The notes below the pieces were generated by a model. It was not told where the DNA came from and did no database searches. It saw only the letters and a list, made by a program, of their open reading frames with translations. A DNA stretch of 64,000 nt from Sporosalibacterium faouarense (lineage in GTDB: Bacteria; Bacillota; Clostridia; Tissierellales; VENL01), in assembly GCF_016765695.1 (NCBI RefSeq), contig NZ_JAETGO010000034.1, positions 124,001-188,000 of the forward strand. Reading direction: 5' to 3'. This document shows, piece by piece, positions 1-64,000 of the stretch. Every line of letters starts with the position of its first letter. The stretch's first letter is position 1. Position numbers and translations under genes: made by a program.

Positions 1-2
1 CT

Positions 3-239
3 TCTCATAATTTGAGACCCCTTGAAATGCTGGATACAAGTTCAATCATCTTTACAACAACGAATCCTAAAAATCGATATATGCGCTTTGCAAATGTTAA
101 GAGCAATAATAACCTTCGAAACCTGTATTATCGAAGCATAAATCTTGGTGGACAAAAAGAGGAAATCTACAAAGAGACCAATAGCTTTGATATCAGTCGT
201 GCCTTCAGGATTGCTGGGAGGGTGATTGATGAAAACTAA
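3..239 (+). CDS. AAA-family ATPase, C-terminal fragment (gene cut by window edge)
   Basis: The reading frame is open from the window edge, so the real start lies upstream. About 78 residues are visible, including TTTNPKNRY and INLGGQKEEIY, which resemble the C-terminal part of AAA15/RloA/AbiLi-like ATPases. In such proteins this tail follows the ATPase core and the gene is paired with a RloB/AbiLii-like partner. The last codons overlap the next gene by 11 bp, so the two are translationally coupled. Family placement rests on recalled similarity. The Walker motifs are outside the window. A role in abortive phage defence is inferred from the gene pair. Confidence 0.6.
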   Translation, partial: SHNLRPLEMLDTSSIIFTTTNPKNRYMRFANVKSNNNLRNLYYRSINLGGQKEEIYKETNSFDISRAFRIAGRVIDEN

Positions 240-906
240 AAAGGTCATTCTATTTATTGTAGAAGGTGTCACTGATAAAACATCTTTAGGTGGCATTATT
301 GATAAATTGGTTTCGTCGAACCTGGTAAGGTTCTACATAACCGGAGGAGATATAACCAGTGATCGCTTTTCAAATAGCTCTAATGCCATTGCCAAAGTCA
401 ATGACCATGTTAAAGCTTTTCTAGCAAGAGAACTAGGAATAAAAAAGAGCGATATCATTCAGATCGTTCATCTAATCGACATGGATGGGGCTTATATAAA
501 AAGTGATCAAATTCAAGTGGAAGAAGTAGAGAAATTTGCTTATTCGGAATCTACGATTATTGCAAACGGGGTAGAGCGTGTTCTTGAAAGAAACAGTAGG
601 AAACAGCAAGTCATTAATCGATTATCACTCTGTCCAAAGATATCGGGTATTCCGTATAGCATGTATTATTTTTCTTGTAATCTTGAACACGTTTTGCATA
701 ATGAGATAAATCTGGCGGATGAACTGAAGATGGAGTATGCTGAGCGGTTTTCTGATTCCTATTATAAGACGGAAACGACATTTATTGACTTCATTCGAGA
801 TGAACAGTTTGCAGTTAAAGGCGATTACAAAGAGACTTGGGAATTTATAAAACTAAACGGAAATTCCCTCAAGCGGTATAGCAATTTTCACTTGTTCTTT
901 GAATAA
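229..906 (+). CDS. RloB/AbiLii-like (TOPRIM-type) partner of AAA ATPase
   Basis: This encodes 225 residues from ATG 229; a TTG lies just upstream at 226. A GGGAGGG ribosome site sits inside the end of the preceding gene. The N-terminus has the acidic motif FIVEGVTDK, and near residue 85 there is HLIDMDGAY. This VEGxTD ... DxDG pair is expected of TOPRIM-like nuclease partners such as RloB or AbiLii. No membrane segment is visible. Co-translation with the AAA ATPase suggests a two-gene abortive-infection or nuclease system. The nuclease role is inferred from motif and context. A strong hairpin follows about 30 bp downstream. Confidence 0.6.
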   Translation: MKTKKVILFIVEGVTDKTSLGGIIDKLVSSNLVRFYITGGDITSDRFSNSSNAIAKVNDHVKAFLARELGIKKSDIIQIVHLIDMDGAYIKSDQIQVEEVEKFAYSESTIIANGVERVLERNSRKQQVINRLSLCPKISGIPYSMYYFSCNLEHVLHNEINLADELKMEYAERFSDSYYKTETTFIDFIRDEQFAVKGDYKETWEFIKLNGNSLKRYSNFHLFFE

Positions 907-935
907 AAAAGATAGATTAACTAAATGAATATAAT

Positions 936-977
936 CACGAGAAAACACAGCACATTGATGTTGTGTTTTTTTTCGTG
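936..977 (+). terminator. Hairpin terminator after defence pair
   Basis: The arms CACGAGAAAACACAGCA and TGTTGTGTTTTTTTTCGTG are largely complementary around a short loop, and the right arm is itself a T-run. It lies between the defence genes and virB4, so it should separate the two units. Confidence 0.6.
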
Positions 978-999
978 CAAAAAAATGGAGGAAAAGTGA

Positions 1000-2820
1000 A
1001 TGAAAAAGACACAGAATAATCAAGCAACAGTTAATAATAGCCTATTAAATATCATTACTCCAATTGGCCTTGAACTTAAAAGAAACAGCCTGATTGTAGG
1101 TGAAAACACAGGGAGAATTTATGGAATCGTCAAGTACCCGCAAAAAGTCGATTATGGATGGCTAGCAAAAATCACAAACATACCAGGAACAGTCGTCGGC
1201 ATTACATTTATACCGATCGATAATGGTGAATTTATTTCAGGATTATCGAAAAATGTCATCCAAAATCGAAGTGCAGCGGATTCAGCCAAAGATCCACTCA
1301 TTCGGCAAAGGGCAGAGCAAGCAGCTATGGATGGTGAAAAGATCATGCTTCAAATTGATAGAGAAGGTGAAACCGTTGGAACCATGATTATATCCATCAT
1401 GGTGATTGCAAGGGAAGAAAACAACTTTCAAAAAATTTGCAGAAAAACAGAAAGTATCATTGCCACAAGTAAAGCAAAATTAAGAATTATGGCAAATCTA
1501 CAAGAACAAGCATTTAAAAGTGTTGCACCATATTATACCCTCGATGAAGCGATTGGAGAAGTACTTAAAAGAGTCATTCCAATGAGCAGTTTTGTCGGAG
1601 GTTTTCCTTTTTCATCTTCCGGTTATAATGATGGAACCGGTTATTACTTTGGACGTGATAGTACAGGTGGTCTTGTTGTTCTTGATCCATGGAAAAGAGG
1701 GAATGACAGAACGAATACAAACTTTACCATTATGGGTGTGGCAGGGGTTGGCAAAAGCACCGTCGTTAAGCATATTGCCCTTGCAGAGTATATGAAAGGT
1801 ACAAAGATAATTTTTATCGATCCAGAAGCAGAGTACAAAGAATTAACAAAAGCATTGAATGGAGATTGGATTAATACGGGTGGAGGCCTTAATGGTAAAA
1901 TCAATCCATTGCAAATCAGACCCACACCTGTAGATGATGATGACAAATATTATAAGGATGAAGGTCATGGTATGGGAGATATGGCCATCTACATGAAGAA
2001 CCTTGAAATCTTTTTTAGCTTATATTTGCCTTCTCTATCAGATAAGCAAAGAGCAATTCTTAAGAACGTGCTAATCGAACTGTACAATCATTTTGGTATT
2101 ACATGGGATACAGATATTAATCGATTATCGAATGAAGATTTTCCGGTTTTTTCAGATCTGTATGAACTGCTCAAAGAAAAGGCTAATAAGGAAAAAACTT
2201 CATCAAGCAATAATGAATATGAAGAGTTGTCGTTACTGTTACAAGATATTGCTCTTGGCAGTGATGCATTTTTATGGAACGGGAAAAGCACAATCAAGAC
2301 AAATTCAAGATGTATCTGCTTGGATACCCATGATCTTCAAAACACCAGTGACAATATTAAAAGAACTCAGTATTTCAATATCCTTACGTGGTGCTGGCAA
2401 CAAATGAGTTTGGACAGAAATGAACCGGTTTTATTAATATGTGATGAAAGCTATCTTATGATCGATCCCAATGTGCCACAGTCTTTGGTGTTTTTAAGAA
2501 ATGTAGAAAAAAGAGCTAGAAAATATGAAGCAGGGGTAGCGATTATATCCCATTCAGTTGTTGATTTCTTAGATCCGAAGATTAAGCTTTATGGACAAGC
2601 ACTGCTTGACATTCCGGCTTATAAAATACTGATGGGTTGTGATGGCATGAATTTAATCGAAACCAAGAAACTATACAACCTAACAGATGCTGAAGAGCAG
2701 CTATTAGGTCAAAAGAAAAGGGGAAATGCCCTTGTGATGATTGGTTCTAAAAGATTGCATGTGAACTTTCAGATACCAGATTACAAATTTGAGTTTATGG
2801 GCAAAGCCGGTGGAAGATAG
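1000..2820 (+). CDS. VirB4-like conjugal transfer ATPase
   Basis: This 606-residue ATPase is of the VirB4/TraE/CD1110 type that powers type IV secretion in Gram-positive conjugative elements. The Walker A motif GVAGVGKST is near residue 247, followed by IIFIDPEAEYKEL. The Walker B LLICDES is near residue 479. The ribosome site GGAGGAAAAG precedes ATG 1000. It is shorter than the ~800 residues often seen, so part of the N-terminal domain may be missing, although both nucleotide motifs are intact. The next small gene starts 12 bp after its stop. No relaxase or complete coupling-protein gene is in the window, so this belongs to an eroded ICE. Confidence 0.85.
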   Translation: MKKTQNNQATVNNSLLNIITPIGLELKRNSLIVGENTGRIYGIVKYPQKVDYGWLAKITNIPGTVVGITFIPIDNGEFISGLSKNVIQNRSAADSAKDPLIRQRAEQAAMDGEKIMLQIDREGETVGTMIISIMVIAREENNFQKICRKTESIIATSKAKLRIMANLQEQAFKSVAPYYTLDEAIGEVLKRVIPMSSFVGGFPFSSSGYNDGTGYYFGRDSTGGLVVLDPWKRGNDRTNTNFTIMGVAGVGKSTVVKHIALAEYMKGTKIIFIDPEAEYKELTKALNGDWINTGGGLNGKINPLQIRPTPVDDDDKYYKDEGHGMGDMAIYMKNLEIFFSLYLPSLSDKQRAILKNVLIELYNHFGITWDTDINRLSNEDFPVFSDLYELLKEKANKEKTSSSNNEYEELSLLLQDIALGSDAFLWNGKSTIKTNSRCICLDTHDLQNTSDNIKRTQYFNILTWCWQQMSLDRNEPVLLICDESYLMIDPNVPQSLVFLRNVEKRARKYEAGVAIISHSVVDFLDPKIKLYGQALLDIPAYKILMGCDGMNLIETKKLYNLTDAEEQLLGQKKRGNALVMIGSKRLHVNFQIPDYKFEFMGKAGGR

Positions 2821-2832
2821 GAGCGTGAACTT

Positions 2833-3000
2833 TTGAAAAAGAAACTAGTGATAGAATTGATCATTTATATTGTAATTGTCATCATTGGAATCATAATGAT
2901 GATTATGTACCAGCCAAAAGAAGTGGAGGTAGTATTGCCGAAAGATTTTCAGATAGAACAGGAAGGAGGTGCTGGTGATGCTTTTATACCTATCCAGTAA
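2833..3000 (+). CDS. Small single-pass membrane protein of ICE
   Basis: This 55-residue frame starts at TTG 2833 with AGGAG 9 bp upstream, inside the end of virB4. It reads KKK, then one strongly hydrophobic segment (about residues 6-26, rich in Ile/Val/Met), then a polar tail. Its 3' end overlaps the following gene by 23 bp. Spacing, ribosome site and clear topology argue it is translated. It is probably a minor membrane component of the transfer apparatus, but I recognise no family. Confidence 0.55.
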   Translation: MKKKLVIELIIYIVIVIIGIIMMIMYQPKEVEVVLPKDFQIEQEGGAGDAFIPIQ

Positions 3001-3985
3001 CGAGAACATTAATATGATTGATTTTCTCCATGATGAGCATGGAATGATTATAAAGAAATTATCTGGTACTTTTTCTCTAAAACAATTTGTTCTTAGAGAT
3101 ATGAGAAGCTTAGAGCATTTTAACAATGTGCTTATTGATCTAAAAGCGCTTAAGGATACAGAAGACGAAATGATGGAAGCTGTAATTGGCTTTAGGAAGA
3201 TGTTCTCTTCAAGAATGATAGTTTATATAGAAGCGATTAAGGAACAAGAGAAACTCATTTTACAGCTCATTGAAGCAGGGATTTATAACATTGTGTCATC
3301 GGCAGATGTGACATCCCTTAAAAAGGAAGTTCTTAAAGCTATTAGCGACCTTGGGATAAGCAAACGTGAAATTCAGTTAAAGCTTATTCAAGAAGATGTA
3401 ACGGCAAACAGCACCTTTACATCATATTCTTTCTTGAAAAAAGATATCAAGATTGCTGTCACTGGGGTGCAGCACCGTGTTGGTACGACAACCATGGCTA
3501 TTAATTTGGCAAATTACTTATCTAACATTGGCGCTAAGGTATGTTATGTAGAAGCAAATGAACATGACCATTTGAGTAAGCTTCTGGAGTTTTATCAGGA
3601 GATGACAACGAAGGAAGATATCATCCTATACAATGGAGTGAAATATCTTTCGCTCCATTCAGAATGTCATGATGAATTTGATTTCATAATTTATGACATG
3701 GGGGTAGTCAACAATAGGATCATAGACGTCATTAGAAAAAATTGCGATGCTGCAATACTTTGTGCAACAGGGAAGCCTTATGAAATTAATGATATGGAGA
3801 ATATCGATAATCTGATTGATGAGAAACTCATAGGCAAAGTATTTTCTTTTGCTGCTGAATCTGATAAACGAAAAATTGAAAAGCAATATGGAAGTGTATC
3901 TTTTTCAAACTACACACCCGATTATTTTGATGGAGATATAAACGAAAAAATTTGGGAAGATGTAATTACCAGATTTATTAAGTGA
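2978..3985 (+). CDS. CpaE/ParA-like P-loop ATPase of ICE
   Basis: ATG 2978 is 8 bp after AGGAAGGAGG and gives 335 residues; an in-frame GTG at 2969 is less well placed. The first ~150 residues look like a receiver-like domain. Near residue 163 a deviant Walker A, GVQHRVGTTTMAIN, starts a MinD/ParA/CpaE-like fold, with FDFIIYDMG as the Walker B region. The missing signature lysine resembles CpaE-type proteins rather than true ParA. Such ATPases occur beside VirB4 in Clostridial ICEs. A positioning or pilus-type role is inferred. Confidence 0.65.
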   Translation: MLLYLSSNENINMIDFLHDEHGMIIKKLSGTFSLKQFVLRDMRSLEHFNNVLIDLKALKDTEDEMMEAVIGFRKMFSSRMIVYIEAIKEQEKLILQLIEAGIYNIVSSADVTSLKKEVLKAISDLGISKREIQLKLIQEDVTANSTFTSYSFLKKDIKIAVTGVQHRVGTTTMAINLANYLSNIGAKVCYVEANEHDHLSKLLEFYQEMTTKEDIILYNGVKYLSLHSECHDEFDFIIYDMGVVNNRIIDVIRKNCDAAILCATGKPYEINDMENIDNLIDEKLIGKVFSFAAESDKRKIEKQYGSVSFSNYTPDYFDGDINEKIWEDVITRFIK

Positions 3986-4004
3986 AGTTGAAGGAGGACA
4001 ACTC

Positions 4005-4532
4005 ATGACGAATAAAGGCAAATTGATTGAAAGTGTATATAAAGCAGATTTAAGCCAACGAGCAACGTTGGTTATTTTTTATTTAATTAATAGAGCGGGC
4101 CAAGAGAACACTTGTTTTCCTAGTATAAAAACCATTGCTAAAGAGTGTAATATAAGCACTAGAACAGTCCAAAGAGCATTAAATGATCTTGAAAAAGCCA
4201 GCTTTATCACTCGAGAAAGTCGGTTCCACGAACAAGGAGGACAGCGGTCTAATCTTTATCACCTGATTGAAGTAGAGACTACTAATAACCTGGACTCTCT
4301 TGATTCAGAAATAGGATGTGAAACTTATGAAGAAAAGAATATGCTTTATGATTGTGAGCAATCGATAAATATAGAAGATGGTTGTACATGTACACGAGTG
4401 AATTTAGAAAATAATGAGAAAACACAAATAACCAGCAATACTCTTGAACAAGTAAACTTTGACTCTTTATATGCAACAATGACAAATGAAAATTTACTGT
4501 CGGGGACCCTATGTCATGATGGCGTACCTTGA
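4005..4532 (+). CDS. Helix-turn-helix domain protein (ICE replication/regulation type)
   Basis: This 175-residue protein follows a perfect AAGGAGGA site. Residues about 20-75 form a winged-helix domain with CFPSIKTIAKECNISTRTVQ and RALNDLEKASFITRE, the HTH_36-like fold common in plasmid and ICE proteins. The second half is low in recognisable structure and ends abruptly at CHDGVP, so the C-terminus may be truncated or replaced. It lies 19 bp downstream of the CpaE-like gene, probably in the same operon. DNA binding is well supported; the target is unknown. Confidence 0.65.
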   Translation: MTNKGKLIESVYKADLSQRATLVIFYLINRAGQENTCFPSIKTIAKECNISTRTVQRALNDLEKASFITRESRFHEQGGQRSNLYHLIEVETTNNLDSLDSEIGCETYEEKNMLYDCEQSINIEDGCTCTRVNLENNEKTQITSNTLEQVNFDSLYATMTNENLLSGTLCHDGVP

Positions 4533-4690
4533 ATTATTCACTCTAATATATAGGGTTATTGAAAAATATGTACTATTAGAGGTACCGCCAACATCGTCGG
4601 ATTATCTTGACTATATAGTGAAAAAACTAGTATTTTCAACATATTCACGTTGTTTATATATACACAAAGAAAACTAAGACTTTTACGCAC

Positions 4691-4815
4691 CGTTTGCCAT
4701 TGACATGGAGCCTCTGCAGGTATGATTTTAAGCCCTAAATGGATAGTGAAATGGAAAAGGGCTATACCACTTAAAGTAGGCTATCATACCTACTTCTCCG
4801 TGTAAATGGTTCGCT
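4691..4815. repeat. Large imperfect inverted repeat (possible structured RNA or oriT-like site)
   Basis: A left arm near 4691-4727 (GTTTGCCATTGACATGGAG, then AGGTATGAT) pairs imperfectly with a right arm near 4780-4815 (ATCATACCT, then CTCCGTGTAAATGGTTCGC). An inner hairpin AGCCCT/AGGGCT lies within. It follows the conjugation genes and contains no believable ORF. An ICE end, oriT or non-coding RNA are all possible. Confidence 0.45.
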
Positions 4816-5193
4816 TCGCCAAACTACTTTTTACTAGGTACGTAGTCTACTTTGTGTACTATGCTTACAATAGTTTTAGGTAGTGCTAATGCTAAACTGA
4901 ACTTTTCTATTGACAAAAGCAGGTAGTCTAGTTAATCCGATAAAACTCACGCTAAGACAATATATGGAAGTATTATTTATTAACATGATAATACTAGAAA
5001 TTTTGATGTCTTGAAAAAATAGATTCTTAGTAAAATTGTATAGTGTTATAATAAACTATTTATCAAATCTAATATAACCTTGATTCAAATATTTAAAATC
5101 AAATAAAAAAACTTGTGTTAATATAATAAATATATATACCACAAGCTTCTTTGTGAATTAGAGTATTTTAGAACAATTTACAAATTCGATTTT
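4816..5193. other. AT-rich gene-free stretch
   Basis: About 380 bp between the inverted repeat and merB. I see no supported gene, tRNA or clear terminator. Confidence 0.5.
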
Positions 5194-5823
5194 TTACAGA
5201 GTTATATCTTTCCACCAGCTTTTACCTAAAATAGCAGCTTCTTTTAAATACAAAAGTTTTCCTTCTATAGTCAAGTTATGTTTACGCCATAGATCAAAAT
5301 GCTCACCTGAGCAAAAAAAGTTTATCTGTGGTCAGGTGCAACCTACTATGGATTTACCTAAATCGGCATCGACTATCCATAACTTTATATCTGATTCTGA
5401 CTCATACGTAAATTCACCTTTTGCTAATTCTACAGCTAACGAAGTTTCACAGGAATAACAATATGAGTTTATTTTTGCATCTACTTGTAAAGCAGCAGGA
5501 ATTCCAATGACATCAGCAGCACACCAGGTAAAGAGCTTTTGTTCTCCAATGTGTAAGCTGTGAGGTGTTTCAACTAATGAAAGCCCAAAGCTTCCAACTA
5601 CAGCATCTAAACGATGGTCAATAACAACTATTCCATTTTGTTTTAATCTTTCAAGAATGGTTTTTATAATTTACTTTGGCATATTTGTTTCCTGATGCAG
5701 ATAATTTAGAGTTGCAGGTATTCCTTTTAAAATAGAGAAAAATGCTGCATTCCTTATATTTTTTTCTTCGGGTGAAAATTGTTCAAAATAATCACCCAAT
5801 TGCTCCTCAATACCTTCAATCAT
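5194..5823 (-). pseudogene. merB: Organomercurial lyase MerB with TGA at the catalytic Cys159 position and one TAA
   Basis: MerB cleaves the C-Hg bond of organomercurials and passes Hg(II) to MerA. Read through two stops, the frame gives 209 residues, normal for MerB. Cys101-Ala-Ala-Asp104 matches catalytic Cys96/Asp99 and Cys122 matches Cys117. The TGA is codon 164, in T-stop-PQINFFCS, where MerB has catalytic Cys159. The spacings 101 to 122 and 101 to 164 (21 and 63) equal those of 96 to 117 and 96 to 159. A hairpin with an AGGT loop lies 18 nt after the TGA. This suggests selenocysteine. Codon 51 is TAA, one change from CAA in a helix-turn-helix-like region, and is unexplained: a real nonsense mutation or a base error. 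It is the last gene of the operon, 48 bp after the metallochaperone. Confidence 0.7.
5300..5313 (-). promoter_or_regulatory. SECIS-like hairpin in merB
   Basis: On the coding strand TGCTC-AGGT-GAGCA begins 18 nt after the TGA of merB. A short stem with GG in the apical loop, at this distance, fits the general bacterial SECIS description. It is unproven. Confidence 0.45.
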
Positions 5824-5871
5824 GTCTTACTAGTCCCCTTTATAATAATATATAAAAGAATATGGTAGATT

Positions 5872-6378
5872 CTAGTTCTTTTTATTTTTAAATTGAAGTC
5901 CTTTATCTATAGCACTTTGGACTACAGAATGACAGCATTTACCTGATGGATTCTTTATTTCACACTGTCCATTTTTCATGGCACCTGTTAATCTTACAAT
6001 GTCTTTCATATTTTCAGCATTGTCCTTTACTACGGCACTTATAACCTGTTCTTCTGTTACTTCATTACAATAGCATACATATTTAGGTTCTGCGTCTTTT
6101 TTAAACCATATAGGGACTTTTACGTCTCTTTTCTTAAATACACTATCTAAATCTGAATTATAATAAACTACGTCACATTCTTCATCCATACACAAGTAAT
6201 AATCTTCACTTTTAACATTTTCAACTAATTCATCACAAACCATGTGTTCTACAGTAGTATTTTTTACTTTATCTCCTGCTTTTTTACATATAGGACATGA
6301 ATCATTTTTTTCTACCATACTGGTAGATTCTAATTGGCTCCCTCAGCAGGATTTATTACTATTAACTTGGTTATTCAT
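5872..6378 (-). CDS. CopZ-like iron-sulfur metallochaperone, putative selenoprotein (Sec12)
   Basis: Read from ATG 6378 (ribosome site GAGGAGG) through one TGA, this gives 168 residues: a Cys-rich zinc-ribbon-like N-terminal part (CPIC at 28-31, CMDEEC further on) and a C-terminal BFD-like [2Fe-2S] part (YVCYC ... GKCC). This is the architecture of Archaeoglobus-type CopZ metallochaperones. The start reads NKSC-TGA-GSQLESTSMVEKN. The paralogue at 32961 reads SRSCCGGKTESASMVEKN, so the TGA stands exactly for its second Cys. Starting at Met21 would lose the vicinal pair and has no better ribosome site. A perfect 6-bp hairpin follows 15 nt after the TGA. It lies 29 bp after merA. Confidence 0.75.
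6311..6327 (-). promoter_or_regulatory. SECIS-like hairpin in copZ-like gene
   Basis: TCTACC-AGTAT-GGTAGA on the coding strand starts 15 nt after the TGA. The stem is perfect. The loop lacks GG, so it is a weaker match to the SECIS model than those in merB or the ATPase gene. Confidence 0.4.
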
Positions 6379-6407
6379 CACTTATTCCTCCTCTTTATTT
6401 CTTATAT

Positions 6408-7835
6408 TTATTCTGCACAACAGCTAAGCTTTGTCATATCCTTATAAAAGGATTGAGCTACAAGCTTTATAGCTTCAGACATTGTTGGGTATACGTGTAT
6501 TGTATTTGAAATGTCATCAATTGTAAGGTCATGTTGGATTGCTAAAGTGGTTTCATGTATTATGTCAGCTGCTAATTCTCCAATAGAATGAACTCCTAAA
6601 ATCTTTTTTGAATTCTTATCAATAATCATTTTTACAAATCCTTTAGTATCTCTTATTGCAGCAGCCTTTGGTACCATTTTCATATCTAGCTTTCTGCTTT
6701 CTATCTTGTAACCTTCTTTAACCGCATCATTTTCTCTTAGTCCTACTGATGCTACTTGTGGACTCGTAAATATGGCATGGGGAACAGCTTTGTAATTTGG
6801 TTTTTTAATATTACCTTGAATAGCATTTTCCCCAGCAACTGAGCCTTCGTGGGCATCTACTGTAACAAGCATATAATTACCGATAACATCACCAGCAGCA
6901 TAAATATCCGGGTTTGATGTCTGTAAAAATTCATTTACTTTTATGAAGCCTTTCTCGTCTACATTTATTCTAGCCTTTTCTAGTGCCATAGTATCGGAAT
7001 TTGGAATTCTACCTGTTGCTACTAACAATTCATCCCCTTCAAAAGTATGTTCATTTCCATCCTTTATAACAGTTACATACTTTTTATTATTTTCTTCATA
7101 AACAGATTTAAAAGATAATTCTTTTATTATCTCAATATTTTCATTTAACAATATTTTTTCAAGTGCTTCTGAGATTTCAGATTCTTCATTTTTAACTATC
7201 CTGCTGCTCCTTTGAAGCATAGTGACTTTGGAGCCAAATCTGGCAAACATCTGAGCAAATTCAACAGCTATCCAACCTCCACCTACAATAACTAAAGTTT
7301 CAGGTAGTTTTTCTAGCTCCATAATTTCAATATTAGTTAGGTAATTTACATCTGCTAATCCTGGAATCTGAGCAATTGATGCTCTTGAACCTATAGTAAT
7401 TATGTATTTTGTAGCTTTATATTGCTGCCTATTTATTTTAATAGTATCTTTGTTAATAAATTCTGCCTTCCCTTGAATCATAGTAATATTTCTGTCTTTT
7501 TCATAAATATCTATATATTTTGTTTTTCTTAACTCAGTTATTAAACTATTTTTTTGTTTGATTACTTCTTTGAAATCTAGTGGTTCCTGTTTTAAATTTA
7601 TGCCACCAAATGGATTGTACTTACCGTAATTATATAATTCTGCTGCTCTAAGCAAATTTTTGGTAGGTACACATCCTACGTTTAAACAAGTTCCTCCAAT
7701 AACACCTTTTTCAATTATGGCTACTTTTTTGTTTAATTGAGATGCTTTAATAGCTGCTGCAAAACCTGCTGAGCCACCGCCAATCACAATCAAATCAAAC
7801 TGCTTAACATTTTCTGTTGAACAACAGTTATTCAT
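6408..7835 (-). CDS. merA: Mercuric reductase MerA
   Basis: This cytosolic flavoprotein disulfide reductase turns Hg(II) into Hg(0) with NAD(P)H. The 475 residues start at ATG 7835, 7 bp after GAGGAGG, and overlap the arsR stop by 8 bp. FAD binding: VIGGGSAGF at 17-25. Redox pair: Cys50 and Cys55 in GGTCLNVGCVP. A second dinucleotide site reads VIVGGGWIAVEFAQ, and AAGDV is present. The C-terminus ends KLSCCAE: vicinal Cys472-Cys473 are the Hg-delivery pair that separates MerA from lipoamide dehydrogenases. It lacks the N-terminal HMA domain of many MerA proteins but has a vicinal pair at Cys4-Cys5. The copy at 31528 is closely similar. Confidence 0.92.
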   Translation of the reverse strand: MNNCCSTENVKQFDLIVIGGGSAGFAAAIKASQLNKKVAIIEKGVIGGTCLNVGCVPTKNLLRAAELYNYGKYNPFGGINLKQEPLDFKEVIKQKNSLITELRKTKYIDIYEKDRNITMIQGKAEFINKDTIKINRQQYKATKYIITIGSRASIAQIPGLADVNYLTNIEIMELEKLPETLVIVGGGWIAVEFAQMFARFGSKVTMLQRSSRIVKNEESEISEALEKILLNENIEIIKELSFKSVYEENNKKYVTVIKDGNEHTFEGDELLVATGRIPNSDTMALEKARINVDEKGFIKVNEFLQTSNPDIYAAGDVIGNYMLVTVDAHEGSVAGENAIQGNIKKPNYKAVPHAIFTSPQVASVGLRENDAVKEGYKIESRKLDMKMVPKAAAIRDTKGFVKMIIDKNSKKILGVHSIGELAADIIHETTLAIQHDLTIDDISNTIHVYPTMSEAIKLVAQSFYKDMTKLSCCAE

Positions 7836-8190
7836 TTTGAACCTCCTCATTTAGTTTACTTTTTTCATTATTAAGTATTTCACAGGTGCATATATTGCAA
7901 GTATTTCCTTCTGCTATATTTTGTCCGAGTTTAACTAGAGCTATTATTCTTTCATCAGCAATAGAGTAATATATATTTTTACCATCCTTAGTGGACTTCA
8001 CATAGTTACACCATTTTAAACATTTCAACTGCATAGATATAAGGCTTTGAGAATATCCAGTATCTTCTACTAATTCTCCTACATTTTTCTCACCATCAAT
8101 TAGTGAAAGAATAATTTTATATCTAGTTGGATTAGACAATCCATGAAAGAATTTGGTATATACTTCAATTTGCTCATCTGTAAATTGCAT
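7828..8190 (-). CDS. ArsR-family repressor of the mer operon
   Basis: A winged-helix metalloregulator of 120 residues from ATG 8190, 7 bp after AAGGAG; a start 18 bp upstream would bury that site. The core GLSNPTRYKIILSLIDG and recognition helix YSQSLISMQLKCLKWCNYV are ArsR-like. Cysteines at KCLKWC and near the end (CNICTC) could bind Hg. The paralogue at 31173 shares this pattern. It is encoded inside the operon, so it likely autoregulates through the palindrome at 9764-9803. Mercury as inducer is inferred from context; Gram-positive mer operons often use MerR, so an ArsR-type regulator is noteworthy. Confidence 0.8.
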   Translation of the reverse strand: MQFTDEQIEVYTKFFHGLSNPTRYKIILSLIDGEKNVGELVEDTGYSQSLISMQLKCLKWCNYVKSTKDGKNIYYSIADERIIALVKLGQNIAEGNTCNICTCEILNNEKSKLNEEVQNE

Positions 8191-8258
8191 ATATTTTCTC
8201 CTTCCCAAAAGCTATAAATATAATAAATGATAGATATTTTAATATTTAAGTTAATGAA

Positions 8259-9020
8259 TTATCGAGGGATTTTCTTTTTATTATAGAAATAAATTGCAAC
8301 ACAAATAGTAATTATTAACAAACTCATTAACTGAGCAATTCGAATTGGTCCAAGCATTAAGCTATCAGTTCGCATACCTTCTATAAAAAATCTCCCTATA
8401 GAATACAGTATTCCATAAAGTAGTAATATCTCTCCATCAAATTTCTTTTTGTCTTTATATATTATCAAAAATATAAAAGCTAAAAAGTTCCATATAGATT
8501 CATATAAAAAGGCAGGGTGATAATATTGTCCCTGTATATACATATTATTTTTAATAAATTCAGGGAAAATACTTATAAACTGTTCCGATACAGGACCACC
8601 ATGTGCTTCTTGATTAAAGAAATTTCCCCATCTACCTATAGCCTGACCAAGAATAAGACTAGGGGCAAATATATCTCCAAGTTTGAAGAACATTAATTTT
8701 TTCTTTTTCACATAGATAAACCCAGCGATTAGTCCTGCAATCACTCCACCATGGATTGCCAGACCACCTTCTCGTATATTTAATATTGAGATAATATTAT
8801 CTTTATAAGATTGCCATTCAAAAATGACGTAGTATAATCTAGCACCAACTATTGAACTTGGTATTACAAGTAAAATAATATTTAATATATCATCTTCAGA
8901 TATATTTTTCTTTCTAGCTTCTCTTAAAGCCAATATTGTTCCTATAACCATAGCAAAGGATATAATAATTCCATACCAAAGTATTTCTAATCCAAATATT
9001 TCAAATGCTACTCGATTCAT
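8259..9020 (-). CDS. lgt: Prolipoprotein diacylglyceryl transferase
   Basis: Lgt transfers diacylglycerol to the lipobox cysteine of prolipoproteins at the membrane. The 253 residues have about seven hydrophobic segments and the family signature GxxIGRWGNFFNQEAHGG around residues 125-143, with the later RFFIEGMRTD. The start follows GGAGGAATACT. It sits between the Sec lipoprotein gene and arsR. The lipoprotein's VGC lipobox is its obvious substrate. A dedicated copy in a mer operon suggests acylation of that lipoprotein; it could equally be a second general Lgt. Confidence 0.9.
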   Translation of the reverse strand: MNRVAFEIFGLEILWYGIIISFAMVIGTILALREARKKNISEDDILNIILLVIPSSIVGARLYYVIFEWQSYKDNIISILNIREGGLAIHGGVIAGLIAGFIYVKKKKLMFFKLGDIFAPSLILGQAIGRWGNFFNQEAHGGPVSEQFISIFPEFIKNNMYIQGQYYHPAFLYESIWNFLAFIFLIIYKDKKKFDGEILLLYGILYSIGRFFIEGMRTDSLMLGPIRIAQLMSLLIITICVAIYFYNKKKIPR

Positions 9021-9047
9021 AGTATTCCTCCTTGTTTATCTGCTACT

Positions 9048-9413
9048 TTATCTTTGTATTCCATACCCATATTCTGAAAGAGCTTGCTCCATTTTATCTA
9101 AATTCACTTTATCTGGGTCATAAGTAATAATTGTATCACCGTCTTGCTTTACGGAAACTTTCTTGATACCATCTAACCTAGATAGTGCTGCTTGAGCAGT
9201 TGTCGCACAACTAGCTCAACTAAATCCAGTAATTAAAAATCTTTTTTCTACATCGTTAGAATCAAGTGTGTTATCTTTAGTTATTCTTATTTCGTTATTA
9301 TTTGTTTCACTTAATATTGCTGTATTATTATTTCTAGAATTACATCCGACAAATAATAGTACAATCATTACCATTAAAATTACTAACAAACTAAAACGCC
9401 TAGACACCGACAC
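9048..9413 (-). CDS. Selenocysteine-containing MerP-like HMA lipoprotein (Sec66)
   Basis: Read through one TGA, this gives 121 residues. The signal peptide ends LLFVGC with lipobox Cys24, and a polar linker leads to an HMA domain. The metal motif is GFS-TGA-ASCA where the family has GMTCxxC, so the TGA (9216-9218, codon 66) replaces the first Cys and Cys69 is kept: UxxC. After the TGA the frame continues through a complete HMA domain (LDGIKKVSVKQDGDTIITYD) to TAA 9048. That is hard to explain for a random nonsense mutation. A CTATCT-AGGTT-AGATGG hairpin starts 30 nt downstream. It probably captures Hg(II) outside the membrane for MerT, encoded 34 bp upstream. I infer the function. Confidence 0.8.
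9169..9185 (-). promoter_or_regulatory. SECIS-like hairpin in HMA lipoprotein gene
   Basis: CTATCT-AGGTT-AGATGG on the coding strand, six pairs including one G-T, with GG in the loop about 38 nt after the TGA. This is at the far limit of usual bacterial SECIS spacing. A closer hairpin AGTTGT-GCG-ACAACT also exists. Confidence 0.4.
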
Positions 9414-9447
9414 TCCTCCTTATAGCTTAGATGCATATTATTATAAT

Positions 9448-9744
9448 TTAATTTGAAAAGAAAGATGAATATAGAATCAATCCTACTGATACAAGGGTTG
9501 AAATCCATATTAGTAACTTTGTATTTTTAGACACAATTTTGTTTTTACTCATAAAATAATGTGCTGACGCAAGCATTATCACAGTTAAAGCTATAAATAC
9601 ATTTCTATATGGAGAAATTGTTGATACCATAGCAAGTCCTAATCCACTCAGACCGAGGGATGTAAATAATGCTATACCAACTCAGCATATAGCTGCAAAA
9701 AATGATGTAACTGTTGAACCTACACCTAGTAATTTTTCTCTCAA
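9448..9744 (-). CDS. merT: MerT-like mercury transporter, putative selenoprotein (Cys20-Sec21)
   Basis: MerT imports Hg(II) through a vicinal Cys pair in its first membrane helix. Reading from TTG 9744 (GGAGG 8 bp upstream) through one TGA gives 98 residues with three hydrophobic segments. The first holds AAIC-TGA-VGI, matching the MerT motif ACCVGP, so codon 21 replaces the second Cys. The next loop, STISPYRNVFI, matches the MerT EPYRPIFI segment. A hairpin with a GGTCT loop follows. Without recoding only a Cys-free 60-residue remnant starting at Met 9630 would be made. It is the first gene after the operator. MerT proteins are usually about 116 residues, so this one is short. Confidence 0.78.
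9643..9660 (-). promoter_or_regulatory. SECIS-like hairpin in merT
   Basis: TCC-CTC-GGTCT-GAG-T-GGA on the coding strand starts 21 nt after the TGA. A bulged T interrupts the stem on the 3' side, and the loop GGTCT resembles the apical GGUC of the E. coli fdhF SECIS. Confidence 0.5.
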
Positions 9745-9763
9745 GTTATTTACCTCCAATCTC

Positions 9764-9828
9764 TAATATAAACATATAAACATTTTTTGATATGTTTATA
9801 TTATATATCTTTATAATATATATTTCAA
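9764..9828 (-). promoter_or_regulatory. Promoter and ArsR operator of the Sec mer operon
   Basis: On the minus strand TTGAAA (9828-9823) and TATAAT (9805-9800) are separated by 17 bp. Overlapping the -10 and running downstream is an inverted repeat with 14-bp arms (TAATATAAACATAT and complement, 9764-9803). The second mer operon has the same core (ATAAACATAT) in its operator, so both are probably bound by the two similar ArsR proteins. Confidence 0.7.
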
Positions 9829-9869
9829 TAGCCTTATATTGTATATATAATAGAAATAATTATAACTAT

Positions 9870-10659
9870 AAGATGTTAATAACTATAAGTCAGTTAATTT
9901 ATCAAGGACTAATTACTAATAAGGTAGTAAGAGAATTTAAGGAACTAGGCATTGAAGCAAGATTCGAGAAGGAAAATATTAATACCCTAGACAGCAAAGG
10001 AGAAGTTTTACTAAGTATCCTTTCCGGCCTGGCAGAGGATGAAAGTAGATCTATTTCAGAAAACTCCACTTGGGGAATAAGAAGAAGGTTTGAACATGGG
10101 GAAAGTAATAGTAAACCATAAAAAGTTTTTAGGATATGATAAGGATGAAGATGGTAACCTTGTTATAAATGAAGAGCAAGCAAAGATAGTAAGAAGAATA
10201 TATAGAGAATACTTAGAGGGTAAAGGCACAAATAGAATTGCTAAAGATTTAGAAAGAGATAAGGTTCCTAAATGGGATGGAACGTATAAATGGTATGAAA
10301 GCAGCATTAGAAAGATGCTTCAAAATGAAAAATATAAAGGTGATGCACTACTTCAAAAAACATATACGGTTGATTTTCTAACTAAGAAGAGGCTAGAAAA
10401 TGATGGGCAAGTTCCAAAATACTATGTTGAAGAAAGCCATCCAGCAATTATAGATAAAGATACATGGGAAGCGGTACAGCTTGAAATGGAAAGGCGTAGA
10501 GCTTACGCAAAAGAGCATGGAATGAAAAGGCTAGAATATGCAACAGTTAAGAATCCATTTGCAGGGAAAGTAATATGCGGAAACTGCAATAAAATATATG
10601 GAAGAAAGACTTGGAATTCAACTAGTAAAAGCCTTAAAAGAATTATATGGAAGGGTTAA
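9870..10659 (+). pseudogene. Large serine recombinase remnant
   Basis: Parts of a phage or ICE integrase-type serine recombinase. FEKENINTLDSKGEVLLSIL and the following AEDESRSISENSTWGIRRRF belong to the resolvase domain. After a frameshift near 10105, GKVIVNHKKFLGYDKDEDG and later KVICGNCNKIYGRK continue the recombinase and zinc-ribbon domains. The N-terminal catalytic serine region is missing. The C-terminus stops at a sharp junction near 10655 with a P-type ATPase remnant on the opposite strand. Non-functional; probably the scar of an integrated element. Confidence 0.75.
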
Positions 10660-11452
10660 TAATACCCATTCCAGCTAATATAACGGCAACAATATTTATA
10701 ACCATTGAAATGACTATGTTGATTTTAATTGTAGCAAATACTTTTTTAGATAAAATGAACAGCTCGGGAATTTTAGATATATCATCTGCCATTAATGCTA
10801 TATCAGAAGTTTCTAATGCAACATCAGATCCCAGAACCCCCATAGCTACACCAATATCAGCTCTAGCCAGAGCAGGGGCATCGTTTATACCATCTCCTAT
10901 CATACACACTGTTTTATTTTTACTGATGTAATATTCAACTACTCGAACCTTATCCTCAGGTAGTTGTTCAGCATATACTTCATTAATCCCAGCCTTAGAA
11001 GCAATAGCATTAGCAGTAATTTGATTATCACCAGTTAGTAAAGCAATATTTCCTATTCCAAGTTTTTTTAATTTTTTTATAGTTTGAGAAGCATTTCCTT
11101 AATTTGATCAGCTACATTTATTAAGCCAACAATTTTATCATTAACTGAAACTAGCATAACAGTTTTACCCGATTGTTCATATTTTTTAATTTCATCTAGG
11201 ATATTTTCAGAAACCTTAATGTTATTGTCTGCTACTAGCTTGAGGTTACCAACTAATACTTTTCTATCGTTAACTTTTGCTATAACTCTTTTACCTAGTT
11301 TGATGCTAAAATCTTTGGGGTCAACTAGTTCAATAGAACTTTCTTTTGCTTTTCTAACTATGGCTTTCCCAAGAGGGTGTTCGGAAAACTTTTCACTGGT
11401 GGCAGCAATTTTTAATATTTCTTCTGTAGTATAATAAGGTGCAAGGCTGATA
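10643..11452 (-). pseudogene. Truncated CadA/ZntA-like P-type ATPase
   Basis: Read on the minus strand, two frames joined by a frameshift near 11095 encode the nucleotide-binding half of a heavy-metal P-type ATPase: SEHPLGKAIV, then LLTGDNQITANA and IGDGINDAPALARADIGVAM. The phosphorylation site, CPC helix and metal-binding N-terminus are gone. The C-terminus ends at the serine recombinase junction. It differs in sequence from both intact Zn/Cd-type ATPases in the window (GVLGSDVALETSDIALM against GGLGSDAAIEAADVVIM), so it is not a simple duplicate. Confidence 0.8.
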
Positions 11453-11614
11453 TGGCTATATTCATGTTTTTTTTGTTTTTAAAATGATAGTTTAGCCAAT
11501 GACATGTATGACTACTAATTATTTATTGAACTATTAATAATCAGATTCATAAAAAGTTCTATAAATACTTTAAACACATATAGAATAGTATAAGACATAA
11601 CATGGAGGGATCTC

Positions 11615-12370
11615 ATGGTTGATTTTAAAACGAATATAGCTTTTTTAGGTTTTTTTGGTTTTTTTGTTGCATGGATTGGAATGATAAGCGGAATTTTTCT
11701 TTCTAATGTGGTTTATAAAACTAATAGAAGAATAAAGGGCACAATACTTGGATTCATTGGTGGCCTTATACTTGCACTAGTATGTTTCGATATGCTTCCA
11801 GAATCCTTTGAATATGGAAATGTATATATAGCATCCTTTGGAATTACGATGGGTTTATCTTTAGCTATTATCCTTGAAGGAACTTTTCAACATAACCATT
11901 TGGGAACTGCTAAAAGTAATAATGATAAATTTCTTAAGATTGCAATTTTTATTTCAATAGGTATAGCTATCCATAATATTCCAGGAGGAGTTGCCCTTGG
12001 TGCACTAGTATCTACTTCATTAAGAAAAGCGATGCACCTATCAATAATTATAATACTACATGGAATTTCAGAAGGGCTAAGTATAGGTTTTTATCTTAAA
12101 AATAGGAAATCACAATTTGTTGCGCCCCTATTATTTTCAATGTTTACTGCACTCCCCATGGGAATTGGAGCAATATTAGGGGGTTTTATAGGAAATATAT
12201 CTTCTTATACAATTTCTATTAGCTTATCTTTTGCAGGTGGTTTAATACTATATGTGGTATGTAGAGAGATTCTTCCAGAGGCTAGAGAAGTATGGGAAGG
12301 TAGATTATCAACAATTGGTAATGTGTTAGGGGTAATAGCTGGAATTCTTATAATTTCATTGATACACTAA
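11615..12370 (+). CDS. ZIP-family divalent metal transporter
   Basis: This 251-residue membrane protein has about eight hydrophobic segments. Helix IV carries IGIAIHNIPGGVALG and helix V carries IIILHGISEGLSIG. These His/Asn/Glu motifs form the metal site of ZIP (ZupT-like) transporters. A GGAGG site precedes ATG 11615. ZIP proteins take Zn, Fe or Mn into the cytosol, though some low-affinity members have broad specificity. It stands alone between pseudogenes and cell-wall genes. Substrate not determinable. Confidence 0.85.
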   Translation: MVDFKTNIAFLGFFGFFVAWIGMISGIFLSNVVYKTNRRIKGTILGFIGGLILALVCFDMLPESFEYGNVYIASFGITMGLSLAIILEGTFQHNHLGTAKSNNDKFLKIAIFISIGIAIHNIPGGVALGALVSTSLRKAMHLSIIIILHGISEGLSIGFYLKNRKSQFVAPLLFSMFTALPMGIGAILGGFIGNISSYTISISLSFAGGLILYVVCREILPEAREVWEGRLSTIGNVLGVIAGILIISLIH

Positions 12371-12514
12371 ATTCTTTATGATAGAATATTGTAGAAAAAG
12401 AATATATGAGCAATCATTTGAAGAACAATTTAAATGGATTTTATTTACATAACAATAGGCATGAATCTTTGCTATAATTATTAAAATTGATTTATTTTAC
12501 TAGGGGGAGAAATG

Positions 12515-13867
12515 ATGAGTGGAGGCGCATATGCTAATAAGTTTAAAAATAAATACTTATATCTTATTATAGGGGTGTTATTAACTATAGCTGCGATTAG
12601 TAGTTACATCTATTTTGCAAAAACAGCCTATGCCATTTCTATAGATAATAAAGTAATTGGTGTAGTTAGAAATCAAGAAGAAGTTGATAGCATTATTGAA
12701 GAGATAAAAGATGAAATGAAAAATAAATATAATAAAGAAATGAAATTAAGTCAGGAGTTAAATATTAAGAAAACTAGAGTTAAAAATGATGATTTGACAT
12801 CTACTAAAGATATTAAGTCTAATTTATATAATATATTGGATTTTAAGATAGATGCATACGCTATTAATGTTAATGGCAAGGATTTGGTCTATGTTGAGAG
12901 TGAAGTCGATGCAGAAAAGGTTTTACAACAATTAAAGGCTAAGTACTACAATGAAAGTGAACAGCTAAAAGAGATAGGATTTGCAGAAAAAGTTGAAATA
13001 ATATCAAGTGAAATAGACATTAATAAGTTGGTCTCATTTGAAGATGCCTTAGATTATATTCTGTTAGGTGGAGAAGAACTACAAAAGTATAAAGTTGAAT
13101 CAGGAGATACTGCTTGGGATATTGCAATTAAATATGATGTAGGTTTAGAGGATTTAGCACTCGCTAATCCTGAAATGAATTTAGACAAGCTTAAGATCGG
13201 ACAGGAGATTAGTCTAAATATACCTGAACCCTATATAAATGTAAAAACAATTGAAACACAAGAATACGAAGAAGAGATACCCTTTAAGTTATCTTACGAA
13301 GAGAATGGCAATATTTACATAGGAGAAAAGAAGATAAAAAGGAATGGAGAGGAAGGAAAGAAAAAGGTAGATGTAGAACTAGTAAAGATAAATGGCATAT
13401 TAAAACAGAAAAATATTATCAGTGAAGAAATATTAAAAGAACCAACTGATGCTATTGTTTTAAAGGGAACTAAGGAAAGACCAAAGACTATGGCCTATGG
13501 AGCTTTTAATGTTCCTTCAAGGGGGAGACTTTCATCTAGATTCGGACGAAGATGGGGAAAAGACCATGAAGGAATTGATATTTCAGGATCAGTAGGAACA
13601 CCAATTAAAGCTGCTGATGGAGGCAAGGTTGTAACTGCTGGTTGGATTAATGGATATGGTAAAGCTGTTATAATAGACCATGAAAATGGTTATAAAACTC
13701 TATATGCCCATGCCAATTCATTAAAGGTTAAAAAAGGAGATAGGGTATATAGAGGACAAGTAATTGCAACAATAGGAACTTCAGGGAGAGTGACGGGTCC
13801 AAATCTTCATTTTGAAGTACAGAAGAATGGCGCACCTGTTGACCCTCTTAAATTTATAAAGTATTAA
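12515..13867 (+). CDS. M23 peptidase with LysM and G5 domains
   Basis: A 450-residue cell-wall endopeptidase. ATG 12515 is placed 5 bp after AGGGGGAG; ATG 12512 is possible. One membrane anchor lies near residues 14-33. A LysM domain (YKVESGDTAWDIAIKYDVG) is near 195, a G5-like domain near 250-320, and an M23 domain at about 345-448. M23 zinc ligands are visible in KDHEGIDISG, YAHANSL and NLHFEV. Such proteins crosslink-edit peptidoglycan, often in spore-formers. The order LysM-G5-M23 is normal for Clostridia. The next gene also binds cell wall. Confidence 0.88.
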   Translation: MSGGAYANKFKNKYLYLIIGVLLTIAAISSYIYFAKTAYAISIDNKVIGVVRNQEEVDSIIEEIKDEMKNKYNKEMKLSQELNIKKTRVKNDDLTSTKDIKSNLYNILDFKIDAYAINVNGKDLVYVESEVDAEKVLQQLKAKYYNESEQLKEIGFAEKVEIISSEIDINKLVSFEDALDYILLGGEELQKYKVESGDTAWDIAIKYDVGLEDLALANPEMNLDKLKIGQEISLNIPEPYINVKTIETQEYEEEIPFKLSYEENGNIYIGEKKIKRNGEEGKKKVDVELVKINGILKQKNIISEEILKEPTDAIVLKGTKERPKTMAYGAFNVPSRGRLSSRFGRRWGKDHEGIDISGSVGTPIKAADGGKVVTAGWINGYGKAVIIDHENGYKTLYAHANSLKVKKGDRVYRGQVIATIGTSGRVTGPNLHFEVQKNGAPVDPLKFIKY

Positions 13868-13929
13868 ATAATTACTGATAATTATATTAATTTTGAGATA
13901 CAAAGGAGTACTAAAGAGGGGGATTATAA

Positions 13930-15003
13930 ATGGGTAAGAAGTCTATTGCTTTATTTCTAAGTTTATCATTAGCTGCAATCCCCAGTGGATTGACATTTGC
14001 AGATGAAAGCCACAATTTACATAAAAAAGGTGTAGATTGCGAAGAAATAAAGATTGTTCAAAGTGCATTAAAACAGGATGGTACATATACTTATGATAAA
14101 TTAACTACGTATTTTGGTCCTATTACAGAAGAGGCCGTTATAGGTTTTCAAAGAAAATATGGACTTACAGCCGATGGTATAGTAGGTGCTTCTACAATAG
14201 ATAAAATGAAAGAGCTAGGCATATATCAAAAAGTAGGAAATACTAATCTTGTTATACAAAATAGCCAAGGAATGTACAAAAAAGGCATGAATCATGAAGA
14301 AATAAAAGTTTTACAGCAAGCCCTAAAACTAGATGGAGTTTATAACTATGATGAGCTTACTACATATTTTGGACCCGTAACAGAAAATGCAGTGATAGCT
14401 TTTCAAAGAAAGTATGGGCTTACTCCTGATGGAGTTATAGGGGCTTCTAGTTTGAATAAGATGAGCTCATTAGGTTTAATAAAATATTCATCTAATCAAG
14501 CGATAAGCAGAGGTTCAGTTACAAGAAAAGGTTTTGGGGAACATGTAGACTGGTGGAGTGAAGTTAAGGACAAGCTAATTAATAGAGGAGATAATGTAGT
14601 TGTTCAAGACTTTAATACTGGTAAACAGTTTAATATTAAAGTAACCTATGGAACAAATCATGCTGATGTGGAAGCCTTAACAGCTAATGATACTAATATT
14701 ATGAAAGACATTTGGGGAGGCTTCAGCTGGGAGAGAAGACCAGTACTAGTATATGTCGGAAACAGGGCTTTAGCTGCATCTATGACCAATATGCCCCATG
14801 CGGGAGTAGATAACCAACCAGAAGGAGCAACTTTGTCTAAGAGAAGTGGTGGTTATGGAAGAGGTTATAATCTTGATATGGTTAAAAATAATGGAATGAG
14901 TGGAGTGGTAGATTTACACTTTAAGGGTAGTTCAAGACATAAGGATGGTAGAAGTGATAGTCAGCATCAAAACGCAATCAAAAGGTCTGCTGGATTAAAA
15001 TAA
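13930..15003 (+). CDS. Secreted protein with two peptidoglycan-binding domains
   Basis: A 357-residue exported protein: signal peptide at residues 1-24, then two PG_binding_1 repeats (about 30-95 and 115-180) sharing TYFGP, AFQRKYGLT and DG. A C-terminal domain of ~150 residues (WWSEVKDKL ... DIWGGFSWERRPVLVY ... HFKGSSRHKDG) recurs in Clostridial wall proteins, but I cannot assign a reaction to it. It starts 62 bp after the M23 gene and ends in a terminator. Probably a wall-anchored hydrolase or accessory. Confidence 0.75.
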   Translation: MGKKSIALFLSLSLAAIPSGLTFADESHNLHKKGVDCEEIKIVQSALKQDGTYTYDKLTTYFGPITEEAVIGFQRKYGLTADGIVGASTIDKMKELGIYQKVGNTNLVIQNSQGMYKKGMNHEEIKVLQQALKLDGVYNYDELTTYFGPVTENAVIAFQRKYGLTPDGVIGASSLNKMSSLGLIKYSSNQAISRGSVTRKGFGEHVDWWSEVKDKLINRGDNVVVQDFNTGKQFNIKVTYGTNHADVEALTANDTNIMKDIWGGFSWERRPVLVYVGNRALAASMTNMPHAGVDNQPEGATLSKRSGGYGRGYNLDMVKNNGMSGVVDLHFKGSSRHKDGRSDSQHQNAIKRSAGLK

Positions 15004-15026
15004 AATAATATAATATTTTTTATAGA

Positions 15027-15064
15027 ACCTACTGATATTAATATTAGTAGGTTCTATATTTTTA
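15027..15064 (+). terminator. Rho-independent terminator
   Basis: Stem GAACCTACT ... AGTAGGTTC followed by a TATATTTTTATTTT tract, 25 bp after the peptidoglycan-binding gene. Confidence 0.75.
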
Positions 15065-15076
15065 TTTTAAAAAGAG

Positions 15077-15140
15077 TTGAAATTTAGTAAAAAAAGGTAT
15101 ATACTATAACAGAAACAAACACATGAGCAATTATTCACAT
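15077..15140 (+). promoter_or_regulatory. Promoter and CadC/SmtB-like operator
   Basis: TTGAAA (15077) and TATACT (15100) are 17 bp apart. Downstream, ACATGAGCAATTATTCACAT (15121-15140) matches the 12-2-12 type operator of SmtB/CzrA/CadC repressors. It is followed by AAGGAG and an arsR gene, so autoregulation is likely. Confidence 0.65.
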
Positions 15141-15157
15141 ATAAGGAGTTGAAGATA

Positions 15158-15526
15158 ATGCCTAATAATAAATCATCAGAAGAGTTTTGCAACTGTACCA
15201 TTATTCATGAGGATGTTGTAAGAAAGGTAAAATTAAATATGCCTCAGGAAGAAAGGCTATATGATTTAGCAGAGTTATTTAAGGTTTTTGGAGATACAAC
15301 AAGGATTAAAATACTGTATGCACTATTTGAAGAGGAGATGTGTGTATGTGATATAGCAGCTTTATTAGGTATGACACAATCAGCTATATCACATCAGTTA
15401 AGAGTGTTAAAGTCAGCAGGCCTTGTTAAGTACAGAAAAGAAGGGAAAGTAGCATACTACTCCCTAGATGATAATCACATAGAAAATATTTTTGACCAAG
15501 GATTCAATCATATAAATCACAAGTAA
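15158..15526 (+). CDS. ArsR/SmtB-family metal-responsive repressor (CadC-like)
   Basis: A 122-residue winged-helix repressor. ATG 15158 is 10 bp after AAGGAG. The N-terminus has CNC, as in CadC. The recognition helix reads MTQSAISHQLRVLKSAG and the preceding helix has CVCDIAALLG, giving the ELCVCDL-type metal site. The C-terminal helix DDNHIENIFDQGFNHINH has the Asp-x-His ... His-x-x-His spacing of the alpha-5 Zn site. It is the first gene of the operon with a second ArsR protein and the Sec P-type ATPase. Zn/Cd/Pb sensing is inferred. Confidence 0.88.
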   Translation: MPNNKSSEEFCNCTIIHEDVVRKVKLNMPQEERLYDLAELFKVFGDTTRIKILYALFEEEMCVCDIAALLGMTQSAISHQLRVLKSAGLVKYRKEGKVAYYSLDDNHIENIFDQGFNHINHK

Positions 15527-15558
15527 TAGTCAATAATTTTATAGAGAGGGTGATACAA

Positions 15559-15936
15559 ATGCAAAGGAATAACTCTAACCAAGAGTTTAAATGTAAATAT
15601 TTCAAAGTTCAGGAAGATATAGTTGAGAAAGTTCAAGACCATTTACCTAGTGAGGATGAATTCAAAGAACTAATAAACCTATTTCAGGCTTTTGCTGATA
15701 AAACTAAACTTAGAATAATTTATATTTTATTTGACTCTAAAGTATGCACTTGTGAGTTGGCTCAACTATTAAAGAAAGATGAGGACAAAGTTATTAGCCA
15801 TCTTAAAGAATTAGAAGAATTAGGCGTAGTTAAACATAAACAAGAAGAAGATATGACTTGTTACTACCTAGCTAACAATCATATTCAACACATTTTAGTT
15901 GAAGGATGTATCCATAAAAGCTACATTGATTCATAA
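15559..15936 (+). CDS. Second ArsR-like regulator, divergent
   Basis: A 125-residue paralogue of the preceding protein. It keeps KVCTCELAQLL and a C-terminal ANNHIQHILVEGCIH, but its recognition helix (KKDEDKVISHLKELEELG) has lost the usual SxxSxHL residues. It may dimerise or bind metal without normal DNA specificity. It lies 32 bp after the first arsR and 27 bp before the ATPase. Its C-terminal half is strikingly like the truncated ArsR at 20563, so the two metal operons share ancestry. Confidence 0.72.
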   Translation: MQRNNSNQEFKCKYFKVQEDIVEKVQDHLPSEDEFKELINLFQAFADKTKLRIIYILFDSKVCTCELAQLLKKDEDKVISHLKELEELGVVKHKQEEDMTCYYLANNHIQHILVEGCIHKSYIDS

Positions 15937-15963
15937 AGAGAAAGTTAAGAAAGGGGAAAAATT

Positions 15964-18339
15964 ATGAGTAAAAAAATTCATAAACAGCTAATTCTAGAAG
16001 GTCTAACTTGAGCGAACTGTGCTTCTAGGATAGAAGCAGACATAAATAAGTTAGAGAGTGTAAAATCAGCTTCTTTTAACTTTGTTACAGAGACATTTTC
16101 TATAGAAGTTGATGATGAAGATAAGATAGATTCTATAGTAGCCACAACGAGAGACATTGTTAATAAATATGAACCCCATGTAGTAGTAAAGGAGAAAATA
16201 ATAGATAAGGAAGGTAAGAAAGTCTTAGTATTAATGGGTCTTTCCTGTGCCAGTTGCTCTACAAAAATAGAGGATAAAGTTAAAGGCTTAAAGGGAGTTA
16301 ATAATGCCTATGTTGATTTTGCTAACGGCAAGTTGGTTATTGAAGGAAATAAAAGAGAGCTAGATAGGATAACTAAAGAAGCCACGGAAATAATTAAAAA
16401 GATTGAGCCAGATGTAGATGTTGTAGTAGAAGATAATAATGACAGTAAAAATACTAGTAAATCTTCACAGGAAAACAGTCATGGAATAAGTGATAATAAA
16501 AAAGAATTAATAAGACTATTGGTTGGAGCAGGATTCTTTGGAGCTGCAATGATTTCAAATTTTTCATTTTGGACTGAATTTACATTGTTCTTTATAAGTT
16601 ATGTTCTAGTTGGTGGAGAAGTAGTACTTAAAGCCTTTAGGAATATACTAAGAGGTCAGGTCTTTGATGAAAACTTCCTTATGACAATAGCTACTGTAGG
16701 TGCATTTATTGTAGGAGAATTTGCCGAAGGTGTAGCAGTTATGCTCTTTTATCAAGCGGGAGAGTTCATGCAGGATCTGGCAGTCAATCGTTCTAGAAGA
16801 TCTATAGCTGAGCTTATGGATATAAGGCCAGACTACGCTAATCTTAAAGTGGGAGAAGATACAAAGAAAGTATCGCCAGAGGAAGTAGAAATAGGGGACT
16901 TAATCATAGTAAAACCAGGAGAAAAGGTGCCACTAGATGGAGAAGTGGTTGAAGGAAGTTCTATGCTAGATACCTCAGCATTAACGGGAGAATCAGTTCC
17001 AAGGGAAGTAGAAGCAGGTAATGAGGTCTTAGGTGGATTTATAAATAAAAATGGATTATTGACGGTAAAGGTTTCTAAGGAATTTGGGGAATCAACTGTA
17101 GCTAAAATACTTGATTTGGTACAAAATGCAAGCAGTAAAAAAGCACCTACAGAAAACTTCATTACAAAGTTTGCCAGATACTATACACCAGTTGTTGTGT
17201 TTGGAGCTTTAGCATTAGCGATAGTTCCTCCTTTGGTAATAGAGGGAGCAACCTTCTCTGAGTGGATATATAGAGCATTGGTATTCTTAGTAATATCTTG
17301 CCCCTGCGCCCTTGTTGTATCTATTCCTCTTGGATTCTTTGGAGGAATTGGAGGAGCATCTAAAAACGGTATTTTAGTTAAGGGTGGAAACTATCTTGAA
17401 GCTCTTAATAGTGTTGAGACAGTAGTTATGGACAAAACAGGAACTTTAACAAAAGGCGTATTCAAAGTAACTAAAATAAGTACTATAAATGATTTTTCAA
17501 TGGATAAATTAATTAAATATGCAGCATATACTGAAAGCTATTCTAACCACCCAATAGCTACTTCAATATTAAAAGCATATGGAGATGAGATAGATAAAAA
17601 GGAAATTTCAAATTACAACGAAATCTCAGGTCATGGAATTAAAGCTACCGTTAAAGGGAAAGAAGTACTAGCTGGTAATGTTAAGCTAATGAAAAAAGAA
17701 AATATTAAATATAATGAAGTAGATGAAGCGGGAACTGTTGTTCATATAGCTATAGATAGACAGTATGTTGGTTATATATTAATTTCCGATGAGATTAAAG
17801 AAGATTCAAAGAATGCAATAATAGGACTTAAAGAAGTAGGAGTAAAACAGATTGTTATGCTTACTGGAGATAATAGTAGAGTAGCTAACAAGGTAGCACA
17901 AGAGCTAGGATTAGATAAAGTATATGCAGAGCTTTTACCCCAGCATAAAGTGGAAAAGGTTGAAATGCTTGAAAGGGAGAAAACAAAAAAATGTAAGCTT
18001 ATATTTGTGGGGGATGGAATAAATGATGCACCTGTACTAGCTAGGGCAGATATTGGAGTTGCAATGGGAGGACTCGGCTCAGATGCAGCAATTGAAGCAG
18101 CGGATGTAGTTATAATGACTGATGAGCCATCAAAAATTGTAAGTGCAATCAAGATAGCTAAGAGAACTAGAAAAATAGTGTGGCAGAATATTATATTCTC
18201 ACTGGGAGTTAAGGGGATATTTCTTATATTAGGAGCTCTTGGTTATGCAACAATGTGGGAGGCAGTATTTGCTGATGTTGGAGTAACAATAATAGCTGTT
18301 CTTAATGCAATGAGGGTTATGAATGTGAAAAAACTATAA
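15964..18339 (+). CDS. Zn/Cd/Pb-type P1B ATPase with selenocysteine in HMA domain 1 (Sec16)
   Basis: A metal-exporting ATPase. The full frame from ATG 15964 (AAGGGG upstream) gives 791 residues if TGA 16009-16011 is read as Sec. Starting at the next ATG (16234) would cut off a complete first HMA domain. HMA1: GLT-TGA-ANCASRIE, i.e. U16-x-x-C19. HMA2: GLSCASC at 93-98. Then TGES, CPC (446-448), DKTGT (490) and GDGINDAP. The paralogue at 20846 has Cys16 and Cys19 at identical positions (GLDCANC). The stem TGCTTCT-AGGAT-AGAAGCA starts 8 nt after the TGA. CPC and ISCPCALVV place it with ZntA/CadA (P1B-2). Selective Sec use at one metal-capture site is the notable feature. Confidence 0.85.
16020..16038 (+). 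promoter_or_regulatory. SECIS-like hairpin in P-type ATPase gene
   Basis: A perfect 7-bp stem TGCTTCT/AGAAGCA with loop AGGAT starts 8 nt after the TGA, putting GG at nt 17-18. This is a good fit to the general bacterial SECIS model. Confidence 0.55.
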
Positions 18340-18346
18340 AAATATC

Positions 18347-18388
18347 ATAATAAAGCTGTTGATACAGTAACCAACAGCTTTATTATTG
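18347..18388 (+). terminator. Terminator after Sec ATPase
   Basis: AATAAAGCTGTTG pairs with CAACAGCTTTATT around a 10-nt loop. The flanks are A/T-rich; the 3' U-tract is weak. Confidence 0.6.
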
Positions 18389-18420
18389 AAATCAATATAA
18401 AGTAAAGGAGATAAGAAAGC

Positions 18421-18657
18421 ATGTGCTATTATGGTTTAGGATTTGGTTCTAGTAGCTGGTTGTGGGGAGTTATGGGACTTATAAAAATACTAGTTGTTGT
18501 TGCAGTTATCATATGGTTAGTGAAATTAGCAACTAAAAATAATTATAAATTTAATAATTTTTCAAACAATGCTACACATATATTACATGAAAGATATGTT
18601 AATGGAGAGATTGACGAAGAAGAGTACCTTCATAAAAAGAAAATATTAAAAAGCTAA
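18421..18657 (+). CDS. Small SHOCT-domain membrane protein
   Basis: 78 residues: one membrane helix (about 22-42), then a C-terminal SHOCT motif, ILHERYVNGEIDEEEYLHKKKIL. SHOCT tails are short oligomerisation motifs on many small proteins. The gene follows the Sec ATPase and precedes lspA. A close analogue ends the copper cluster at 48481 (ILDERFAKGEIDEEEYNRKKNNL), so this type accompanies metal-export operons here. Exact role unknown. Confidence 0.75.
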   Translation: MCYYGLGFGSSSWLWGVMGLIKILVVVAVIIWLVKLATKNNYKFNNFSNNATHILHERYVNGEIDEEEYLHKKKILKS

Positions 18658-18784
18658 AGATATTATAGGAGATTTTATTAACATATGTTTATACATTTTT
18701 AAGATAAAATGAAAAATACTTAAAATCAATCCTGTACGAAATATGAGTAAACACAAAAAAATAACATAAACTTGAGGTGAATAA

Positions 18785-19237
18785 ATGATATATATAATAA
18801 TACCAATATTATTAGTGGCAATTGACCAAACATCAAAGTACTTGGCTGTCAATTATCTAAAATCCATTGGAAGTATTGAGTTAATAGAGGGCGTATTTAA
18901 CGTAACCTATGCAATTAATACAGGGGCTGCCTTTAGTATTTTATCGGGGAAACAAGTATTTCTGATTTTAGTTACCACAGCAGTAACTGGATTCCTAATG
19001 TATTACTTATTTAAAGCAATAAAGGAAAATAAATCGAGAATTTTAAAGTTGTCGTTGTCTTTAATTATAGGGGGTGCACTAGGGAATCTTATAGATAGGA
19101 TAAGATTAAACTATGTAATTGATTATTTTGATTTCACTTTAATTAATTATCCTATATTTAACGTAGCTGATGTTTTTGTTGTGTGTGGCACAATATTATT
19201 AGCATATGGGATTTTATTTAGAAAAGATATAATTTAA
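18785..19237 (+). CDS. lspA: Lipoprotein signal peptidase II
   Basis: 150 residues with four hydrophobic segments. The aspartyl-protease signatures are GGALGNLIDRI and YVIDYFDF ... NVADVFVVCG, carrying both catalytic Asp residues. LspA cleaves lipoproteins after Lgt acylation. The AGGTG-like site at 18774 precedes ATG 18785. Its presence in a metal cluster, with lgt in the mer operon, gives the island both lipoprotein-processing enzymes. It may be an accessory copy besides a housekeeping one. Confidence 0.9.
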   Translation: MIYIIIPILLVAIDQTSKYLAVNYLKSIGSIELIEGVFNVTYAINTGAAFSILSGKQVFLILVTTAVTGFLMYYLFKAIKENKSRILKLSLSLIIGGALGNLIDRIRLNYVIDYFDFTLINYPIFNVADVFVVCGTILLAYGILFRKDII

Positions 19238-19328
19238 ACTATATAGATTTTAAGTATTACTCCTTTGTTTAAAAGATTTAGAAAAGTAAAATACATTTAA
19301 AAATAATCAATCGGAATGGGTGAAGTAG

Positions 19329-20341
19329 ATGAAGAAATGAGTAACCATAGGCATTATAATATTTAGTTTTTCATATTTATTGCAATTACAATTTATAATA
19401 ATTTAACTGTTACAGTTAACACTCAAGAAAGTTCACTATATATAGTGGCTGGCTCAGGATTAAAAGAAATTTCAAGCCAGTTAGAAGATAAGAAAATTAT
19501 AAGTTCAGCAGAATACTTTATTTTATATACTAAACTTAAAGGCCAAGAAAATAAAATACAAGCGGGTAAATTTAAAATACCTCCTAATATAAACTTAGAT
19601 ACGCTCTTAAAGAAGCTACAAGATCCAGAGCAAGAATATATAAAGATTACAATACCAGAAGGATATACTGTATATCAAATAGCAGAGATATTAGAAAAGA
19701 ATAATCTAATAAATAAAGAAAAATTTTTAGAAATAGCTACAAAAGGCATATCTGATTTTGATATAGATATCGATTCAGATAATATCCTTTACAAACTAGA
19801 AGGATATCTGTTTCCTGATACCTATTATATACCAAATGGATTTAAAGAAAAGGAAATTATAGATGTGATATTAAAGAGATTTGATGAAGTATTTACAGAT
19901 AAAAATAGAGAGCGAGCCAAAGAACTTGGACTGAGCATTAATAAAATTTTAACTATAGCATCTTTAATAGAAAAAGAGGCAGCAAATGATAGCGAGAGAA
20001 AAACTATTGCTGGTGTAATATATAATAGATTAGAAAATAATATGCTACTACAAATAGATGCATCTGTTATTTATGGAATAACAAAAGGAGAAGGTCATAT
20101 AAGTAGGCTTTTATATAAAGATCTGGAATCTAATTCTGTATATAATACTTATAAGTATAAAGGTCTTCCCCCAGGACCTATTGCTTCATCGGGTATATCT
20201 TCCATAGAAGCAGCCTTATATCCAGAGGAACATGGGTATTTTTACTATGTATTCGATAATAACAAGCATGTATTTAGTAAAACCTATAAAGAACATTTGA
20301 AGAATGTAGCAAGTATAAGAAATAAACAGAATAAGAATTGA
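19329..20341 (+). pseudogene. mltG: Endolytic transglycosylase MltG, damaged N-terminus
   Basis: MltG cuts nascent glycan strands at the membrane. From GTG 19445, 298 residues cover the LysM-like and YceG domains: TIPEGYTVYQIAEIL, LEGYLFPDTYYIP, IASLIEKEA with the catalytic Glu, and GLPPGPIASSG. The N-terminal membrane anchor is broken. The best start, ATG 19329, meets TGA after three codons and needs a frameshift; ATG 19337 meets TAG. Without the anchor it is probably inactive or mislocated. The TGA here has no cysteine counterpart, so I do not read it as Sec. Confidence 0.75.
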
Positions 20342-20489
20342 GACTGTTTCAAAGAAATGTTTCGTTTCTTTGTATCCCTTAGTCTATTTTCTGTCAACTA
20401 AAGGGTACTGATTTTATTCATTAGGGAGGATAAGTATTTTTTACCAGAAGTGGTAAAGTCGTTTCTAGTTTTGAAAATAGAAAAAAAGG

Positions 20490-20549
20490 TTGACTTTCAA
20501 AGAGGGAGAGTTATAATCAAATATATGAATATGTATTCATATATTTGAT
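20490..20549 (+). promoter_or_regulatory. Promoter and perfect 34-bp operator of second ATPase operon
   Basis: TTGACT (20490) and TATAAT (20512) are 16 bp apart. Starting inside the -10 is a perfect dyad with 16-bp arms ATCAAATATATGAATA and complement around TG (20516-20549). The TGAATA/TATTCA core is typical of ArsR/CadC operators. Confidence 0.65.
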
Positions 20550-20562
20550 GGTTGTGCAACGT

Positions 20563-20826
20563 ATGAATTATAATTATATACAAAGTGCTTTAACTACGGG
20601 TATAATTCATCTTAAAAATATCTCTGATCATGAATTGCTCCACTTACTTGAAATGAACCAAGATGAGGTAATTGAGGAGTTAGAAGTATTAGCAAAACTA
20701 AGAGTTGTAGAGTATAGGAAAGAGGGTGATATGGTTTGTTATTCTTTAGCCAATAATCATATACAACATATTTTAGTAGAAGGGTTTCTACATGTAAGTC
20801 AAAACAATAAAAGAGTAGAGGATTAG
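20563..20826 (+). CDS. N-terminally truncated ArsR-like protein
   Basis: About 87 residues from ATG 20563; an in-frame TTG at 20545 lies inside the operator and is unlikely. It aligns with the second half of the ArsR-like protein at 15559: HLLEMNQDEVIEELEVLAKL, then ANNHIQHILVEGFLH. The first helices, including the CxC metal motif, are missing. There is no clear ribosome site. Possibly a decaying gene, with regulation taken over by the intact CadC-like repressor at 15158. Confidence 0.55.
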   Translation: MNYNYIQSALTTGIIHLKNISDHELLHLLEMNQDEVIEELEVLAKLRVVEYRKEGDMVCYSLANNHIQHILVEGFLHVSQNNKRVED

Positions 20827-20845
20827 TCTACGAGGGGGTATAAAA

Positions 20846-23218
20846 ATGAGCAAATTAAATCGTAAAGAATTAATTCTAGAAGGTTTAGATTGTGCTAATT
20901 GTGCAATGAAGATTGAGTCAAAGGTAAATGAGCTTAATGGTGTAAATAAAGCAACAGTAAATTTTTCAACTCAAATTCTTACAATTGAAGCAGATGAATC
21001 ATATATGGACCAAATTGTTTCAGAAGCTAAAAGTATAGTTAAGAAACTTGAACCACATGTAATTGTTAAAGAAAAAGTATCCAATAAAAGAAAAAAGAAG
21101 ATTTTAACTCTTAAAGGGCTTTCATGCTCAAGTTGTGCTACTAAGATAGAGGATAAAGTTAATGCCATTAAGGGTGTGGATAAGGCCTTTATAGATTTTG
21201 CCTCAAGCAAATTAATCATAGAGGTATATGACAGAACAATTTTAAATAGTATCGTAGATGAAGTTACAACAATAGTGAAAAAGCTAGAGCCTGATGTAGA
21301 TGTGATAGAAGAAAAGAAAAAGGGTTCAAATATGGAAAAAACTGAAGAAGAACAGGATATAAGGGAAAAATGGTACAATAGACAATCCACGAGGCTGATT
21401 ATTTCAGCCGTATTATTCGGAATAGCTACTCTATCTGATTTATCTAATAACATAGAGATAGGTTTATATGCAATCAGTTACTTGCTTGCTGGGGGTGAAG
21501 TTCTTTTAAAGGCTGGTAGAAATATAATAAGAGGGCAGGTTTTTGATGAAAACTTTTTGGTAGGTATAGCAACGATTGGTGCATTTGGAATTAATGAAGC
21601 ACCAGAGGGTGTAGCAGTTATGTTATTCTTCCAGGTTGGAGAATATCTCCAAGGTAAAGCAGTAGATCGTTCTAGAAAATCAATTGCTTCATTGATGGAT
21701 ATACGACCTGACTTTGCAAATCTTAAAATTGGAGAAGACATACAGAGAGTATCACCAGATGAAGTGGAAATTGGAGATATCATTATAGTAAAACCCGGAG
21801 AAAAGGTTCCACTAGATGGTAAGATTATAGAAGGAAAATCAATGGTTGATACTTCCGCATTAACTGGAGAGTCTGTACCAAGAAAAGTTGATGTAGGAGA
21901 TGAGGTTTTAGGTGGATTTATTAATACCAATGGATTATTAACAGTAGAAGTTACAAAGGAATTTGGCGAATCCACAGTATCTAAAATACTAGACCTTGTT
22001 CAGAATGCAAGCAGCAAAAAGGCTCCAACGGAAAACTTTATAACAAAGTTTGCAAGGTACTATACACCAGTAGTTGTATTTGCTGCTTTAGCATTGGCGA
22101 TAATTCCTCCACTAGTAATTGAAGGAGCAACTTTCTCAGAATGGATATATAGAGCATTGGTATTTCTTGTAATATCCTGTCCATGTGCATTGGTAGTATC
22201 AATACCCCTTGGCTTCTTTGGAGGAATCGGAGGAGCATCAAAGAGTGGTGTATTAGTGAAGGGGAGTAATTATCTAGAAGCTTTAAATAATGTAGATACA
22301 GTAGTCTTCGATAAGACTGGTACTTTGACTAAGGGTGTATTTAAGGTTACAGAGATTGTAAACAAAGGTGATATGGATAAAGCACAGCTTTTAGAATACA
22401 CAGCATATGCAGAAAGCTTTTCAAACCATCCCATTGCATTATCAATACTAAAGGAATACGGGAAGGAAGTAAACCAGAATGAGGTAGCTGACTATGAAGA
22501 AATATCAGGACATGGAATAAAGGTTAAGGTAAAAGGAAATGAGGTATTAGCAGGTAACAAAAAGCTAATGAATAAGGAAAATATAGAGTATTCAAATGTA
22601 GAAACCTTTGGAACGGTTGTTCATGTTGCCATAGATAAAAAATATCGGGGATATATTGTAATATCCGATGAAATAAAGGAAGATTCAGCACATGCAATAA
22701 AGGAACTAAAGAATATTGGAGTAAGAAAAACTGTTATGCTTACTGGTGACAATAAGGTTGTTGGAGATAAGGTAGGAAAACAACTAGGATTGGATCAAGT
22801 ACATGCAGAATTACTTCCACATCAAAAGGTTGAGAAGGTAGAGGAATTAGATAAAGAAAAAGCTCCAAAAGGAAAATTGATCTTTGTCGGAGACGGTATA
22901 AACGATGCTCCAGTACTAGCAAGGGCAGATGTTGGTGTAGCCATGGGTGGATTAGGCTCAGATGCAGCAATTGAGGCTGCTGATGTCGTTATCATGACAG
23001 ATGAACCCTCAAAGCTTGTAAGCGGTATAAAGATAGCTAAAAGAACCAGAAAGATAGTATGGCAGAATATAATCTTTGCACTGGGAGTGAAAGCAATATT
23101 TTTAGCATTAGGAGCTGTTGGAATTGCAACACTTTGGGAAGCGGTATTTGCTGATGTTGGTGTAACTGTTCTTGCGGTTATAAATGCAATGAGAGTAATG
23201 AAAATCAAGAATATATAA
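20846..23218 (+). CDS. Zn/Cd/Pb-type P1B ATPase, all-cysteine paralogue
   Basis: 790 residues from ATG 20846 after GAGGGGG. Two HMA domains: GLDCANC at 13-19 and GLSCSSC near 92-98. Then TGES, ISCPCALVVSIPLG, DKTGTLTKG and GDGINDAP. It aligns along its whole length with the Sec ATPase at 15964, and Cys16 stands exactly where that protein has TGA. It is thus an internal control for the selenocysteine reading. It follows the truncated arsR by 19 bp behind a strong palindromic operator. Zn, Cd and Pb export is inferred from the CPC class. Confidence 0.93.
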   Translation: MSKLNRKELILEGLDCANCAMKIESKVNELNGVNKATVNFSTQILTIEADESYMDQIVSEAKSIVKKLEPHVIVKEKVSNKRKKKILTLKGLSCSSCATKIEDKVNAIKGVDKAFIDFASSKLIIEVYDRTILNSIVDEVTTIVKKLEPDVDVIEEKKKGSNMEKTEEEQDIREKWYNRQSTRLIISAVLFGIATLSDLSNNIEIGLYAISYLLAGGEVLLKAGRNIIRGQVFDENFLVGIATIGAFGINEAPEGVAVMLFFQVGEYLQGKAVDRSRKSIASLMDIRPDFANLKIGEDIQRVSPDEVEIGDIIIVKPGEKVPLDGKIIEGKSMVDTSALTGESVPRKVDVGDEVLGGFINTNGLLTVEVTKEFGESTVSKILDLVQNASSKKAPTENFITKFARYYTPVVVFAALALAIIPPLVIEGATFSEWIYRALVFLVISCPCALVVSIPLGFFGGIGGASKSGVLVKGSNYLEALNNVDTVVFDKTGTLTKGVFKVTEIVNKGDMDKAQLLEYTAYAESFSNHPIALSILKEYGKEVNQNEVADYEEISGHGIKVKVKGNEVLAGNKKLMNKENIEYSNVETFGTVVHVAIDKKYRGYIVISDEIKEDSAHAIKELKNIGVRKTVMLTGDNKVVGDKVGKQLGLDQVHAELLPHQKVEKVEELDKEKAPKGKLIFVGDGINDAPVLARADVGVAMGGLGSDAAIEAADVVIMTDEPSKLVSGIKIAKRTRKIVWQNIIFALGVKAIFLALGAVGIATLWEAVFADVGVTVLAVINAMRVMKIKNI

Positions 23219-23258
23219 CACCTGCATGTAAGCTAAAGAGTGAACTATAGATAAGATA

Positions 23259-23308
23259 TTAGGGTTATACTAGCTGTGATTTTTCATCAAGCAAGTATAA
23301 CCTTATAT
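23259..23308 (+). terminator. Hairpin downstream of second ATPase
   Basis: AGGGTTATACTAGCT pairs imperfectly with AGCAAGTATAACCTT. No strong U-tract follows, so terminator function is tentative. Confidence 0.4.
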
Positions 23309-23378
23309 TGCAACAACTTTAAATTAAAATTCGAGAAAAAAGGGTTATACTATATTTTACAAACGAGGAGGAGATAGC

Positions 23379-24206
23379 ATGATTCAGTTAGTAACAGACA
23401 GCTCAGCTGATTTGCCTAAGGAGTTGCTTGATAAATATAATATTTCTGTAGTCCCTTTAACTATAAACATTGATGGAAAGGAATACTTGGAGGGTGTAGA
23501 CCTAATGCCTCAAGAATTTTATGAGAAGATGTGTAATGGCAAAGAGCTACCTAAGACCTCACAGCCTTCACCAGCAGCCTTTGCAGATTTCTTTAAGACT
23601 TTATCAGGCAAAGGGCCTATACTCTGCCTAACTATATCTTCAGGTCTAAGTGGTACCTATCAATCCGCCTGCGTTGGAAGAGATATGTCAGGTCAAGATG
23701 TGACAGTTTTTGATACCTTGGCAGGTTCATTAGGACATGGACTACAGCTGATAGAGGCCAGAAAGCTTGCTATTCAGGGGCTTCCAATTGATAAAATCGT
23801 TGAATTCCTTGATGAGCTCAGAAAACGTTCAAATATATTAATTCTACTTGATACCCTTGAAAACATTGTTAAGGGTGGACGCCTGAGCAAGTTTCAGGGT
23901 TCAATTGCTAAAATCCTTGATATAAAGGTTTTGCTTGAAGGGATTGAAGGAAAGGTTGAGATAATCGAGAAAATACGAGGCAAGAGAAGGTTTTTGATGA
24001 GGACTATTGATATAATTGGAGAAAGGAAAAGGGATTTTTCAGATACCGTGTTTGGAATCACTCATATAAATAACCTTAAGGATGCTGAGATCCTAAGGGA
24101 TGAGATTATAAAGAGATACAAACCAAAGGATATTATAATAAATTATATGGGTGCAACAATGGGAACCTATGCAGGAAAGGGAGGCATTATTGTATCCTTT
24201 TATTAG
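23379..24206 (+). CDS. DegV family fatty-acid-binding protein
   Basis: 275 residues with the DegV/EDD fold: IQLVTDSSADLPKELL at the start, KTSQPSPAAF, TISSGLSGTYQSA (the lipid carboxylate-binding Ser region) and ENIVKGGRLSKFQG. DegV proteins bind fatty acids, in some species to feed FakA kinase. A GAGGAGG site precedes the ATG. It stands alone in the window and its codon use and G+C look slightly richer than the neighbouring metal genes. No link to metal handling is evident. Confidence 0.9.
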   Translation: MIQLVTDSSADLPKELLDKYNISVVPLTINIDGKEYLEGVDLMPQEFYEKMCNGKELPKTSQPSPAAFADFFKTLSGKGPILCLTISSGLSGTYQSACVGRDMSGQDVTVFDTLAGSLGHGLQLIEARKLAIQGLPIDKIVEFLDELRKRSNILILLDTLENIVKGGRLSKFQGSIAKILDIKVLLEGIEGKVEIIEKIRGKRRFLMRTIDIIGERKRDFSDTVFGITHINNLKDAEILRDEIIKRYKPKDIIINYMGATMGTYAGKGGIIVSFY

Positions 24207-24458
24207 AATATTTTATAACACTGTTATATAACTACTATAAACCTTTTATCAATTATATTCCCCAAAACCGATGGGTGCAGAATGATCGGAAAATGAAACA
24301 CTTTCCATATAATACCCACGGGAAATAAGTAGCAATATATACCTGCAGTCAAGTATAGTTTCTTAACGAACTTATTTCACCCTTATGAGTTAAGTCTTTA
24401 AGTTTAGTGAAGAATAGAGATCTATCCTTCTCTAGCCTTTACAAGTCGGAAGGAGTGT

Positions 24459-24590
24459 ATTGTTATAGATAAGCTTGAAGTTTTAAAAGACGAGCTAAGT
24501 AGTGCAATAGACAAAGGAAATATAGATGAAGTATTAATAATAAGTAAAAAGCTAGATTTAGTGATAAGCAATATTATAGAAAAATATTAA
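24459..24590 (+). CDS. Spo0E-like aspartyl-phosphate phosphatase
   Basis: A 43-residue frame resembling Spo0E family peptides, which remove phosphate from Spo0A. It reads KLEVLKDELSSAIDKGNIDE, then VLIISKKLDLVI, the expected two-helix pattern with SxxLDxxI. The start is unclear: AAGGAG at 24450-24455 is followed by an in-frame ATT at 24459 and no ATG/GTG/TTG. It may use ATT or be damaged at its 5' end. It lies 17 bp before a methyltransferase gene. Confidence 0.55.
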   Translation: MVIDKLEVLKDELSSAIDKGNIDEVLIISKKLDLVISNIIEKY

Positions 24591-24607
24591 ATAGGAGATT
24601 TATTGTA

Positions 24608-25252
24608 ATGAGTGAAAAAATAGTACATGCTTTAAAATTTAAAATTCTTGATGGCATATATGACCATGTAGTAAGAATTACCTGTAGAGATAACACTATT
24701 AAAAACTCCTTAATAAGTATTGCACAAATTAAAGGTGCCTGTAAAGTTTTAGACGTAGGTTGTGGTACAGGGACCTTATTGTTAAAAATTAAGGGCAGAT
24801 ATGAAAATTGTGATATTGTTGGAGTAGATGCAGATAAGAGGATTTTAGAAATTGCAAAATTGAAAGCAGATAAAAAAAATATAAATATACGTCTATTTGA
24901 TGCATATGCACAAGAATTACCATTTGATGAAAATACATTTGGTGTCGTTGTATCGAGCCTTTTATTTCACCATCTTAACAATGAGGATAAAACAAAGGCA
25001 TTTAAAGAAATTCATAGGATATTAAAAAAAGATGGAAAACTAATTCTAGCTGATTGGGATAAGCCTCAAAATCCTCTATTGAAGTTTGGATTTTTTATGT
25101 TAAGGTTATTGGATGGCTTTAATAATACTGAACTTCATTTAAAGGGTGAACTAATCAAGCTTATTAAACAAGAAGGTTTTAAAAATGTAATAGTTGATAA
25201 AAAGATAAATACAGTATTTGGTACAATCTCAATATGGAGTGCTCAAAAATAA
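24608..25252 (+). CDS. SAM-dependent class I methyltransferase
   Basis: 214 residues. Motif I is VLDVGCGTGTLLLK near residue 47, with DIVGVDADKRILEIAK next, then FDAYAQELPFDENTF and VVSSLLFHHL. The HH(L) after motif IV is typical of UbiE/ArsM-like enzymes. There are no extra conserved cysteines to support ArsM, so an arsenic role is not indicated. Substrate unknown. Confidence 0.8.
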   Translation: MSEKIVHALKFKILDGIYDHVVRITCRDNTIKNSLISIAQIKGACKVLDVGCGTGTLLLKIKGRYENCDIVGVDADKRILEIAKLKADKKNINIRLFDAYAQELPFDENTFGVVVSSLLFHHLNNEDKTKAFKEIHRILKKDGKLILADWDKPQNPLLKFGFFMLRLLDGFNNTELHLKGELIKLIKQEGFKNVIVDKKINTVFGTISIWSAQK

Positions 25253-25455
25253 TTGATAGAGAAATATTTGTATGTGGAAATGCCTACTGAATAGGAAATG
25301 TCATGGAATGACGGCTTTTTGAATAGAAATTATCATATTCATATAAATCACAAAAGAATCTAATTATATTAAGACTAGAGCAGCATATTCATATAGAAAA
25401 TTTCGGAATTTTATTTAGCATTCTCAAATATGAATAATATTGGGGGTGCTAATAA

Positions 25456-26175
25456 ATGGAATGGATAGTAGATTTTCTTAAACAATTATCAAATATAGAT
25501 TTTTCAATAGCTGTGTTTATCAGTTTCTTTGCTGGATTATTGACTGGGTTTGATCTTTGTAGAGTTGGTATGGCATCCAGCGTACTGGTATTTCAAAATA
25601 AATCTAAAAAAAAAGTTATATTCTCAACTTCATTAGTAATAATGATTTCTTTTATTATTACATTTACTATTCTAGGAATAATAAGTATTTTCCTCGGGGA
25701 GCAGATTATAGAATGGTTCAAAGAATATGAAAACATGTTTAACAATTTTTTAGCAATTATATTTGCATCAATGGGCTTATATATGCTTGGTTTAAGGCTA
25801 TATCATATTCTTAAATTATTACCTTTTACGATTGTTTATTTTAGTTTTAAACAAAAGAAAAGAAAACAAAGACAATTAAACCATCCTATAACAAAGGCTT
25901 TTTCATTAGGGACATTATTTGCTTTTACGGCTATACCATGTACAACACCTATGTTTTTAGCAATGATAACCTATTTTATAGTTAAGCAATCTATCTTTCA
26001 AAGTGTTGTTTTGCTTTTTATATTTGGAGTAGGCCATAGCCTTCCTTTTCTTGTTATAGGATGGCTGGCTGGAATATTAGAAAATACGAGATGGATGGCT
26101 CGATGGCATCAAATATTAAATAGAATAATCGGTCTTATATTGATTTTTATTGGTATATATTTTGTTTTCGAGTAA
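25456..26175 (+). CDS. CcdA/DsbD-type membrane protein
   Basis: 239 residues with about six hydrophobic helices. Two single cysteines stand in the family positions: GFDLCRVGM in helix 1 and AIPCTTPMFLAMITY in helix 4. CcdA proteins pass electrons from cytoplasmic thioredoxin across the membrane, for cytochrome c or envelope thiol reduction. Reduction of exported metal-binding cysteines or selenocysteines is an attractive but unproven role. The GGGGGTG site precedes the ATG. Confidence 0.78.
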   Translation: MEWIVDFLKQLSNIDFSIAVFISFFAGLLTGFDLCRVGMASSVLVFQNKSKKKVIFSTSLVIMISFIITFTILGIISIFLGEQIIEWFKEYENMFNNFLAIIFASMGLYMLGLRLYHILKLLPFTIVYFSFKQKKRKQRQLNHPITKAFSLGTLFAFTAIPCTTPMFLAMITYFIVKQSIFQSVVLLFIFGVGHSLPFLVIGWLAGILENTRWMARWHQILNRIIGLILIFIGIYFVFE

Positions 26176-26222
26176 AATTTTTATATTGAAAATAGCTTTG
26201 TGTGTCCTTAATATTTAACTAA

Positions 26223-26912
26223 AGTAGCAATGGTATTTATAGAAAACCTGTTTTATCCCACTTATCCCGATATCGGGATAAAACAGATATTACATGGTTA
26301 AATACTTACACTCGAGGAATTTACCTTAAGCTGTATATGATTATAGATATTTATAGTAGAAAAATTGTTGGCTGGGAAGTATGGTCAGAAGAAACTGGAG
26401 AGTTAGCTTCACAGCTTGTTGAAAGAGCTATCTTATCTGAAAAAATCAAAGGGAAACCATTAGTACTGCATTCTGACAATGGAGCCCCTATGAAATCTTA
26501 TACACTAAAAGAAAGGCTTGAGGTCCTTGGAGTATTATCTTCTTATTCAAGACCAAGAGTAAGTAATGATAATCCCTATTTAGAAGCTGGATTTAGAACT
26601 CTAAAATATAGACCAGGATATCCTGGAGATGGATTTAAAACTATTGAAGGTGCAAGAAAGTGGGTTTATGCATTTGTTGAGTGGTACAACAATAAACACT
26701 ATCATAGTGGAATAAATTTTTTGACACCGAATAGCAGACACAATGGAGAAGATAAAGAAATAATGAGAAAAAGAAAAAAGCTCTATGAATCAGCACGTAG
26801 ACTTCATCCCCAAAGATTTAATAAAGGAATAAGAAAGTGGGAAGTACCTAAAGCGGTAGCTTTAAATCCAACAGATGAAGTCAAAGAGACTCTTGAAAAT
26901 GATGTAATATAA
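26223..26912 (+). mobile_element. IS3-family transposase fragment (IS150-like OrfB end)
   Basis: The open frame starts with GIYRKPVLSHLSRYRDKTDITW and continues into a complete DDE catalytic core: MIIDIYSRKIVGWEVW, LHSDNGAPM and NPYLEAGFRTLKYRPGYP, ending near TDEVKETLENDVI. The N-terminal helix-turn-helix part and orfA are missing. A TTATCCCGATATCGGGATAA palindrome lies just before the catalytic part. Likely an inactive remnant. Confidence 0.75.
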
Positions 26913-27048
26913 TTTTTTGAGAAATAGATGTTTTTAAGGGTGCTCTTTTTGAAAAATATATGGTAAAATATTCAAGTTTTATATTTCTCAGAAATCGAAC
27001 ATAACAACAATATTAAATTTTATGCGACAACTCGCTTGACAAACACCG

Positions 27049-27529
27049 ATATCGGGATAAGTGGGATATCACTTATGTGTGGACACTGGATGGATTCGTT
27101 TATCTTACAACAGTAATGGATCTGTTTTCTCGCAAGATAGTAGGATGGAATGTTTCGGATTCACTTTCCAGCGAGAGCGTGCTTGTAGCTGTAAACAAAG
27201 CAAAGTCTTCAAGAGATTCAGATACCCCTATACTCATTCACAGCGACCGAGGAGTGCAGTATGTCTCCAAAGCATATATAGATGCTACTCCGGCAGGCAA
27301 ATTCATCAGAAGCTATTCCAAAAAGGCTACGCCTTGGGACAATGCTGTAATCGAGTCATTTCATGCTCTGATAAAAAGAGAGTATCTGAACAGATTCGTC
27401 ATAAAGAATATCAATCATGCACGGAGGCTTATTTTCGAATATATTGAAGCTTTCTACAATACAACAAGGATTCATAGTCATTGCAAGATGGCTTCGCCAT
27501 ATGATTATGAAAAAAGGTATGCAAGTTGA
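27049..27529 (+). mobile_element. Second IS3-family transposase fragment
   Basis: From RDKWDITYVWTLDGFVYL the frame encodes a different IS3-type DDE core: TTVMDLFSRKIVGWNV, ILIHSDRGVQYVS and NAVIESFHALIKREYL, ending HSHCKMASPYDYEKRY. The upstream half is missing. It begins at the same CCGATATCGGGATAA sequence as the fragment at 26223, although the two proteins are of different subgroups. G+C is visibly higher than its neighbours. Confidence 0.75.
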
Positions 27530-27787
27530 TTGATTCAAGAATATATTAAATTTATGTTGTCCGTTTTATTGACATAAGACCATACCTTAGCCGAGGCTAA
27601 CATTAATTAATGCTCAATTCCATATTATGATTTTTGTAAAAAAAGTTGCTTGTCCACATTCAATTATTTATCTACTGTACATTTTAGTATCCTCTTTGTA
27701 ACAGTAACCGTCAAGAAATTCTTATCTAGAATACATCAAGAGTCTCAGCTAAAATAACAAATAGTAAAACTTAAGGAGGTATCGGTT

Positions 27788-27905
27788 ATGAATAGTGAAG
27801 CACCAGCTGTAGACTGGGATGATATTTTAAATAAAATTTCTTCTTATAAAGGAACTATTAAAACCCCTTGTAAAGCGAGTAATATTAGTGTTCATCAATT
27901 ATAAC
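27788..27905 (+). pseudogene. IS66 TnpA remnant
   Basis: AAGGAGG then ATG 27788 and MNSEAPAVDWDDILNKISSY, closely like the start of the intact IS66 TnpA at 54653 (TSEAPDINWQDILDKFYSY). The frame stops after ~39 residues and no tnpB or tnpC follows. A decayed second IS66 copy. Confidence 0.65.
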
Positions 27906-27989
27906 CACATACATTAGTAAATCCAGTTAATACTGGATTTGTTAATTCCAAAAGCTATGATTTCAAGTGTATTTGCACTTGATAATAAG

Positions 27990-28093
27990 GTGGAAGCTCA
28001 GGTTTAGCAACAGGATCAAATCTTCATTTTGAAATAAGAAAAAACGGAAAAATAATCAGCAGATATTTAATAATACTTACAATGGAATATAAA
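27990..28093 (+). pseudogene. M23 peptidase C-terminal scrap
   Basis: One frame reads GLATGSNLHFEIRKNGKIIS, matching the last catalytic segment of M23 peptidases (HLHFE). Nothing else of the domain is present. A fragment left by rearrangement, not a copy of the intact gene at 12515. Confidence 0.55.
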
Positions 28094-28375
28094 TAATATA
28101 AATAGAATACAAAGCAAATAGGGTGAAATAATCTATATAGAATATTTTATATACTATTAATAGAGCTCTAAACAGAGGTCTATTTCGTTGATGGCTTTGC
28201 TTAGAAAAAATAATTAAAGTAAATATTTCCAAAGTAGTTATAGGTGTATTTGAGAATATTAATTATAGCGTTATTAATGAATATTCAATGCTAATAAAAA
28301 TAATTTTATAAAGACCCACCTAAAATTAGAGAAATATACGAATATATTAATAGGAGCATGATCAGGAGTGGTAAC

Positions 28376-29104
28376 ATGGAAGAAAAAAATTCAGTAGATA
28401 TATTAATTGATAAAGCAAAAACTGACTTCCTGGCTCGAGAGAAGATATTTCATGAGTATCGACCCGAAATTAAGTCTATAGCTTCAAGTATTTGTAAGCG
28501 TAATCTTAGTTGGGATAATGATGATGAATTAAGCATTAGTCTTATTGCTTTTAATGAGGCAATTGATACTTATGATAAATCAAAAGGAATGAAGTTTATT
28601 AGTTATGCCAGAATGTTAATTCATAATAGATTAGTTGATTACTTTCGTAGTGAATTGAGATTCCAACATTCATCCTTAAATGTAGTGGGTGAAGAACATC
28701 AGGTTAATGAATATGAAAAGAGGCAGGCATTTGATGAGCATAGAAAAAAACAAGAGAATGAAAGTTTAAGCGAAACTATGGAGATATTTGACTCAAGTCT
28801 TTTGGATTATGGTATCTCATTAGATGACTTAGTAAAAATATCACCAAAGCATAGAGATACTAGGCACATGCTTATGAAAGTAGCTCAATCCATAGTAAAT
28901 GAACGAATCTTATTATCAAAATTAAAACAAAGTAAGAGGCTACCTATTAAAGAATTAAAAATATATACAGGACTTAGTCGCAGGACATTAGAAAGAGGAA
29001 GAAAATACATTATTGCATTAGCCTTGATATTAAGTGACGACAACTATTCAGAGATAAAGAATTTCATTAACTTTCCAAATGCAGAAGGTGGTGAAAAACT
29101 ATGA
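28376..29104 (+). CDS. sigI: RNA polymerase sigma factor SigI
   Basis: 242 residues from ATG 28376, 7 bp after AGGAG; an ATG at 28358 is also possible. Region 2 is seen in DDELSISLIAFNEAIDTYD and FISYARMLIHNRLVDYFR. The C-terminal part carries IKELKIYTGLSRRTLERGRK, the SigI helix-turn-helix. SigI responds to heat, envelope stress or, in cellulolytic Clostridia, polysaccharides sensed by RsgI. Its stop overlaps the rsgI start (ATGA), confirming the pair. Confidence 0.9.
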   Translation: MEEKNSVDILIDKAKTDFLAREKIFHEYRPEIKSIASSICKRNLSWDNDDELSISLIAFNEAIDTYDKSKGMKFISYARMLIHNRLVDYFRSELRFQHSSLNVVGEEHQVNEYEKRQAFDEHRKKQENESLSETMEIFDSSLLDYGISLDDLVKISPKHRDTRHMLMKVAQSIVNERILLSKLKQSKRLPIKELKIYTGLSRRTLERGRKYIIALALILSDDNYSEIKNFINFPNAEGGEKL

Positions 29105-30165
29105 AAACATCAAAAGGAAAAATTTTAAAAATAGATAATAAACATGTAGTGGCAATAACTAAGGATGGGGAGTTTATTCGAACACCTCTTCCAAAACATA
29201 AGGTAATGGTTGGAGATGTAATAGAAATTCCTAATAAAAAGTTCATTAATTATAGAAGCTTTACACCATATGCAGCTATAGCTGCCATGCTTATTATCGC
29301 TATAAGTTTAGGATTATTTAACTTCTCTATGACGCCTACAGCCTATGCTTCTGTAGCATTAGATATGACAAATAGTAGTATAGAACTAACTTTAGATGAG
29401 CAAAGTAAGATCGTCAAAGCTGAAGCTAAGAGTGAACAAGGTGCAAGGATATTAAAGGACTTAAATATAGAAGGCATGGATATTTACAGTGGCGTTAACT
29501 TAGTAACAAATAAAGCTGTAAATCTAGGTTATTTTAATCCCGAAGAAAAAAATTTAGCTATAGCAACTGTAATTCCACTTCAAGATAAAAAAAATCAAAC
29601 AAATATAGATTCAGAAAGGTTAATGACAACTATTCATGATGAGATGTTTAAAAATAAATATGATGGCTATGTTATTGTGAATAAAGGGAATACCGAGATT
29701 ATGAAAAGGGCACATGACAAAGACCTTTCAGTAAATAAATATATGCTACAGGAAAAATCAAAGGAGCATAATATAAATCTACCAGATCAAACAATCAGAA
29801 ACAAATCAACTACTGATATAATGAAAGATTACAACTTAGATATGCAAAAGATGTCTCCAGATAACTGGTGTGAAATCTATGAGAATAATTCTAGATACCC
29901 TAATAGAAATAATCAAATGAATAGATGGGATATGCAGCCTAATGCTCCTAAAAATGAACCAGATTTAGAAGAAAATCAAGAACCGCGAAATAATCCAAAT
30001 AATATGCCTAATAGTCATCGAAATGACTGGATGGACAATAATAATGATCAATGGCAAAATCACCAAAATAATTGGATGGATAATAACCAATGGCAGGACC
30101 ACCAAAATAATTGGATGAATAATAATCAAAATCAGCATATGAATAACATGTGGAGAAATAATTAA
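29101..30165 (+). CDS. rsgI: Anti-sigma-I factor RsgI with Asn/Trp-rich tail
   Basis: 354 residues. The RsgI_N domain (GKILKIDNKHVVAITKDGEF, then HKVMVGDVIEIP) is cytoplasmic, followed by one membrane helix near 58-77 and an outer domain of ~200 residues starting YASVALDMTNSSIELTLDE, the conserved RsgI mid-domain. The last ~80 residues are a low-complexity tail with repeated NNWMDNN / QWQDHQ units, rich in Asn, Gln, His and Trp. No carbohydrate-binding module is visible, so the signal is unknown. The tail's His and Met content could suggest metal contact, but that is speculation. Confidence 0.85.
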   Translation: MKTSKGKILKIDNKHVVAITKDGEFIRTPLPKHKVMVGDVIEIPNKKFINYRSFTPYAAIAAMLIIAISLGLFNFSMTPTAYASVALDMTNSSIELTLDEQSKIVKAEAKSEQGARILKDLNIEGMDIYSGVNLVTNKAVNLGYFNPEEKNLAIATVIPLQDKKNQTNIDSERLMTTIHDEMFKNKYDGYVIVNKGNTEIMKRAHDKDLSVNKYMLQEKSKEHNINLPDQTIRNKSTTDIMKDYNLDMQKMSPDNWCEIYENNSRYPNRNNQMNRWDMQPNAPKNEPDLEENQEPRNNPNNMPNSHRNDWMDNNNDQWQNHQNNWMDNNQWQDHQNNWMNNNQNQHMNNMWRNN

Positions 30166-30188
30166 ATAAAAAAATATTTTCTGCTCAA

Positions 30189-30222
30189 ATATAGGGTAAC
30201 TACGGTTATCCTATATTTTTTT
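30189..30222 (+). terminator. Terminator after sigI-rsgI
   Basis: Stem ATATAGGGTAAC-TAC-GGTTATCCTATAT followed by TTTTTTT. Confidence 0.8.
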
Positions 30223-30412
30223 GAACTGCATATGTACTAGATATAAATTTTTTAAAGAATATTATTTAACACCCACCTAAATTCAATATTTCATTCGAAT
30301 AAGTTAATAGAAAGCAAGGTAGTGTAAAGTAACCTATGAAAAACAAAGATCAAAAAAATCTTAACAAAAAATTTAACGATTAGAAAAAATGAGTTCTGAA
30401 TAGGAGTTACGC

Positions 30413-30539
30413 CACCCTTGACAGCATAGCAAACAATGCTCTGAATTAGATACCGACGGCGAAAGAACTCAAAAACAGATAGATATCACCGTCGTATTCA
30501 CAGCATTTTAGCATTGTTCTAGCTATGCCATCAAGGGCA
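30413..30539. repeat. Long imperfect inverted repeat, candidate structured RNA
   Basis: The left arm CCCTTGACAGCATAGCAAAC..AATGCT pairs with a right arm ending AGCATTGTTCTAGCTATGCC and ATCAAGGGC. The inner stem CCGACGG/CCGTCG closes a further loop. The predicted stem-loop is ~125 nt and more G+C-rich than its surroundings. No ORF. It could be a non-coding RNA or an element end. Confidence 0.45.
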
Positions 30540-30765
30540 TGTCCTTCGGATGGCTAGATTATTAACCTCGGGCTCAAGAATCTAAAAACAGATAGAATTA
30601 AGTTGAGTTATTTCTTTGCATATTTAAGATAGTCTGTTGTCCAAGAAAAATGAGGAGTTGCCACTTACCAGGCACGTTGAGAGTATAATAATGATGACGT
30701 ATTGTGGTTCGGAGGGAGAAAAATAGAGGTTGACCACAACATATAGTGGTTTGAGAACAAAATTT
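30540..30765. other. Gene-free stretch
   Basis: No supported coding sequence. The motif AAAACAGATAGA occurs at both 30472 and 30585, next to the inverted repeat, so this may be part of one decayed element. Confidence 0.4.
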
Positions 30766-30804
30766 GGGTCAAAAAACAGTGGAAAAACACCGTTTTTTGA
30801 CCCT
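30766..30804. terminator. Strong symmetrical hairpin
   Basis: GGGTCAAAAAAC and GTTTTTTGACCC are perfect complements flanking AGTG ... CACC. It carries A- and T-runs inside its arms, so it could end transcription on either strand or mark the end of an insertion element. Confidence 0.5.
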
Positions 30805-30979
30805 TAAAAATAGGCTGAAATATAGATGACATAGGATAATTTGAGTGATGATAGGATAGAAATAGGAAAACAAGTTTGGAAAGATGGAATAATAATCTGA
30901 TGGGCTGGAGGAAACTTTATATAATGTGCATCAGTAGAAAATTATGAGTAGTTAATAGAATCTATACTGTTAGATTGTA

Positions 30980-31040
30980 TTGTACTCATGTTCATATTAT
31001 GGTAGAATAAACATATCAACATATATTGATATGTTTATTC
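30980..31040 (+). promoter_or_regulatory. Promoter and ArsR operator of second mer operon
   Basis: TTGTAC (30980) and TAGAAT (31003) are 17 bp apart. A perfect inverted repeat with 15-bp arms GAATAAACATATCAA (31005-31019 and 31026-31040) overlaps and follows the -10. Its core matches the operator of the Sec mer operon. Confidence 0.72.
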
Positions 31041-31172
31041 TTATTAAGGATGAATTTTACTTTATTGCAAGAAACGATAATGATCCAAAAAATACTAGAC
31101 AATTACTTGGACTATGATAATAGTTTCAGTTGGGCTAATTGTATGTCTGGGTTTATTTAGGGGGGTAAAATT

Positions 31173-31526
31173 ATGCAAACTATTGATGAACAAATTGAAG
31201 TATATACAAAATTCTTTCATGGATTATCAAATCCTACGAGATATAGAATTATATTATCCTTATTAGATGGTCCTAAAAACGTTGGAGAATTGACAGAGGA
31301 CATTGGGTGCTCCCAAAGTCTTATATCAATGCAATTGCAATGCTTAAGATGGTGTAACTATGTGAAAGCATTAAGGGATGGAAAGAATGTTTATTACTCT
31401 ATTTCAGATGAAAGAGTAATAGCACTAGTTCAGCTAGGGCAATCTATAGCTGATGGAAATACAGATAAAATATGTACTTGTGAAATTTTAAAAAATGAAA
31501 AGTATATCGAAAACAAGGAGGGATAA
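31173..31526 (+). CDS. ArsR-family repressor of second mer operon
   Basis: 117 residues from ATG 31173 after GGGGGG. It closely matches the regulator at 7828-8190: DEQIEVYTKFFHGLSNPTRY and SQSLISMQLQCLRWCNYVKA are shared nearly intact. The cysteines in QCLRWC and the C-terminal KICTCE are conserved, a likely metal site. It overlaps no upstream gene and sits 130 bp after the shared operator. Its last codons contain the ribosome site for merA, which starts 2 bp after the stop. Confidence 0.85.
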   Translation: MQTIDEQIEVYTKFFHGLSNPTRYRIILSLLDGPKNVGELTEDIGCSQSLISMQLQCLRWCNYVKALRDGKNVYYSISDERVIALVQLGQSIADGNTDKICTCEILKNEKYIENKEG

Positions 31527-31527
31527 A

Positions 31528-32940
31528 ATGAGTGGAAATGCAAAAGACTTTGATTTAATTATTATTGGAGGTGGCTCGGCAGGGTTTGCTGCAGCAATTA
31601 AGGCTTCTCAGTTTAATAAAAAGGTTGCAGTTGTTGAAAGCGGAGTAGTTGGAGGAACATGTTTAAATGTAGGATGTGTGCCTACCAAGAACTTGTTAAG
31701 AGTAGCAGAAGTATATCATTTTGGAAAAGAGAACCCTTTTGCGGGCATCAATATGAAACAAGTAAGTTTAGATTTCAAAGAGATTATTATGCAAAAAGAT
31801 AATCTGCTTGCAGAGCTAAGAAAAGAAAAATATATCGATATTTATGAAAATGACAAAAATATCACCTTACTTAAAGGCAAGGCTGAATTTATTAACCAAG
31901 ATACCATCCAGGTAAATGAAAAACAATATAAGGCTTCTAAATATATAATTACAACTGGTTCTAGGTCTTCTGTTGCTAAAATTGATGGCTTAGAATGTGT
32001 AAAATACTTAACCAATATTGAAATTATGGAGTTAGATAGGTTACCTGAAAAATTAGTTATTATAGGTGGTGGCTGGATCGCTGTTGAGTTTGCTCAAATG
32101 TTTTCTATGTTTGGTTCAAAGGTTACAATTCTACAAAGAAGCGGAAGAATAGTTAAAAATGAAGAACCTGAAGTTTCTGAGTCCTTAGAAAAAGCACTAA
32201 AAAATCAGGGAATAAATATTGTAACAGATCTTTCGTTTCAAAAAGTGTATGAAGAAAATAATAGAAAATATGTAACTGTTATAAAAGAAGGGAATAAACA
32301 GACTTTTGAAGGTGACCAATTATTAATAGCTACAGGGAGAACCCCAAACTCTGATAACATGGGGCTGGAGAGAGCAGGAGTAATAGTAGATGAAAAAGGC
32401 TTTATAAAAGTTAATGAATATCTACAAACTTCAAATCCTAATGTTTATGCAGCTGGTGATGTTATAGGAAACTATATGCTTGTTACAGTAAATGCCCATG
32501 AAGGTTCAGTAGCGGGTGAAAATGCTACTCAGAACAATATAAGAAAGCCTAACTATAAAGCAGTTCCCCATGCAATATTTACTAGTCCCCAGGTGTCATC
32601 TGTAGGACTTAAGGAAACTGAAGCTATAGAGTTAGGATTTAAAGTTGATAGTAGATCTTTAGATATGGCATTAGTTCCAAAAGCAGCTACAATTAGAAAT
32701 ACTCAAGGATTTGTAAAGATGATTATTGATAAAGACACTAAGAAGATTTTGGGGGTTCATGCAATGGGTGAGTTAGCAGCAGAGATTATCCAAGAGGCAA
32801 CTTTAGCAATACAATTTGATCTCACAAACACTGATATATCGAATACTATACACGTATACCCTACTATGTCAGAAGCAATAAAACTTGTTGCACAATCCTT
32901 TGATAAGGATATGAAAAAACTTAGCTGTTGTGCTGAATAA
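31528..32940 (+). CDS. merA: Mercuric reductase MerA, second copy
   Basis: 470 residues from ATG 31528, 6 bp after AAGGAGGG. FAD site LIIIGGGSAGF, redox Cys45/Cys50 in GGTCLNVGCVP, second dinucleotide site IIGGGWIAVEFAQMF, and C-terminal Cys467-Cys468 in KLSCCAE. Nearly the same length and sequence as the copy at 6408. It lacks that copy's N-terminal Cys4-Cys5. No HMA domain. Operon: arsR-merA-copZ-like, without transport genes, lgt or merB. Confidence 0.92.
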   Translation: MSGNAKDFDLIIIGGGSAGFAAAIKASQFNKKVAVVESGVVGGTCLNVGCVPTKNLLRVAEVYHFGKENPFAGINMKQVSLDFKEIIMQKDNLLAELRKEKYIDIYENDKNITLLKGKAEFINQDTIQVNEKQYKASKYIITTGSRSSVAKIDGLECVKYLTNIEIMELDRLPEKLVIIGGGWIAVEFAQMFSMFGSKVTILQRSGRIVKNEEPEVSESLEKALKNQGINIVTDLSFQKVYEENNRKYVTVIKEGNKQTFEGDQLLIATGRTPNSDNMGLERAGVIVDEKGFIKVNEYLQTSNPNVYAAGDVIGNYMLVTVNAHEGSVAGENATQNNIRKPNYKAVPHAIFTSPQVSSVGLKETEAIELGFKVDSRSLDMALVPKAATIRNTQGFVKMIIDKDTKKILGVHAMGELAAEIIQEATLAIQFDLTNTDISNTIHVYPTMSEAIKLVAQSFDKDMKKLSCCAE

Positions 32941-32960
32941 GTAAAGGAGGAAGATAATCA

Positions 32961-33482
32961 ATGAAAATAAAAGAAGAATTGAATTTTGAAAGCAGATCTT
33001 GTTGTGGGGGTAAAACAGAATCTGCCAGTATGGTAGAAAAAAACACTTTATGCCCTGTGTGCAGAGAAGAAGGTAAACTTGTAAAAAACATAACTGTTAA
33101 GCATATGGTAATTGATAGGGTTAAAGAACATGTTGGAGATAATGACTATTATTTATGTATGAACGAAGCTTGCTCTGTTGTATATTATGGTCAAGAATCT
33201 GATAATAAATTTGGTAAAAAAGATGTGAAAGAACCTATTTGGTTTAAAATTGATGCTAATCCTAAATATTCATGCTACTGCAGTAAGGTTACAGAAGATC
33301 AAATTATAGATGCAGTTGTTAATAAAGATGCAAAAAATATGAAGGATATAATAGTATTAACAGGTGCAATGAAAAATGGTAAATGTGAAACTAATAATCC
33401 ATTAGGTAAATGCTGTAGTCCAATTATACAAGAAGCAATAAAAAAAGGTTTAGAGATAAAAGAAAACCCTATGCAAGCATAA
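32961..33482 (+). CDS. CopZ-like iron-sulfur metallochaperone, all-cysteine
   Basis: 173 residues from ATG 32961, 7 bp after AAAGGAGGAAG. N-terminal vicinal pair in SRSCCGG, zinc-ribbon-like CPVC and CMNEAC, and a C-terminal [2Fe-2S]-type region with YSCYCSKVTEDQ and GKCC. The second Cys of SCC aligns with the TGA of the copy at 5872, so it is the cysteine control for that putative selenoprotein. Metal or sulfur-cluster transfer to or from MerA is inferred from repeated neighbourhood, not shown. Confidence 0.82.
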   Translation: MKIKEELNFESRSCCGGKTESASMVEKNTLCPVCREEGKLVKNITVKHMVIDRVKEHVGDNDYYLCMNEACSVVYYGQESDNKFGKKDVKEPIWFKIDANPKYSCYCSKVTEDQIIDAVVNKDAKNMKDIIVLTGAMKNGKCETNNPLGKCCSPIIQEAIKKGLEIKENPMQA

Positions 33483-33695
33483 GGCTCATTCTTCTTATGT
33501 TGTGTTGTGAAAACACAAAAGAAAAATTGATACAAGCATTGTCCTAACCAAATGATTAGGTGTTTATATTTAATGATACATTAAGACATGATTTTGCTCT
33601 GATTATCTGCGACAGTGAAAAAATTATTTAATAGGTTGTATTTAATTAGTAGAAAATGAGCATAGTTTTTATCTTTAGAATTAAATTAAAAACGT

Positions 33696-33731
33696 CAACA
33701 GCACTGAGATGCAAAAATCTTGGTGCTGTTG
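33696..33731 (+). terminator. Terminator after second mer operon
   Basis: CAACAGCAC and GTGCTGTTG flank a loop holding a second short stem; TTTTAT follows. Confidence 0.65.
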
Positions 33732-33750
33732 TTTTATATAAGTAAAAAAG

Positions 33751-33781
33751 TAAATATAGAAACACAAAGAGGCGAAATCTT
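33751..33781 (+). repeat. Direct repeat, copy 1
   Basis: 31 bp beginning TAAATATAGAAACACAAAG, identical except one base to 37362-37392. At the second site the repeat is the left arm of a complete terminator hairpin; here that hairpin is cut off and VirD4 debris follows. Confidence 0.65.
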
Positions 33782-33788
33782 AGGTTAA

Positions 33789-34104
33789 CTTATGTTATTC
33801 AAAATGGTGCAGGACTTAAAGGTTAAAAGGAAGAGCCAGTTTCACTACAGTATTGTCATGATTTATGCAGATGAGATTGGTACAATCCCAAAGATAGGAT
33901 CCTTTGAGATGATGATGATGCTTAGTGCAGGTCGTTCAAAAAAGTATCATTAGTACCCATCATTCAATCTTTTGGACAGCTTGATAAGAACTATTGAAAA
34001 GAAGGCAGTGAAATTAAAACTGATAACTGTCAGCTTTCTATCTTTGGCGGATTTGCTTCTAACTTAGAAACTGTTCAAGTTCTATCTAAGGCATTATTAC
34101 ATTA
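33789..34104 (+). pseudogene. VirD4/TraG coupling-protein remnant
   Basis: After a frameshifted start, the text reads ADEIGTIPKIGSFEMMMMLS, AGRSKK and (shifted) SLVPIIQSFGQLDKNY, then DNCQLSIFGGFASNLETVQV. This is the Walker B-to-motif region of type IV coupling proteins. Premature stops and frameshifts disable it. Together with virB4 at 1000 and ardA at 38167 it marks a dismembered ICE. Confidence 0.75.
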
Positions 34105-34123
34105 AAAAAGTATTTTTTACCCC

Positions 34124-34155
34124 TTGACTCTGTACTTAGGTACAGGCATTATAAT
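34124..34155 (+). promoter_or_regulatory. MerR-type promoter of ABC exporter
   Basis: TTGACT and TATAAT are separated by 20 bp, the long spacer used by MerR-family activators. The spacer holds the dyad CTGTAC-TTAG-GTACAG. A near-identical promoter precedes the merR-like gene at 36138. Confidence 0.75.
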
Positions 34156-34285
34156 GATGATGATATAACTTGATTGATTAAATATTTCAAGGGCAAGATA
34201 TAGTCTATTGATGTAGCCAATGGAATAGTACTATTCCATTAAAAGTGGTAATTTTAATAACTCAAAATGAAAGGAGAACAATGAA

Positions 34286-35257
34286 ATGTCAGATGTAATT
34301 CTTAGAGTGGAAAATTTGCACAAAGTATTTCCAATATCAAAGGAACGACAAGTGAAAGCTGTGCGTGATATTAGCTTTGAAGTCCAACGAGGAGAAATTT
34401 TTGGTTTTTTAGGACCAAACGGAGCTGGTAAAAGTACAACAATTAGTATGGTGACAACTCAGTTAGAACCCACATCAGGTAAAATCTTTATTGATGAACA
34501 ATCAATTTTAGAAGACCCTGCTCTAGCACGTAGAAAAATAGGCGTAGTTGCTCAACATAATAATCTGGATAGAGGATTAACTGCAAGGGAAAATCTAATA
34601 TATCATGCTAAATATTTTGGGATAGATGATAAAACGGCAAATAAAAGAGCTGATGAGTACCTTGATAGATTTGGACTTACCGAACGACAAAATGATTATG
34701 TAAGAAGTTATTCAGGAGGAATGGCACAACGCTTAAAAATAGCTCGTGCTATTATGCATAACCCTGATATATTATTTTTAGATGAACCAACAACTGGTCT
34801 AGATCCTAGTTATAGATCTATATTATGGGACCAAATGCTAGCTTTAAATAAGGCTGGAACCACGATATTCCTTACAACTCATTATATGGAAGAGCCAGAG
34901 CAACTTTGCAATCGAATTGCTATTGTTGACAAAGGGGAATTAAAAGCTATAGGAAGGGTTGAAGAATTAAAAGCACTAATTCCTAGCAATAATATTATTT
35001 CGATAAAATTAGCCAATCTTGATCCAAAATTTGCTGAACAGGCTAAGACCTTACCCGAAGTAAAAAATGCTGCGATTAAAAATGGCGTACTACTTCTATA
35101 TATGAAGCATAATAAGCCTGATTTCAATCAGATTTTAGAATGGGTGAATAAATTAGATTCACCTTTACAAAATATAAGCTTAAGTGCAAGTACACTTGAT
35201 GATGTATTCATACATTTAACTGGAAAGGGGAGTGTAGATCATAATGAAAACAAATGA
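34286..35257 (+). CDS. ABC transporter ATP-binding protein (DrrA/CcmA type)
   Basis: 323 residues. Walker A GPNGAGKST near 45, Q-loop VVAQHNNLD, signature YSGGMAQRLKIARAI, Walker B ILFLDEPTTGLDP and the H-loop TTHYMEE. A ~90-residue C-terminal extension resembles DrrA. GAAAGGAG precedes the ATG. It pairs with the permease that overlaps its end by 14 bp. The MerR-type promoter upstream suggests induction by a metal or drug sensed by the regulator at 36138. Confidence 0.88.
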   Translation: MSDVILRVENLHKVFPISKERQVKAVRDISFEVQRGEIFGFLGPNGAGKSTTISMVTTQLEPTSGKIFIDEQSILEDPALARRKIGVVAQHNNLDRGLTARENLIYHAKYFGIDDKTANKRADEYLDRFGLTERQNDYVRSYSGGMAQRLKIARAIMHNPDILFLDEPTTGLDPSYRSILWDQMLALNKAGTTIFLTTHYMEEPEQLCNRIAIVDKGELKAIGRVEELKALIPSNNIISIKLANLDPKFAEQAKTLPEVKNAAIKNGVLLLYMKHNKPDFNQILEWVNKLDSPLQNISLSASTLDDVFIHLTGKGSVDHNENK

Positions 35258-36053
35258 GATAAATAATAATTCGAATTGGATAGCATTTAAAGCTATGGTC
35301 AAACGTGACTTAGTAATTCAAGCAAGGGATAAATGGGAGTTTGTTTTTCGTGTAGCCATGTTACCTTTTGTATTAATTCTTCTTTACGGATATATCTTAC
35401 CAAGAGTTGGAATTGTTGCACCAACTTTCCCAAATCAGATGTTTCCTGGGATGGTGGGCATGAGTATTTTGGTAACGGGAATCCATGGGACAGCAGTTCC
35501 TTTAACAATGGATTTTAATATGTCTAGAGAAATAGAGGATCGTTTACAAGCACCTGTTAATGTAAGAGTGGTGGCATTTGCCAAGATGTTTGTAGGAATT
35601 TTGGAATCATGGATTGGTGGGTTGATAGTATTACCAGTATCCCTACTATTTATGGCAAGTTCTTTAGATATAACAATAAACACTCAAAGTATTCTAATGC
35701 TTATTCCAATATTGATACTTGCTGCTATTTGCTCAGCAACTCTTGGTCTTTTGGTCGGTACAATAATAAAACCAAGCCAAATTGCAGCCATGTTCCCAGG
35801 CTTCTTAATGCCTTTGGTTTTCACAGGAGCTATATTCTTCTCTTGGAATTCATTAAGTGCAACGCCAATTATTCAAAAGCTAGTTTTAATAAATCCTTTG
35901 TTATATGTTAATGAAGCATTAAGGGCAGTTTTAACACCACAAATCACTCATATGCATTTAACATATAGTATCTCAGGAATAATCATAAGTACACTTATAA
36001 TGGGTTATTTTGGAGCTAAAAGATTTGCTAACATGTCAGGTGGGAAATGGTAA
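35244..36053 (+). CDS. ABC-2 type exporter permease
   Basis: 269 residues with about six hydrophobic helices. The cytoplasmic start MVKRDLVIQARDKWEFVFRV and the conserved LLYVNEALRAVLTP near the end fit the ABC-2 family. It probably forms a homodimer with two ATPase subunits. Translationally coupled to the ATPase gene. Substrate unknown; the MerR-type control and thioredoxin neighbour suggest a toxic compound rather than a nutrient. Confidence 0.85.
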   Translation: MKTNEINNNSNWIAFKAMVKRDLVIQARDKWEFVFRVAMLPFVLILLYGYILPRVGIVAPTFPNQMFPGMVGMSILVTGIHGTAVPLTMDFNMSREIEDRLQAPVNVRVVAFAKMFVGILESWIGGLIVLPVSLLFMASSLDITINTQSILMLIPILILAAICSATLGLLVGTIIKPSQIAAMFPGFLMPLVFTGAIFFSWNSLSATPIIQKLVLINPLLYVNEALRAVLTPQITHMHLTYSISGIIISTLIMGYFGAKRFANMSGGKW

Positions 36054-36085
36054 ATAATCATTTTAAATATAATAAAATAAAACCC

Positions 36086-36117
36086 TTGACTCTGTACCTA
36101 GATACAGACCTTATAAT
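36086..36117 (+). promoter_or_regulatory. MerR-type promoter (autoregulatory)
   Basis: TTGACT and TATAAT with a 20-bp spacer holding CTGTA-CCTAGA-TACAG, matching the promoter at 34124. It drives the merR-like and thioredoxin-like genes. Confidence 0.72.
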
Positions 36118-36137
36118 GATATTAGAAGGTGATATAA

Positions 36138-36560
36138 ATGAAAGGTTTATCAATAGGTGAAGTTGCTAAAAAATCTAATGTGAATATTGAAACCATCAGG
36201 TATTATGAAAGACGTGGTTTAATCTCAGAACCACCTAGAAGTGAATCAGGTTATCGAATATTCCCTTTAGAAACTGTCGAGAGGATTAAATTTATCAAGC
36301 GTTCTCAAGAATTAGGATTTTCTCTCAATGAAATTGAAAAGCTTCTAACAATTACAGAAGATGAAGAGCACTTTGATTCTAAAGAAATCCTTGATTTTAC
36401 TACTCAAAAAATTAGGGATATTGAATTAAAAATTCATGATCTTGAAAAAATGAAATTTGCTTTAGAAGATTTGTCTGCCCAATGTCCTGGATTAGGAAAT
36501 CTTATTTGTAAATGTCCAATTGTTGAAACTTTATCGAAAGGAGGTGGAAAAAATGGCTAA
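36138..36560 (+). CDS. MerR-family transcriptional activator
   Basis: 140 residues. The winged-helix start SIGEVAKKSNVNIETIRYYE and ERRGLISEPPRSESGYR are classic MerR. A coiled-coil dimer helix follows. Near the end, CPGLGNLICKCP gives Cys116, Cys125 and Cys127, like the Cys117/Cys126 loop of Hg-sensing MerR. The third mercury ligand (Cys82 of MerR) is absent: the region reads LLTITEDEEHFD. It may sense Hg, Cd, Pb or another thiophile. Its stop overlaps the next start. Confidence 0.85.
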   Translation: MKGLSIGEVAKKSNVNIETIRYYERRGLISEPPRSESGYRIFPLETVERIKFIKRSQELGFSLNEIEKLLTITEDEEHFDSKEILDFTTQKIRDIELKIHDLEKMKFALEDLSAQCPGLGNLICKCPIVETLSKGGGKNG

Positions 36561-36822
36561 GAGATTAATTGAAGTGTTTACTTCAGGTTGTTATGTGTGT
36601 GATAATACTGTAAAGCAAATTAAAGAATTAGCATGCCCTAACTGCGAAGTGGTAGTTTATGATTTAAATAAAAAGTGCGAAACAAATGAGTGCGAAGATA
36701 AAGCTAAAAAATATGGAATACAATCTGTCCCTGCTGTAGCAATCGATGGCAAACTAGTTGATTGTTGTAAAAACAAGGGAATTGATATTGAAATATTAAA
36801 GGCAGCTGGATTGGGGCAATAA
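36553..36822 (+). CDS. Small thioredoxin-like redox protein
   Basis: 89 residues from ATG 36553, after AAAGGAGGTGG, overlapping the merR stop by 8 bp. An active-site-like SGCYVCDN (Cys13, Cys16) and the cis-Pro loop SVPAVAIDGK define a thioredoxin/glutaredoxin fold. Extra cysteines (ACPNC, KKCETNEC, DCC) could bind thiophilic metal. Such proteins accompany metal regulators in Clostridia. It may keep the MerR or metal in a thiol-bound state. Confidence 0.82.
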   Translation: MAKRLIEVFTSGCYVCDNTVKQIKELACPNCEVVVYDLNKKCETNECEDKAKKYGIQSVPAVAIDGKLVDCCKNKGIDIEILKAAGLGQ

Positions 36823-36878
36823 TTACTTTATGGACTAGGGTAATATTTATTTATCAAGTTATTAGGAAATAAAATGCT

Positions 36879-36918
36879 AAGATTAGTGCAACAATTTTCA
36901 TTGTTGCACTAATCTTAT
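36879..36918 (+). terminator. Strong hairpin terminator
   Basis: A perfect 16-bp stem AAGATTAGTGCAACAA / TTGTTGCACTAATCTT with a 6-nt loop, following the thioredoxin-like gene. Confidence 0.8.
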
Positions 36919-36971
36919 TAAATAAACGTTGTAGTGACTCAATGGAAGCACCTTTTGAATAGAAGTAAATA

Positions 36972-37288
36972 ATTTACCCAGCATGCAAAAAACAGGGGAC
37001 GCTTGTAAAAAATATTGCAGTAAAACATATTTTACTTGATGAACTGATTGAGCAGGTTGATGACACTAATTATTTTTTATTTATGCCTGAGAAATGTGAT
37101 GTTACTTATTACAATACAAATCGAATTTCAAATTTAATAAACAGCAAGTTAAAGTGCCCATATGGTTTAAGAAAGATGCTAATCAAAAAATAAGCCTATT
37201 ACTGTAGTAAGGTAACTGAGGAACAAGTTATTAATGCTGTCATAAAATAATTCAGGATGCAATAGATAAGGGATTATCCATGAAATAA
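36972..37288 (+). pseudogene. Third copZ-like metallochaperone, decayed
   Basis: Scattered frames reproduce the family: YPACKKQGTLVKNIAVKH, LLDELIEQVDDTNYFLFM, then shifted AYYCSKVTEEQVINAVI and finally IIQDAIDKGLSMK. Several frameshifts, stops and a deletion of the central [2Fe-2S] part are visible. With the copies at 5872 and 32961 it shows repeated amplification of this gene family in the island. Confidence 0.75.
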
Positions 37289-37361
37289 TTTCTCTGTATT
37301 AAATCACATTATAAAGGTAGTAATGTAAAAGGATTAATATTTTTTTCTGAAAAACCATACC

Positions 37362-37392
37362 TAAATATAGAAACACAAAGAGGCGAAGTCTT
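37362..37392 (+). repeat. Direct repeat, copy 2
   Basis: Matches 33751-33781 except for one base. The two copies bracket the VirD4 remnant, ABC/MerR module and decayed copZ-like gene. Confidence 0.65.
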
Positions 37393-37432
37393 CGATCAAC
37401 TTATGATCGATAGGCTTCGCCTCTTTTTATTT
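37377..37432 (+). terminator. Hairpin terminator
   Basis: AAAGAGGCGAAG ... CTTCGCCTCTTTTT forms a long stem with an inner CGATCA/TGATCG stem, ending in a T-run. Confidence 0.75.
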
Positions 37433-37460
37433 CAAAATAAAGTTGAAAGGACTGAGAACA

Positions 37461-38150
37461 ATGTCAAAATTATTTATGTATGGAACATCATTGGAAGGAA
37501 TAGAACAACTGATGATGCTGGTGCCAAACTTTCAGCCAAAGAGAAGTGGAATAGTCATTAACAATTATTTTAATTGCAAAGGAGGTGTCAAAGACTGTAA
37601 TTGCAATGTGGCTAATGTTAGTAATAGATGCGACACTTGTGTATATATTCATCCCAGTATCATGCTTAATGTGGATAAGGTGGAATATAAACATATAATT
37701 AGAGATTGCTTTGGGAAAATAAAAAATCATTTTTTAAAAGACAGACTAAAACTTCTTACAAGCAACTTCAAAGGAGAAATATTTTTAAATCATAATCATA
37801 AGGAAATATTCTATCATGTCCTTAATAAACAAGACATTTATATAGATGATATATCTCCAAGATACATTGCTATCCTTTTTCTCCTAACTGCTGATGAAAT
37901 GCTATGGAAAATCTCAGAACATGCAGTAAAGCCAAATGGGTTTGACTTTAGCCAAATATGTCTTAAACAAATTAGTACTGAGGGCTATGCCATGTATCAA
38001 ACAGCAAAAACTATATGGACAGGAAAAGAATACATTAAAATCAGTGAGATAGCTGATGAGGATTTAATTGATGAAATAGCCTTTAAAGCAATTATTAATT
38101 CAGCATTAATTACAAGGTATGGTGCAGATATATTTTTAATTACTAAATAG
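37461..38150 (+). CDS. ICE-associated conserved protein of unknown function
   Basis: 229 residues from ATG 37461. The N-terminal part has a cysteine cluster (NYFNCKGGVKDCNCNVANVS, then RCDTC), which could bind zinc. The C-terminal part (ISPRYIAILFLLTADEMLW, then ISTEGYAMYQTAKTIWTGKE) recalls proteins found next to ArdA-like genes in Clostridial ICEs. It is separated by only 16 bp from the ardA-like gene. I do not recognise a function. Confidence 0.6.
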   Translation: MSKLFMYGTSLEGIEQLMMLVPNFQPKRSGIVINNYFNCKGGVKDCNCNVANVSNRCDTCVYIHPSIMLNVDKVEYKHIIRDCFGKIKNHFLKDRLKLLTSNFKGEIFLNHNHKEIFYHVLNKQDIYIDDISPRYIAILFLLTADEMLWKISEHAVKPNGFDFSQICLKQISTEGYAMYQTAKTIWTGKEYIKISEIADEDLIDEIAFKAIINSALITRYGADIFLITK

Positions 38151-38166
38151 AATGGAGGGATTAAAA

Positions 38167-39732
38167 GTGAATATTAAGATTAAAGGAACAAGTAGTGTAA
38201 ATGAAAAGACTAAGACTCTATGGTTTCCGAGTGATGAAGAAAATTTATATGAAATATGTGATGAGCTTGGAATAGAAATGACTACAGAACCTAACTGCTT
38301 CATTGCTGATAGCAGTGACAAAGATTTTCTAAGGATACTTAATAATCAATACTGTAATATAGATGAGCTAAATTATTTAATGAAAAGGCTAGATGGACTT
38401 GGTCCAAAGGAAATAGAAAAGTTTTATGCTGCTGTCTTTGAAGAGAACCCTAAAACAATGGCAGAGTTAATCAATCTAAGTTTTAATATGCACTGCTACA
38501 GTCTTATAACTGACTTTAATAATCTAGAATCTGTGGGAAAAGATTTATATCTAACTGAAAAGATGGCTGCATCAACTAGAGAATTAAATGAACTTGATGG
38601 AGAATCTTATGCAATGGAAGTAATAAGGAACAATCCTAATTCCACAATAACTCCTTATGGTGTCCTATATAAAAATAAAAACGAACCAGATCAAGTATAT
38701 GATGGAAATCACTTTCCGCCATATCAATGGAAAGAAACTATGGCAACAGTTGAATTAAAAGTAGAGGGAGAAAGTGAATTTATATACCTTCCTTGTTCTG
38801 ATATTGAAATTAATAAGGCACTGATGAGATTAAAAACTCCTTATCTATTTGATTGTGAAGTTATAATTGATAGTCATAACTTTCCTGATAGAATATTGAC
38901 TATTCTTCCAGTAGAAACAACACCATTAAACAAGATAGTTAACTTAAACAATTTAGCAAGCCATTTTATAAAGATGGTAAGCCAAGATATAAACTACCTT
39001 AAAAAACTTATGGAGTATCTAAAGCCTCAAACCATGGAAGATATATTTGCCCTTATGGATTCCATGTATGAATTTGAACTCTTTGACGGGATAAGAGATG
39101 CTGAAGATTATGGGAGATATATGATTTGTGAATCAGGGCATTTTGAATATGATAATAATTTAGAGGAATACATTGACTTTAAAAGATATGGTGAAGTGAA
39201 AATAGCAAATGAAGTTGGTGCATTTTCAGACAAGGGTTGCATTGTTTATCATGGATACAATCAAGATCTCTCTAATCTATTATCAGAAAATCTAGGGATG
39301 GAGATTCCAAAAGTAAAAGAGCAGAAAACATTAAAACTATATATGCCCCTTACAATTACAACCTATGATATAGATAATGAATATGGCTATCGTGAAACAT
39401 TGAATGAACCACTGGAACTACCAAGCTATGACGTAATTGATTATTTAGATGAAGTACTAGAGGCAATTGAGAGAGACAATCTGATGGAAGAAAAAGAAAG
39501 AGGTCTTATGAGATATTATGATGAACATGATAGTGTCAATGGAAAGGTTTCAAAGTATGAATTCTCTACAGAAATAGTTGAGGGAGAACTTATGGGTGTA
39601 GCTATCCTTACATTAAATGATGATTTAACAGTGAATGAACTTGAAAAGATTAAAGGTGATATAACTGGTCAAGCTTCAGATGGCTATGTCCCTAGAAATA
39701 ATATGGGACCAAGAGTTATGGAAATGCTGTAA
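38167..39732 (+). CDS. ArdA-like antirestriction protein, 3' end replaced by RIT element
   Basis: 521 residues from GTG 38167, 8 bp after TGGAGGG. The protein is very acidic. An ArdA-like domain (CNIDELNYLMKRLDGLGPKE) lies at about 80-110, and a second similar unit follows near 230-340. ArdA mimics DNA to block type I restriction. The C-terminal family segment normally continues after ITGQxxDGW. Here it breaks at ITGQASDG, and the last 17 residues (39682 on) are encoded by the terminal inverted repeat of the RIT element. The gene is therefore cut and fused by the insertion. Confidence 0.65.
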   Translation: MNIKIKGTSSVNEKTKTLWFPSDEENLYEICDELGIEMTTEPNCFIADSSDKDFLRILNNQYCNIDELNYLMKRLDGLGPKEIEKFYAAVFEENPKTMAELINLSFNMHCYSLITDFNNLESVGKDLYLTEKMAASTRELNELDGESYAMEVIRNNPNSTITPYGVLYKNKNEPDQVYDGNHFPPYQWKETMATVELKVEGESEFIYLPCSDIEINKALMRLKTPYLFDCEVIIDSHNFPDRILTILPVETTPLNKIVNLNNLASHFIKMVSQDINYLKKLMEYLKPQTMEDIFALMDSMYEFELFDGIRDAEDYGRYMICESGHFEYDNNLEEYIDFKRYGEVKIANEVGAFSDKGCIVYHGYNQDLSNLLSENLGMEIPKVKEQKTLKLYMPLTITTYDIDNEYGYRETLNEPLELPSYDVIDYLDEVLEAIERDNLMEEKERGLMRYYDEHDSVNGKVSKYEFSTEIVEGELMGVAILTLNDDLTVNELEKIKGDITGQASDGYVPRNNMGPRVMEML

Positions 39733-39739
39733 ATGCACA
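39682..39739 (+). repeat. RIT1 left terminal inverted repeat
   Basis: 58 bp, 54 matching the complement of 43102-43159. It encodes the last residues of the ardA-like frame. Confidence 0.85.
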
Positions 39740-39842
39740 AATTTATCATAAACTACCTCCCATATTATTTTCATAAATAGATCTATTTCCTTTAAAATAT
39801 AGCTAGGGCTTTTTAAAGCTACTAAATATTTTGGAGGTTTTT

Positions 39843-41075
39843 ATGAAAAAGAAATTAGATGAATTAACTGGTGAAGTTCTAGGTGAACTTGAGGATTCAG
39901 GTTACAGTAAATTAACAAGGGACAATTTCAGATACTTCTGGAATGGCATGATTAAATATTTTGAAAGTCAAAATATTTATGAATTTAGTCCCGAGCTTGC
40001 AATGGAGTATCTTGAAATTAGAATCAGTAAAGAGGGCCTTAAGAAACGCAGTACAAATTTTATTAAAAGAGCGATTTTAATTTTAGATCATTATAACAAA
40101 TACGGTGAAATCCCATTAAGATGCTATACCCCCTTAACAAAATTGACTAATCCTCAATATATTGAAATTTTAAATTCTTATGGTAAATATCTGCTAGAAG
40201 GAGAGTATTCTAGTCGTACTATTGAAGGATATCTAAGCAACATTGTAGGTTTTATGAGGTTTTTAGAAGATAATGAATACTTAGACATGGACATGTGGTC
40301 AGCAGAGATAATGTTTAAATACATTGAAACTCTAGCAGAATTTAAAAAAGCCACCATTAAACACAAGACAGGTTCAGTAAGACTATTTTTACGATACCTA
40401 TATTTAGAGGGTTTTACAAATGAGGATTTATCAAAATATATTGGTAGTGTAAGAGGAACCTATCATCAAAAGTTACCATCTTTTTGGACAAAAAATGAAG
40501 TAGAACAATTATTAAATGCAATAGATCAAAATAATCCAAATGAAAAAAGAGATTATGCTATGATTTTACTTGTAGCTAGGCTTGGGCTCAGAAGTAGTGA
40601 TGTCAAAAAATTGAAATTTGAAAATTTACACTGGAGGGAAAATCAAATAGTTATTATTCAATCAAAAACCGGCGAACCTCTTACACTACCCCTTTTAAGA
40701 GATGTGGGCTGGGCAATTATCGATTATGTTCAAAATGCCAGACCACAGGTAGATAACCCTTATTTGTTTTTAAGACATCTACCACCCTATACTGAACTTT
40801 CTGAAAGGAACCATCTTTTTAAGACCATAGAAAAGTATATGATAAGAGCAAAACTCCCTATAAGTGCAAAAAAAAGAAATGGTATGCATTCTCTTAGACA
40901 TTCCCTGGCAACTACTCTTATGGAAGAAAGTATATCTTTAAGTGATATATCTGGGATATTAGGTCATGCTTCATTGGATTCTACATCAGTATATCTAAAT
41001 GTAGATATCAACCGACTTAGAGATTGCTCTCTTGAAGTTAGTAATTTGGAGGTAGGTCAAGATGGCAAATTTTAA
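39843..41075 (+). CDS. RIT1 tyrosine recombinase A
   Basis: 410 residues from ATG 39843, 5 bp after GGAGG. N-terminal SAM-like core-binding domains occupy about residues 1-215. Catalytic residues: Arg in ARLGLRSSDVKKL, His-x-x-Arg in HSLRHSLATTL, His in LGHASLDSTS and Tyr in VYLNV. The first recombinase of a trio and about 70 residues longer than the others, as in RitA. Overlaps the next gene by 14 bp. Confidence 0.88.
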   Translation: MKKKLDELTGEVLGELEDSGYSKLTRDNFRYFWNGMIKYFESQNIYEFSPELAMEYLEIRISKEGLKKRSTNFIKRAILILDHYNKYGEIPLRCYTPLTKLTNPQYIEILNSYGKYLLEGEYSSRTIEGYLSNIVGFMRFLEDNEYLDMDMWSAEIMFKYIETLAEFKKATIKHKTGSVRLFLRYLYLEGFTNEDLSKYIGSVRGTYHQKLPSFWTKNEVEQLLNAIDQNNPNEKRDYAMILLVARLGLRSSDVKKLKFENLHWRENQIVIIQSKTGEPLTLPLLRDVGWAIIDYVQNARPQVDNPYLFLRHLPPYTELSERNHLFKTIEKYMIRAKLPISAKKRNGMHSLRHSLATTLMEESISLSDISGILGHASLDSTSVYLNVDINRLRDCSLEVSNLEVGQDGKF

Positions 41076-42060
41076 TGACTTCACATTTATAAGTGGATTT
41101 GCAAGTGATATTGAGGCTTTTATCAAATTGAAACATGGGCTAGGTAATATATACTATAGTCCCTCAATAGTTTTAAAATCATTTGATAATTTCTGCTATG
41201 AGAACTTTAAAAACAAAGATATTTTATCTAAGGATATAGTAATGGCATGGTATAAGCTAGGTGTTGATAAACATCTAACTCCCAAAACCTTACGATTAAA
41301 TATGACCCCTATAAGCCATCTGGCAAAATACCAGTGTGACAAGGGTGAAAAGGCCTATATATTTCCAACTAAAACTTTGCCTCCAGAGAAAGGATATACA
41401 CCCCATATATACAGTAGAGAGGAACTTATTAGGTTCTTTAATGTTACAGATAATTGTCATATTACTCCCCAAAATCCAAACAGACATTTAATAATGCCAG
41501 TATTTTTCAGATTATTATATTCCTGTGGTCTTAGAGTTTCGGAAGCAACTAATTTATTAACTGATAATGTTGATTTAGAAAGTGGTATACTAAAGATTAT
41601 GGATTCAAAAAATGATGGTGAAAGACTTGTTCCCCTGTCAAAGGATATTCATGAAAGAATTAAAAAATATTATGAATTAGTCCATTGCAACAAGCATCAT
41701 AAATACTTTTTCCCCTCTAAAACAGATGATCCTATTAAATATATGAATATTTATGGTAACTTTCGTAGATTTTTAAGAAATGCAGAAATTTCCCATGGTG
41801 GTAAAAACCATCAAATACGAATCCATGATTTTAGGCATACTTTTGCTGTTCATTGCCTTAGAAATTGGGTACTGGAAGGAAGGGATCTAAATACTTGTTA
41901 TCCTTATTTAAAGGCATATATGGGTCATACATTATTTAGGTACACAGCCTATTATCTAAAGATTACAGCTGAAATATATCCAATGATAGGGGAGACTTTA
42001 GAGAAGACTTATCCGGATATTATACCATCTTATGGAGGTGCAGAATATGAAGGCTTCTGA
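41062..42060 (+). CDS. RIT1 tyrosine recombinase B
   Basis: 332 residues from ATG 41062, after GGAGGTAGG. Catalytic set: Arg in SCGLRVSEATNL, His-x-x-Arg in IHDFRHTFAVHCL, His in YMGHTLFRYTAYY and Tyr near it. The helix before the catalytic Tyr is unusual (TLFRYTAYYLKI), a feature shared with RIT2 recombinase B (HVKVADTYWYLTG). Overlaps recombinase C by 14 bp. Confidence 0.87.
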   Translation: MANFNDFTFISGFASDIEAFIKLKHGLGNIYYSPSIVLKSFDNFCYENFKNKDILSKDIVMAWYKLGVDKHLTPKTLRLNMTPISHLAKYQCDKGEKAYIFPTKTLPPEKGYTPHIYSREELIRFFNVTDNCHITPQNPNRHLIMPVFFRLLYSCGLRVSEATNLLTDNVDLESGILKIMDSKNDGERLVPLSKDIHERIKKYYELVHCNKHHKYFFPSKTDDPIKYMNIYGNFRRFLRNAEISHGGKNHQIRIHDFRHTFAVHCLRNWVLEGRDLNTCYPYLKAYMGHTLFRYTAYYLKITAEIYPMIGETLEKTYPDIIPSYGGAEYEGF

Positions 42061-43063
42061 TTTTTCTTACCATCTAACCAACTTTCTAACAACATATATG
42101 TCTGGCCAAAGAAATGCAAGTATCAATACTATCAAAAGTTATCGGGATGCATTTAAGTTATTCCTAATCTTTTGCAAAGAAGAAAAAAACATTGTACCTG
42201 AAAGATTAACACTTTCAAAAATATCACCAGAAGTCCTAAAAGAATATTATGACTGGCTTGAAAAATCTAGAGGCTGCAGTATTACTTCAAGAAACCATAG
42301 AAGGACAGCCATAAATTCATTTTTCGGGTATTTACAAATTGAAGCACCCGAGCATCTATTTTTATGCCAGAAGATACTTGCTATTCCACAAAAAAGGACC
42401 CCTAAAACAGTAGTTGGATATTTAACACCAGAAGAAATGAAATCCTTATTAGCACTTCCCAACCCTTCAATTCTATCTGAAAGAAAAGAACTTGTAATAT
42501 TGACCGTATTATATGATACAGGAGCGAGGGTTAGTGAACTATGTAATCTTAAGATTAGAGATATTCGCCTTGAATCACCTTCAATTATCACTCTAACTGG
42601 AAAGGGAGAAAAAACAAGACATGTTCCAATAATGAAAAATACAGTTTTATTATTAAAACAATATCTATCAGACTTAGGATATGTGGATACAAAGAATGTA
42701 AATATACCCTTATTCATAAATTGCCATCATGCCCCATATACAAGAAAGGGGATTTCCTATATTATTAAAAAATATGAAAATCGTGCTATTGAATCTTCAA
42801 TACATCTTTCAGATTTTAAAATTACCCCACATATTTTCAGGCATTCAAAGGCAATGCATTTATATCAGGCAGGAATTGATCTGATTTATATTAGAGATAT
42901 ATTAGGTCATGTTGATATTTCTACGACAGAGATTTATGCCAAAATTGATACAGAGCGAAAGCGAGACGCCCTTGAAAAAGCATATCCCGAAATTACTGCA
43001 TCCACACTTTCAGATTGGAATGATGATAGTGATTTGATGGAAAAGTTATCAAAATTAGTTTAA
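42047..43063 (+). CDS. RIT1 tyrosine recombinase C
   Basis: 338 residues from ATG 42047, preceded by GGAGGTGCAGAAT; an upstream ATG at 42032 is less well placed. Catalytic set: Arg in DTGARVSELCNLK, His-x-x-Arg in HIFRHSKAMHLY, His in LGHVDISTTEIYAKI with Tyr. XerD-like over the whole length. Followed at once by the right end of the element. Confidence 0.88.
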   Translation: MKASDFSYHLTNFLTTYMSGQRNASINTIKSYRDAFKLFLIFCKEEKNIVPERLTLSKISPEVLKEYYDWLEKSRGCSITSRNHRRTAINSFFGYLQIEAPEHLFLCQKILAIPQKRTPKTVVGYLTPEEMKSLLALPNPSILSERKELVILTVLYDTGARVSELCNLKIRDIRLESPSIITLTGKGEKTRHVPIMKNTVLLLKQYLSDLGYVDTKNVNIPLFINCHHAPYTRKGISYIIKKYENRAIESSIHLSDFKITPHIFRHSKAMHLYQAGIDLIYIRDILGHVDISTTEIYAKIDTERKRDALEKAYPEITASTLSDWNDDSDLMEKLSKLV

Positions 43064-43074
43064 TTCTATTTTTA

Positions 43075-43141
43075 AATATGGGACGAAGTTTATGGAAGGT
43101 ATGTGCATTTACAGCATTTCTATATCACTTTGTCCCATATT
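43075..43141. repeat. RIT1 subterminal inverted repeat
   Basis: AATATGGGACGAAGT and ACTTTGTCCCATATT, one mismatch. It lies on the recombinase-C side, as in RIT2, and is likely a recombinase binding site. Confidence 0.65.
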
Positions 43142-43159
43142 ATTTCTAGGGACATAGCC
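43102..43159 (-). repeat. RIT1 right terminal inverted repeat
   Basis: Complement of 39682-39739 with four mismatches. It ends 13 bp before the hydrogenase-like ATG. Confidence 0.85.
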
Positions 43160-43160
43160 G

Positions 43161-43186
43161 TCAATATGTGACATGTCACATATTGA
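43161..43186. promoter_or_regulatory. Perfect 26-bp palindrome over a start codon
   Basis: Arms TCAATATGTGACA and complement with no spacer; the centre TGTGA-CATG-TCACA resembles Crp/Fnr-family half-sites with a short gap. It overlaps ATG 43173 and would block translation or transcription. It directly abuts the RIT1 right end. Confidence 0.5.
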
Positions 43187-44447
43187 AAAATATGGTTTTA
43201 GTGATTCGGATATGCCCTTTATAAAAGATCATATTAGAATAGCTATGGGATTAAATCCTAATGGAAAGAAAACTTTTAATAATGAATTGGATGCTGTCAA
43301 AGATTCCAAAGGAATCAGTCTCCCAGTAGTTGCCAAAGTAGATGGCCCATGTGAGCGTTGTATAAAAGAACACTGTGAGTGCATGGAAGTGGGCAAGTAT
43401 GAAACTGAAATGTATATAAGAAACGATGATTCAATAATTTCAAATAAAGAGGCTATAAACTGCGGTTATCATATTCCGGAATGTGACTTTGGGGCGCTAG
43501 TTGATAAAATTGAGTTTATGCCTGTCGTTAATCTGTTAAAGGATGAGAAAACACCTGTCTATGCAACAGTGGCTCCAGCAATAATTGGCCAGTTTGGAGA
43601 TAATGTCAGCATGGGTAAGCTGAGAACTGCATTAAAACAACTTGGCTTCGAAGATGTGATTGAGGTTGCTTTGTTTGCAGATATTTTAACGATGAAGGAA
43701 GCTTTTGAGTTCAATCAATTAGTGAAAAATGAAGAGGATTTTTTCTTAACGAGTTGTTGTTGCCCTATATGGTTCAACATGGTCAAAAAGAGTTATCCGG
43801 AAATATATAAATATATGTCACCTTCAGTTTCACCGATGATTGCATCAGGAAGAATTCTTAAAGAACTATACAAGGGGGCAAAAGTAGTGTTCATAGCACC
43901 ATGTATTGCAAAAAAGGCTGAAATAAAGGACCCTGATTTAGTGGGTGCGATTGATTTTGTGTTGAATTTTAGAGAACTTAAGGAGATATTTGATGTTCTA
44001 GAGATTGATTTGGAGGGACTTCAAGGGGATGAAAAGGATCAGGGATCCTTAGGTGGAAGACTTTATGCGCGAACTGGTGGTGTTAGTTTTTCTGTTAAAA
44101 CAGTTGTAAATAGGTTGGAACCAAGCAGAGTTATTAAGTTGAAACCCAATAAAGTTAACGGTGTAAAAGAATGCAAGGAAGTGTTGGAAGATCTTAAGAA
44201 TGGTAAAAAAATGAATGCTAACTTTATCGAAGGGATGGGTTGCGTAGGTGGTTGTGTGGGTGGACCAAGGACAAACATTGATAAGGATAAGGCAACCAAA
44301 TATGTTAATGATTTTGGAGAAGACTCCTATATTTTAACCCCCTTTGACAATCTCAATGCAATGAAGATACTAGAACTCTTCGGAATTAATTCCATTGAAG
44401 AAATCATAGAGAATGAAAAGATGAATAGAATATTAACTAGGGAATAG
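43173..44447 (+). CDS. [FeFe]-hydrogenase-like H-cluster protein
   Basis: 424 residues. All H-cluster motifs appear in variant form: TSCCCPIWF (L1), FIAPCIAKKAEI (L2) and GMGCVGGCVGGP (L3). An N-terminal CERCIKEHCEC (residues ~61-71) could hold a further cluster. APAIIGQFG and SPMIASGRIL are family positions. It is shorter than catalytic HydA and lacks the full ferredoxin domains, so a sensory (HydS-like) or monomeric role is possible. The start is uncertain: no ribosome site, and RIT1 lies 13 bp upstream, so the 5' end may be lost. Confidence 0.78.
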   Translation: MSHIEKYGFSDSDMPFIKDHIRIAMGLNPNGKKTFNNELDAVKDSKGISLPVVAKVDGPCERCIKEHCECMEVGKYETEMYIRNDDSIISNKEAINCGYHIPECDFGALVDKIEFMPVVNLLKDEKTPVYATVAPAIIGQFGDNVSMGKLRTALKQLGFEDVIEVALFADILTMKEAFEFNQLVKNEEDFFLTSCCCPIWFNMVKKSYPEIYKYMSPSVSPMIASGRILKELYKGAKVVFIAPCIAKKAEIKDPDLVGAIDFVLNFRELKEIFDVLEIDLEGLQGDEKDQGSLGGRLYARTGGVSFSVKTVVNRLEPSRVIKLKPNKVNGVKECKEVLEDLKNGKKMNANFIEGMGCVGGCVGGPRTNIDKDKATKYVNDFGEDSYILTPFDNLNAMKILELFGINSIEEIIENEKMNRILTRE

Positions 44448-44586
44448 AAATTAAACAAATCTAAATAGTGCTTCAGAAATGGGACCTACATTTTTAAGTG
44501 GAAAAATAAGTTTATCTGTTTTACCAGAACCATAGATAAGTATTTGAAGCTAGTAAATTTAGAACAATATAAATATTATTATCCCA

Positions 44587-44697
44587 AAGAACTTGTATTC
44601 TAGTAACTCATGATATAGATGAGGCGTTAGATTTAGGAAACAAAATGAAAGTTAGATTTTTAGAGTATAAATTTATAGGGAAATGTGAAAGTGTTTG
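44587..44697 (+). pseudogene. ABC transporter ATPase scrap
   Basis: RTCILVTHDIDEALDLGNKM matches the Walker B-to-H-loop end of osmoprotectant/nitrate-type ABC ATPases, followed by a quick stop. Nothing else of the gene remains. Confidence 0.6.
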
Positions 44698-44737
44698 AAG
44701 GTAGAAGCTACATGGGTTGGTAAAATAAATAGGAGTA

Positions 44738-44780
44738 AAAAGCCAAGCTAAGATTTTATTATCTTAGCTTGGCTTTTTAT
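44738..44780 (+). terminator. Hairpin terminator
   Basis: AAAAGCCAAGCTAAGAT / ATCTTAGCTTGGCTTTT with a six-base loop and a T-run. Confidence 0.85.
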
Positions 44781-44891
44781 ACACATATATAAGATAAATG
44801 TCAAATAATGAAGATTATAATTAACTTTTTATATAAATCTTAGACTAAAGGGTATATTATTAACAAATAGAAATTGAAGGGAGTTTTTGCA

Positions 44892-46970
44892 ATGGATAAA
44901 AAAGATCATCATAATAAGCATAAACATGAAAACAATGAAGAACAGAATCATGAAAAACATAATCATGAAAAACATAATCATGAAGAAGAACATCAAGATC
45001 AGGACGATCATGGGGGTCATGACCATCACAACCATCATGAAATGATGATAGAAGATTTTAAAAGGAGACTTTTTATATCTCTAATTGTTACAATTCCTAT
45101 ACTCATTCTTTCACCTATGATTCAAGAATGGACAAACATAGAGATTACCTTTACTGGAAGTAATTATGTGCTATTTGCACTTGCTACATTTATATATTTT
45201 TATGGTGGTTGGCCATTTTTAACAGGACTCAAAGATGAATTAAAAGAGAAAAAGCCTGGTATGATGACTCTAATAGCTATGGCAATTTCAGTAGCATATT
45301 TATATAGTACAGCTACAATATTTGGACTTGAAGGAAATGATTTCTTTTGGGAACTTGCAACACTTATCGATATTATGCTTTTAGGTCATTGGATTGAAAT
45401 GAGATCCGTATTAAGTGCATCAGATGCATTAAATAAATTGGCTGAACTTATGCCAAACACAGCTCATTTATTCAAAGATGGAGAGGTAATAGAGGTGGAC
45501 ATAAGTGAGCTACGTTCTGAAGATAAGATACTCATAAAGCCAGGAGAAAAGGTTCCAGCTGATGGAATTATTGTAAAGGGAACAAGTCATATAAATGAAT
45601 CAATGTTAACAGGAGAATCAAAACCTATTGAAAAAGGTGAAGGTGATAAACTTATAGGAGGATCTATAAATGGGGATGGATCCATAGAAGTAGAAGTTAA
45701 AAACATTGGAAAAGATTCATATTTATCAAAAGTTATAGATATGGTTGAAAAAGCACAACAGTCTAAATCTAAAACTCAACATTTAGCAGACAAAGCGGCT
45801 TTTTGGCTAACTATAATAGCACTTACTGTAGGATTTGCAACACTTTTTGTGTGGTATAACATAACTGGAGATTTTGCATTTGCCATAGCAAGGATGGCTA
45901 CAGTAATGGTAATAACATGTCCTCATGCGCTTGGACTTGCAACTCCATTAGTAGTAGCAACATCTACAGCACAATCAGCCAAAAATGGTCTGCTCATAAG
46001 AAATAGAACCCAATTTGAAAATTCAAGAAAAGTTGATACTGTAATATTTGATAAAACAGGAACACTTACTCATGGAGAGTTTGGAGTAAATTTCATAGAA
46101 ATATTTGATGATAGTTATACTGAAGATAAAATAATAGAATTTGCTGCAACTCTTGAAAACAATTCTGAACATCCAATTGCAACTGGAATAATAAAAAAGC
46201 AAGAGGAAATGGGATTGTCTACTTTAGATATGGAGGATTTTAAGGCTATTCAAGGGAAAGGTGTGGAAGGAACCATAGATGGCAAAGATGTAATGGTAGT
46301 GAGTCCTGGATATTTAAGAGAAAACAATATTAAAGTGCCTAGAGACCTACCAGAACATGGTGTATCAACTGATGTGTTTTTAATTATAGATGATAAATTA
46401 ATTGCAGCAATAGGACTTTCCGATAAGATAAGAGAAGAATCATATAATGCAATAAAGAGACTTAAAGAAGAAGGGATTAAAACATGGATGCTTACAGGTG
46501 ATAATCAAAAAACAGCAAAACAAGTATCTGAAGAATTAGGATTAGATGGATATTTTGCAGAAGTATTGCCTGAGCAAAAACAAGAAAAGATTAAAGAATT
46601 ACAATCAGAAGGTAGATTGGTAGCAATGACTGGAGATGGAGTAAATGACGCACCAGCATTAGCCCAAGCTGATGTAGGTATAGCAATAGGATCTGGTACA
46701 GATGTTGCAGCTGAAACGGCAGATATCATACTTGTAAACTCTAATCCAGGAGATGTAGTATCTCTCATTGATTTTGGTAAATCTACCTATAAAAAGATGA
46801 TACAAAATCTTATATGGGCAACGGGATACAATGTATTTGCAATACCACTTGCAGCGGGAGTACTATCTGGTATTGGAATAGTGATTTCTCCAGCAGTAGG
46901 AGCAGTTCTTATGTCACTTAGTACAATAATAGTAGCAATAAATGCTAAACTTCTTAAATTAGATAGATAA
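44892..46970 (+). CDS. copB: CopB-type copper/silver P1B ATPase
   Basis: 692 residues from ATG 44892, 9 bp after GAAGGGAG. The N-terminus is a His-rich metal-binding tail (repeats of HNHEKHNHE; about 25 His in 55 residues) in place of HMA domains. Transmembrane CPH motif: TCPHALGLATP at 343-345. TGES, DKTGTLTHG (387), HPIA and GDGVNDAP are present. CPH plus a His-rich tail define the CopB/P1B-3 class that exports Cu(I)/Cu(II) or Ag(I). It is followed after 24 bp by a multicopper oxidase. Confidence 0.93.
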   Translation: MDKKDHHNKHKHENNEEQNHEKHNHEKHNHEEEHQDQDDHGGHDHHNHHEMMIEDFKRRLFISLIVTIPILILSPMIQEWTNIEITFTGSNYVLFALATFIYFYGGWPFLTGLKDELKEKKPGMMTLIAMAISVAYLYSTATIFGLEGNDFFWELATLIDIMLLGHWIEMRSVLSASDALNKLAELMPNTAHLFKDGEVIEVDISELRSEDKILIKPGEKVPADGIIVKGTSHINESMLTGESKPIEKGEGDKLIGGSINGDGSIEVEVKNIGKDSYLSKVIDMVEKAQQSKSKTQHLADKAAFWLTIIALTVGFATLFVWYNITGDFAFAIARMATVMVITCPHALGLATPLVVATSTAQSAKNGLLIRNRTQFENSRKVDTVIFDKTGTLTHGEFGVNFIEIFDDSYTEDKIIEFAATLENNSEHPIATGIIKKQEEMGLSTLDMEDFKAIQGKGVEGTIDGKDVMVVSPGYLRENNIKVPRDLPEHGVSTDVFLIIDDKLIAAIGLSDKIREESYNAIKRLKEEGIKTWMLTGDNQKTAKQVSEELGLDGYFAEVLPEQKQEKIKELQSEGRLVAMTGDGVNDAPALAQADVGIAIGSGTDVAAETADIILVNSNPGDVVSLIDFGKSTYKKMIQNLIWATGYNVFAIPLAAGVLSGIGIVISPAVGAVLMSLSTIIVAINAKLLKLDR

Positions 46971-46994
46971 ATATAATGGGAATAAGGTGATTTT

Positions 46995-48452
46995 ATGAAT
47001 AAAAATATTAAATGGTATGTGATTATATCTTTTTCTGTAATATTTCTTATAGCATATGCAGCTTACTTTTTTACAGATATAGGAAGAGGTCTAGGAGCAC
47101 TAGGAGATGATGATAATAGAATAGAGGAACCATTAGATAATAATAAATTGCCTATTCCACCACTTTTAGAAGATAAGAACCCTGAAGAAGGAAAGGCAGA
47201 GTTTGATTTAAAAGTCCAATATGGAAAAACAGAGTTTATAAAAGGCTATGAAGCAAATACTTTAGGATACAATGGAAATTATTTAGGCCCTGTAATAAGA
47301 GTAAATAAAGGTGATGATGTAAAAATAAATATCAATAACACATTGGATGAACCCACTACAGTTCATTGGCATGGATTAGAAGTAGCAGGAGAAATGGATG
47401 GTGGTCCACATCAAGTAGTAGATCCAAATACTACATGGGAACCATATTTTACAATAGACCAGCCTGCAGCAACACTTTGGTATCATCCACATTTACTTCA
47501 TAAAACAGGAGAGCAGGTATATAAAGGTCTTGCAGGGCTTTTTTATATAAACGATGAAAGTTCCGAAAGATTGGATATACCAAAGGAATATGGAGTAAAT
47601 GATATTCCACTGGTCATTCAAGACAAGAGATTTACTAATAATGGAAATATTCCTTATGATTTAGATATGAGAGATATAATGAATGGATTTTTAGGAGATA
47701 CAGTAATAATAAATGGAGCATTGAACCCCCAATTAGATGTTAAAAGTGAAGTAATTAGACTTAGACTTTTAAATGGTTCAAATGCAAGGACATATGAGTT
47801 TAATTTTAATGAGAATAATGAATTCCATCAAATAGCATCAGATGGAGGTTTCTTAGAAGAAAGTGTAAAAATGAATGTAGTATCACTTGCACCAGCTGAA
47901 AGGGCAGAAATACTATTAGATTTATCAGATTATAATGTGGGAGATAAAATAACTCTTAGAGATGCCAATTACAATTTAATGACTATAAATATAGTAGAAG
48001 ATAATAATAAAGATATAGACATACCTAAAAAGTTAGTAGAAATAGATGATTACAACAAAGATGAAATAGTACGTTCAAGAGAGTTTGTAATGAGTGGTAT
48101 GGGACCAATGGTGACTATAAATGGTAAACAAATGAATATGGATAGGATAGATGAAAAATTAAATTTAAACGAATTAGAAGAATGGGTCATAAGAAATGAG
48201 TCATCAGGAATGGGTATGATGAACTCCACTCCACATCCATTTCATGTTCATGGAGTACAATTCCAAGTAATAGAAAGAGATGGAGGAGCTCCTCCACTAA
48301 ATGAAAGAGGTTGGAAGGATACTGTAATGGTAGATAATGGTGAAGAAGTAAAGATACTAGCCAAGTTTAGAAAAAAAGGATTATTTATGTATCATTGCCA
48401 CATATTAGAGCATGAGGATTCGGGAATGATGGGTCAATTTTTAGTTGAATAA
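46995..48452 (+). CDS. Multicopper oxidase (CueO/Mco-like)
   Basis: 485 residues. An N-terminal membrane anchor or uncleaved signal (about 7-27) puts it outside the membrane. Copper ligands: THWHGLE, WYHPHLLHKT, HPFHVHGVQ and HCHILEHEDSGMM, the last with T1 Cys-His and axial Met. A Met-rich strip (MSGMGPMVTINGKQMNMD) near 365-380 may bind extra Cu(I). It likely oxidises Cu(I) to Cu(II). A copper oxidase that needs O2 is unusual in an anaerobe and suggests O2 exposure or another oxidant. Confidence 0.9.
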   Translation: MNKNIKWYVIISFSVIFLIAYAAYFFTDIGRGLGALGDDDNRIEEPLDNNKLPIPPLLEDKNPEEGKAEFDLKVQYGKTEFIKGYEANTLGYNGNYLGPVIRVNKGDDVKININNTLDEPTTVHWHGLEVAGEMDGGPHQVVDPNTTWEPYFTIDQPAATLWYHPHLLHKTGEQVYKGLAGLFYINDESSERLDIPKEYGVNDIPLVIQDKRFTNNGNIPYDLDMRDIMNGFLGDTVIINGALNPQLDVKSEVIRLRLLNGSNARTYEFNFNENNEFHQIASDGGFLEESVKMNVVSLAPAERAEILLDLSDYNVGDKITLRDANYNLMTINIVEDNNKDIDIPKKLVEIDDYNKDEIVRSREFVMSGMGPMVTINGKQMNMDRIDEKLNLNELEEWVIRNESSGMGMMNSTPHPFHVHGVQFQVIERDGGAPPLNERGWKDTVMVDNGEEVKILAKFRKKGLFMYHCHILEHEDSGMMGQFLVE

Positions 48453-48480
48453 TGAATAAATTGATTGGAAGGATGATTAT

Positions 48481-48714
48481 ATGTATTATGGATTTAGAGA
48501 TATGTTATCGAATATGGTAATTGTTTGGATTATACCATTAATATTATTATTTTTGATAGGTATATCAATATATATGATAAGAAAAAATAAAAAGGAAGAT
48601 GATCAACATATTAATAATTCAGCTCTTAAAATACTGGATGAAAGATTTGCTAAGGGTGAAATAGACGAAGAAGAATATAACAGAAAGAAAAACAATTTAA
48701 ATACTTCTAAATAA
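48481..48714 (+). CDS. Small SHOCT-domain membrane protein
   Basis: 77 residues: one membrane helix (about 11-33) and a SHOCT tail ILDERFAKGEIDEEEYNRKK. It starts 28 bp after the multicopper oxidase, probably the last gene of the copper operon. It resembles the protein at 18421 in size and layout. Role unknown. Confidence 0.75.
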   Translation: MYYGFRDMLSNMVIVWIIPLILLFLIGISIYMIRKNKKEDDQHINNSALKILDERFAKGEIDEEEYNRKKNNLNTSK

Positions 48715-48788
48715 TAAAATACTTTTATATAAATGTAAGCGTCAAAAAATAGATGCATGGAAATTGAATTTAATAGTTGATACAATAA

Positions 48789-48831
48789 ATCCAGTAGATA
48801 TTCGGAGTAATTTTTCTACTGGATAATTTTT
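48789..48831 (+). terminator. Terminator reading from the copper operon
   Basis: ATCCAGTAGA / TCTACTGGAT hairpin followed by ATTTTTTTA on the plus strand, within the IS66 end. It should stop copper-operon transcripts before the IS. Confidence 0.65.
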
Positions 48832-49059
48832 TTATGATTTAGTTTTAATTTTTAAGTCATCAGGTAAGTTCTTTGAAAAAGGTAATATTTTTAATAGGTT
48901 TTCTTTATCCGTAGGATCTATTTCTGTAAATTTATCAATAAGGTAAAGTAAGTATTTTTCAATTATTAAGTTGTTATTTTTAGCAGTTTCAATGATACTA
49001 TAAAGTAATGCACTTGATTCTGCCCCTTTAGTTGAAGTTGAAAACAACCAGTTTTTGCG
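48832..49059 (-). pseudogene. IS66 TnpC, 3' piece
   Basis: RKNWLFSTSTKGAESSALLY and the following IIETAKNNNLIIEKYLLYLI form the normal end of IS66 transposases. It is separated from its 5' piece (52483-53881) by RIT2. Confidence 0.85.
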
Positions 49060-49103
49060 ATTATGTGCTTAAGAGCATAAAAGAAATTATGCGCTGAGTT
49101 ATG

Positions 49104-49178
49104 TTATGTGCTGAATCTGTTAACCGTGATAGCTATCTCAATGACTATAAGGTTTACCTATAAAGATTCAGCACATAA
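49104..49178. repeat. RIT2 subterminal inverted repeat
   Basis: TTATGTGCTGAATCT (49104-49118) and AGATTCAGCACATAA (49164-49178), perfect. It contains the outer-end motif TTATGTGCT and lies on the recombinase-C side, as in RIT1. Confidence 0.75.
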
Positions 49179-49186
49179 TTTATCTA

Positions 49187-50194
49187 TCATAATGATTTTA
49201 AAAATTGAAGGATATCATTAGCAGCATTATATCTGCTATTTAAATATCTAGGCTCTGGTTCATGCAATTTCTTTAAGGCATTTTCTTTTAACTTCATGTC
49301 AGCTATCATATATTTGTGTGTTGTCTCAATGCTTTCATGTCCAAGCCATATAGCAATTGTTGAAATATCAACACCTGATTGAAGCAGACTCATTGCGGTG
49401 GAATGGCGGAATACATGTGGTGTTACTGACTTGTATTCTAATGAAGGACATTTACAGGACGCTTCTTTTGCTATACAGGCTATTCTGTAACGTACACCTG
49501 AACGTGTTAGGTGTTCAACATTTCTGCCAGATAGCAAATAATCATTGTTGTGAATTTCATGCTCATTCATGTACTGAATAAGATACTTAGTTGTGGTCTG
49601 CCATAAAGGAATGGTCCGCTCTTTCCTTCCTTTTCCCATGATTCTCAGATGGCACGATCCATTACTGGGAATAATGACATCTTTTCTTTGCATTGATATC
49701 ATCTCTGATACCCGCATTCCTGAGTTATACAGAAGGAGAATCATAAGGTAATCACGCCTTCCATCAGGAGTTGAGCTTTTACAAGTGTTGAGTAGTGCAT
49801 CAATTTCTTCTTTTGTCAAATAACTAATTTCTTTCTTTTCTACATTCCGGAACGGTATCGCTTTTACTCTACGCACAATACTCAAGTATTCTGGAGCTTC
49901 GTATGATATATATTCCATAAATGATTTTATTGCGGCAAGTCTGTTATTAACTGTTTTACATTTGTTTTTTCTATGGCTCTCAAGATAGTTCAGAAATTCC
50001 ACAACAGTATCTGCATTTATCGCTTCCATGGTTATTGTATATGCACTAACGCCATGCTCATCATTCATGTATTTCAAAAATATACGAAAAGTATCCTTGT
50101 AGGACTGAATAGTATAATAGGATACCTTCTGTTGATTAATCAGTCGTTCTAGAAAAAAATTTTGGAGCAGTCCCTGGAAGTCACTATTCTTCAT
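49187..50194 (-). CDS. RIT2 tyrosine recombinase C
   Basis: 335 residues from ATG 50194, preceded by a GGGG-rich stretch; upstream starts would overlap recombinase B more. Catalytic set: Arg in NSGMRVSEMIS, His-x-x-Arg in HVFRHSTAMSLL, His in LGHESIETTHKYMIA and Tyr. XerD-like. Overlaps recombinase B by 11 bp. Confidence 0.87.
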   Translation of the reverse strand: MKNSDFQGLLQNFFLERLINQQKVSYYTIQSYKDTFRIFLKYMNDEHGVSAYTITMEAINADTVVEFLNYLESHRKNKCKTVNNRLAAIKSFMEYISYEAPEYLSIVRRVKAIPFRNVEKKEISYLTKEEIDALLNTCKSSTPDGRRDYLMILLLYNSGMRVSEMISMQRKDVIIPSNGSCHLRIMGKGRKERTIPLWQTTTKYLIQYMNEHEIHNNDYLLSGRNVEHLTRSGVRYRIACIAKEASCKCPSLEYKSVTPHVFRHSTAMSLLQSGVDISTIAIWLGHESIETTHKYMIADMKLKENALKKLHEPEPRYLNSRYNAANDILQFLKSL

Positions 50195-51146
50195 AGATAA
50201 CACCCCTATCCCCATAAAAAAATTTTTCGAAGCTTTTAGTAGCAAACTCCATAAGTTCTGGTGTTCCAGTCAAATACCAGTAAGTATCTGCTACTTTAAC
50301 ATGTCCAAGATACGTAGAAAGATATAGTATCTTGCTATCCACGTTTATGCCACTCTTAAGCCAGCCAAGGAGCCTATTACATGCAAACGAATGGCGTATG
50401 TCATATAGCCTTGGGGGGCGTCTGTTCCATTCTTTTGTCTCAGTCAGCAGATTATCTCTTATCACTTGCAATGCATATTCTAAATTACGAAGTGCAAGTT
50501 TGTGGCTTCCTGTCATAATCAAAAAATGTTGGTCTGAAAAATCTTTCCTCAGTTTATCCCTATCCTCCACATAAAGTCTTAGTTTTGATACAGTAGTTTC
50601 ATGTAAAGGAAGGGTCCGACTTTTTGAGAACTTAGTTTCTCTTACTGTAATGTGTCCATTGTTTAAATCAACGTCTTTATTCATCAATTGACATACTTCG
50701 CTAGGGCGCATCCCCGTTGACCACAAAAGACCAATTGCAGTTGGGATTGTTCTACATCTGAGACCGTCTGGTGAATGTAATTCTGAAGCGGCCTTCATAA
50801 GAATAGAAACTTCTTCCTTAGTAAAAATATATGGAGTTGTTCTACCATGACATTTACCAAACATTCCTTTTGGTGGTACCTCTGTCATAGGATCAAAAAC
50901 ACAGATATATTTTGCAAATGTTCTAACTGTCTCCATCCTTCTTGCCATATACCATCGTGAATAATTCGGTTTAAGAGTAGCCCATTGAAACGCAATATCT
51001 TCTGTTAGTGAGCCATTATGATCAATGGCAGCAGTATACTTAGCAAATCGCCTAAGTTCCTCAGACTCAATTTTAATTTGATAACCAAGTCCTTTTTTGT
51101 ATGAAATATATTCTTCCACCTGCCTAGAGATAAGATTGCTAATCAT
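50184..51146 (-). CDS. RIT2 tyrosine recombinase B
   Basis: 320 residues from ATG 51146, overlapping recombinase A by 4 bp (ATGA). Catalytic set: Arg in STGMRPSEVCQL, His-x-x-Arg in YDIRHSFACNRL with Tyr-Asp in place of the usual His context, His in LGHVKVADTYWYL with Tyr. The same odd Tyr region as RIT1 recombinase B supports a distinct role of this subunit. Confidence 0.85.
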   Translation of the reverse strand: MISNLISRQVEEYISYKKGLGYQIKIESEELRRFAKYTAAIDHNGSLTEDIAFQWATLKPNYSRWYMARRMETVRTFAKYICVFDPMTEVPPKGMFGKCHGRTTPYIFTKEEVSILMKAASELHSPDGLRCRTIPTAIGLLWSTGMRPSEVCQLMNKDVDLNNGHITVRETKFSKSRTLPLHETTVSKLRLYVEDRDKLRKDFSDQHFLIMTGSHKLALRNLEYALQVIRDNLLTETKEWNRRPPRLYDIRHSFACNRLLGWLKSGINVDSKILYLSTYLGHVKVADTYWYLTGTPELMEFATKSFEKFFYGDRGVIYEE

Positions 51147-52351
51147 ACTATCACCTCCGGCCATGTACCAGCCACATCCTGTAACTGATTGAAGTCTAGC
51201 TTAGTATAAATGCACGTTGTTTCAATAGATTCGTGACCAAGTACATCTGCGATAGTCTTTAAATCGACGCCACTATTAATCATTTCTTTAGCAGCAGTAT
51301 GCCTTAGCATATGGGTACCTGTGAAGTTATCTAAACCTGCTCTGATAGCAGCACTTCTAACTGTATTGCGAACCTGAGATGTTCCCATTGCCTCCCCTTG
51401 TCGGTTTTTAAATCTTACAAACAAAATCCTCTCTGATGTGGCAGGACGAAAGTGTAATAAGTATGCTTCGATAGCCTGTCCTGTAATTGCATGCAAAGGA
51501 AGAATTCTTTTGAAATGGGACTTAGTTTTCTTTATGGCTACAATCCCCTGCATCCAATCGAAGTCATCTAGTGACAGTCCTGCAACCTCTGAACAACGTA
51601 GACCTAGATCTTTTAAGCATCGTGCAATAGCATAGTTACGAATACCAGATGGCTTGTTTCTGTCATAAGAGGAAAAGAGACGGTCTAACTCTGTATCTGA
51701 TAGATATTTTGGAAGACTTGCTCGTTTCCATACAGGTGATGTCATTGGCAATTTTAGTATTGCTTCTGATTTAAAACCGTCGGAGAATTCAAGGAATCTG
51801 ATATAACTCCTAATCCTAACGATAATAGTCTTCTTCGATGCCACTGAAACATGTGAAATAGTGCGAACAAAATAAATATGAACATGTTCAACAGTTATTT
51901 TTTCTGGTGAAAAATCTTTTTTTGGGAAGCTGCTATATAAAAAAGTTTTAACTGTATTGCATTGTGAAACAATTGTATTATCACTAAGTTTTGCTACTTT
52001 CTTTAAATACTCTCGAAATCTTTGTATTTCTAATTCAATAGACATATCCAAGTCATAGTCTTTGGCATTAAGCCTTTTAGTAAATTGATTTCCACTGGTA
52101 AAGTAATAGTAAGTATGAAGCGCAGCTTGAATCATACTCTTTTGTGATGTTAATGGAATTTCTGCTATATATTCGCATATAATTCTCTTTAATTCCGAAC
52201 AATTCATCTGCAAAATTGAATATTTAACCTTGCATTCTAAAAATGCTGTAACCTTCCGAATATACATTGGAATAATATGCTTGGAATACCCGTTTTTCAT
52301 AAGGTATTCCCTGAATTCAGTTACATTCTTGGTTTTCATTTCATTTTTCAT
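51143..52351 (-). CDS. RIT2 tyrosine recombinase A
   Basis: 402 residues from ATG 52351, about 10 bp after AAAGGAG. Two N-terminal core-binding segments, then the catalytic domain: Arg in DLGLRCSEVAGL, His-x-x-Arg in HMLRHTAAKEMI, His in LGHESIETTCIYTK with Tyr. First gene of the trio. Confidence 0.87.
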   Translation of the reverse strand: MKNEMKTKNVTEFREYLMKNGYSKHIIPMYIRKVTAFLECKVKYSILQMNCSELKRIICEYIAEIPLTSQKSMIQAALHTYYYFTSGNQFTKRLNAKDYDLDMSIELEIQRFREYLKKVAKLSDNTIVSQCNTVKTFLYSSFPKKDFSPEKITVEHVHIYFVRTISHVSVASKKTIIVRIRSYIRFLEFSDGFKSEAILKLPMTSPVWKRASLPKYLSDTELDRLFSSYDRNKPSGIRNYAIARCLKDLGLRCSEVAGLSLDDFDWMQGIVAIKKTKSHFKRILPLHAITGQAIEAYLLHFRPATSERILFVRFKNRQGEAMGTSQVRNTVRSAAIRAGLDNFTGTHMLRHTAAKEMINSGVDLKTIADVLGHESIETTCIYTKLDFNQLQDVAGTWPEVIV

Positions 52352-52482
52352 AAGTATTGGCTCCTTTTTGCTTTAGTATTAGCCAAAATACTTATGGTGT
52401 TATGTTCTGAAATCAAATATAATTTTGAGAAAATTACAAAGTAATACTGTTACTGGAAACATAACTTAGTTCAACACATAAT

Positions 52483-53881
52483 TTCTACCAATTACAAATG
52501 GCTTTATTGACCGCTCTGCGGAATTATTGTCTATTTCTAAAGAACCATCTTCTAAAAAGAATTTAAAGTTTTCAAGTAATGGCTTTGTATATGCTAAAGC
52601 TTTACCAAGTGCACTTCTAGGAACAGCATTTTCTATTTCTTTATCTACATAAGATATGAACTCTTCTATTAATGGTTTAGATTTTTCAAGTCGTGCTTTG
52701 TAACGCTCTTCATAATAATTTTGTTTTTTACCATGCTGTTTTTTTAGCTCTTTTTCAATTTCATAAAGCTTTGCACAATAATTAAACCCTATTACAGCTC
52801 TTGAGGATTTTAGGGATTCTTCATCTAGATTTACTATTATTTCGTGGAATTTTCTTCTAATATGAGCTAAACAATATAGTCTTTTAATATTTTCAACTTT
52901 ATTGTATCCTGCATATCCATCCGTTTGCAGGTATCCAGAAAATACACTTAAGAACTTTTTAGGACAAGAACCTGATCTTGTTTTTTGATAATCATAAATG
53001 ATAATCGGATGATTTTCATCGGGAGACTTATAAAGCCACATATACTTTTGCTTTTTAGACTCTTTACCTTTATCATCTAAAACTTTAAGTACCGTTTCAT
53101 CAGCCTGGACATAATTTCTTTCAAGAAGCTGTTCTTTCATAAGATTATACAGCGGCTCAAGTTCTCTAGCTGCGCTAATAATCCAATTTGATAAAGTTTG
53201 TCTTGAAAGATTTACTCCCATCATATTAAAATATTTCTCCTGCCTATACAAAGGCATTGCATGCATATATTTTAAATTTATTACATGACTAAGAAGCTCG
53301 TTAGAAGCCATACTTTTATGCAGTAGAGTTTCTGGAGCCTTAGCTTGGATTATATTTGCTTTATTGCTATTTTCTTCGCATTTCTTGCAAGCGTAGCTGT
53401 AGGTTATATGCTCTTCTACATATAATTCAGCAGGTACGTATTTTAAAATTTCTTTTGACTTAGTTCCTATAACTACTAAATCATTCTTACATTCCTTGCA
53501 AGACTGCTCATTTGCATCTAATTTATGTTCGATTACTATTTTTTCTAAATTAGCTAAATTGTCTTTTTTTCCAACATTTTTAGAGGGTTTATTTCTTTTA
53601 TATGTAATTTCTTCTACAGTTGGTTCTTCTACTTTCAGATTACTATTACTTTCAGCTTCATCAAAGAATGATATTTGCATAGAATTAGTTTGTTCACTGG
53701 AAGATCCAAATATTTTTCTATTTTTATTAAGGACTTGATGCTTAAGATATGCTAACTCATTTTTTAAGTTTGCTATTTCCTTATCTTTTGCTTCAATCTG
53801 TTTTTCCATATTAGAAATTAGTTCTTCAGTTTTTTCATCTAATTGATTTTCTAAATTTATATTATTCATATTAGTACTCAT
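52483..53881 (-). pseudogene. IS66 TnpC, 5' piece
   Basis: About 466 residues remain: an N-terminal coiled coil (residues ~10-50, TEELISNMEKQIEAKDKEIA), zinc-finger-like C-x2-C pairs, and the DDE core with QADETVLKV, YLQTDGYAGY and NNSAERSIKPFVIGR. The frame runs a few codons into RIT2 and stops. The final ~75 residues are at 48832-49059. Without them the transposase is unlikely to work. Confidence 0.88.
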
Positions 53882-53970
53882 TTTTAACCCTCATTCTATT
53901 TTATCGTTAATATAATTATACCATAAAACCATTGATATTTGAACACATTCAACAGCTTTATGGTATGATT

Positions 53971-54321
53971 TTAAAAATAATTTCTTTCTTTAATAGGTTT
54001 AAATTTAGATACCGTTCTGACTTCATATCCTTTAAGTAACCATCTTAATTCTTCTATACTAACTTTTATAGCTTCATCTTTATTCATGGGCCATTTAAAC
54101 TTACTTCTTTCTAAACGGTGATAGTATAACCAAAATCCATCATCAAAATGAAGTATTTTAAGCTTGTTCATAGCTCGATTGCAAAATACAAATAAAGCTT
54201 TTTCAAAAGGATCAAGATTAAATTGAGCCCTAACTATCATACTTAATCCATCAATACTTTTTCTAAGATCCGTTGCTCCGCAAGCTAAATACACAGTGTC
54301 GACTTTATCGATATTTAACAT
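53971..54321 (-). CDS. tnpB: IS66 TnpB (Orf2) accessory protein
   Basis: 116 residues with the family signature YLACGATDLRKSIDGLSMIV, then LFVFCNRAMNKLKILHFD and GFWLYYHRLE. Needed for IS66 transposition; exact biochemical role unclear. Overlaps tnpA by 7 bp. Looks intact. Confidence 0.9.
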   Translation of the reverse strand: MLNIDKVDTVYLACGATDLRKSIDGLSMIVRAQFNLDPFEKALFVFCNRAMNKLKILHFDDGFWLYYHRLERSKFKWPMNKDEAIKVSIEELRWLLKGYEVRTVSKFKPIKERNYF

Positions 54322-54653
54322 GACTGCATAATAACCTTAAAAATATTCGATAAAGCTTCCTTATTATTACCTGGCACATGAATTGTAGCTTTACCTATTT
54401 CTATTTTTATATCAGAAGCTAAGTTAGATTTAGGTGAATTTATTTCTTCATTATTAGCTTTATTAGAAAAATTCTCTTTAAGATTAATAGCATGAAATTC
54501 AGGAGCATCGTTTCGGTTTGCTCTTTTCCTTTGATAATATAATTGATAAGGTTTTATATTGTTTTGCTTGCAAAAATCTACTATGGTTCCATCATACGAA
54601 TAAAATTTATCTAAAATATCTTGCCAGTTGATATCTGGTGCTTCACTAGTCAT
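54315..54653 (-). CDS. tnpA: IS66 TnpA accessory protein
   Basis: 112 residues: a helix-turn-helix part (WQDILDKFYSYDGTIVDFCK, then QNNIKPYQLYYQRKR) and a basic linker. First gene of the IS66 element, with AGGGAG upstream on its strand. A decayed relative is at 27788. Confidence 0.85.
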   Translation of the reverse strand: MTSEAPDINWQDILDKFYSYDGTIVDFCKQNNIKPYQLYYQRKRANRNDAPEFHAINLKENFSNKANNEEINSPKSNLASDIKIEIGKATIHVPGNNKEALSNIFKVIMQSC

Positions 54654-54748
54654 AACAGATCACTCCCTATAAGTTTTATTATCTGTTATTTTAGCAAAGC
54701 TTACTGCCGCAAACTAGGCGTCAAATCTTTTACGCTTACTTAATTTGA

Positions 54749-54911
54749 GTGTGGTTTGTATCATTTAAAATGACTATCTACAATATACTGCTCAGAATTC
54801 GTAATGCAGATGGAAGAAGAACATCGGAAAGCCGTATGAGGGAAAACTTCACGTACGGTTTGATGAGGAGGTGGTGGAAGAGATTAAATCAAATCCACCA
54901 TTTTACTCTAC
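54749..54911 (+). ncRNA. Group II intron 3' remnant (domains V-VI)
   Basis: AGCCGTATGAGGG ... CACGTACGGTTT (54829-54861) folds as the hallmark domain V hairpin. GGTGG ... CCACC with a looped AAATCAAAT and ACTCTAC end at 54911 fits domain VI and a 3' splice site. Domains I-IV and the reverse transcriptase are absent; the IS66 end lies just upstream and probably truncated it. Short ORFs across it are not real genes. Confidence 0.7.
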
Positions 54912-55031
54912 AAGTTGGATTGGATAAGTCTTATTAGTATCTAGTAGTTTAATCTGCTATGTGGCTTGAATATATTAAAATTAACTGGGTATATAAATAT
55001 TAAAGATAATAAATAACTATAGGAGGAGATT

Positions 55032-55481
55032 ATGATGAAAAACTATCTGAAGTTTGCTGGCATGATTATAACATCCACTATTATTATGTTTATCTTTAAA
55101 TATTGGAGTACATTTGAAGTTGATCATGCATTTTTTAGTGAGACTAGAGCCTATATGGCATTGTTAATGGGGGCTACAATGACTATTATTATGTTGGTAT
55201 TTATGAGACATATGCTAAAAAATAGTAAGATAAATATAGGAATTTTTCTAGGAAGTATAGCTATATTTGGTATTTCACTATTCTTACTACGTAGTCAAAC
55301 TCTAGTAGATGATACTGACTATATGCAAGCTATGATACCACATCACTCTATTGCAATATTAACCAGTGAACGGGCTGAGATATCAGATCCAAGAGTTCGT
55401 GAACTTGCCGATGAAATAATAGAAGCACAACGTAGAGAAATTAAAGAAATGAAGAAATTAATCGAAGATCTTGAAGATTAA
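55032..55481 (+). CDS. Membrane-anchored DUF305-like protein
   Basis: 149 residues after GGAGGAG. Three hydrophobic helices (about 8-22, 38-57 and 69-86) precede a C-terminal DUF305-like part: DYMQAMIPHHSIAILTSERA and a charged helix. The MxPHHxxA motif of DUF305 is suspected to bind copper or another metal through Met/His. It sits in the copper-related neighbourhood, beyond the IS66 insertion. Function inferred only. Confidence 0.75.
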   Translation: MMKNYLKFAGMIITSTIIMFIFKYWSTFEVDHAFFSETRAYMALLMGATMTIIMLVFMRHMLKNSKINIGIFLGSIAIFGISLFLLRSQTLVDDTDYMQAMIPHHSIAILTSERAEISDPRVRELADEIIEAQRREIKEMKKLIEDLED

Positions 55482-55576
55482 AGTTATAAATTACATAAAA
55501 TTATCTCAAAGAAATGATGATTATGAATCGCAGAGAGTAGAGAATTATGAATGATAGTAAATATGTAAATAATAAG

Positions 55577-55623
55577 GTGAGCTCATCCCAGATTTAGTGA
55601 CTGTTTACTATGTGATGAGCTTT
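55577..55623 (+). terminator. Hairpin terminator
   Basis: AGCTCATC / GATGAGCT with a long loop and TTTTTCTTT tail. Confidence 0.7.
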
Positions 55624-55730
55624 TTCTTTGACAAGATATACATAAAAGAAACTATAAACACAAAAGATATACTTATTACCAACATATGAGACAATAAGAA
55701 GCTATGATAACGATAGAAAGGATGATTTTG

Positions 55731-56513
55731 GTGAAAAATAATAAAAGGTTTTGGGTAGTGGGAGGATTATTATTGGTAGTTGCTTTAGTGGTAGCAATGC
55801 CCTTTGGATACAATAGATTTATGAAACCTAATTATAGATATAATCCAATGGATACAGATGAGGATAGAGAATATAACTACGGGCCAGATATGATGGAAAA
55901 TGGCGAATATCCCAATGGATATGGACCAGGTATGATGGGAAACGGTGGATATCAAAATGGATATGGTCCAGGAATGATGATGTGGGGAAATGGTTACCAA
56001 TCTAGAGAAAATGAAAACACAGAAAAAATCTCTGTACAGAAAGTAGAAGAAATAGTCGAAGAATATTTAAATAATTATAATGAAGACTTAGAAATAGGAG
56101 ATATCTTTGTGTTTACTAATACAGATTATTACGTATCCATAGAGGAAGTTGATACAGGAAGAGGTGCGATGGAGCTGTTAGTAAATCCATATTCAGGTGT
56201 GGTATATCCTGAAACAGGCCCTAATATGATGTGGAATGAAAAATATAATATGATGGGAACTGGATTTAGGGATAATAATGAGAAAAATATATCAAGAGAT
56301 GAAGCGGTAAAGATAGCTAATGAATATGTCAACAATACTTTAGGTAACAATTATTCAGTTCCAAATGAGGGTCATGAGTTTTATGGGTATTATACGTTCC
56401 ACGTTAATCAAGATGATAGTGCCGTAGGAATGTTAAGTGTAAACTACACAACTGGAGATGTATGGTATCATACATGGCATGGAGAATTAGAACAAGTTAT
56501 ATCTAAGCATTAA
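55731..56513 (+). CDS. Secreted PepSY-like protein with Met-rich repeats
   Basis: 260 residues from GTG 55731. A signal anchor (about 8-27) is followed by three repeats of NGYGPGMM/NGEYPNGYGPGMMG type, rich in Met, Gly and Tyr, likely for Cu(I) or Ag(I). The second half has two PepSY-like units (KVEEIVEEYLNNYNEDLEIG and ISRDEAVKIANEYVN). Probably an envelope metal-binding protein of the copper response. The chosen start fits the AAAGG site at 55717; in-frame ATGs at 55704 and 55722 are less likely. Confidence 0.7.
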   Translation: MKNNKRFWVVGGLLLVVALVVAMPFGYNRFMKPNYRYNPMDTDEDREYNYGPDMMENGEYPNGYGPGMMGNGGYQNGYGPGMMMWGNGYQSRENENTEKISVQKVEEIVEEYLNNYNEDLEIGDIFVFTNTDYYVSIEEVDTGRGAMELLVNPYSGVVYPETGPNMMWNEKYNMMGTGFRDNNEKNISRDEAVKIANEYVNNTLGNNYSVPNEGHEFYGYYTFHVNQDDSAVGMLSVNYTTGDVWYHTWHGELEQVISKH

Positions 56514-56522
56514 AGGTAAATG

Positions 56523-56560
56523 GTCTCAGCAAAAATAAATTGCTGAGATTTTTCTTTATC
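56523..56560 (+). terminator. Rho-independent terminator
   Basis: TCTCAGCA / TGCTGAGA with a TTTTTCTTT tail. Confidence 0.85.
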
Positions 56561-56686
56561 TTCATAATTTCTTCAAATTTGTTTATTATAATGTAATTAA
56601 ATCAAAGAGAGGTCATTTAAATAAAAAAATATAGTTGCTTAGAATATAAATGACTGAATCAAACAAAAAACAAGGAGGACAAAATT

Positions 56687-57193
56687 ATGAATAAGAGATT
56701 TGTAGCAATATTGAGTGCAGCAGTAGTTACGGTAGGTGCTATTGGTGGTGTAGCTTTTGCAAGTAGTATGAATGAAAATAATATAGAAGATAGTAAATCA
56801 GCGGTAATAGAATCAAAAGTAAATGAATCTAATATAAAGGAAGAAGATTCAAAAATAAATAATATAGTAAATAATAAGGCTAATCAAAACTATAATCAAA
56901 ATAGTGCTAACAATCCATCAAAAGATATCTATCAAGATATGATTAAAATCATGAGAGAAAATGGGTATAAAGATGCTGCAAGATATATGCAAACAGGTAA
57001 CTATGATGCTATGACAGATTATATGAACAACATATCTCAGGAAGATTATGATAAAATGATTGAGATTATGAATAATAATGGCTATGGATATATGGGTCAA
57101 ATGATGGAGTCAATAGGTAGAGAAGGAATGATAGAGATGCATAATTCAATGGGAGCTATGCATGGTAGTAGTGGTATGATGGGTGGATTTTAA
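56687..57193 (+). CDS. Exported Met-rich protein
   Basis: 168 residues after AAGGAGGA. Signal peptide 1-25 ends GGVAFAS. An Asn/Lys-rich linker follows, then a Met-rich C-terminal half (DYMNNISQEDYDKMIEIMNN, then GQMMESIGREGMIEM, SMGAMHGSSGMMGGF). Met, His and no Cys suggest Cu(I) buffering outside the membrane. Its stop overlaps the next ATG (TAATG). No named family recognised. Confidence 0.65.
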   Translation: MNKRFVAILSAAVVTVGAIGGVAFASSMNENNIEDSKSAVIESKVNESNIKEEDSKINNIVNNKANQNYNQNSANNPSKDIYQDMIKIMRENGYKDAARYMQTGNYDAMTDYMNNISQEDYDKMIEIMNNNGYGYMGQMMESIGREGMIEMHNSMGAMHGSSGMMGGF

Positions 57194-57387
57194 TGAATAT
57201 GTCAGGAATGCAAGGTGCATCAGGTGCGGCTGCTATGCCGAAAAATTGTAGTATAAAAAGCATGCATAATAATACAATGATGAAATCTAAAGAAGGAATC
57301 CAACCAAGAACTAAAGAACAAATTATTGAGAACAAACCTAAAATATACAATCCTAATGTTGGAACTAAGCTAGATATTAAAATTTAA
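57193..57387 (+). CDS. Small protein coupled to Met-rich gene
   Basis: 64 residues beginning at the ATG of a TAATG overlap. The N-terminus continues the Met/Gly style (NMSGMQGASGAAAMP) and contains one Cys and one His. It may be a separate small protein, or the natural C-terminal extension of the preceding gene after a frameshift. It ends 15 bp before a terminator. Confidence 0.4.
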   Translation: MNMSGMQGASGAAAMPKNCSIKSMHNNTMMKSKEGIQPRTKEQIIENKPKIYNPNVGTKLDIKI

Positions 57388-57401
57388 TATATCTTACTAT
57401 T

Positions 57402-57442
57402 TAAAACACAATGATCTAGATATCTTCTAGAACATTGTGTTT
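57402..57442 (+). terminator. Hairpin terminator
   Basis: AAAACACAATG-A-TCTAGA pairs with TCTAGA-A-CATTGTGTTTT, one mismatch, T-rich tail. Confidence 0.8.
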
Positions 57443-57581
57443 TAATACTTTAATCATTAATAGCTATACATGATTTTCAGATTGGAATTTATGTTATAAT
57501 ATTTAGAGGTTAATTTGACAATAGGCTTAGGTACATACTTATGTTTGGATAGTATTAACAGTTTAAAGGGGGATTATAGAG

Positions 57582-59276
57582 TTGAATAGCATAAGAAAAA
57601 AGATATTTTTAGGATTTGCAATAGTAGTTTTACTAATGGCAGGAATGGGTGCTTTTGGCTTACAGATACTAAGTGGAGTTAATAATAGTGTAAAGTCAAT
57701 GTATCATGAACAGGTAATGGGAGTAAATCTTATCAAAGAAGCACAATATAATTTAGGATTAGCACAAAGAGCTGAAAAAAATGTTTTGTTATCTGATAAT
57801 ATTAAGGATAAAAGAGAGCATTCAAAACATCTAGAGAATTTCTATTCAAATGGTATAATTAAGAATCTTAACGAATTTAAAGACATGTCCAATCATGGTG
57901 TTCAAGATGGAATAGATGGATTGATAACCAAAATAAATAATTTTAAAGATCTTCAAATGGCAGTAATAAATAATAGCATGAGTGGTAGTCAAGATGAGGC
58001 AATAAAGCTAGCTAGTAAAAGTATGGAAAAGGCTAGTGAAATAGAAACAATTATTAAAGAAATTATAGAACATAAATTAGAAGAAGCGAATAAATATTAT
58101 GAGAGTAGTCAAAGGTCATATAATAATGCGGTAAAATTAGTAATAATTGCTTTAAGTATTACCATTCTAGCAACTATTGTTATGTCAATAATATTGGCAA
58201 ACTCTATAGTGAAGCCTCTACATAAGTCTATTGAATTTGCACAAAGTTTGTCTAAGGGTGATTTGACTAAGCAGATTAATAATAAATTTAAAGATGAAAG
58301 TAAAATTCTAGTTGAAGCATTAAATGCTACAGGAAATAAATTAAAGGAAATTATGTTAAATATTAAAGAGGTTTCTAACAATGTTGATTATAGTAGTGAG
58401 CAGTTATCTACTGCCTTAGATGATTCGAATATATCTATGGATTCAATAGGTCATAGCATAAGTCAAATTGGTAGTAATATACAAGAGGTAACTAACTTAG
58501 TTGAAAATATTGAGATTAGAATGAATGATATTAGTAGCAGTTCTAGTGACATTATAGTACTTACTAAAGATATTGAAGATAACACCCGTATTCTTAAGAA
58601 TGAGACACAAAATGCTGAACAAGCTGTAGATATATTAATACATAACAACTCCGATATTGAGATGGCTACAAAAGAGGTTAAATATTCAGTAGAAGAACTA
58701 AGTAACCTATCAAAAGGTATAAGCGAGATAGTTGATATAATAGCAAATATTTCTAATCAGACAAATATGTTAGCCCTGAATGCAAATATAGAAGCTGCTC
58801 GAGCAGGTGTTAATGGACAAGGATTTAGCATAGTGGCAGAGGAAGTAAAAAAATTATCTGATGAGAGTGCTAGTGCTACAAAGAAAATAGAAGATATGAT
58901 ACTAATGGTTCAAAATCAAATTGAAAAAGTAGCTAATAATACCATGTTAACTGAAGGGAAAGTTACTGAAGGTTCAAGAGTTGTTAGTGATACGAACGAA
59001 AATATAAAGAGAGTTATGACGGAAGTAGATCATGTAATACAAAATGTAGATAAAATAAAAAGCCAGTGTGCAAACCAACATGAATACATTGAACTTATAT
59101 CAGATGTGACTAAAGGAGCAGTTGTAAATGCTCAGAAAGTAACTGATGCTGCACACCAAATCAATAGCAGCATTCAAGAACAGATTGCTACGAGTGAAGA
59201 AATAGGAGCAACATCCGAACAGTTAGCTACTATGACAGATAATCTTGATAAGATGATTAATTACTTCAAGGTTTAA
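57582..59276 (+). CDS. Methyl-accepting chemotaxis protein
   Basis: 564 residues from TTG 57582 after GGGGG. Two membrane helices (about 8-28 and 187-208) bracket a four-helix-bundle sensor domain. A HAMP domain lies at about 209-262. The signalling tip has [38 protein letters not shown], and [13 protein letters not shown] near the end. The sensor is a 4HB_MCP type, ligand unknown. No metal gene is fused; neighbourhood may be incidental. Confidence 0.92.
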
Positions 59277-59450
59277 CAAAAATATATATTTGTGAAAATG
59301 GCGCTTGAAGAAATTAAGCACATTTTATTAGAATATACAGTTTAAGACACCGGGGTCTTAAAAAAAAGCCCATAATAAATGTAAAATGTTTCTGCCAAAA
59401 ACTATCATTATTCTACCAAAACACATCTAGTATGTGGGAACATTTTAGAT

Positions 59451-59993
59451 GTGTTAACTTTTATACTTGATTCTATAGAGTTTGTTCAATTCAATAAATT
59501 TAGCAGTTTAGTAATACTAGCTAACAATCTAATGATGAATCGGTTAATCTCAGAGATAGCCCTTACAGTACAAGAAACTATAAGGGCTTTAAGCACTTCA
59601 AGTATAAAGGTATCCCTTGGAAATATATTTGGAAGTCAATTACTGGCCCAGTATGGTCCTAATATAGATATAAATGTAACTCCAATAGGGAGGGTAAATG
59701 TAGACTTTTTTACAGAATTTGAACAATCGGGTATTAACCAAGCAAGACATAAAATATATCTAGTTGTAAAGGCAGAGGTGAAAACCATAGTACCCTTTTC
59801 ATCAAGTACTATGATGGTAGAATTAACAATCCCAATAGCAGAAACTATAATAGTTGGTAAGGTACCACCAAATTATATAAATGTTCCTGAAGATGAATTT
59901 ATGAACGTTGTACCTAATGGTGGAGAAAATTTAAAATATGCATCTCTTTCAAATATAACTAAGACTTTTAGTATTTTAGGGTCTTTAATATAA
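59451..59993 (+). pseudogene. yunB: Sporulation protein YunB, N-terminally truncated
   Basis: From MNRLISEIALTVQETI onward the ~160 residues match the conserved end of YunB: LGNIFGSQLLAQYGPNIDIN, VTPIGRVNVDFFTEFEQSGI and TIPIAETIIVGKVPPNY. The first ~90 residues of a normal YunB, with its membrane anchor, are replaced by unrelated residues. No ribosome site precedes the frame. Likely a non-functional copy or one cut by rearrangement. Confidence 0.7.
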
Positions 59994-60159
59994 TCATGTA
60001 TTGTTAAATAATGGTTTTTCAAAATTTATTGCAAAATATATATTTATTAATAGAGCTTTCATTAATTGGATATTATTTTGTATGAAATTTATATACTAGC
60101 ACATATTAATATTTGGTTTTAGCATACTATTCATAAAAGAATAGAATGAGGTGTAATAA

Positions 60160-61389
60160 TTGAAAAAACTTACTGATGTATACAATATAGATAAACTTTT
60201 ATTAGACGAAATATATAACAGAGCATCTAATAGCAAACCCCTATATGAACATCTTGGAAGTACCAAACCATGGCCAGATTTTGACCAATTTAAGTTTTTA
60301 TCAAACCAGCTTCATGAATTTATGTCCATGGAGCATACGAATATAAAAACGAAAACAACAATTGGTTCTCAGGCTAAAAGACCTATGGAAATTGATATAC
60401 CATTGATGATAACAGGTATGACATATGGTGTTATAAGTGGTGCATCAAAAATAGCTCTAGCTAAAGCTGCTGCTTTAGTTGGAACTTCATCTAATTCTGA
60501 TGAAGGTGGGTTCCAGTTAGAGGAAAGGGAAATAGCCCCTAAATATGTAGTTCAATATAATAGAGGTAATTATTGCAATGAAGAGAATCATCTTAAACTC
60601 GCAGATATGATTGAACTAAAATGGGTACAAGGAGCAAACCCAGGGACACTGGACTTTAAAAAAGCTAGTGAGATTACTGAGGAACTTAGCATACTTCGTG
60701 GATTAGATCCTGGCGAGGATTCCTATATGCCTCCTCATCACAGGAATATCTCTAGCCATAAGAATCTTAAAAAAACAGTAGAATGGTTGAAGGAAATTAC
60801 TGAGGGTGTTTCTATTTCAATCAAAATATGTGGTTCCAGAATTAAAGAAGATATAGATGTCGCCATTTATGCTAGTGCAGATGTGATTGTAATGGATGGG
60901 GCTCAAGGGGGAACCGGCGGCTCACTTCTTCTTATTGAAAATGATTTTGGACTTCCAACTATGTATTCAACTTCAATTGCTGCAGAATACCTTAAGAAGA
61001 AAGAAATGGAGGATAAGGTATCATTAATTATAGCAGGGGGTATTAGAACACCTGGGGATATAATGAAAGCCCTTGCTTTAGGAGTAGATGCGATATACTC
61101 ATGTAAACTGTTCCTTCTAGCAATAACACTTCCCATGAGTCGTGACGAAGTATTTATTAATAAACCATTACAATTAATTCATTATAATGTACCAGAGAAT
61201 TCACTATTTGATACAGATAAGGGATCTAACTCTTTAGCAAATTATATGAAAGCCTGTATGGAAGAGAAAAAAATGGGATGTGGATTATTGAGTATAGATG
61301 ATGTTCATAAACTAAATAAGAATCATATGTACTCTCTAAGTGAACAAGTTAGCAAGGCTACAGGGGTAAAATATGTAACTGAAATATAA
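60160..61389 (+). CDS. Glutamate-synthase-like FMN protein (GltB-type alpha/beta barrel)
   Basis: 409 residues from TTG 60160, 7 bp after GAGGTG. Barrel motifs: LMITGMTYGVISGASKIALA, SDEGGFQ, VQGANPGTLD, the FMN phosphate region VIVMDGAQGGTGGS and IIAGGIRTPGDIMKALALG. It lacks the glutaminase domain and the FeS cysteine cluster of full GltB, so it belongs to the stand-alone FMN-binding glutamate synthase family whose reaction is not settled. The short form (~410) is normal for Clostridia. Confidence 0.8.
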   Translation: MKKLTDVYNIDKLLLDEIYNRASNSKPLYEHLGSTKPWPDFDQFKFLSNQLHEFMSMEHTNIKTKTTIGSQAKRPMEIDIPLMITGMTYGVISGASKIALAKAAALVGTSSNSDEGGFQLEEREIAPKYVVQYNRGNYCNEENHLKLADMIELKWVQGANPGTLDFKKASEITEELSILRGLDPGEDSYMPPHHRNISSHKNLKKTVEWLKEITEGVSISIKICGSRIKEDIDVAIYASADVIVMDGAQGGTGGSLLLIENDFGLPTMYSTSIAAEYLKKKEMEDKVSLIIAGGIRTPGDIMKALALGVDAIYSCKLFLLAITLPMSRDEVFINKPLQLIHYNVPENSLFDTDKGSNSLANYMKACMEEKKMGCGLLSIDDVHKLNKNHMYSLSEQVSKATGVKYVTEI

Positions 61390-61395
61390 TGACAT

Positions 61396-61437
61396 AAAGC
61401 ATAGGATTAATATACTACATATTTTCCTATGCTTTTA
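61396..61437 (+). terminator. Hairpin terminator
   Basis: AAAGCATAGGA / TCCTATGCTTTT with a ~19-nt loop. Confidence 0.75.
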
Positions 61438-61749
61438 TAGTTTGTGATTCTTAATTAGTAATATTTCCTTTCGGATGTAAGTTTTCACACACTACATGTT
61501 GTATATCAAACGAATCTAAATAGATGCTAATCTTAACTATAATTTCTTAGTATTATATTTGGGAAATTAATTAACATGTTTTCTTTATGATTCTAGACAT
61601 AAACCTAAGTAATGAAATGAATGATAATTAGATGGATTTAGTAATATATATAACTCCGAAGTGATGTTTTGAATATGGTGGATAATATTTACTATTAATC
61701 TATATGGTATGAAATTTGCATGTAGAATTATATAGAAAGGAGATTTACT
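61438..61749. other. Gene-free stretch before rseC
   Basis: About 310 bp, AT-rich. Only the rseC ribosome site (AAAGGAG, 61736-61742) is evident. Confidence 0.5.
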
Positions 61750-62175
61750 ATGCAAAAGATAGGTCAGATTATATCTGAGAATGGTAATATTACAAAGGTA
61801 GAAATCAGACGAGTTAGTGCCTGTGGTGAAAAATGTGGTAGCTGTAGTGGTGGTTGTAGTAGTTCAGGAATGTATATTGAAGCTGAAAATCCTCTTAGTG
61901 GAAAGAGAGGTCAGTTTGTTAAAGTAGAAATTGAAACTAGCACAGTTATGAAGGCTGCCCTTTTGGCATATGTTTTTCCTCTTGTAATGCTTATATCTGG
62001 AATACTAGCAGGTTCTTTTATTCATGATAGATTAGCCTTTACCATATCTTCTGAGCTTTTTAGCTTTTTATTTGGTGTAGGTCTTATGATTATTTCTTAT
62101 GGAGTAGTTAAAATTTTTGATATTAGTTATAAATCGAAAGGGAATATTAAGTATAGGATTACAAAAGTTTTATAG
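61750..62175 (+). CDS. RseC/MucC-family membrane protein
   Basis: 141 residues. The N-terminal part has the RseC cysteine pattern CGEKCGSCSGGCSSSG (four cysteines), followed by two membrane helices at about 73-95 and 106-123. RseC is linked to Rnf complexes and SoxR reduction in other bacteria, probably carrying electrons or a metal cluster at the membrane. Here it stands alone ahead of feo genes. Confidence 0.85.
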   Translation: MQKIGQIISENGNITKVEIRRVSACGEKCGSCSGGCSSSGMYIEAENPLSGKRGQFVKVEIETSTVMKAALLAYVFPLVMLISGILAGSFIHDRLAFTISSELFSFLFGVGLMIISYGVVKIFDISYKSKGNIKYRITKVL

Positions 62176-62601
62176 ATTTAAAGCATAAGTTAATTCTTAT
62201 ATGTTTTCTTGACAAATTCAATAAGTTAAATTGTAATTATGACAGCAATAATAATTATCAATAGTATAATAATATTTTAAAATTCAAGCAAATTCCTAGT
62301 AGGGCAGCTGGTATTAAGGAAAGAATTAAAAGATAAATCACTAATAGTGATCAAGTGGTAAGTATCTAAAATATAAATGAACTTTTAGGATATATTATCC
62401 GTAGAAGTTAAATAGTGGAAACAATATTAAAGTTTGTTCTATAGTAGCATAAAATGATATTCAAAGAAATTTACAGAAAAATCTCTTGTAAATATATATC
62501 TTAAGATTAACTTTAATTATGCTAAAAATAAATATATAAAAAGTAAGTATTTATTAAAAATAAAATTTTATTTTTATAAGTACTTTTTTAAAAAACTCAT
62601 A
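62176..62601. other. Gene-free stretch upstream of feo
   Basis: About 425 bp of very AT-rich DNA. No convincing gene or RNA. Confidence 0.5.
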
Positions 62602-62620
62602 TTGATAATGATATGCAATT
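62602..62620 (+). promoter_or_regulatory. Candidate Fur/DtxR-like box
   Basis: TTGATAATGATATGCAATT resembles the Fur consensus GATAATGATAATCATTATC over its first half. It lies ~45 bp before the feo genes, where iron repression is expected. Confidence 0.45.
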
Positions 62621-62661
62621 TCAATACATACTAACTAATAAAATGTAATTTTAAATTGGAG

Positions 62662-62802
62662 GTGAAAAAAATCAATAACTTTGCAAGTATTTTAATAGGA
62701 GTACTAATAATTGGTCCAGCTCTCTGGTTCAGTGGTAAGAAGGTTTTGAAGTTAGTTAAAGGCGAAGGATGTTGTAGTAGTAGCACTAAAAGAGTTAAAT
62801 AG
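62662..62802 (+). CDS. FeoB-associated Cys-rich membrane protein
   Basis: 46 residues. One membrane helix (SILIGVLIIGPALWF) and a C-terminal GEGCCSSSTKR. These short proteins accompany FeoB in Firmicutes. GTG 62662 is in frame but touches the GGAGGTG ribosome site; an ATC at 62671 sits at better spacing, so the true start is unclear. Confidence 0.6.
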   Translation: MKKINNFASILIGVLIIGPALWFSGKKVLKLVKGEGCCSSSTKRVK

Positions 62803-62864
62803 ACTAAAATAGGAGAATTACTATATAAATAATTTTAAAATTTATGCTTAGGAGGATGAATGTA

Positions 62865-63086
62865 TTGACTTTAGATTGTGCAAAAAGAGGACAGATTATT
62901 GAAATTATTGAAATACCAGACTCTAAAATTAGAGTACAGGCTATTAGACTAGGGATGTTTGAAGGAGCAAAACTTAGTTGTTCTGAAAAAATACCAACTG
63001 GACCAATTATTTTAAAAAATAGACTTCAAGAAATTGCTATAGGAAGAAATTTAGCTAGGAGAATTAAAGTGAAATTGATTTCGTAA
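62865..63086 (+). CDS. feoA: Ferrous iron transport protein A
   Basis: About 73 residues, SH3-like: LDCAKRGQIIEIIEIPDSKI, RLGMFEGAKLSCSEKIP, GPIILKNRLQEIAIGRNLA. TTG 62865 is 9 bp after AGGAGG; ATGs at 62844 and 62856 overlap or touch that site. FeoA supports FeoB, encoded 26 bp downstream. Confidence 0.85.
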   Translation: MTLDCAKRGQIIEIIEIPDSKIRVQAIRLGMFEGAKLSCSEKIPTGPIILKNRLQEIAIGRNLARRIKVKLIS

Positions 63087-63112
63087 AGAAAACATAATTA
63101 GGAGGTTTTAGT

Positions 63113-64000
63113 ATGGAATGCTGCCACAATCCAGCAGTTAAAATAGATATACCTAATGAAGCTAAAAAAATAGTATTAGCAGGAAATCCAAATGTAGGAA
63201 AGTCAGTCTTTTTCAATTATTTAACAGGTCTTTATGTAGATGTTTCCAACTTTCCCGGAACAACCATAGATATAAGCACAGGAAAATTTGGTGAAGATGT
63301 TATTATGGACACTCCAGGGGTATACGGAGTATCTTCCTTTAACGATGAAGAAAGTGTTGCTCGTGATATTATTCTTTATGCTGATATAGTCGTTAACGTA
63401 GTAGATGCAGTACATATGGAAAGAGATTTGTTCTTAACACAGCAAATAATTGATATGGGTAAAAAAGTTATAGTTGCACTAAATATGATGGATGATGTAA
63501 AAAGAAATGGAATTACAATAGATATAGATAGGTTATCCAAAGAGTTAGGAGTTGAGGTTATTCCTACAACGGCTATCAAGGGTGAAGGTCTTGATAGGTT
63601 GAAGAATGCTATATATAGGGCTAAGACAGGTAATAGGATAAAGAAAATTGAATCTCTAATTGATAAAGTTATTGATAAAGTAGATACTGAATCTGAAGCA
63701 TTGCTTGTATTAGAAGAAGATGAGAATTTAATTGAAAGACATAGCTTAGTAGAATCATTTTCCCAGCGAGAATCCCTTTACAAATTACGAAGAACTAGGG
63801 TAGATGAAATAGTAAATAATGTCGTTTCTGAAACAAATCAAAATGCTTCTTTTAGAATTAAATTAGGAAGAATGATGATTAAACCGATAACAGGAATTCC
63901 TATACTTTTATTTACTTTATATTTGATGTATCAAGCTATAGGAGTTTTTGTTGCACAAACAGTAGTAGGAATAACAGAAGAAGTTATAATGGGAGAATAT
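63113..64000 (+). CDS. feoB: Ferrous iron transporter FeoB (cut by window edge)
   Basis: Nearly 300 residues are visible from ATG 63113 after AGGAGG. G-domain motifs: AGNPNVGKSVFF (G1), FPGTTIDIS (G2), DTPGVYG (G3), ALNMMDD (G4). The helical GDI domain follows, then the first membrane helix begins near residue 262 (ITGIPILLFTLYLMY). An N-terminal MECCHNP extension adds a vicinal Cys pair. Fe(II) import; the rest of the gene lies beyond the window. Confidence 0.92.
   Translation, partial: MECCHNPAVKIDIPNEAKKIVLAGNPNVGKSVFFNYLTGLYVDVSNFPGTTIDISTGKFGEDVIMDTPGVYGVSSFNDEESVARDIILYADIVVNVVDAVHMERDLFLTQQIIDMGKKVIVALNMMDDVKRNGITIDIDRLSKELGVEVIPTTAIKGEGLDRLKNAIYRAKTGNRIKKIESLIDKVIDKVDTESEALLVLEEDENLIERHSLVESFSQRESLYKLRRTRVDEIVNNVVSETNQNASFRIKLGRMMIKPITGIPILLFTLYLMYQAIGVFVAQTVVGITEEVIMGEY

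What the first reader, a model, noticed from the sequence alone, without database searches (positions are those of the whole stretch)
5194..18339. A selenocysteine-based mercury and soft-metal handling system
Five metal-resistance genes (merB, copZ-like, HMA lipoprotein, merT, P-type ATPase) each carry an in-frame TGA exactly at a metal-binding or catalytic cysteine. In every case the protein continues in frame with full family similarity after the TGA, and a hairpin follows. Random decay would not hit a functional Cys codon five times with the same stop codon. Selenolates bind Hg(II) more tightly than thiolates, which gives a chemical reason. I recall Sec forms of MerT/MerP-like proteins from selenoprotein surveys, but a whole operon including MerB and a Zn/Cd ATPase seems new to me.
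Basis: partly seen in the sequence, partly recalled or inferred. Interest (0 to 1): 0.96.

Follow-up and report, generated by a model that had tools for sequence, protein, structure and literature searches.

The report
Selenocysteine-rich mercury resistance operon
A bacterial gene cluster of the mercury- and metal-resistance type carries the codon UGA, normally a stop, at positions of conserved cysteines in five genes, where it is predicted to be read as selenocysteine (four genes look usable, while the fifth, the mercury-carbon lyase, is likely dead here); this would turn a classic sulfur-based detoxification pathway into a partly selenium-based one.

Summary
Five genes carry an in-frame TGA at a conserved cysteine position: MerT, a MerP-like HMA lipoprotein, a CopZ-type [2Fe-2S] protein, a Zn/Cd-type P-type ATPase and MerB (at catalytic Cys159).

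Selenocysteine is strongly supported. The genome has tRNA-Sec, SelA, SelB and a SelD that itself carries a TGA. All five TGAs recur at the aligned cysteine position in other genomes. Homologs swap TGA for Cys codons, even within this window. SECIS-like hairpins follow 44 of 49 distinct TGA sites but 17 of 79 Cys sites. The ATPase hairpin is almost letter-identical in two other TGA-bearing ATPases. 34 of 35 TGA-bearing genomes tested have tRNA-Sec; the exception also lacks the hairpin.

The operon form recurs: genome G708 has MerT, MerP, MerB and CopZ-like genes in one stretch, each with a TGA. Sec forms of these families, and multi-Sec operons (SAO, TSO), are in print. I found none describing a mer operon of this kind, but two key papers could not be read. 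The Sec-MerB clade falls outside the curated SaoL model. Selenium incorporation, mercury dependence and any chemical benefit are untested.

The parts
9448..9744 (-). merT (98 aa, TTG start), TGA at 9682-9684 in the IC-U pair
   Evidence: best family MerT, NF033560 47.6 bits, below cut-off 130; exactly one TGA in 22 of 25 matching genomes, own included, of 249 searched
9642..9661 (-). SECIS-like hairpin of merT, loop GGTC
   Evidence: GGT of the loop is invariant in 21 sequences
9048..9413 (-). MerP-like HMA lipoprotein, TGA at 9216-9218 in GFS-U-ASC
   Evidence: PF00403 37.2 bits, cut-off 24.8; TGA at the same codon in L037, L127, L128/L122
9168..9186 (-). SECIS-like hairpin of the lipoprotein gene, loop AGGTT starting 37 nt after TGA (far edge of the range)
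   Evidence: same spacing in L037, L127, L122
8259..9020 (-). lgt, prolipoprotein diacylglyceryl transferase
   Evidence: PF01790 260.9 bits
7828..8208 (-). ArsR/SmtB-type regulator
   Evidence: PF01022 52.0 bits; NF033788 74.8 bits, cut-off 55
6408..7850 (-). merA, mercury(II) reductase, no internal stop, C-terminal CC
   Evidence: TIGR02053 559.3 bits, cut-off 454.45
5872..6378 (-). CopZ-type [2Fe-2S] protein, TGA at 6343-6345 in SC-U-G
   Evidence: NF045877 CopZ_Nterm_CU 250.9 bits, cut-off 190; TGA/Cys exchange
6311..6327 (-). SECIS-like hairpin of the CopZ-type gene
   Evidence: 13 cells changed on both sides, 0 of 500 shuffles as high
5194..5823 (-). merB, TGA at 5332-5334 (Cys159 position) plus in-frame TAA at 5671-5673; likely pseudogene here
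   Evidence: PF03243 82.4 bits, cut-off 27, for the part after the TAA
5300..5313 (-). SECIS-like hairpin of merB, loop AGGT
   Evidence: kept (loop AGTT) in L120 and L122
15964..18339 (+). Zn/Cd-type P-type ATPase, TGA at 16009-16011 in HMA domain 1 (GLT-U-ANC)
   Evidence: TIGR01512 550.6 bits, cut-off 313.5
16020..16038 (+). SECIS-like hairpin of the ATPase gene, loop GGA, -9.3 kcal/mol
   Evidence: almost identical in L160 and L159; a qualifying hairpin in 3 of 40 Cys sites
15149..15936 (+). two ArsR-like regulator genes ahead of the ATPase
   Evidence: ORFs; family by reading only
20846..23218 (+). paralogous ATPase with Cys (TGT) at the same codon
31495..33482 (+). second mer locus: MerA2 and a CopZ-type gene with TGT in place of TGA, hairpin retained
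   Evidence: the CopZ-type gene is 93.1% identical in nucleotides to the TGA form in Tissierella creatinophila (L038), MerA2 97.2%

Best explanation
A gene cluster of the mercury- and metal-resistance type, in a genome that encodes the selenocysteine machinery, carries UGA codons at conserved cysteine positions of MerT, a MerP-like lipoprotein, a CopZ-type [2Fe-2S] protein, a P-type ATPase and an interrupted MerB, and these UGAs are predicted to be decoded as selenocysteine, which would give the proteins softer, likely tighter-binding ligands for Hg(II) and similar metals. Inferred route: the lipoprotein (anchored after Lgt action) captures Hg(II) through its U-x-x-C pair, MerT passes it through the membrane by its C-U pair, MerA reduces it to Hg(0), the CopZ-type protein may deliver metal or electrons, and the ATPase exports remaining soft metals. 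SelB with tRNA-Sec would recode each UGA by means of the hairpin whose loop begins 17-37 nt downstream. In relatives an intact Sec-MerB would cleave Hg-C bonds with a Cys96/Sec159 pair; in this genome MerB is probably lost through the extra TAA. Shown: the TGAs, their conservation, the machinery genes, the predicted hairpins and the TGA/Cys exchange. Inferred: Sec incorporation, Hg as the substrate of the whole set, and any benefit of Se over S.
For: Machinery: tRNA-Sec, SelB, SelA and SelD all over cut-off. MerT: 22 of 25 matching genomes (249 searched, own included) carry exactly one TGA; own plus 19 of the other 21 were confirmed at the same codon, two were not recovered by the script. CopZ-type: 10 distinct TGA, 11 Cys and 1 Gly forms among the loci taken, five changes of state on the best tree, three forced by well-supported branches, covariation in 13 cells with 0 of 500 shuffles as high. 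MerB: TGA at the same codon in G734 and G708; three further database proteins, P0017-P0019, end exactly there, while all ten of P0007-P0016 read CTCPQINF. ATPase: TGA at the aligned HMA cysteine in 4 of 6 fetched regions, two with almost the window's hairpin. Operon recurrence: G708 has four TGA genes, L037 three, G734 two. 34 of 35 TGA-bearing genomes that I chose for the test have tRNA-Sec over cut-off.
Against: No protein or selenium data. MerB carries a TAA. Hairpins are weak individually against a synonymous-codon null, p 0.24-0.34 for MerB and MerT. MerT covariation is limited: one pair with changes on both sides, and fold_alignment finds no double-sided pair. The lipoprotein hairpin sits at the far edge of the allowed distance. 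12 of 25 Cys sites found with the lipoprotein query also have a qualifying hairpin, so the criterion is loose for HMA domains. One TGA-bearing CopZ genome, G197, lacks tRNA-Sec over cut-off and has no hairpin, so a TGA there may be decay. In the other Sec-MerT loci of the order (L013-L033, about 1.5 kb each side) no other mer query matched, so Sec-MerT need not mean mercury. The closest ATPase homologs, 76-77% identical, have Cys. Regulators are ArsR-type, not MerR.
Confidence: 0.88

Rival explanations
1. The TGAs are ordinary nonsense mutations in a decaying resistance island; truncated or dead proteins result.
For: MerB has a TAA as well; a Cu-type ATPase remnant and split recombinase lie alongside (the ATPase remnant by reading and by its match to the window's ATPase); TGT/TGC to TGA is one substitution; TGA ends other genes here, e.g. 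2969-3985.
Against: TGA stands at the aligned cysteine in other genomes for all five families, with hairpins and mostly with tRNA-Sec; decay would not keep the rest of the frame open. MerA, ArsR and Lgt are intact.
Confidence: 0.06
2. The proteins are genuine selenoproteins, but the system handles copper, zinc/cadmium or organometal compounds rather than mercury.
For: ATPase and ZIP transporter suggest Zn/Cd; no other mer query matched beside Sec-MerT in L013-L033; published SAO operons pair Sec proteins with organometal handling (passages).
Against: A true MerA (TIGR02053 over cut-off) sits inside the block between the Sec genes, as in L037.
Confidence: 0.2
3. UGA is a regulated stop: low selenium gives short products, high selenium full ones, and the selenium switch itself is the point.
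For: ATG at 16234, before HMA domain 2, could give a 701-aa ATPase without Sec.
Against: For MerT, the lipoprotein and the CopZ-type protein termination would leave no complete domain; no sequence evidence for a switch.
Confidence: 0.08
4. The TGAs or the MerB TAA are assembly errors.
For: Draft genome of 99 contigs; no reads available.
Against: Independent genomes carry the TGAs, among them single-contig genomes such as G734 and G220. The TAA alone has no such support.
Confidence: 0.02

Closest known systems
Classical Gram-positive mer operon (MerT, MerP, MerA, MerB)
   Same: MerA over cut-off, MerT/MerP/MerB family similarity, clustered genes
   Different: UGA at Hg-binding or catalytic Cys positions; ArsR-type regulator, lgt and a CopZ-type [2Fe-2S] gene inside the block
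SAO operon with SaoL (Sec-assisted organometal; Haft and Gwadz 2023, seen only as cited in PMC13188914)
   Same: Several selenoprotein genes in one operon, including a MerB relative with Sec
   Different: Two full-length Sec-MerB relatives score 59.8 and 65.5 bits on the SaoL model, cut-off 140, while L053 scores 167.3; motif CTU rather than CU; MerA and MerT/MerP rather than the Sao ABC transporter parts
TSO, three-selenoprotein operon (Haft and Tolstoy 2025, seen only as cited in PMC13188914)
   Same: Multi-Sec operon; NCBIfam knows an ArsR/SmtB-type regulator TsoR
   Different: TsoR model 54.7 bits against cut-off 115; among the matches shown no Tso model for the Sec proteins
Individually listed selenoprotein families: MerT, MerP, ZntA-type ATPase (UxxC), CopZ-type forms 1 and 2, MerB-like (PMC9312934 table; PMC2398784 passage)
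   Same: Same families, same kind of Sec position
   Different: Listed there as single families, not as one resistance cluster (as far as the table and passages show)

Membership tests
Bacterial selenoprotein genes (UGA recoded) | In-frame UGA with family similarity on both sides | tested here: met
   MerB additionally interrupted by TAA
Bacterial selenoprotein genes (UGA recoded) | Cys at the UGA position in homologs | tested here: met
   CopZ-type, ATPase and MerB Cys forms; for MerT only a degraded L034 match and the recalled CC motif
Bacterial selenoprotein genes (UGA recoded) | SECIS hairpin with G in the apical loop, loop about 16-37 nt after UGA (criteria recalled) | tested here: met
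   five of five sites; 44 of 49 TGA against 17 of 79 Cys sites; modest per-site p
Bacterial selenoprotein genes (UGA recoded) | tRNA-Sec, SelA, SelB, SelD in the genome | tested here: met
   of 14 control genomes 5, 1, 2 and 2 are over cut-off for tRNA-Sec, SelA, SelB and SelD
Bacterial selenoprotein genes (UGA recoded) | Selenium in the protein | not testable with these tools
   needs 75Se or mass spectrometry
mer operon | MerA, mercuric reductase | tested here: met
   TIGR02053 559.3 bits, cut-off 454.45
mer operon | MerT by curated cut-off | tested here: not met
   PF02411 27.9, cut-off 32.9; NF033560 47.6, cut-off 130; best family is still MerT
mer operon | Hg-responsive regulator | not tested
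   ArsR-type gene present; no MerR-type gene seen in the block 5194-9744 (ORF list)
Canonical MerB (NF009710/NF033555) | Curated score | tested here: not met
   70.4 and 64.3 for the fragment, 101-110 and 91-100 for three full-length relatives; cut-offs 193 and 200
MerB superfamily (PF03243) | Pfam gathering score and C96, D99, C117, C159 signature | tested here: inconclusive
   82.4 bits, cut-off 27; C96, D99, C117 positions kept, C159 position is UGA
SaoL (NF040728) | Curated score 140 | tested here: not met
   41.7 for the fragment; relatives 59.8 and 65.5
TSO regulator TsoR (NF045707) | Curated score 115 | tested here: not met
   54.7
CopZ_Nterm_CU (NF045877) | Curated score 190 | tested here: met
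   250.9

The most novel reading that the evidence does not exclude
There is a selenium counterpart of the mer operon: a recurrent set in which mercury import relay (lipoprotein, MerT), carbon-mercury lyase (MerB), a [2Fe-2S] partner and soft-metal export all replace a key cysteine by selenocysteine. Its Sec159-MerB forms a clade apart from SaoL that would cleave organomercurials by a thiolate/selenolate pair, and that mercury-resistance surveys miss because gene callers stop at UGA and screens demand Cys159.
Probability: 0.5. Interest if true: 0.82.

Novelty: new variant of a known kind. Interest (0 to 1): 0.66.

Why it matters
If true, selenium is used as a soft-metal ligand along a whole detoxification path, not only in redox enzymes. 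It offers a natural experiment: matched Sec and Cys forms of the same proteins, one pair within a single genome (CopZ-type, 6343-6345 against 33003-33005), let one test directly what Se adds to Hg(II) binding, transfer and Hg-C cleavage. It also means that surveys of merB, which matter for methylmercury budgets, may undercount: the survey in PMC8261052 screened for Cys159, and the string 'seleno' does not occur in its main text (passages and count). The database proteins P0017-P0019 do end at the UGA.

Tried and rejected
On the last: among the rows listed (a capped list) only the window's copy reached codon 16 with a TGA, but of six further TGA-bearing matches that I fetched 4 have TGA at the aligned HMA cysteine (in the other two, L162 and L163, the stops lie elsewhere). 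About four more TGA-bearing rows were not fetched.

Led nowhere: the Rfam scan of the window at gathering scores gives only a group II intron, and the permissive scan of 4500-19000 only a chance-level mir-31 match. Plasmid tblastn gave MerT and MerB relatives under 60% identity whose codons I did not examine. The lipoprotein search in the order is dominated by HMA domains of ATPases. fold_alignment on MerT found only a 4-pair stem without double-sided changes. My first CopZ structure string was out of register and was replaced. A first MerB alignment used a wrong frame and was redone. A pattern search for the SelD site printed many false hits; only the line with SSG*AAKIGP is the SelD site (my reading; hairpin -9.5 there).

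Literature: searches listed no paper that by title or abstract start describes a mer operon with several Sec genes; the two most relevant papers (PMC12013261, PMC9879109) are not held. Seen: PMC9312934 figures-and-tables section whole and passages; PMC13188914, PMC2398784, PMC8261052, PMC12195606, PMC10418091, PMC12013277 passages only; all other listed papers as listings.


Full report
What is there. On the - strand, 9744-5194, lie merT, a MerP-like HMA lipoprotein gene, lgt, an ArsR-type gene, merA, a CopZ-type [2Fe-2S] gene and merB. On the + strand at 15964-18339 lies a Zn/Cd-type ATPase behind two genes that read as ArsR-like (by reading). Five of these genes carry one in-frame TGA at a conserved Cys position. 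MerA, ArsR and Lgt carry no internal stop. MerB carries in addition a TAA at codon 51, with no indel next to it in an alignment with relatives; it is most likely a pseudogene here, though an assembly error cannot be excluded.

Can this genome make selenocysteine? Yes by gene content. tRNA-Sec scores 74.5 bits on C61; selD, selA and selB lie together on C85, all over cut-off, and SelD itself has a TGA. In the built-in 14 control genomes tRNA-Sec is over cut-off in 5, SelB in 2, SelA in 1 and SelD in 2, so the tests discriminate.

Is each TGA conserved? MerT: of 249 genomes of the order, own included, 25 match; 22 matches hold exactly one TGA and no other stop, two are partial without a stop, one has three TAA. 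Own and 19 of the other 21 were confirmed at the same codon, plus L037; L026 and L033 were not recovered by the script. CopZ-type: 69 of 249 genomes match. Among the loci taken I find 10 distinct TGA, 11 distinct Cys and one Gly form. Lipoprotein: TGA at the same codon in L037, L127 and L128. MerB: 4 of 391 genomes of the class match, the three besides own all with a TGA at the aligned codon; L053 is SaoL by curated score, L054 and L055 were not scored. Closer relatives exist: P0017-P0019 end exactly at the site, while all ten of P0007-P0016 have Cys there. A phylum search found matches in 6 of 398 genomes, and the DNA of G734 and G708 reads GCT-U-PQINFF with U = TGA. ATPase: the closest homologs, 76-77% identical, have Cys, but shorter ATPases of G221, G223, G101 and G017 have TGA at the aligned HMA cysteine, 4 of 6 regions fetched.

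Hairpins. By criteria that I recall for bacterial SECIS elements (loop 16-37 nt after UGA, G among the first two loop bases, at least four upper-stem pairs), all five sites have a hairpin of -6.2 to -9.3 kcal/mol. The background rate at -6.2 is 12% of 9048 codons. Across the five families 44 of 49 distinct TGA sites and 17 of 79 distinct Cys sites qualify. The Fisher test printed there, 7.5e-15, ignores relatedness, HMA sites can enter under two queries, and the MerB set mixes in SaoL-like sites, so I use it only as a description. Twelve of the 17 Cys exceptions are HMA sites found by the lipoprotein query, 12 of 25 there: for HMA domains the criterion is loose. For CopZ the stem is held by compensatory changes: 5 of 7 pairs and 13 cells change on both sides; 0 of 500 shuffles reach the cell count and 29 of 500 the pair count, and slid registers fall away (10 distinct rows). 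For MerT 7 cells at one pair do (2 of 500 shuffles as high; the number of such pairs, one, is no more than shuffles give). The ATPase string GTGCTTCTAGGATAGAAGC is identical in L160 and differs only at its last base in L159. Against a synonymous-codon null the single sites are modest, p = 0.34 (MerT), 0.028 (CopZ), 0.24 (MerB), 0.078 (lipoprotein), 0.032 (ATPase), so conservation carries the argument, not single folds.

Natural Sec/Cys exchange. The window holds a second mer locus. Its CopZ-type gene, 32961-33482, has TGT where locus A has TGA, keeps the hairpin (-7.8) and is 93.1% identical in nucleotides to the TGA-bearing gene of Tissierella creatinophila, while MerA2 is 97.2% identical. 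This looks like a recent change from Sec to Cys with a relic hairpin (direction inferred). The CopZ tree needs five changes of state, of which well-supported branches force three (27 Sec/Cys rows of 28; quick method, several long branches).

Link with the machinery. In 56 genomes chosen by me, tRNA-Sec is over cut-off in 48. I count 35 of them as holding a TGA form: own, G734, G708, the other 21 MerT genomes, and 11 with a TGA CopZ-type gene confirmed. Of these, 34 have tRNA-Sec over cut-off. G216 and G217, whose CopZ-type matches also hold a TGA, were not placed at the codon and are not counted. The exception, G197, also lacks the hairpin at its CopZ TGA: either decay or a gap in the draft. 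G106, G035 and G063, without a strong tRNA-Sec match, hold Cys forms (G035 has one borderline 47.3-bit match against a cut-off of 47).

Operon recurrence. G708 holds, in order, an ArsR-type gene, a ferredoxin-like gene, MerT-U, lipoprotein-U, MerB-U, an ABC-permease-like gene and a CopZ-like gene with its U near the C-terminus (GR-U-CAP), (ferredoxin and permease by reading). L037 (Clostridiaceae bacterium M1-B18) holds a Cys-MerB, MerT-U, lipoprotein-U, ArsR, MerA and CopZ-U. G734 holds ArsR, lipoprotein-U, a transposase-like gene, a Cys CopZ-type gene and MerB-U. In L038 and L039 merT is reduced to a remnant without the Sec region (my reading), and L040 matches likewise. So the set recurs, varies in content and is eroded in places.

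How it most likely works. Established for mer systems (recalled): MerP and MerT relay Hg(II) through cysteine pairs, MerA reduces it, MerB cleaves Hg-C bonds with Cys96, Asp99 and Cys159. Here one member of each pair in the lipoprotein, MerT and MerB is predicted to be Sec. Because selenolates are softer than thiolates, the relay would bind Hg(II) more tightly; this is inference. The reading that the substrate is another soft metal is kept at 0.2.

Known or new. Sec forms of MerT, MerP, ZntA-type ATPases, CopZ-type proteins and MerB-like proteins are listed singly (PMC9312934 table; PMC2398784 passage), and multi-Sec operons SAO and TSO are known (PMC13188914 passages). What I did not find in nine searches is a mer operon with several Sec genes, nor a Sec-MerB clade apart from SaoL. 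Since the two key papers were not readable, I call it a new variant of a known kind and not more.

Noticed in passing
window 9765-9800: An AT-rich dyad (AAACATATCA ... TTTATATGTTT) lies just ahead of merT; similar dyads stand ahead of the merT remnant in L038 and L039 and a weaker one ahead of merT in L037 (by eye). Possible ArsR-type operator.
   Followed up: partly
window 9792-11460: Serine recombinase pieces on the + strand (PF00239, PF07508) abut a P-type ATPase remnant on the - strand that has lost its N-terminal part and its frame.
   Followed up: no
window 31000-38500: Stretches of about 2.8 and 3.2 kb are 96.4 and 95.6% identical to Tissierella creatinophila DSM 6911 (L038), suggesting recent transfer of the second mer locus with its ABC transporter.
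   Followed up: partly
L068 (G107): The CopZ-type gene has GGA (Gly) in place of TGA, with the hairpin intact, although the genome has tRNA-Sec.
   Followed up: no
L015 and L027 (same family f19): Sec-MerT away from mer genes; in both loci read it lies between two genes on the opposite strand, which read as a release-factor-like protein and a sigma-54-type activator (by reading).
   Followed up: partly
L110, L112, L115: HMA sites of ATPase-like genes in the order also have TGA at the first HMA cysteine, with strong hairpins (-8.1 to -11.3).
   Followed up: no
L128 2042-5239: Beside the Sec mer genes of G708 lie genes that read as an ABC permease and a nitrogenase-component-like protein (by reading).
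   Followed up: no
L037 6477-7019: A second CopZ-like gene ahead of lgt may also hold a TGA (MEE-U-C) close to its start; its start codon is uncertain.
   Followed up: no
window 39831-43063 and 49187-52351: Two triplets of genes that read as tyrosine recombinases (by reading), besides transposase-like genes and a group II intron piece at 54827-54911.
   Followed up: no
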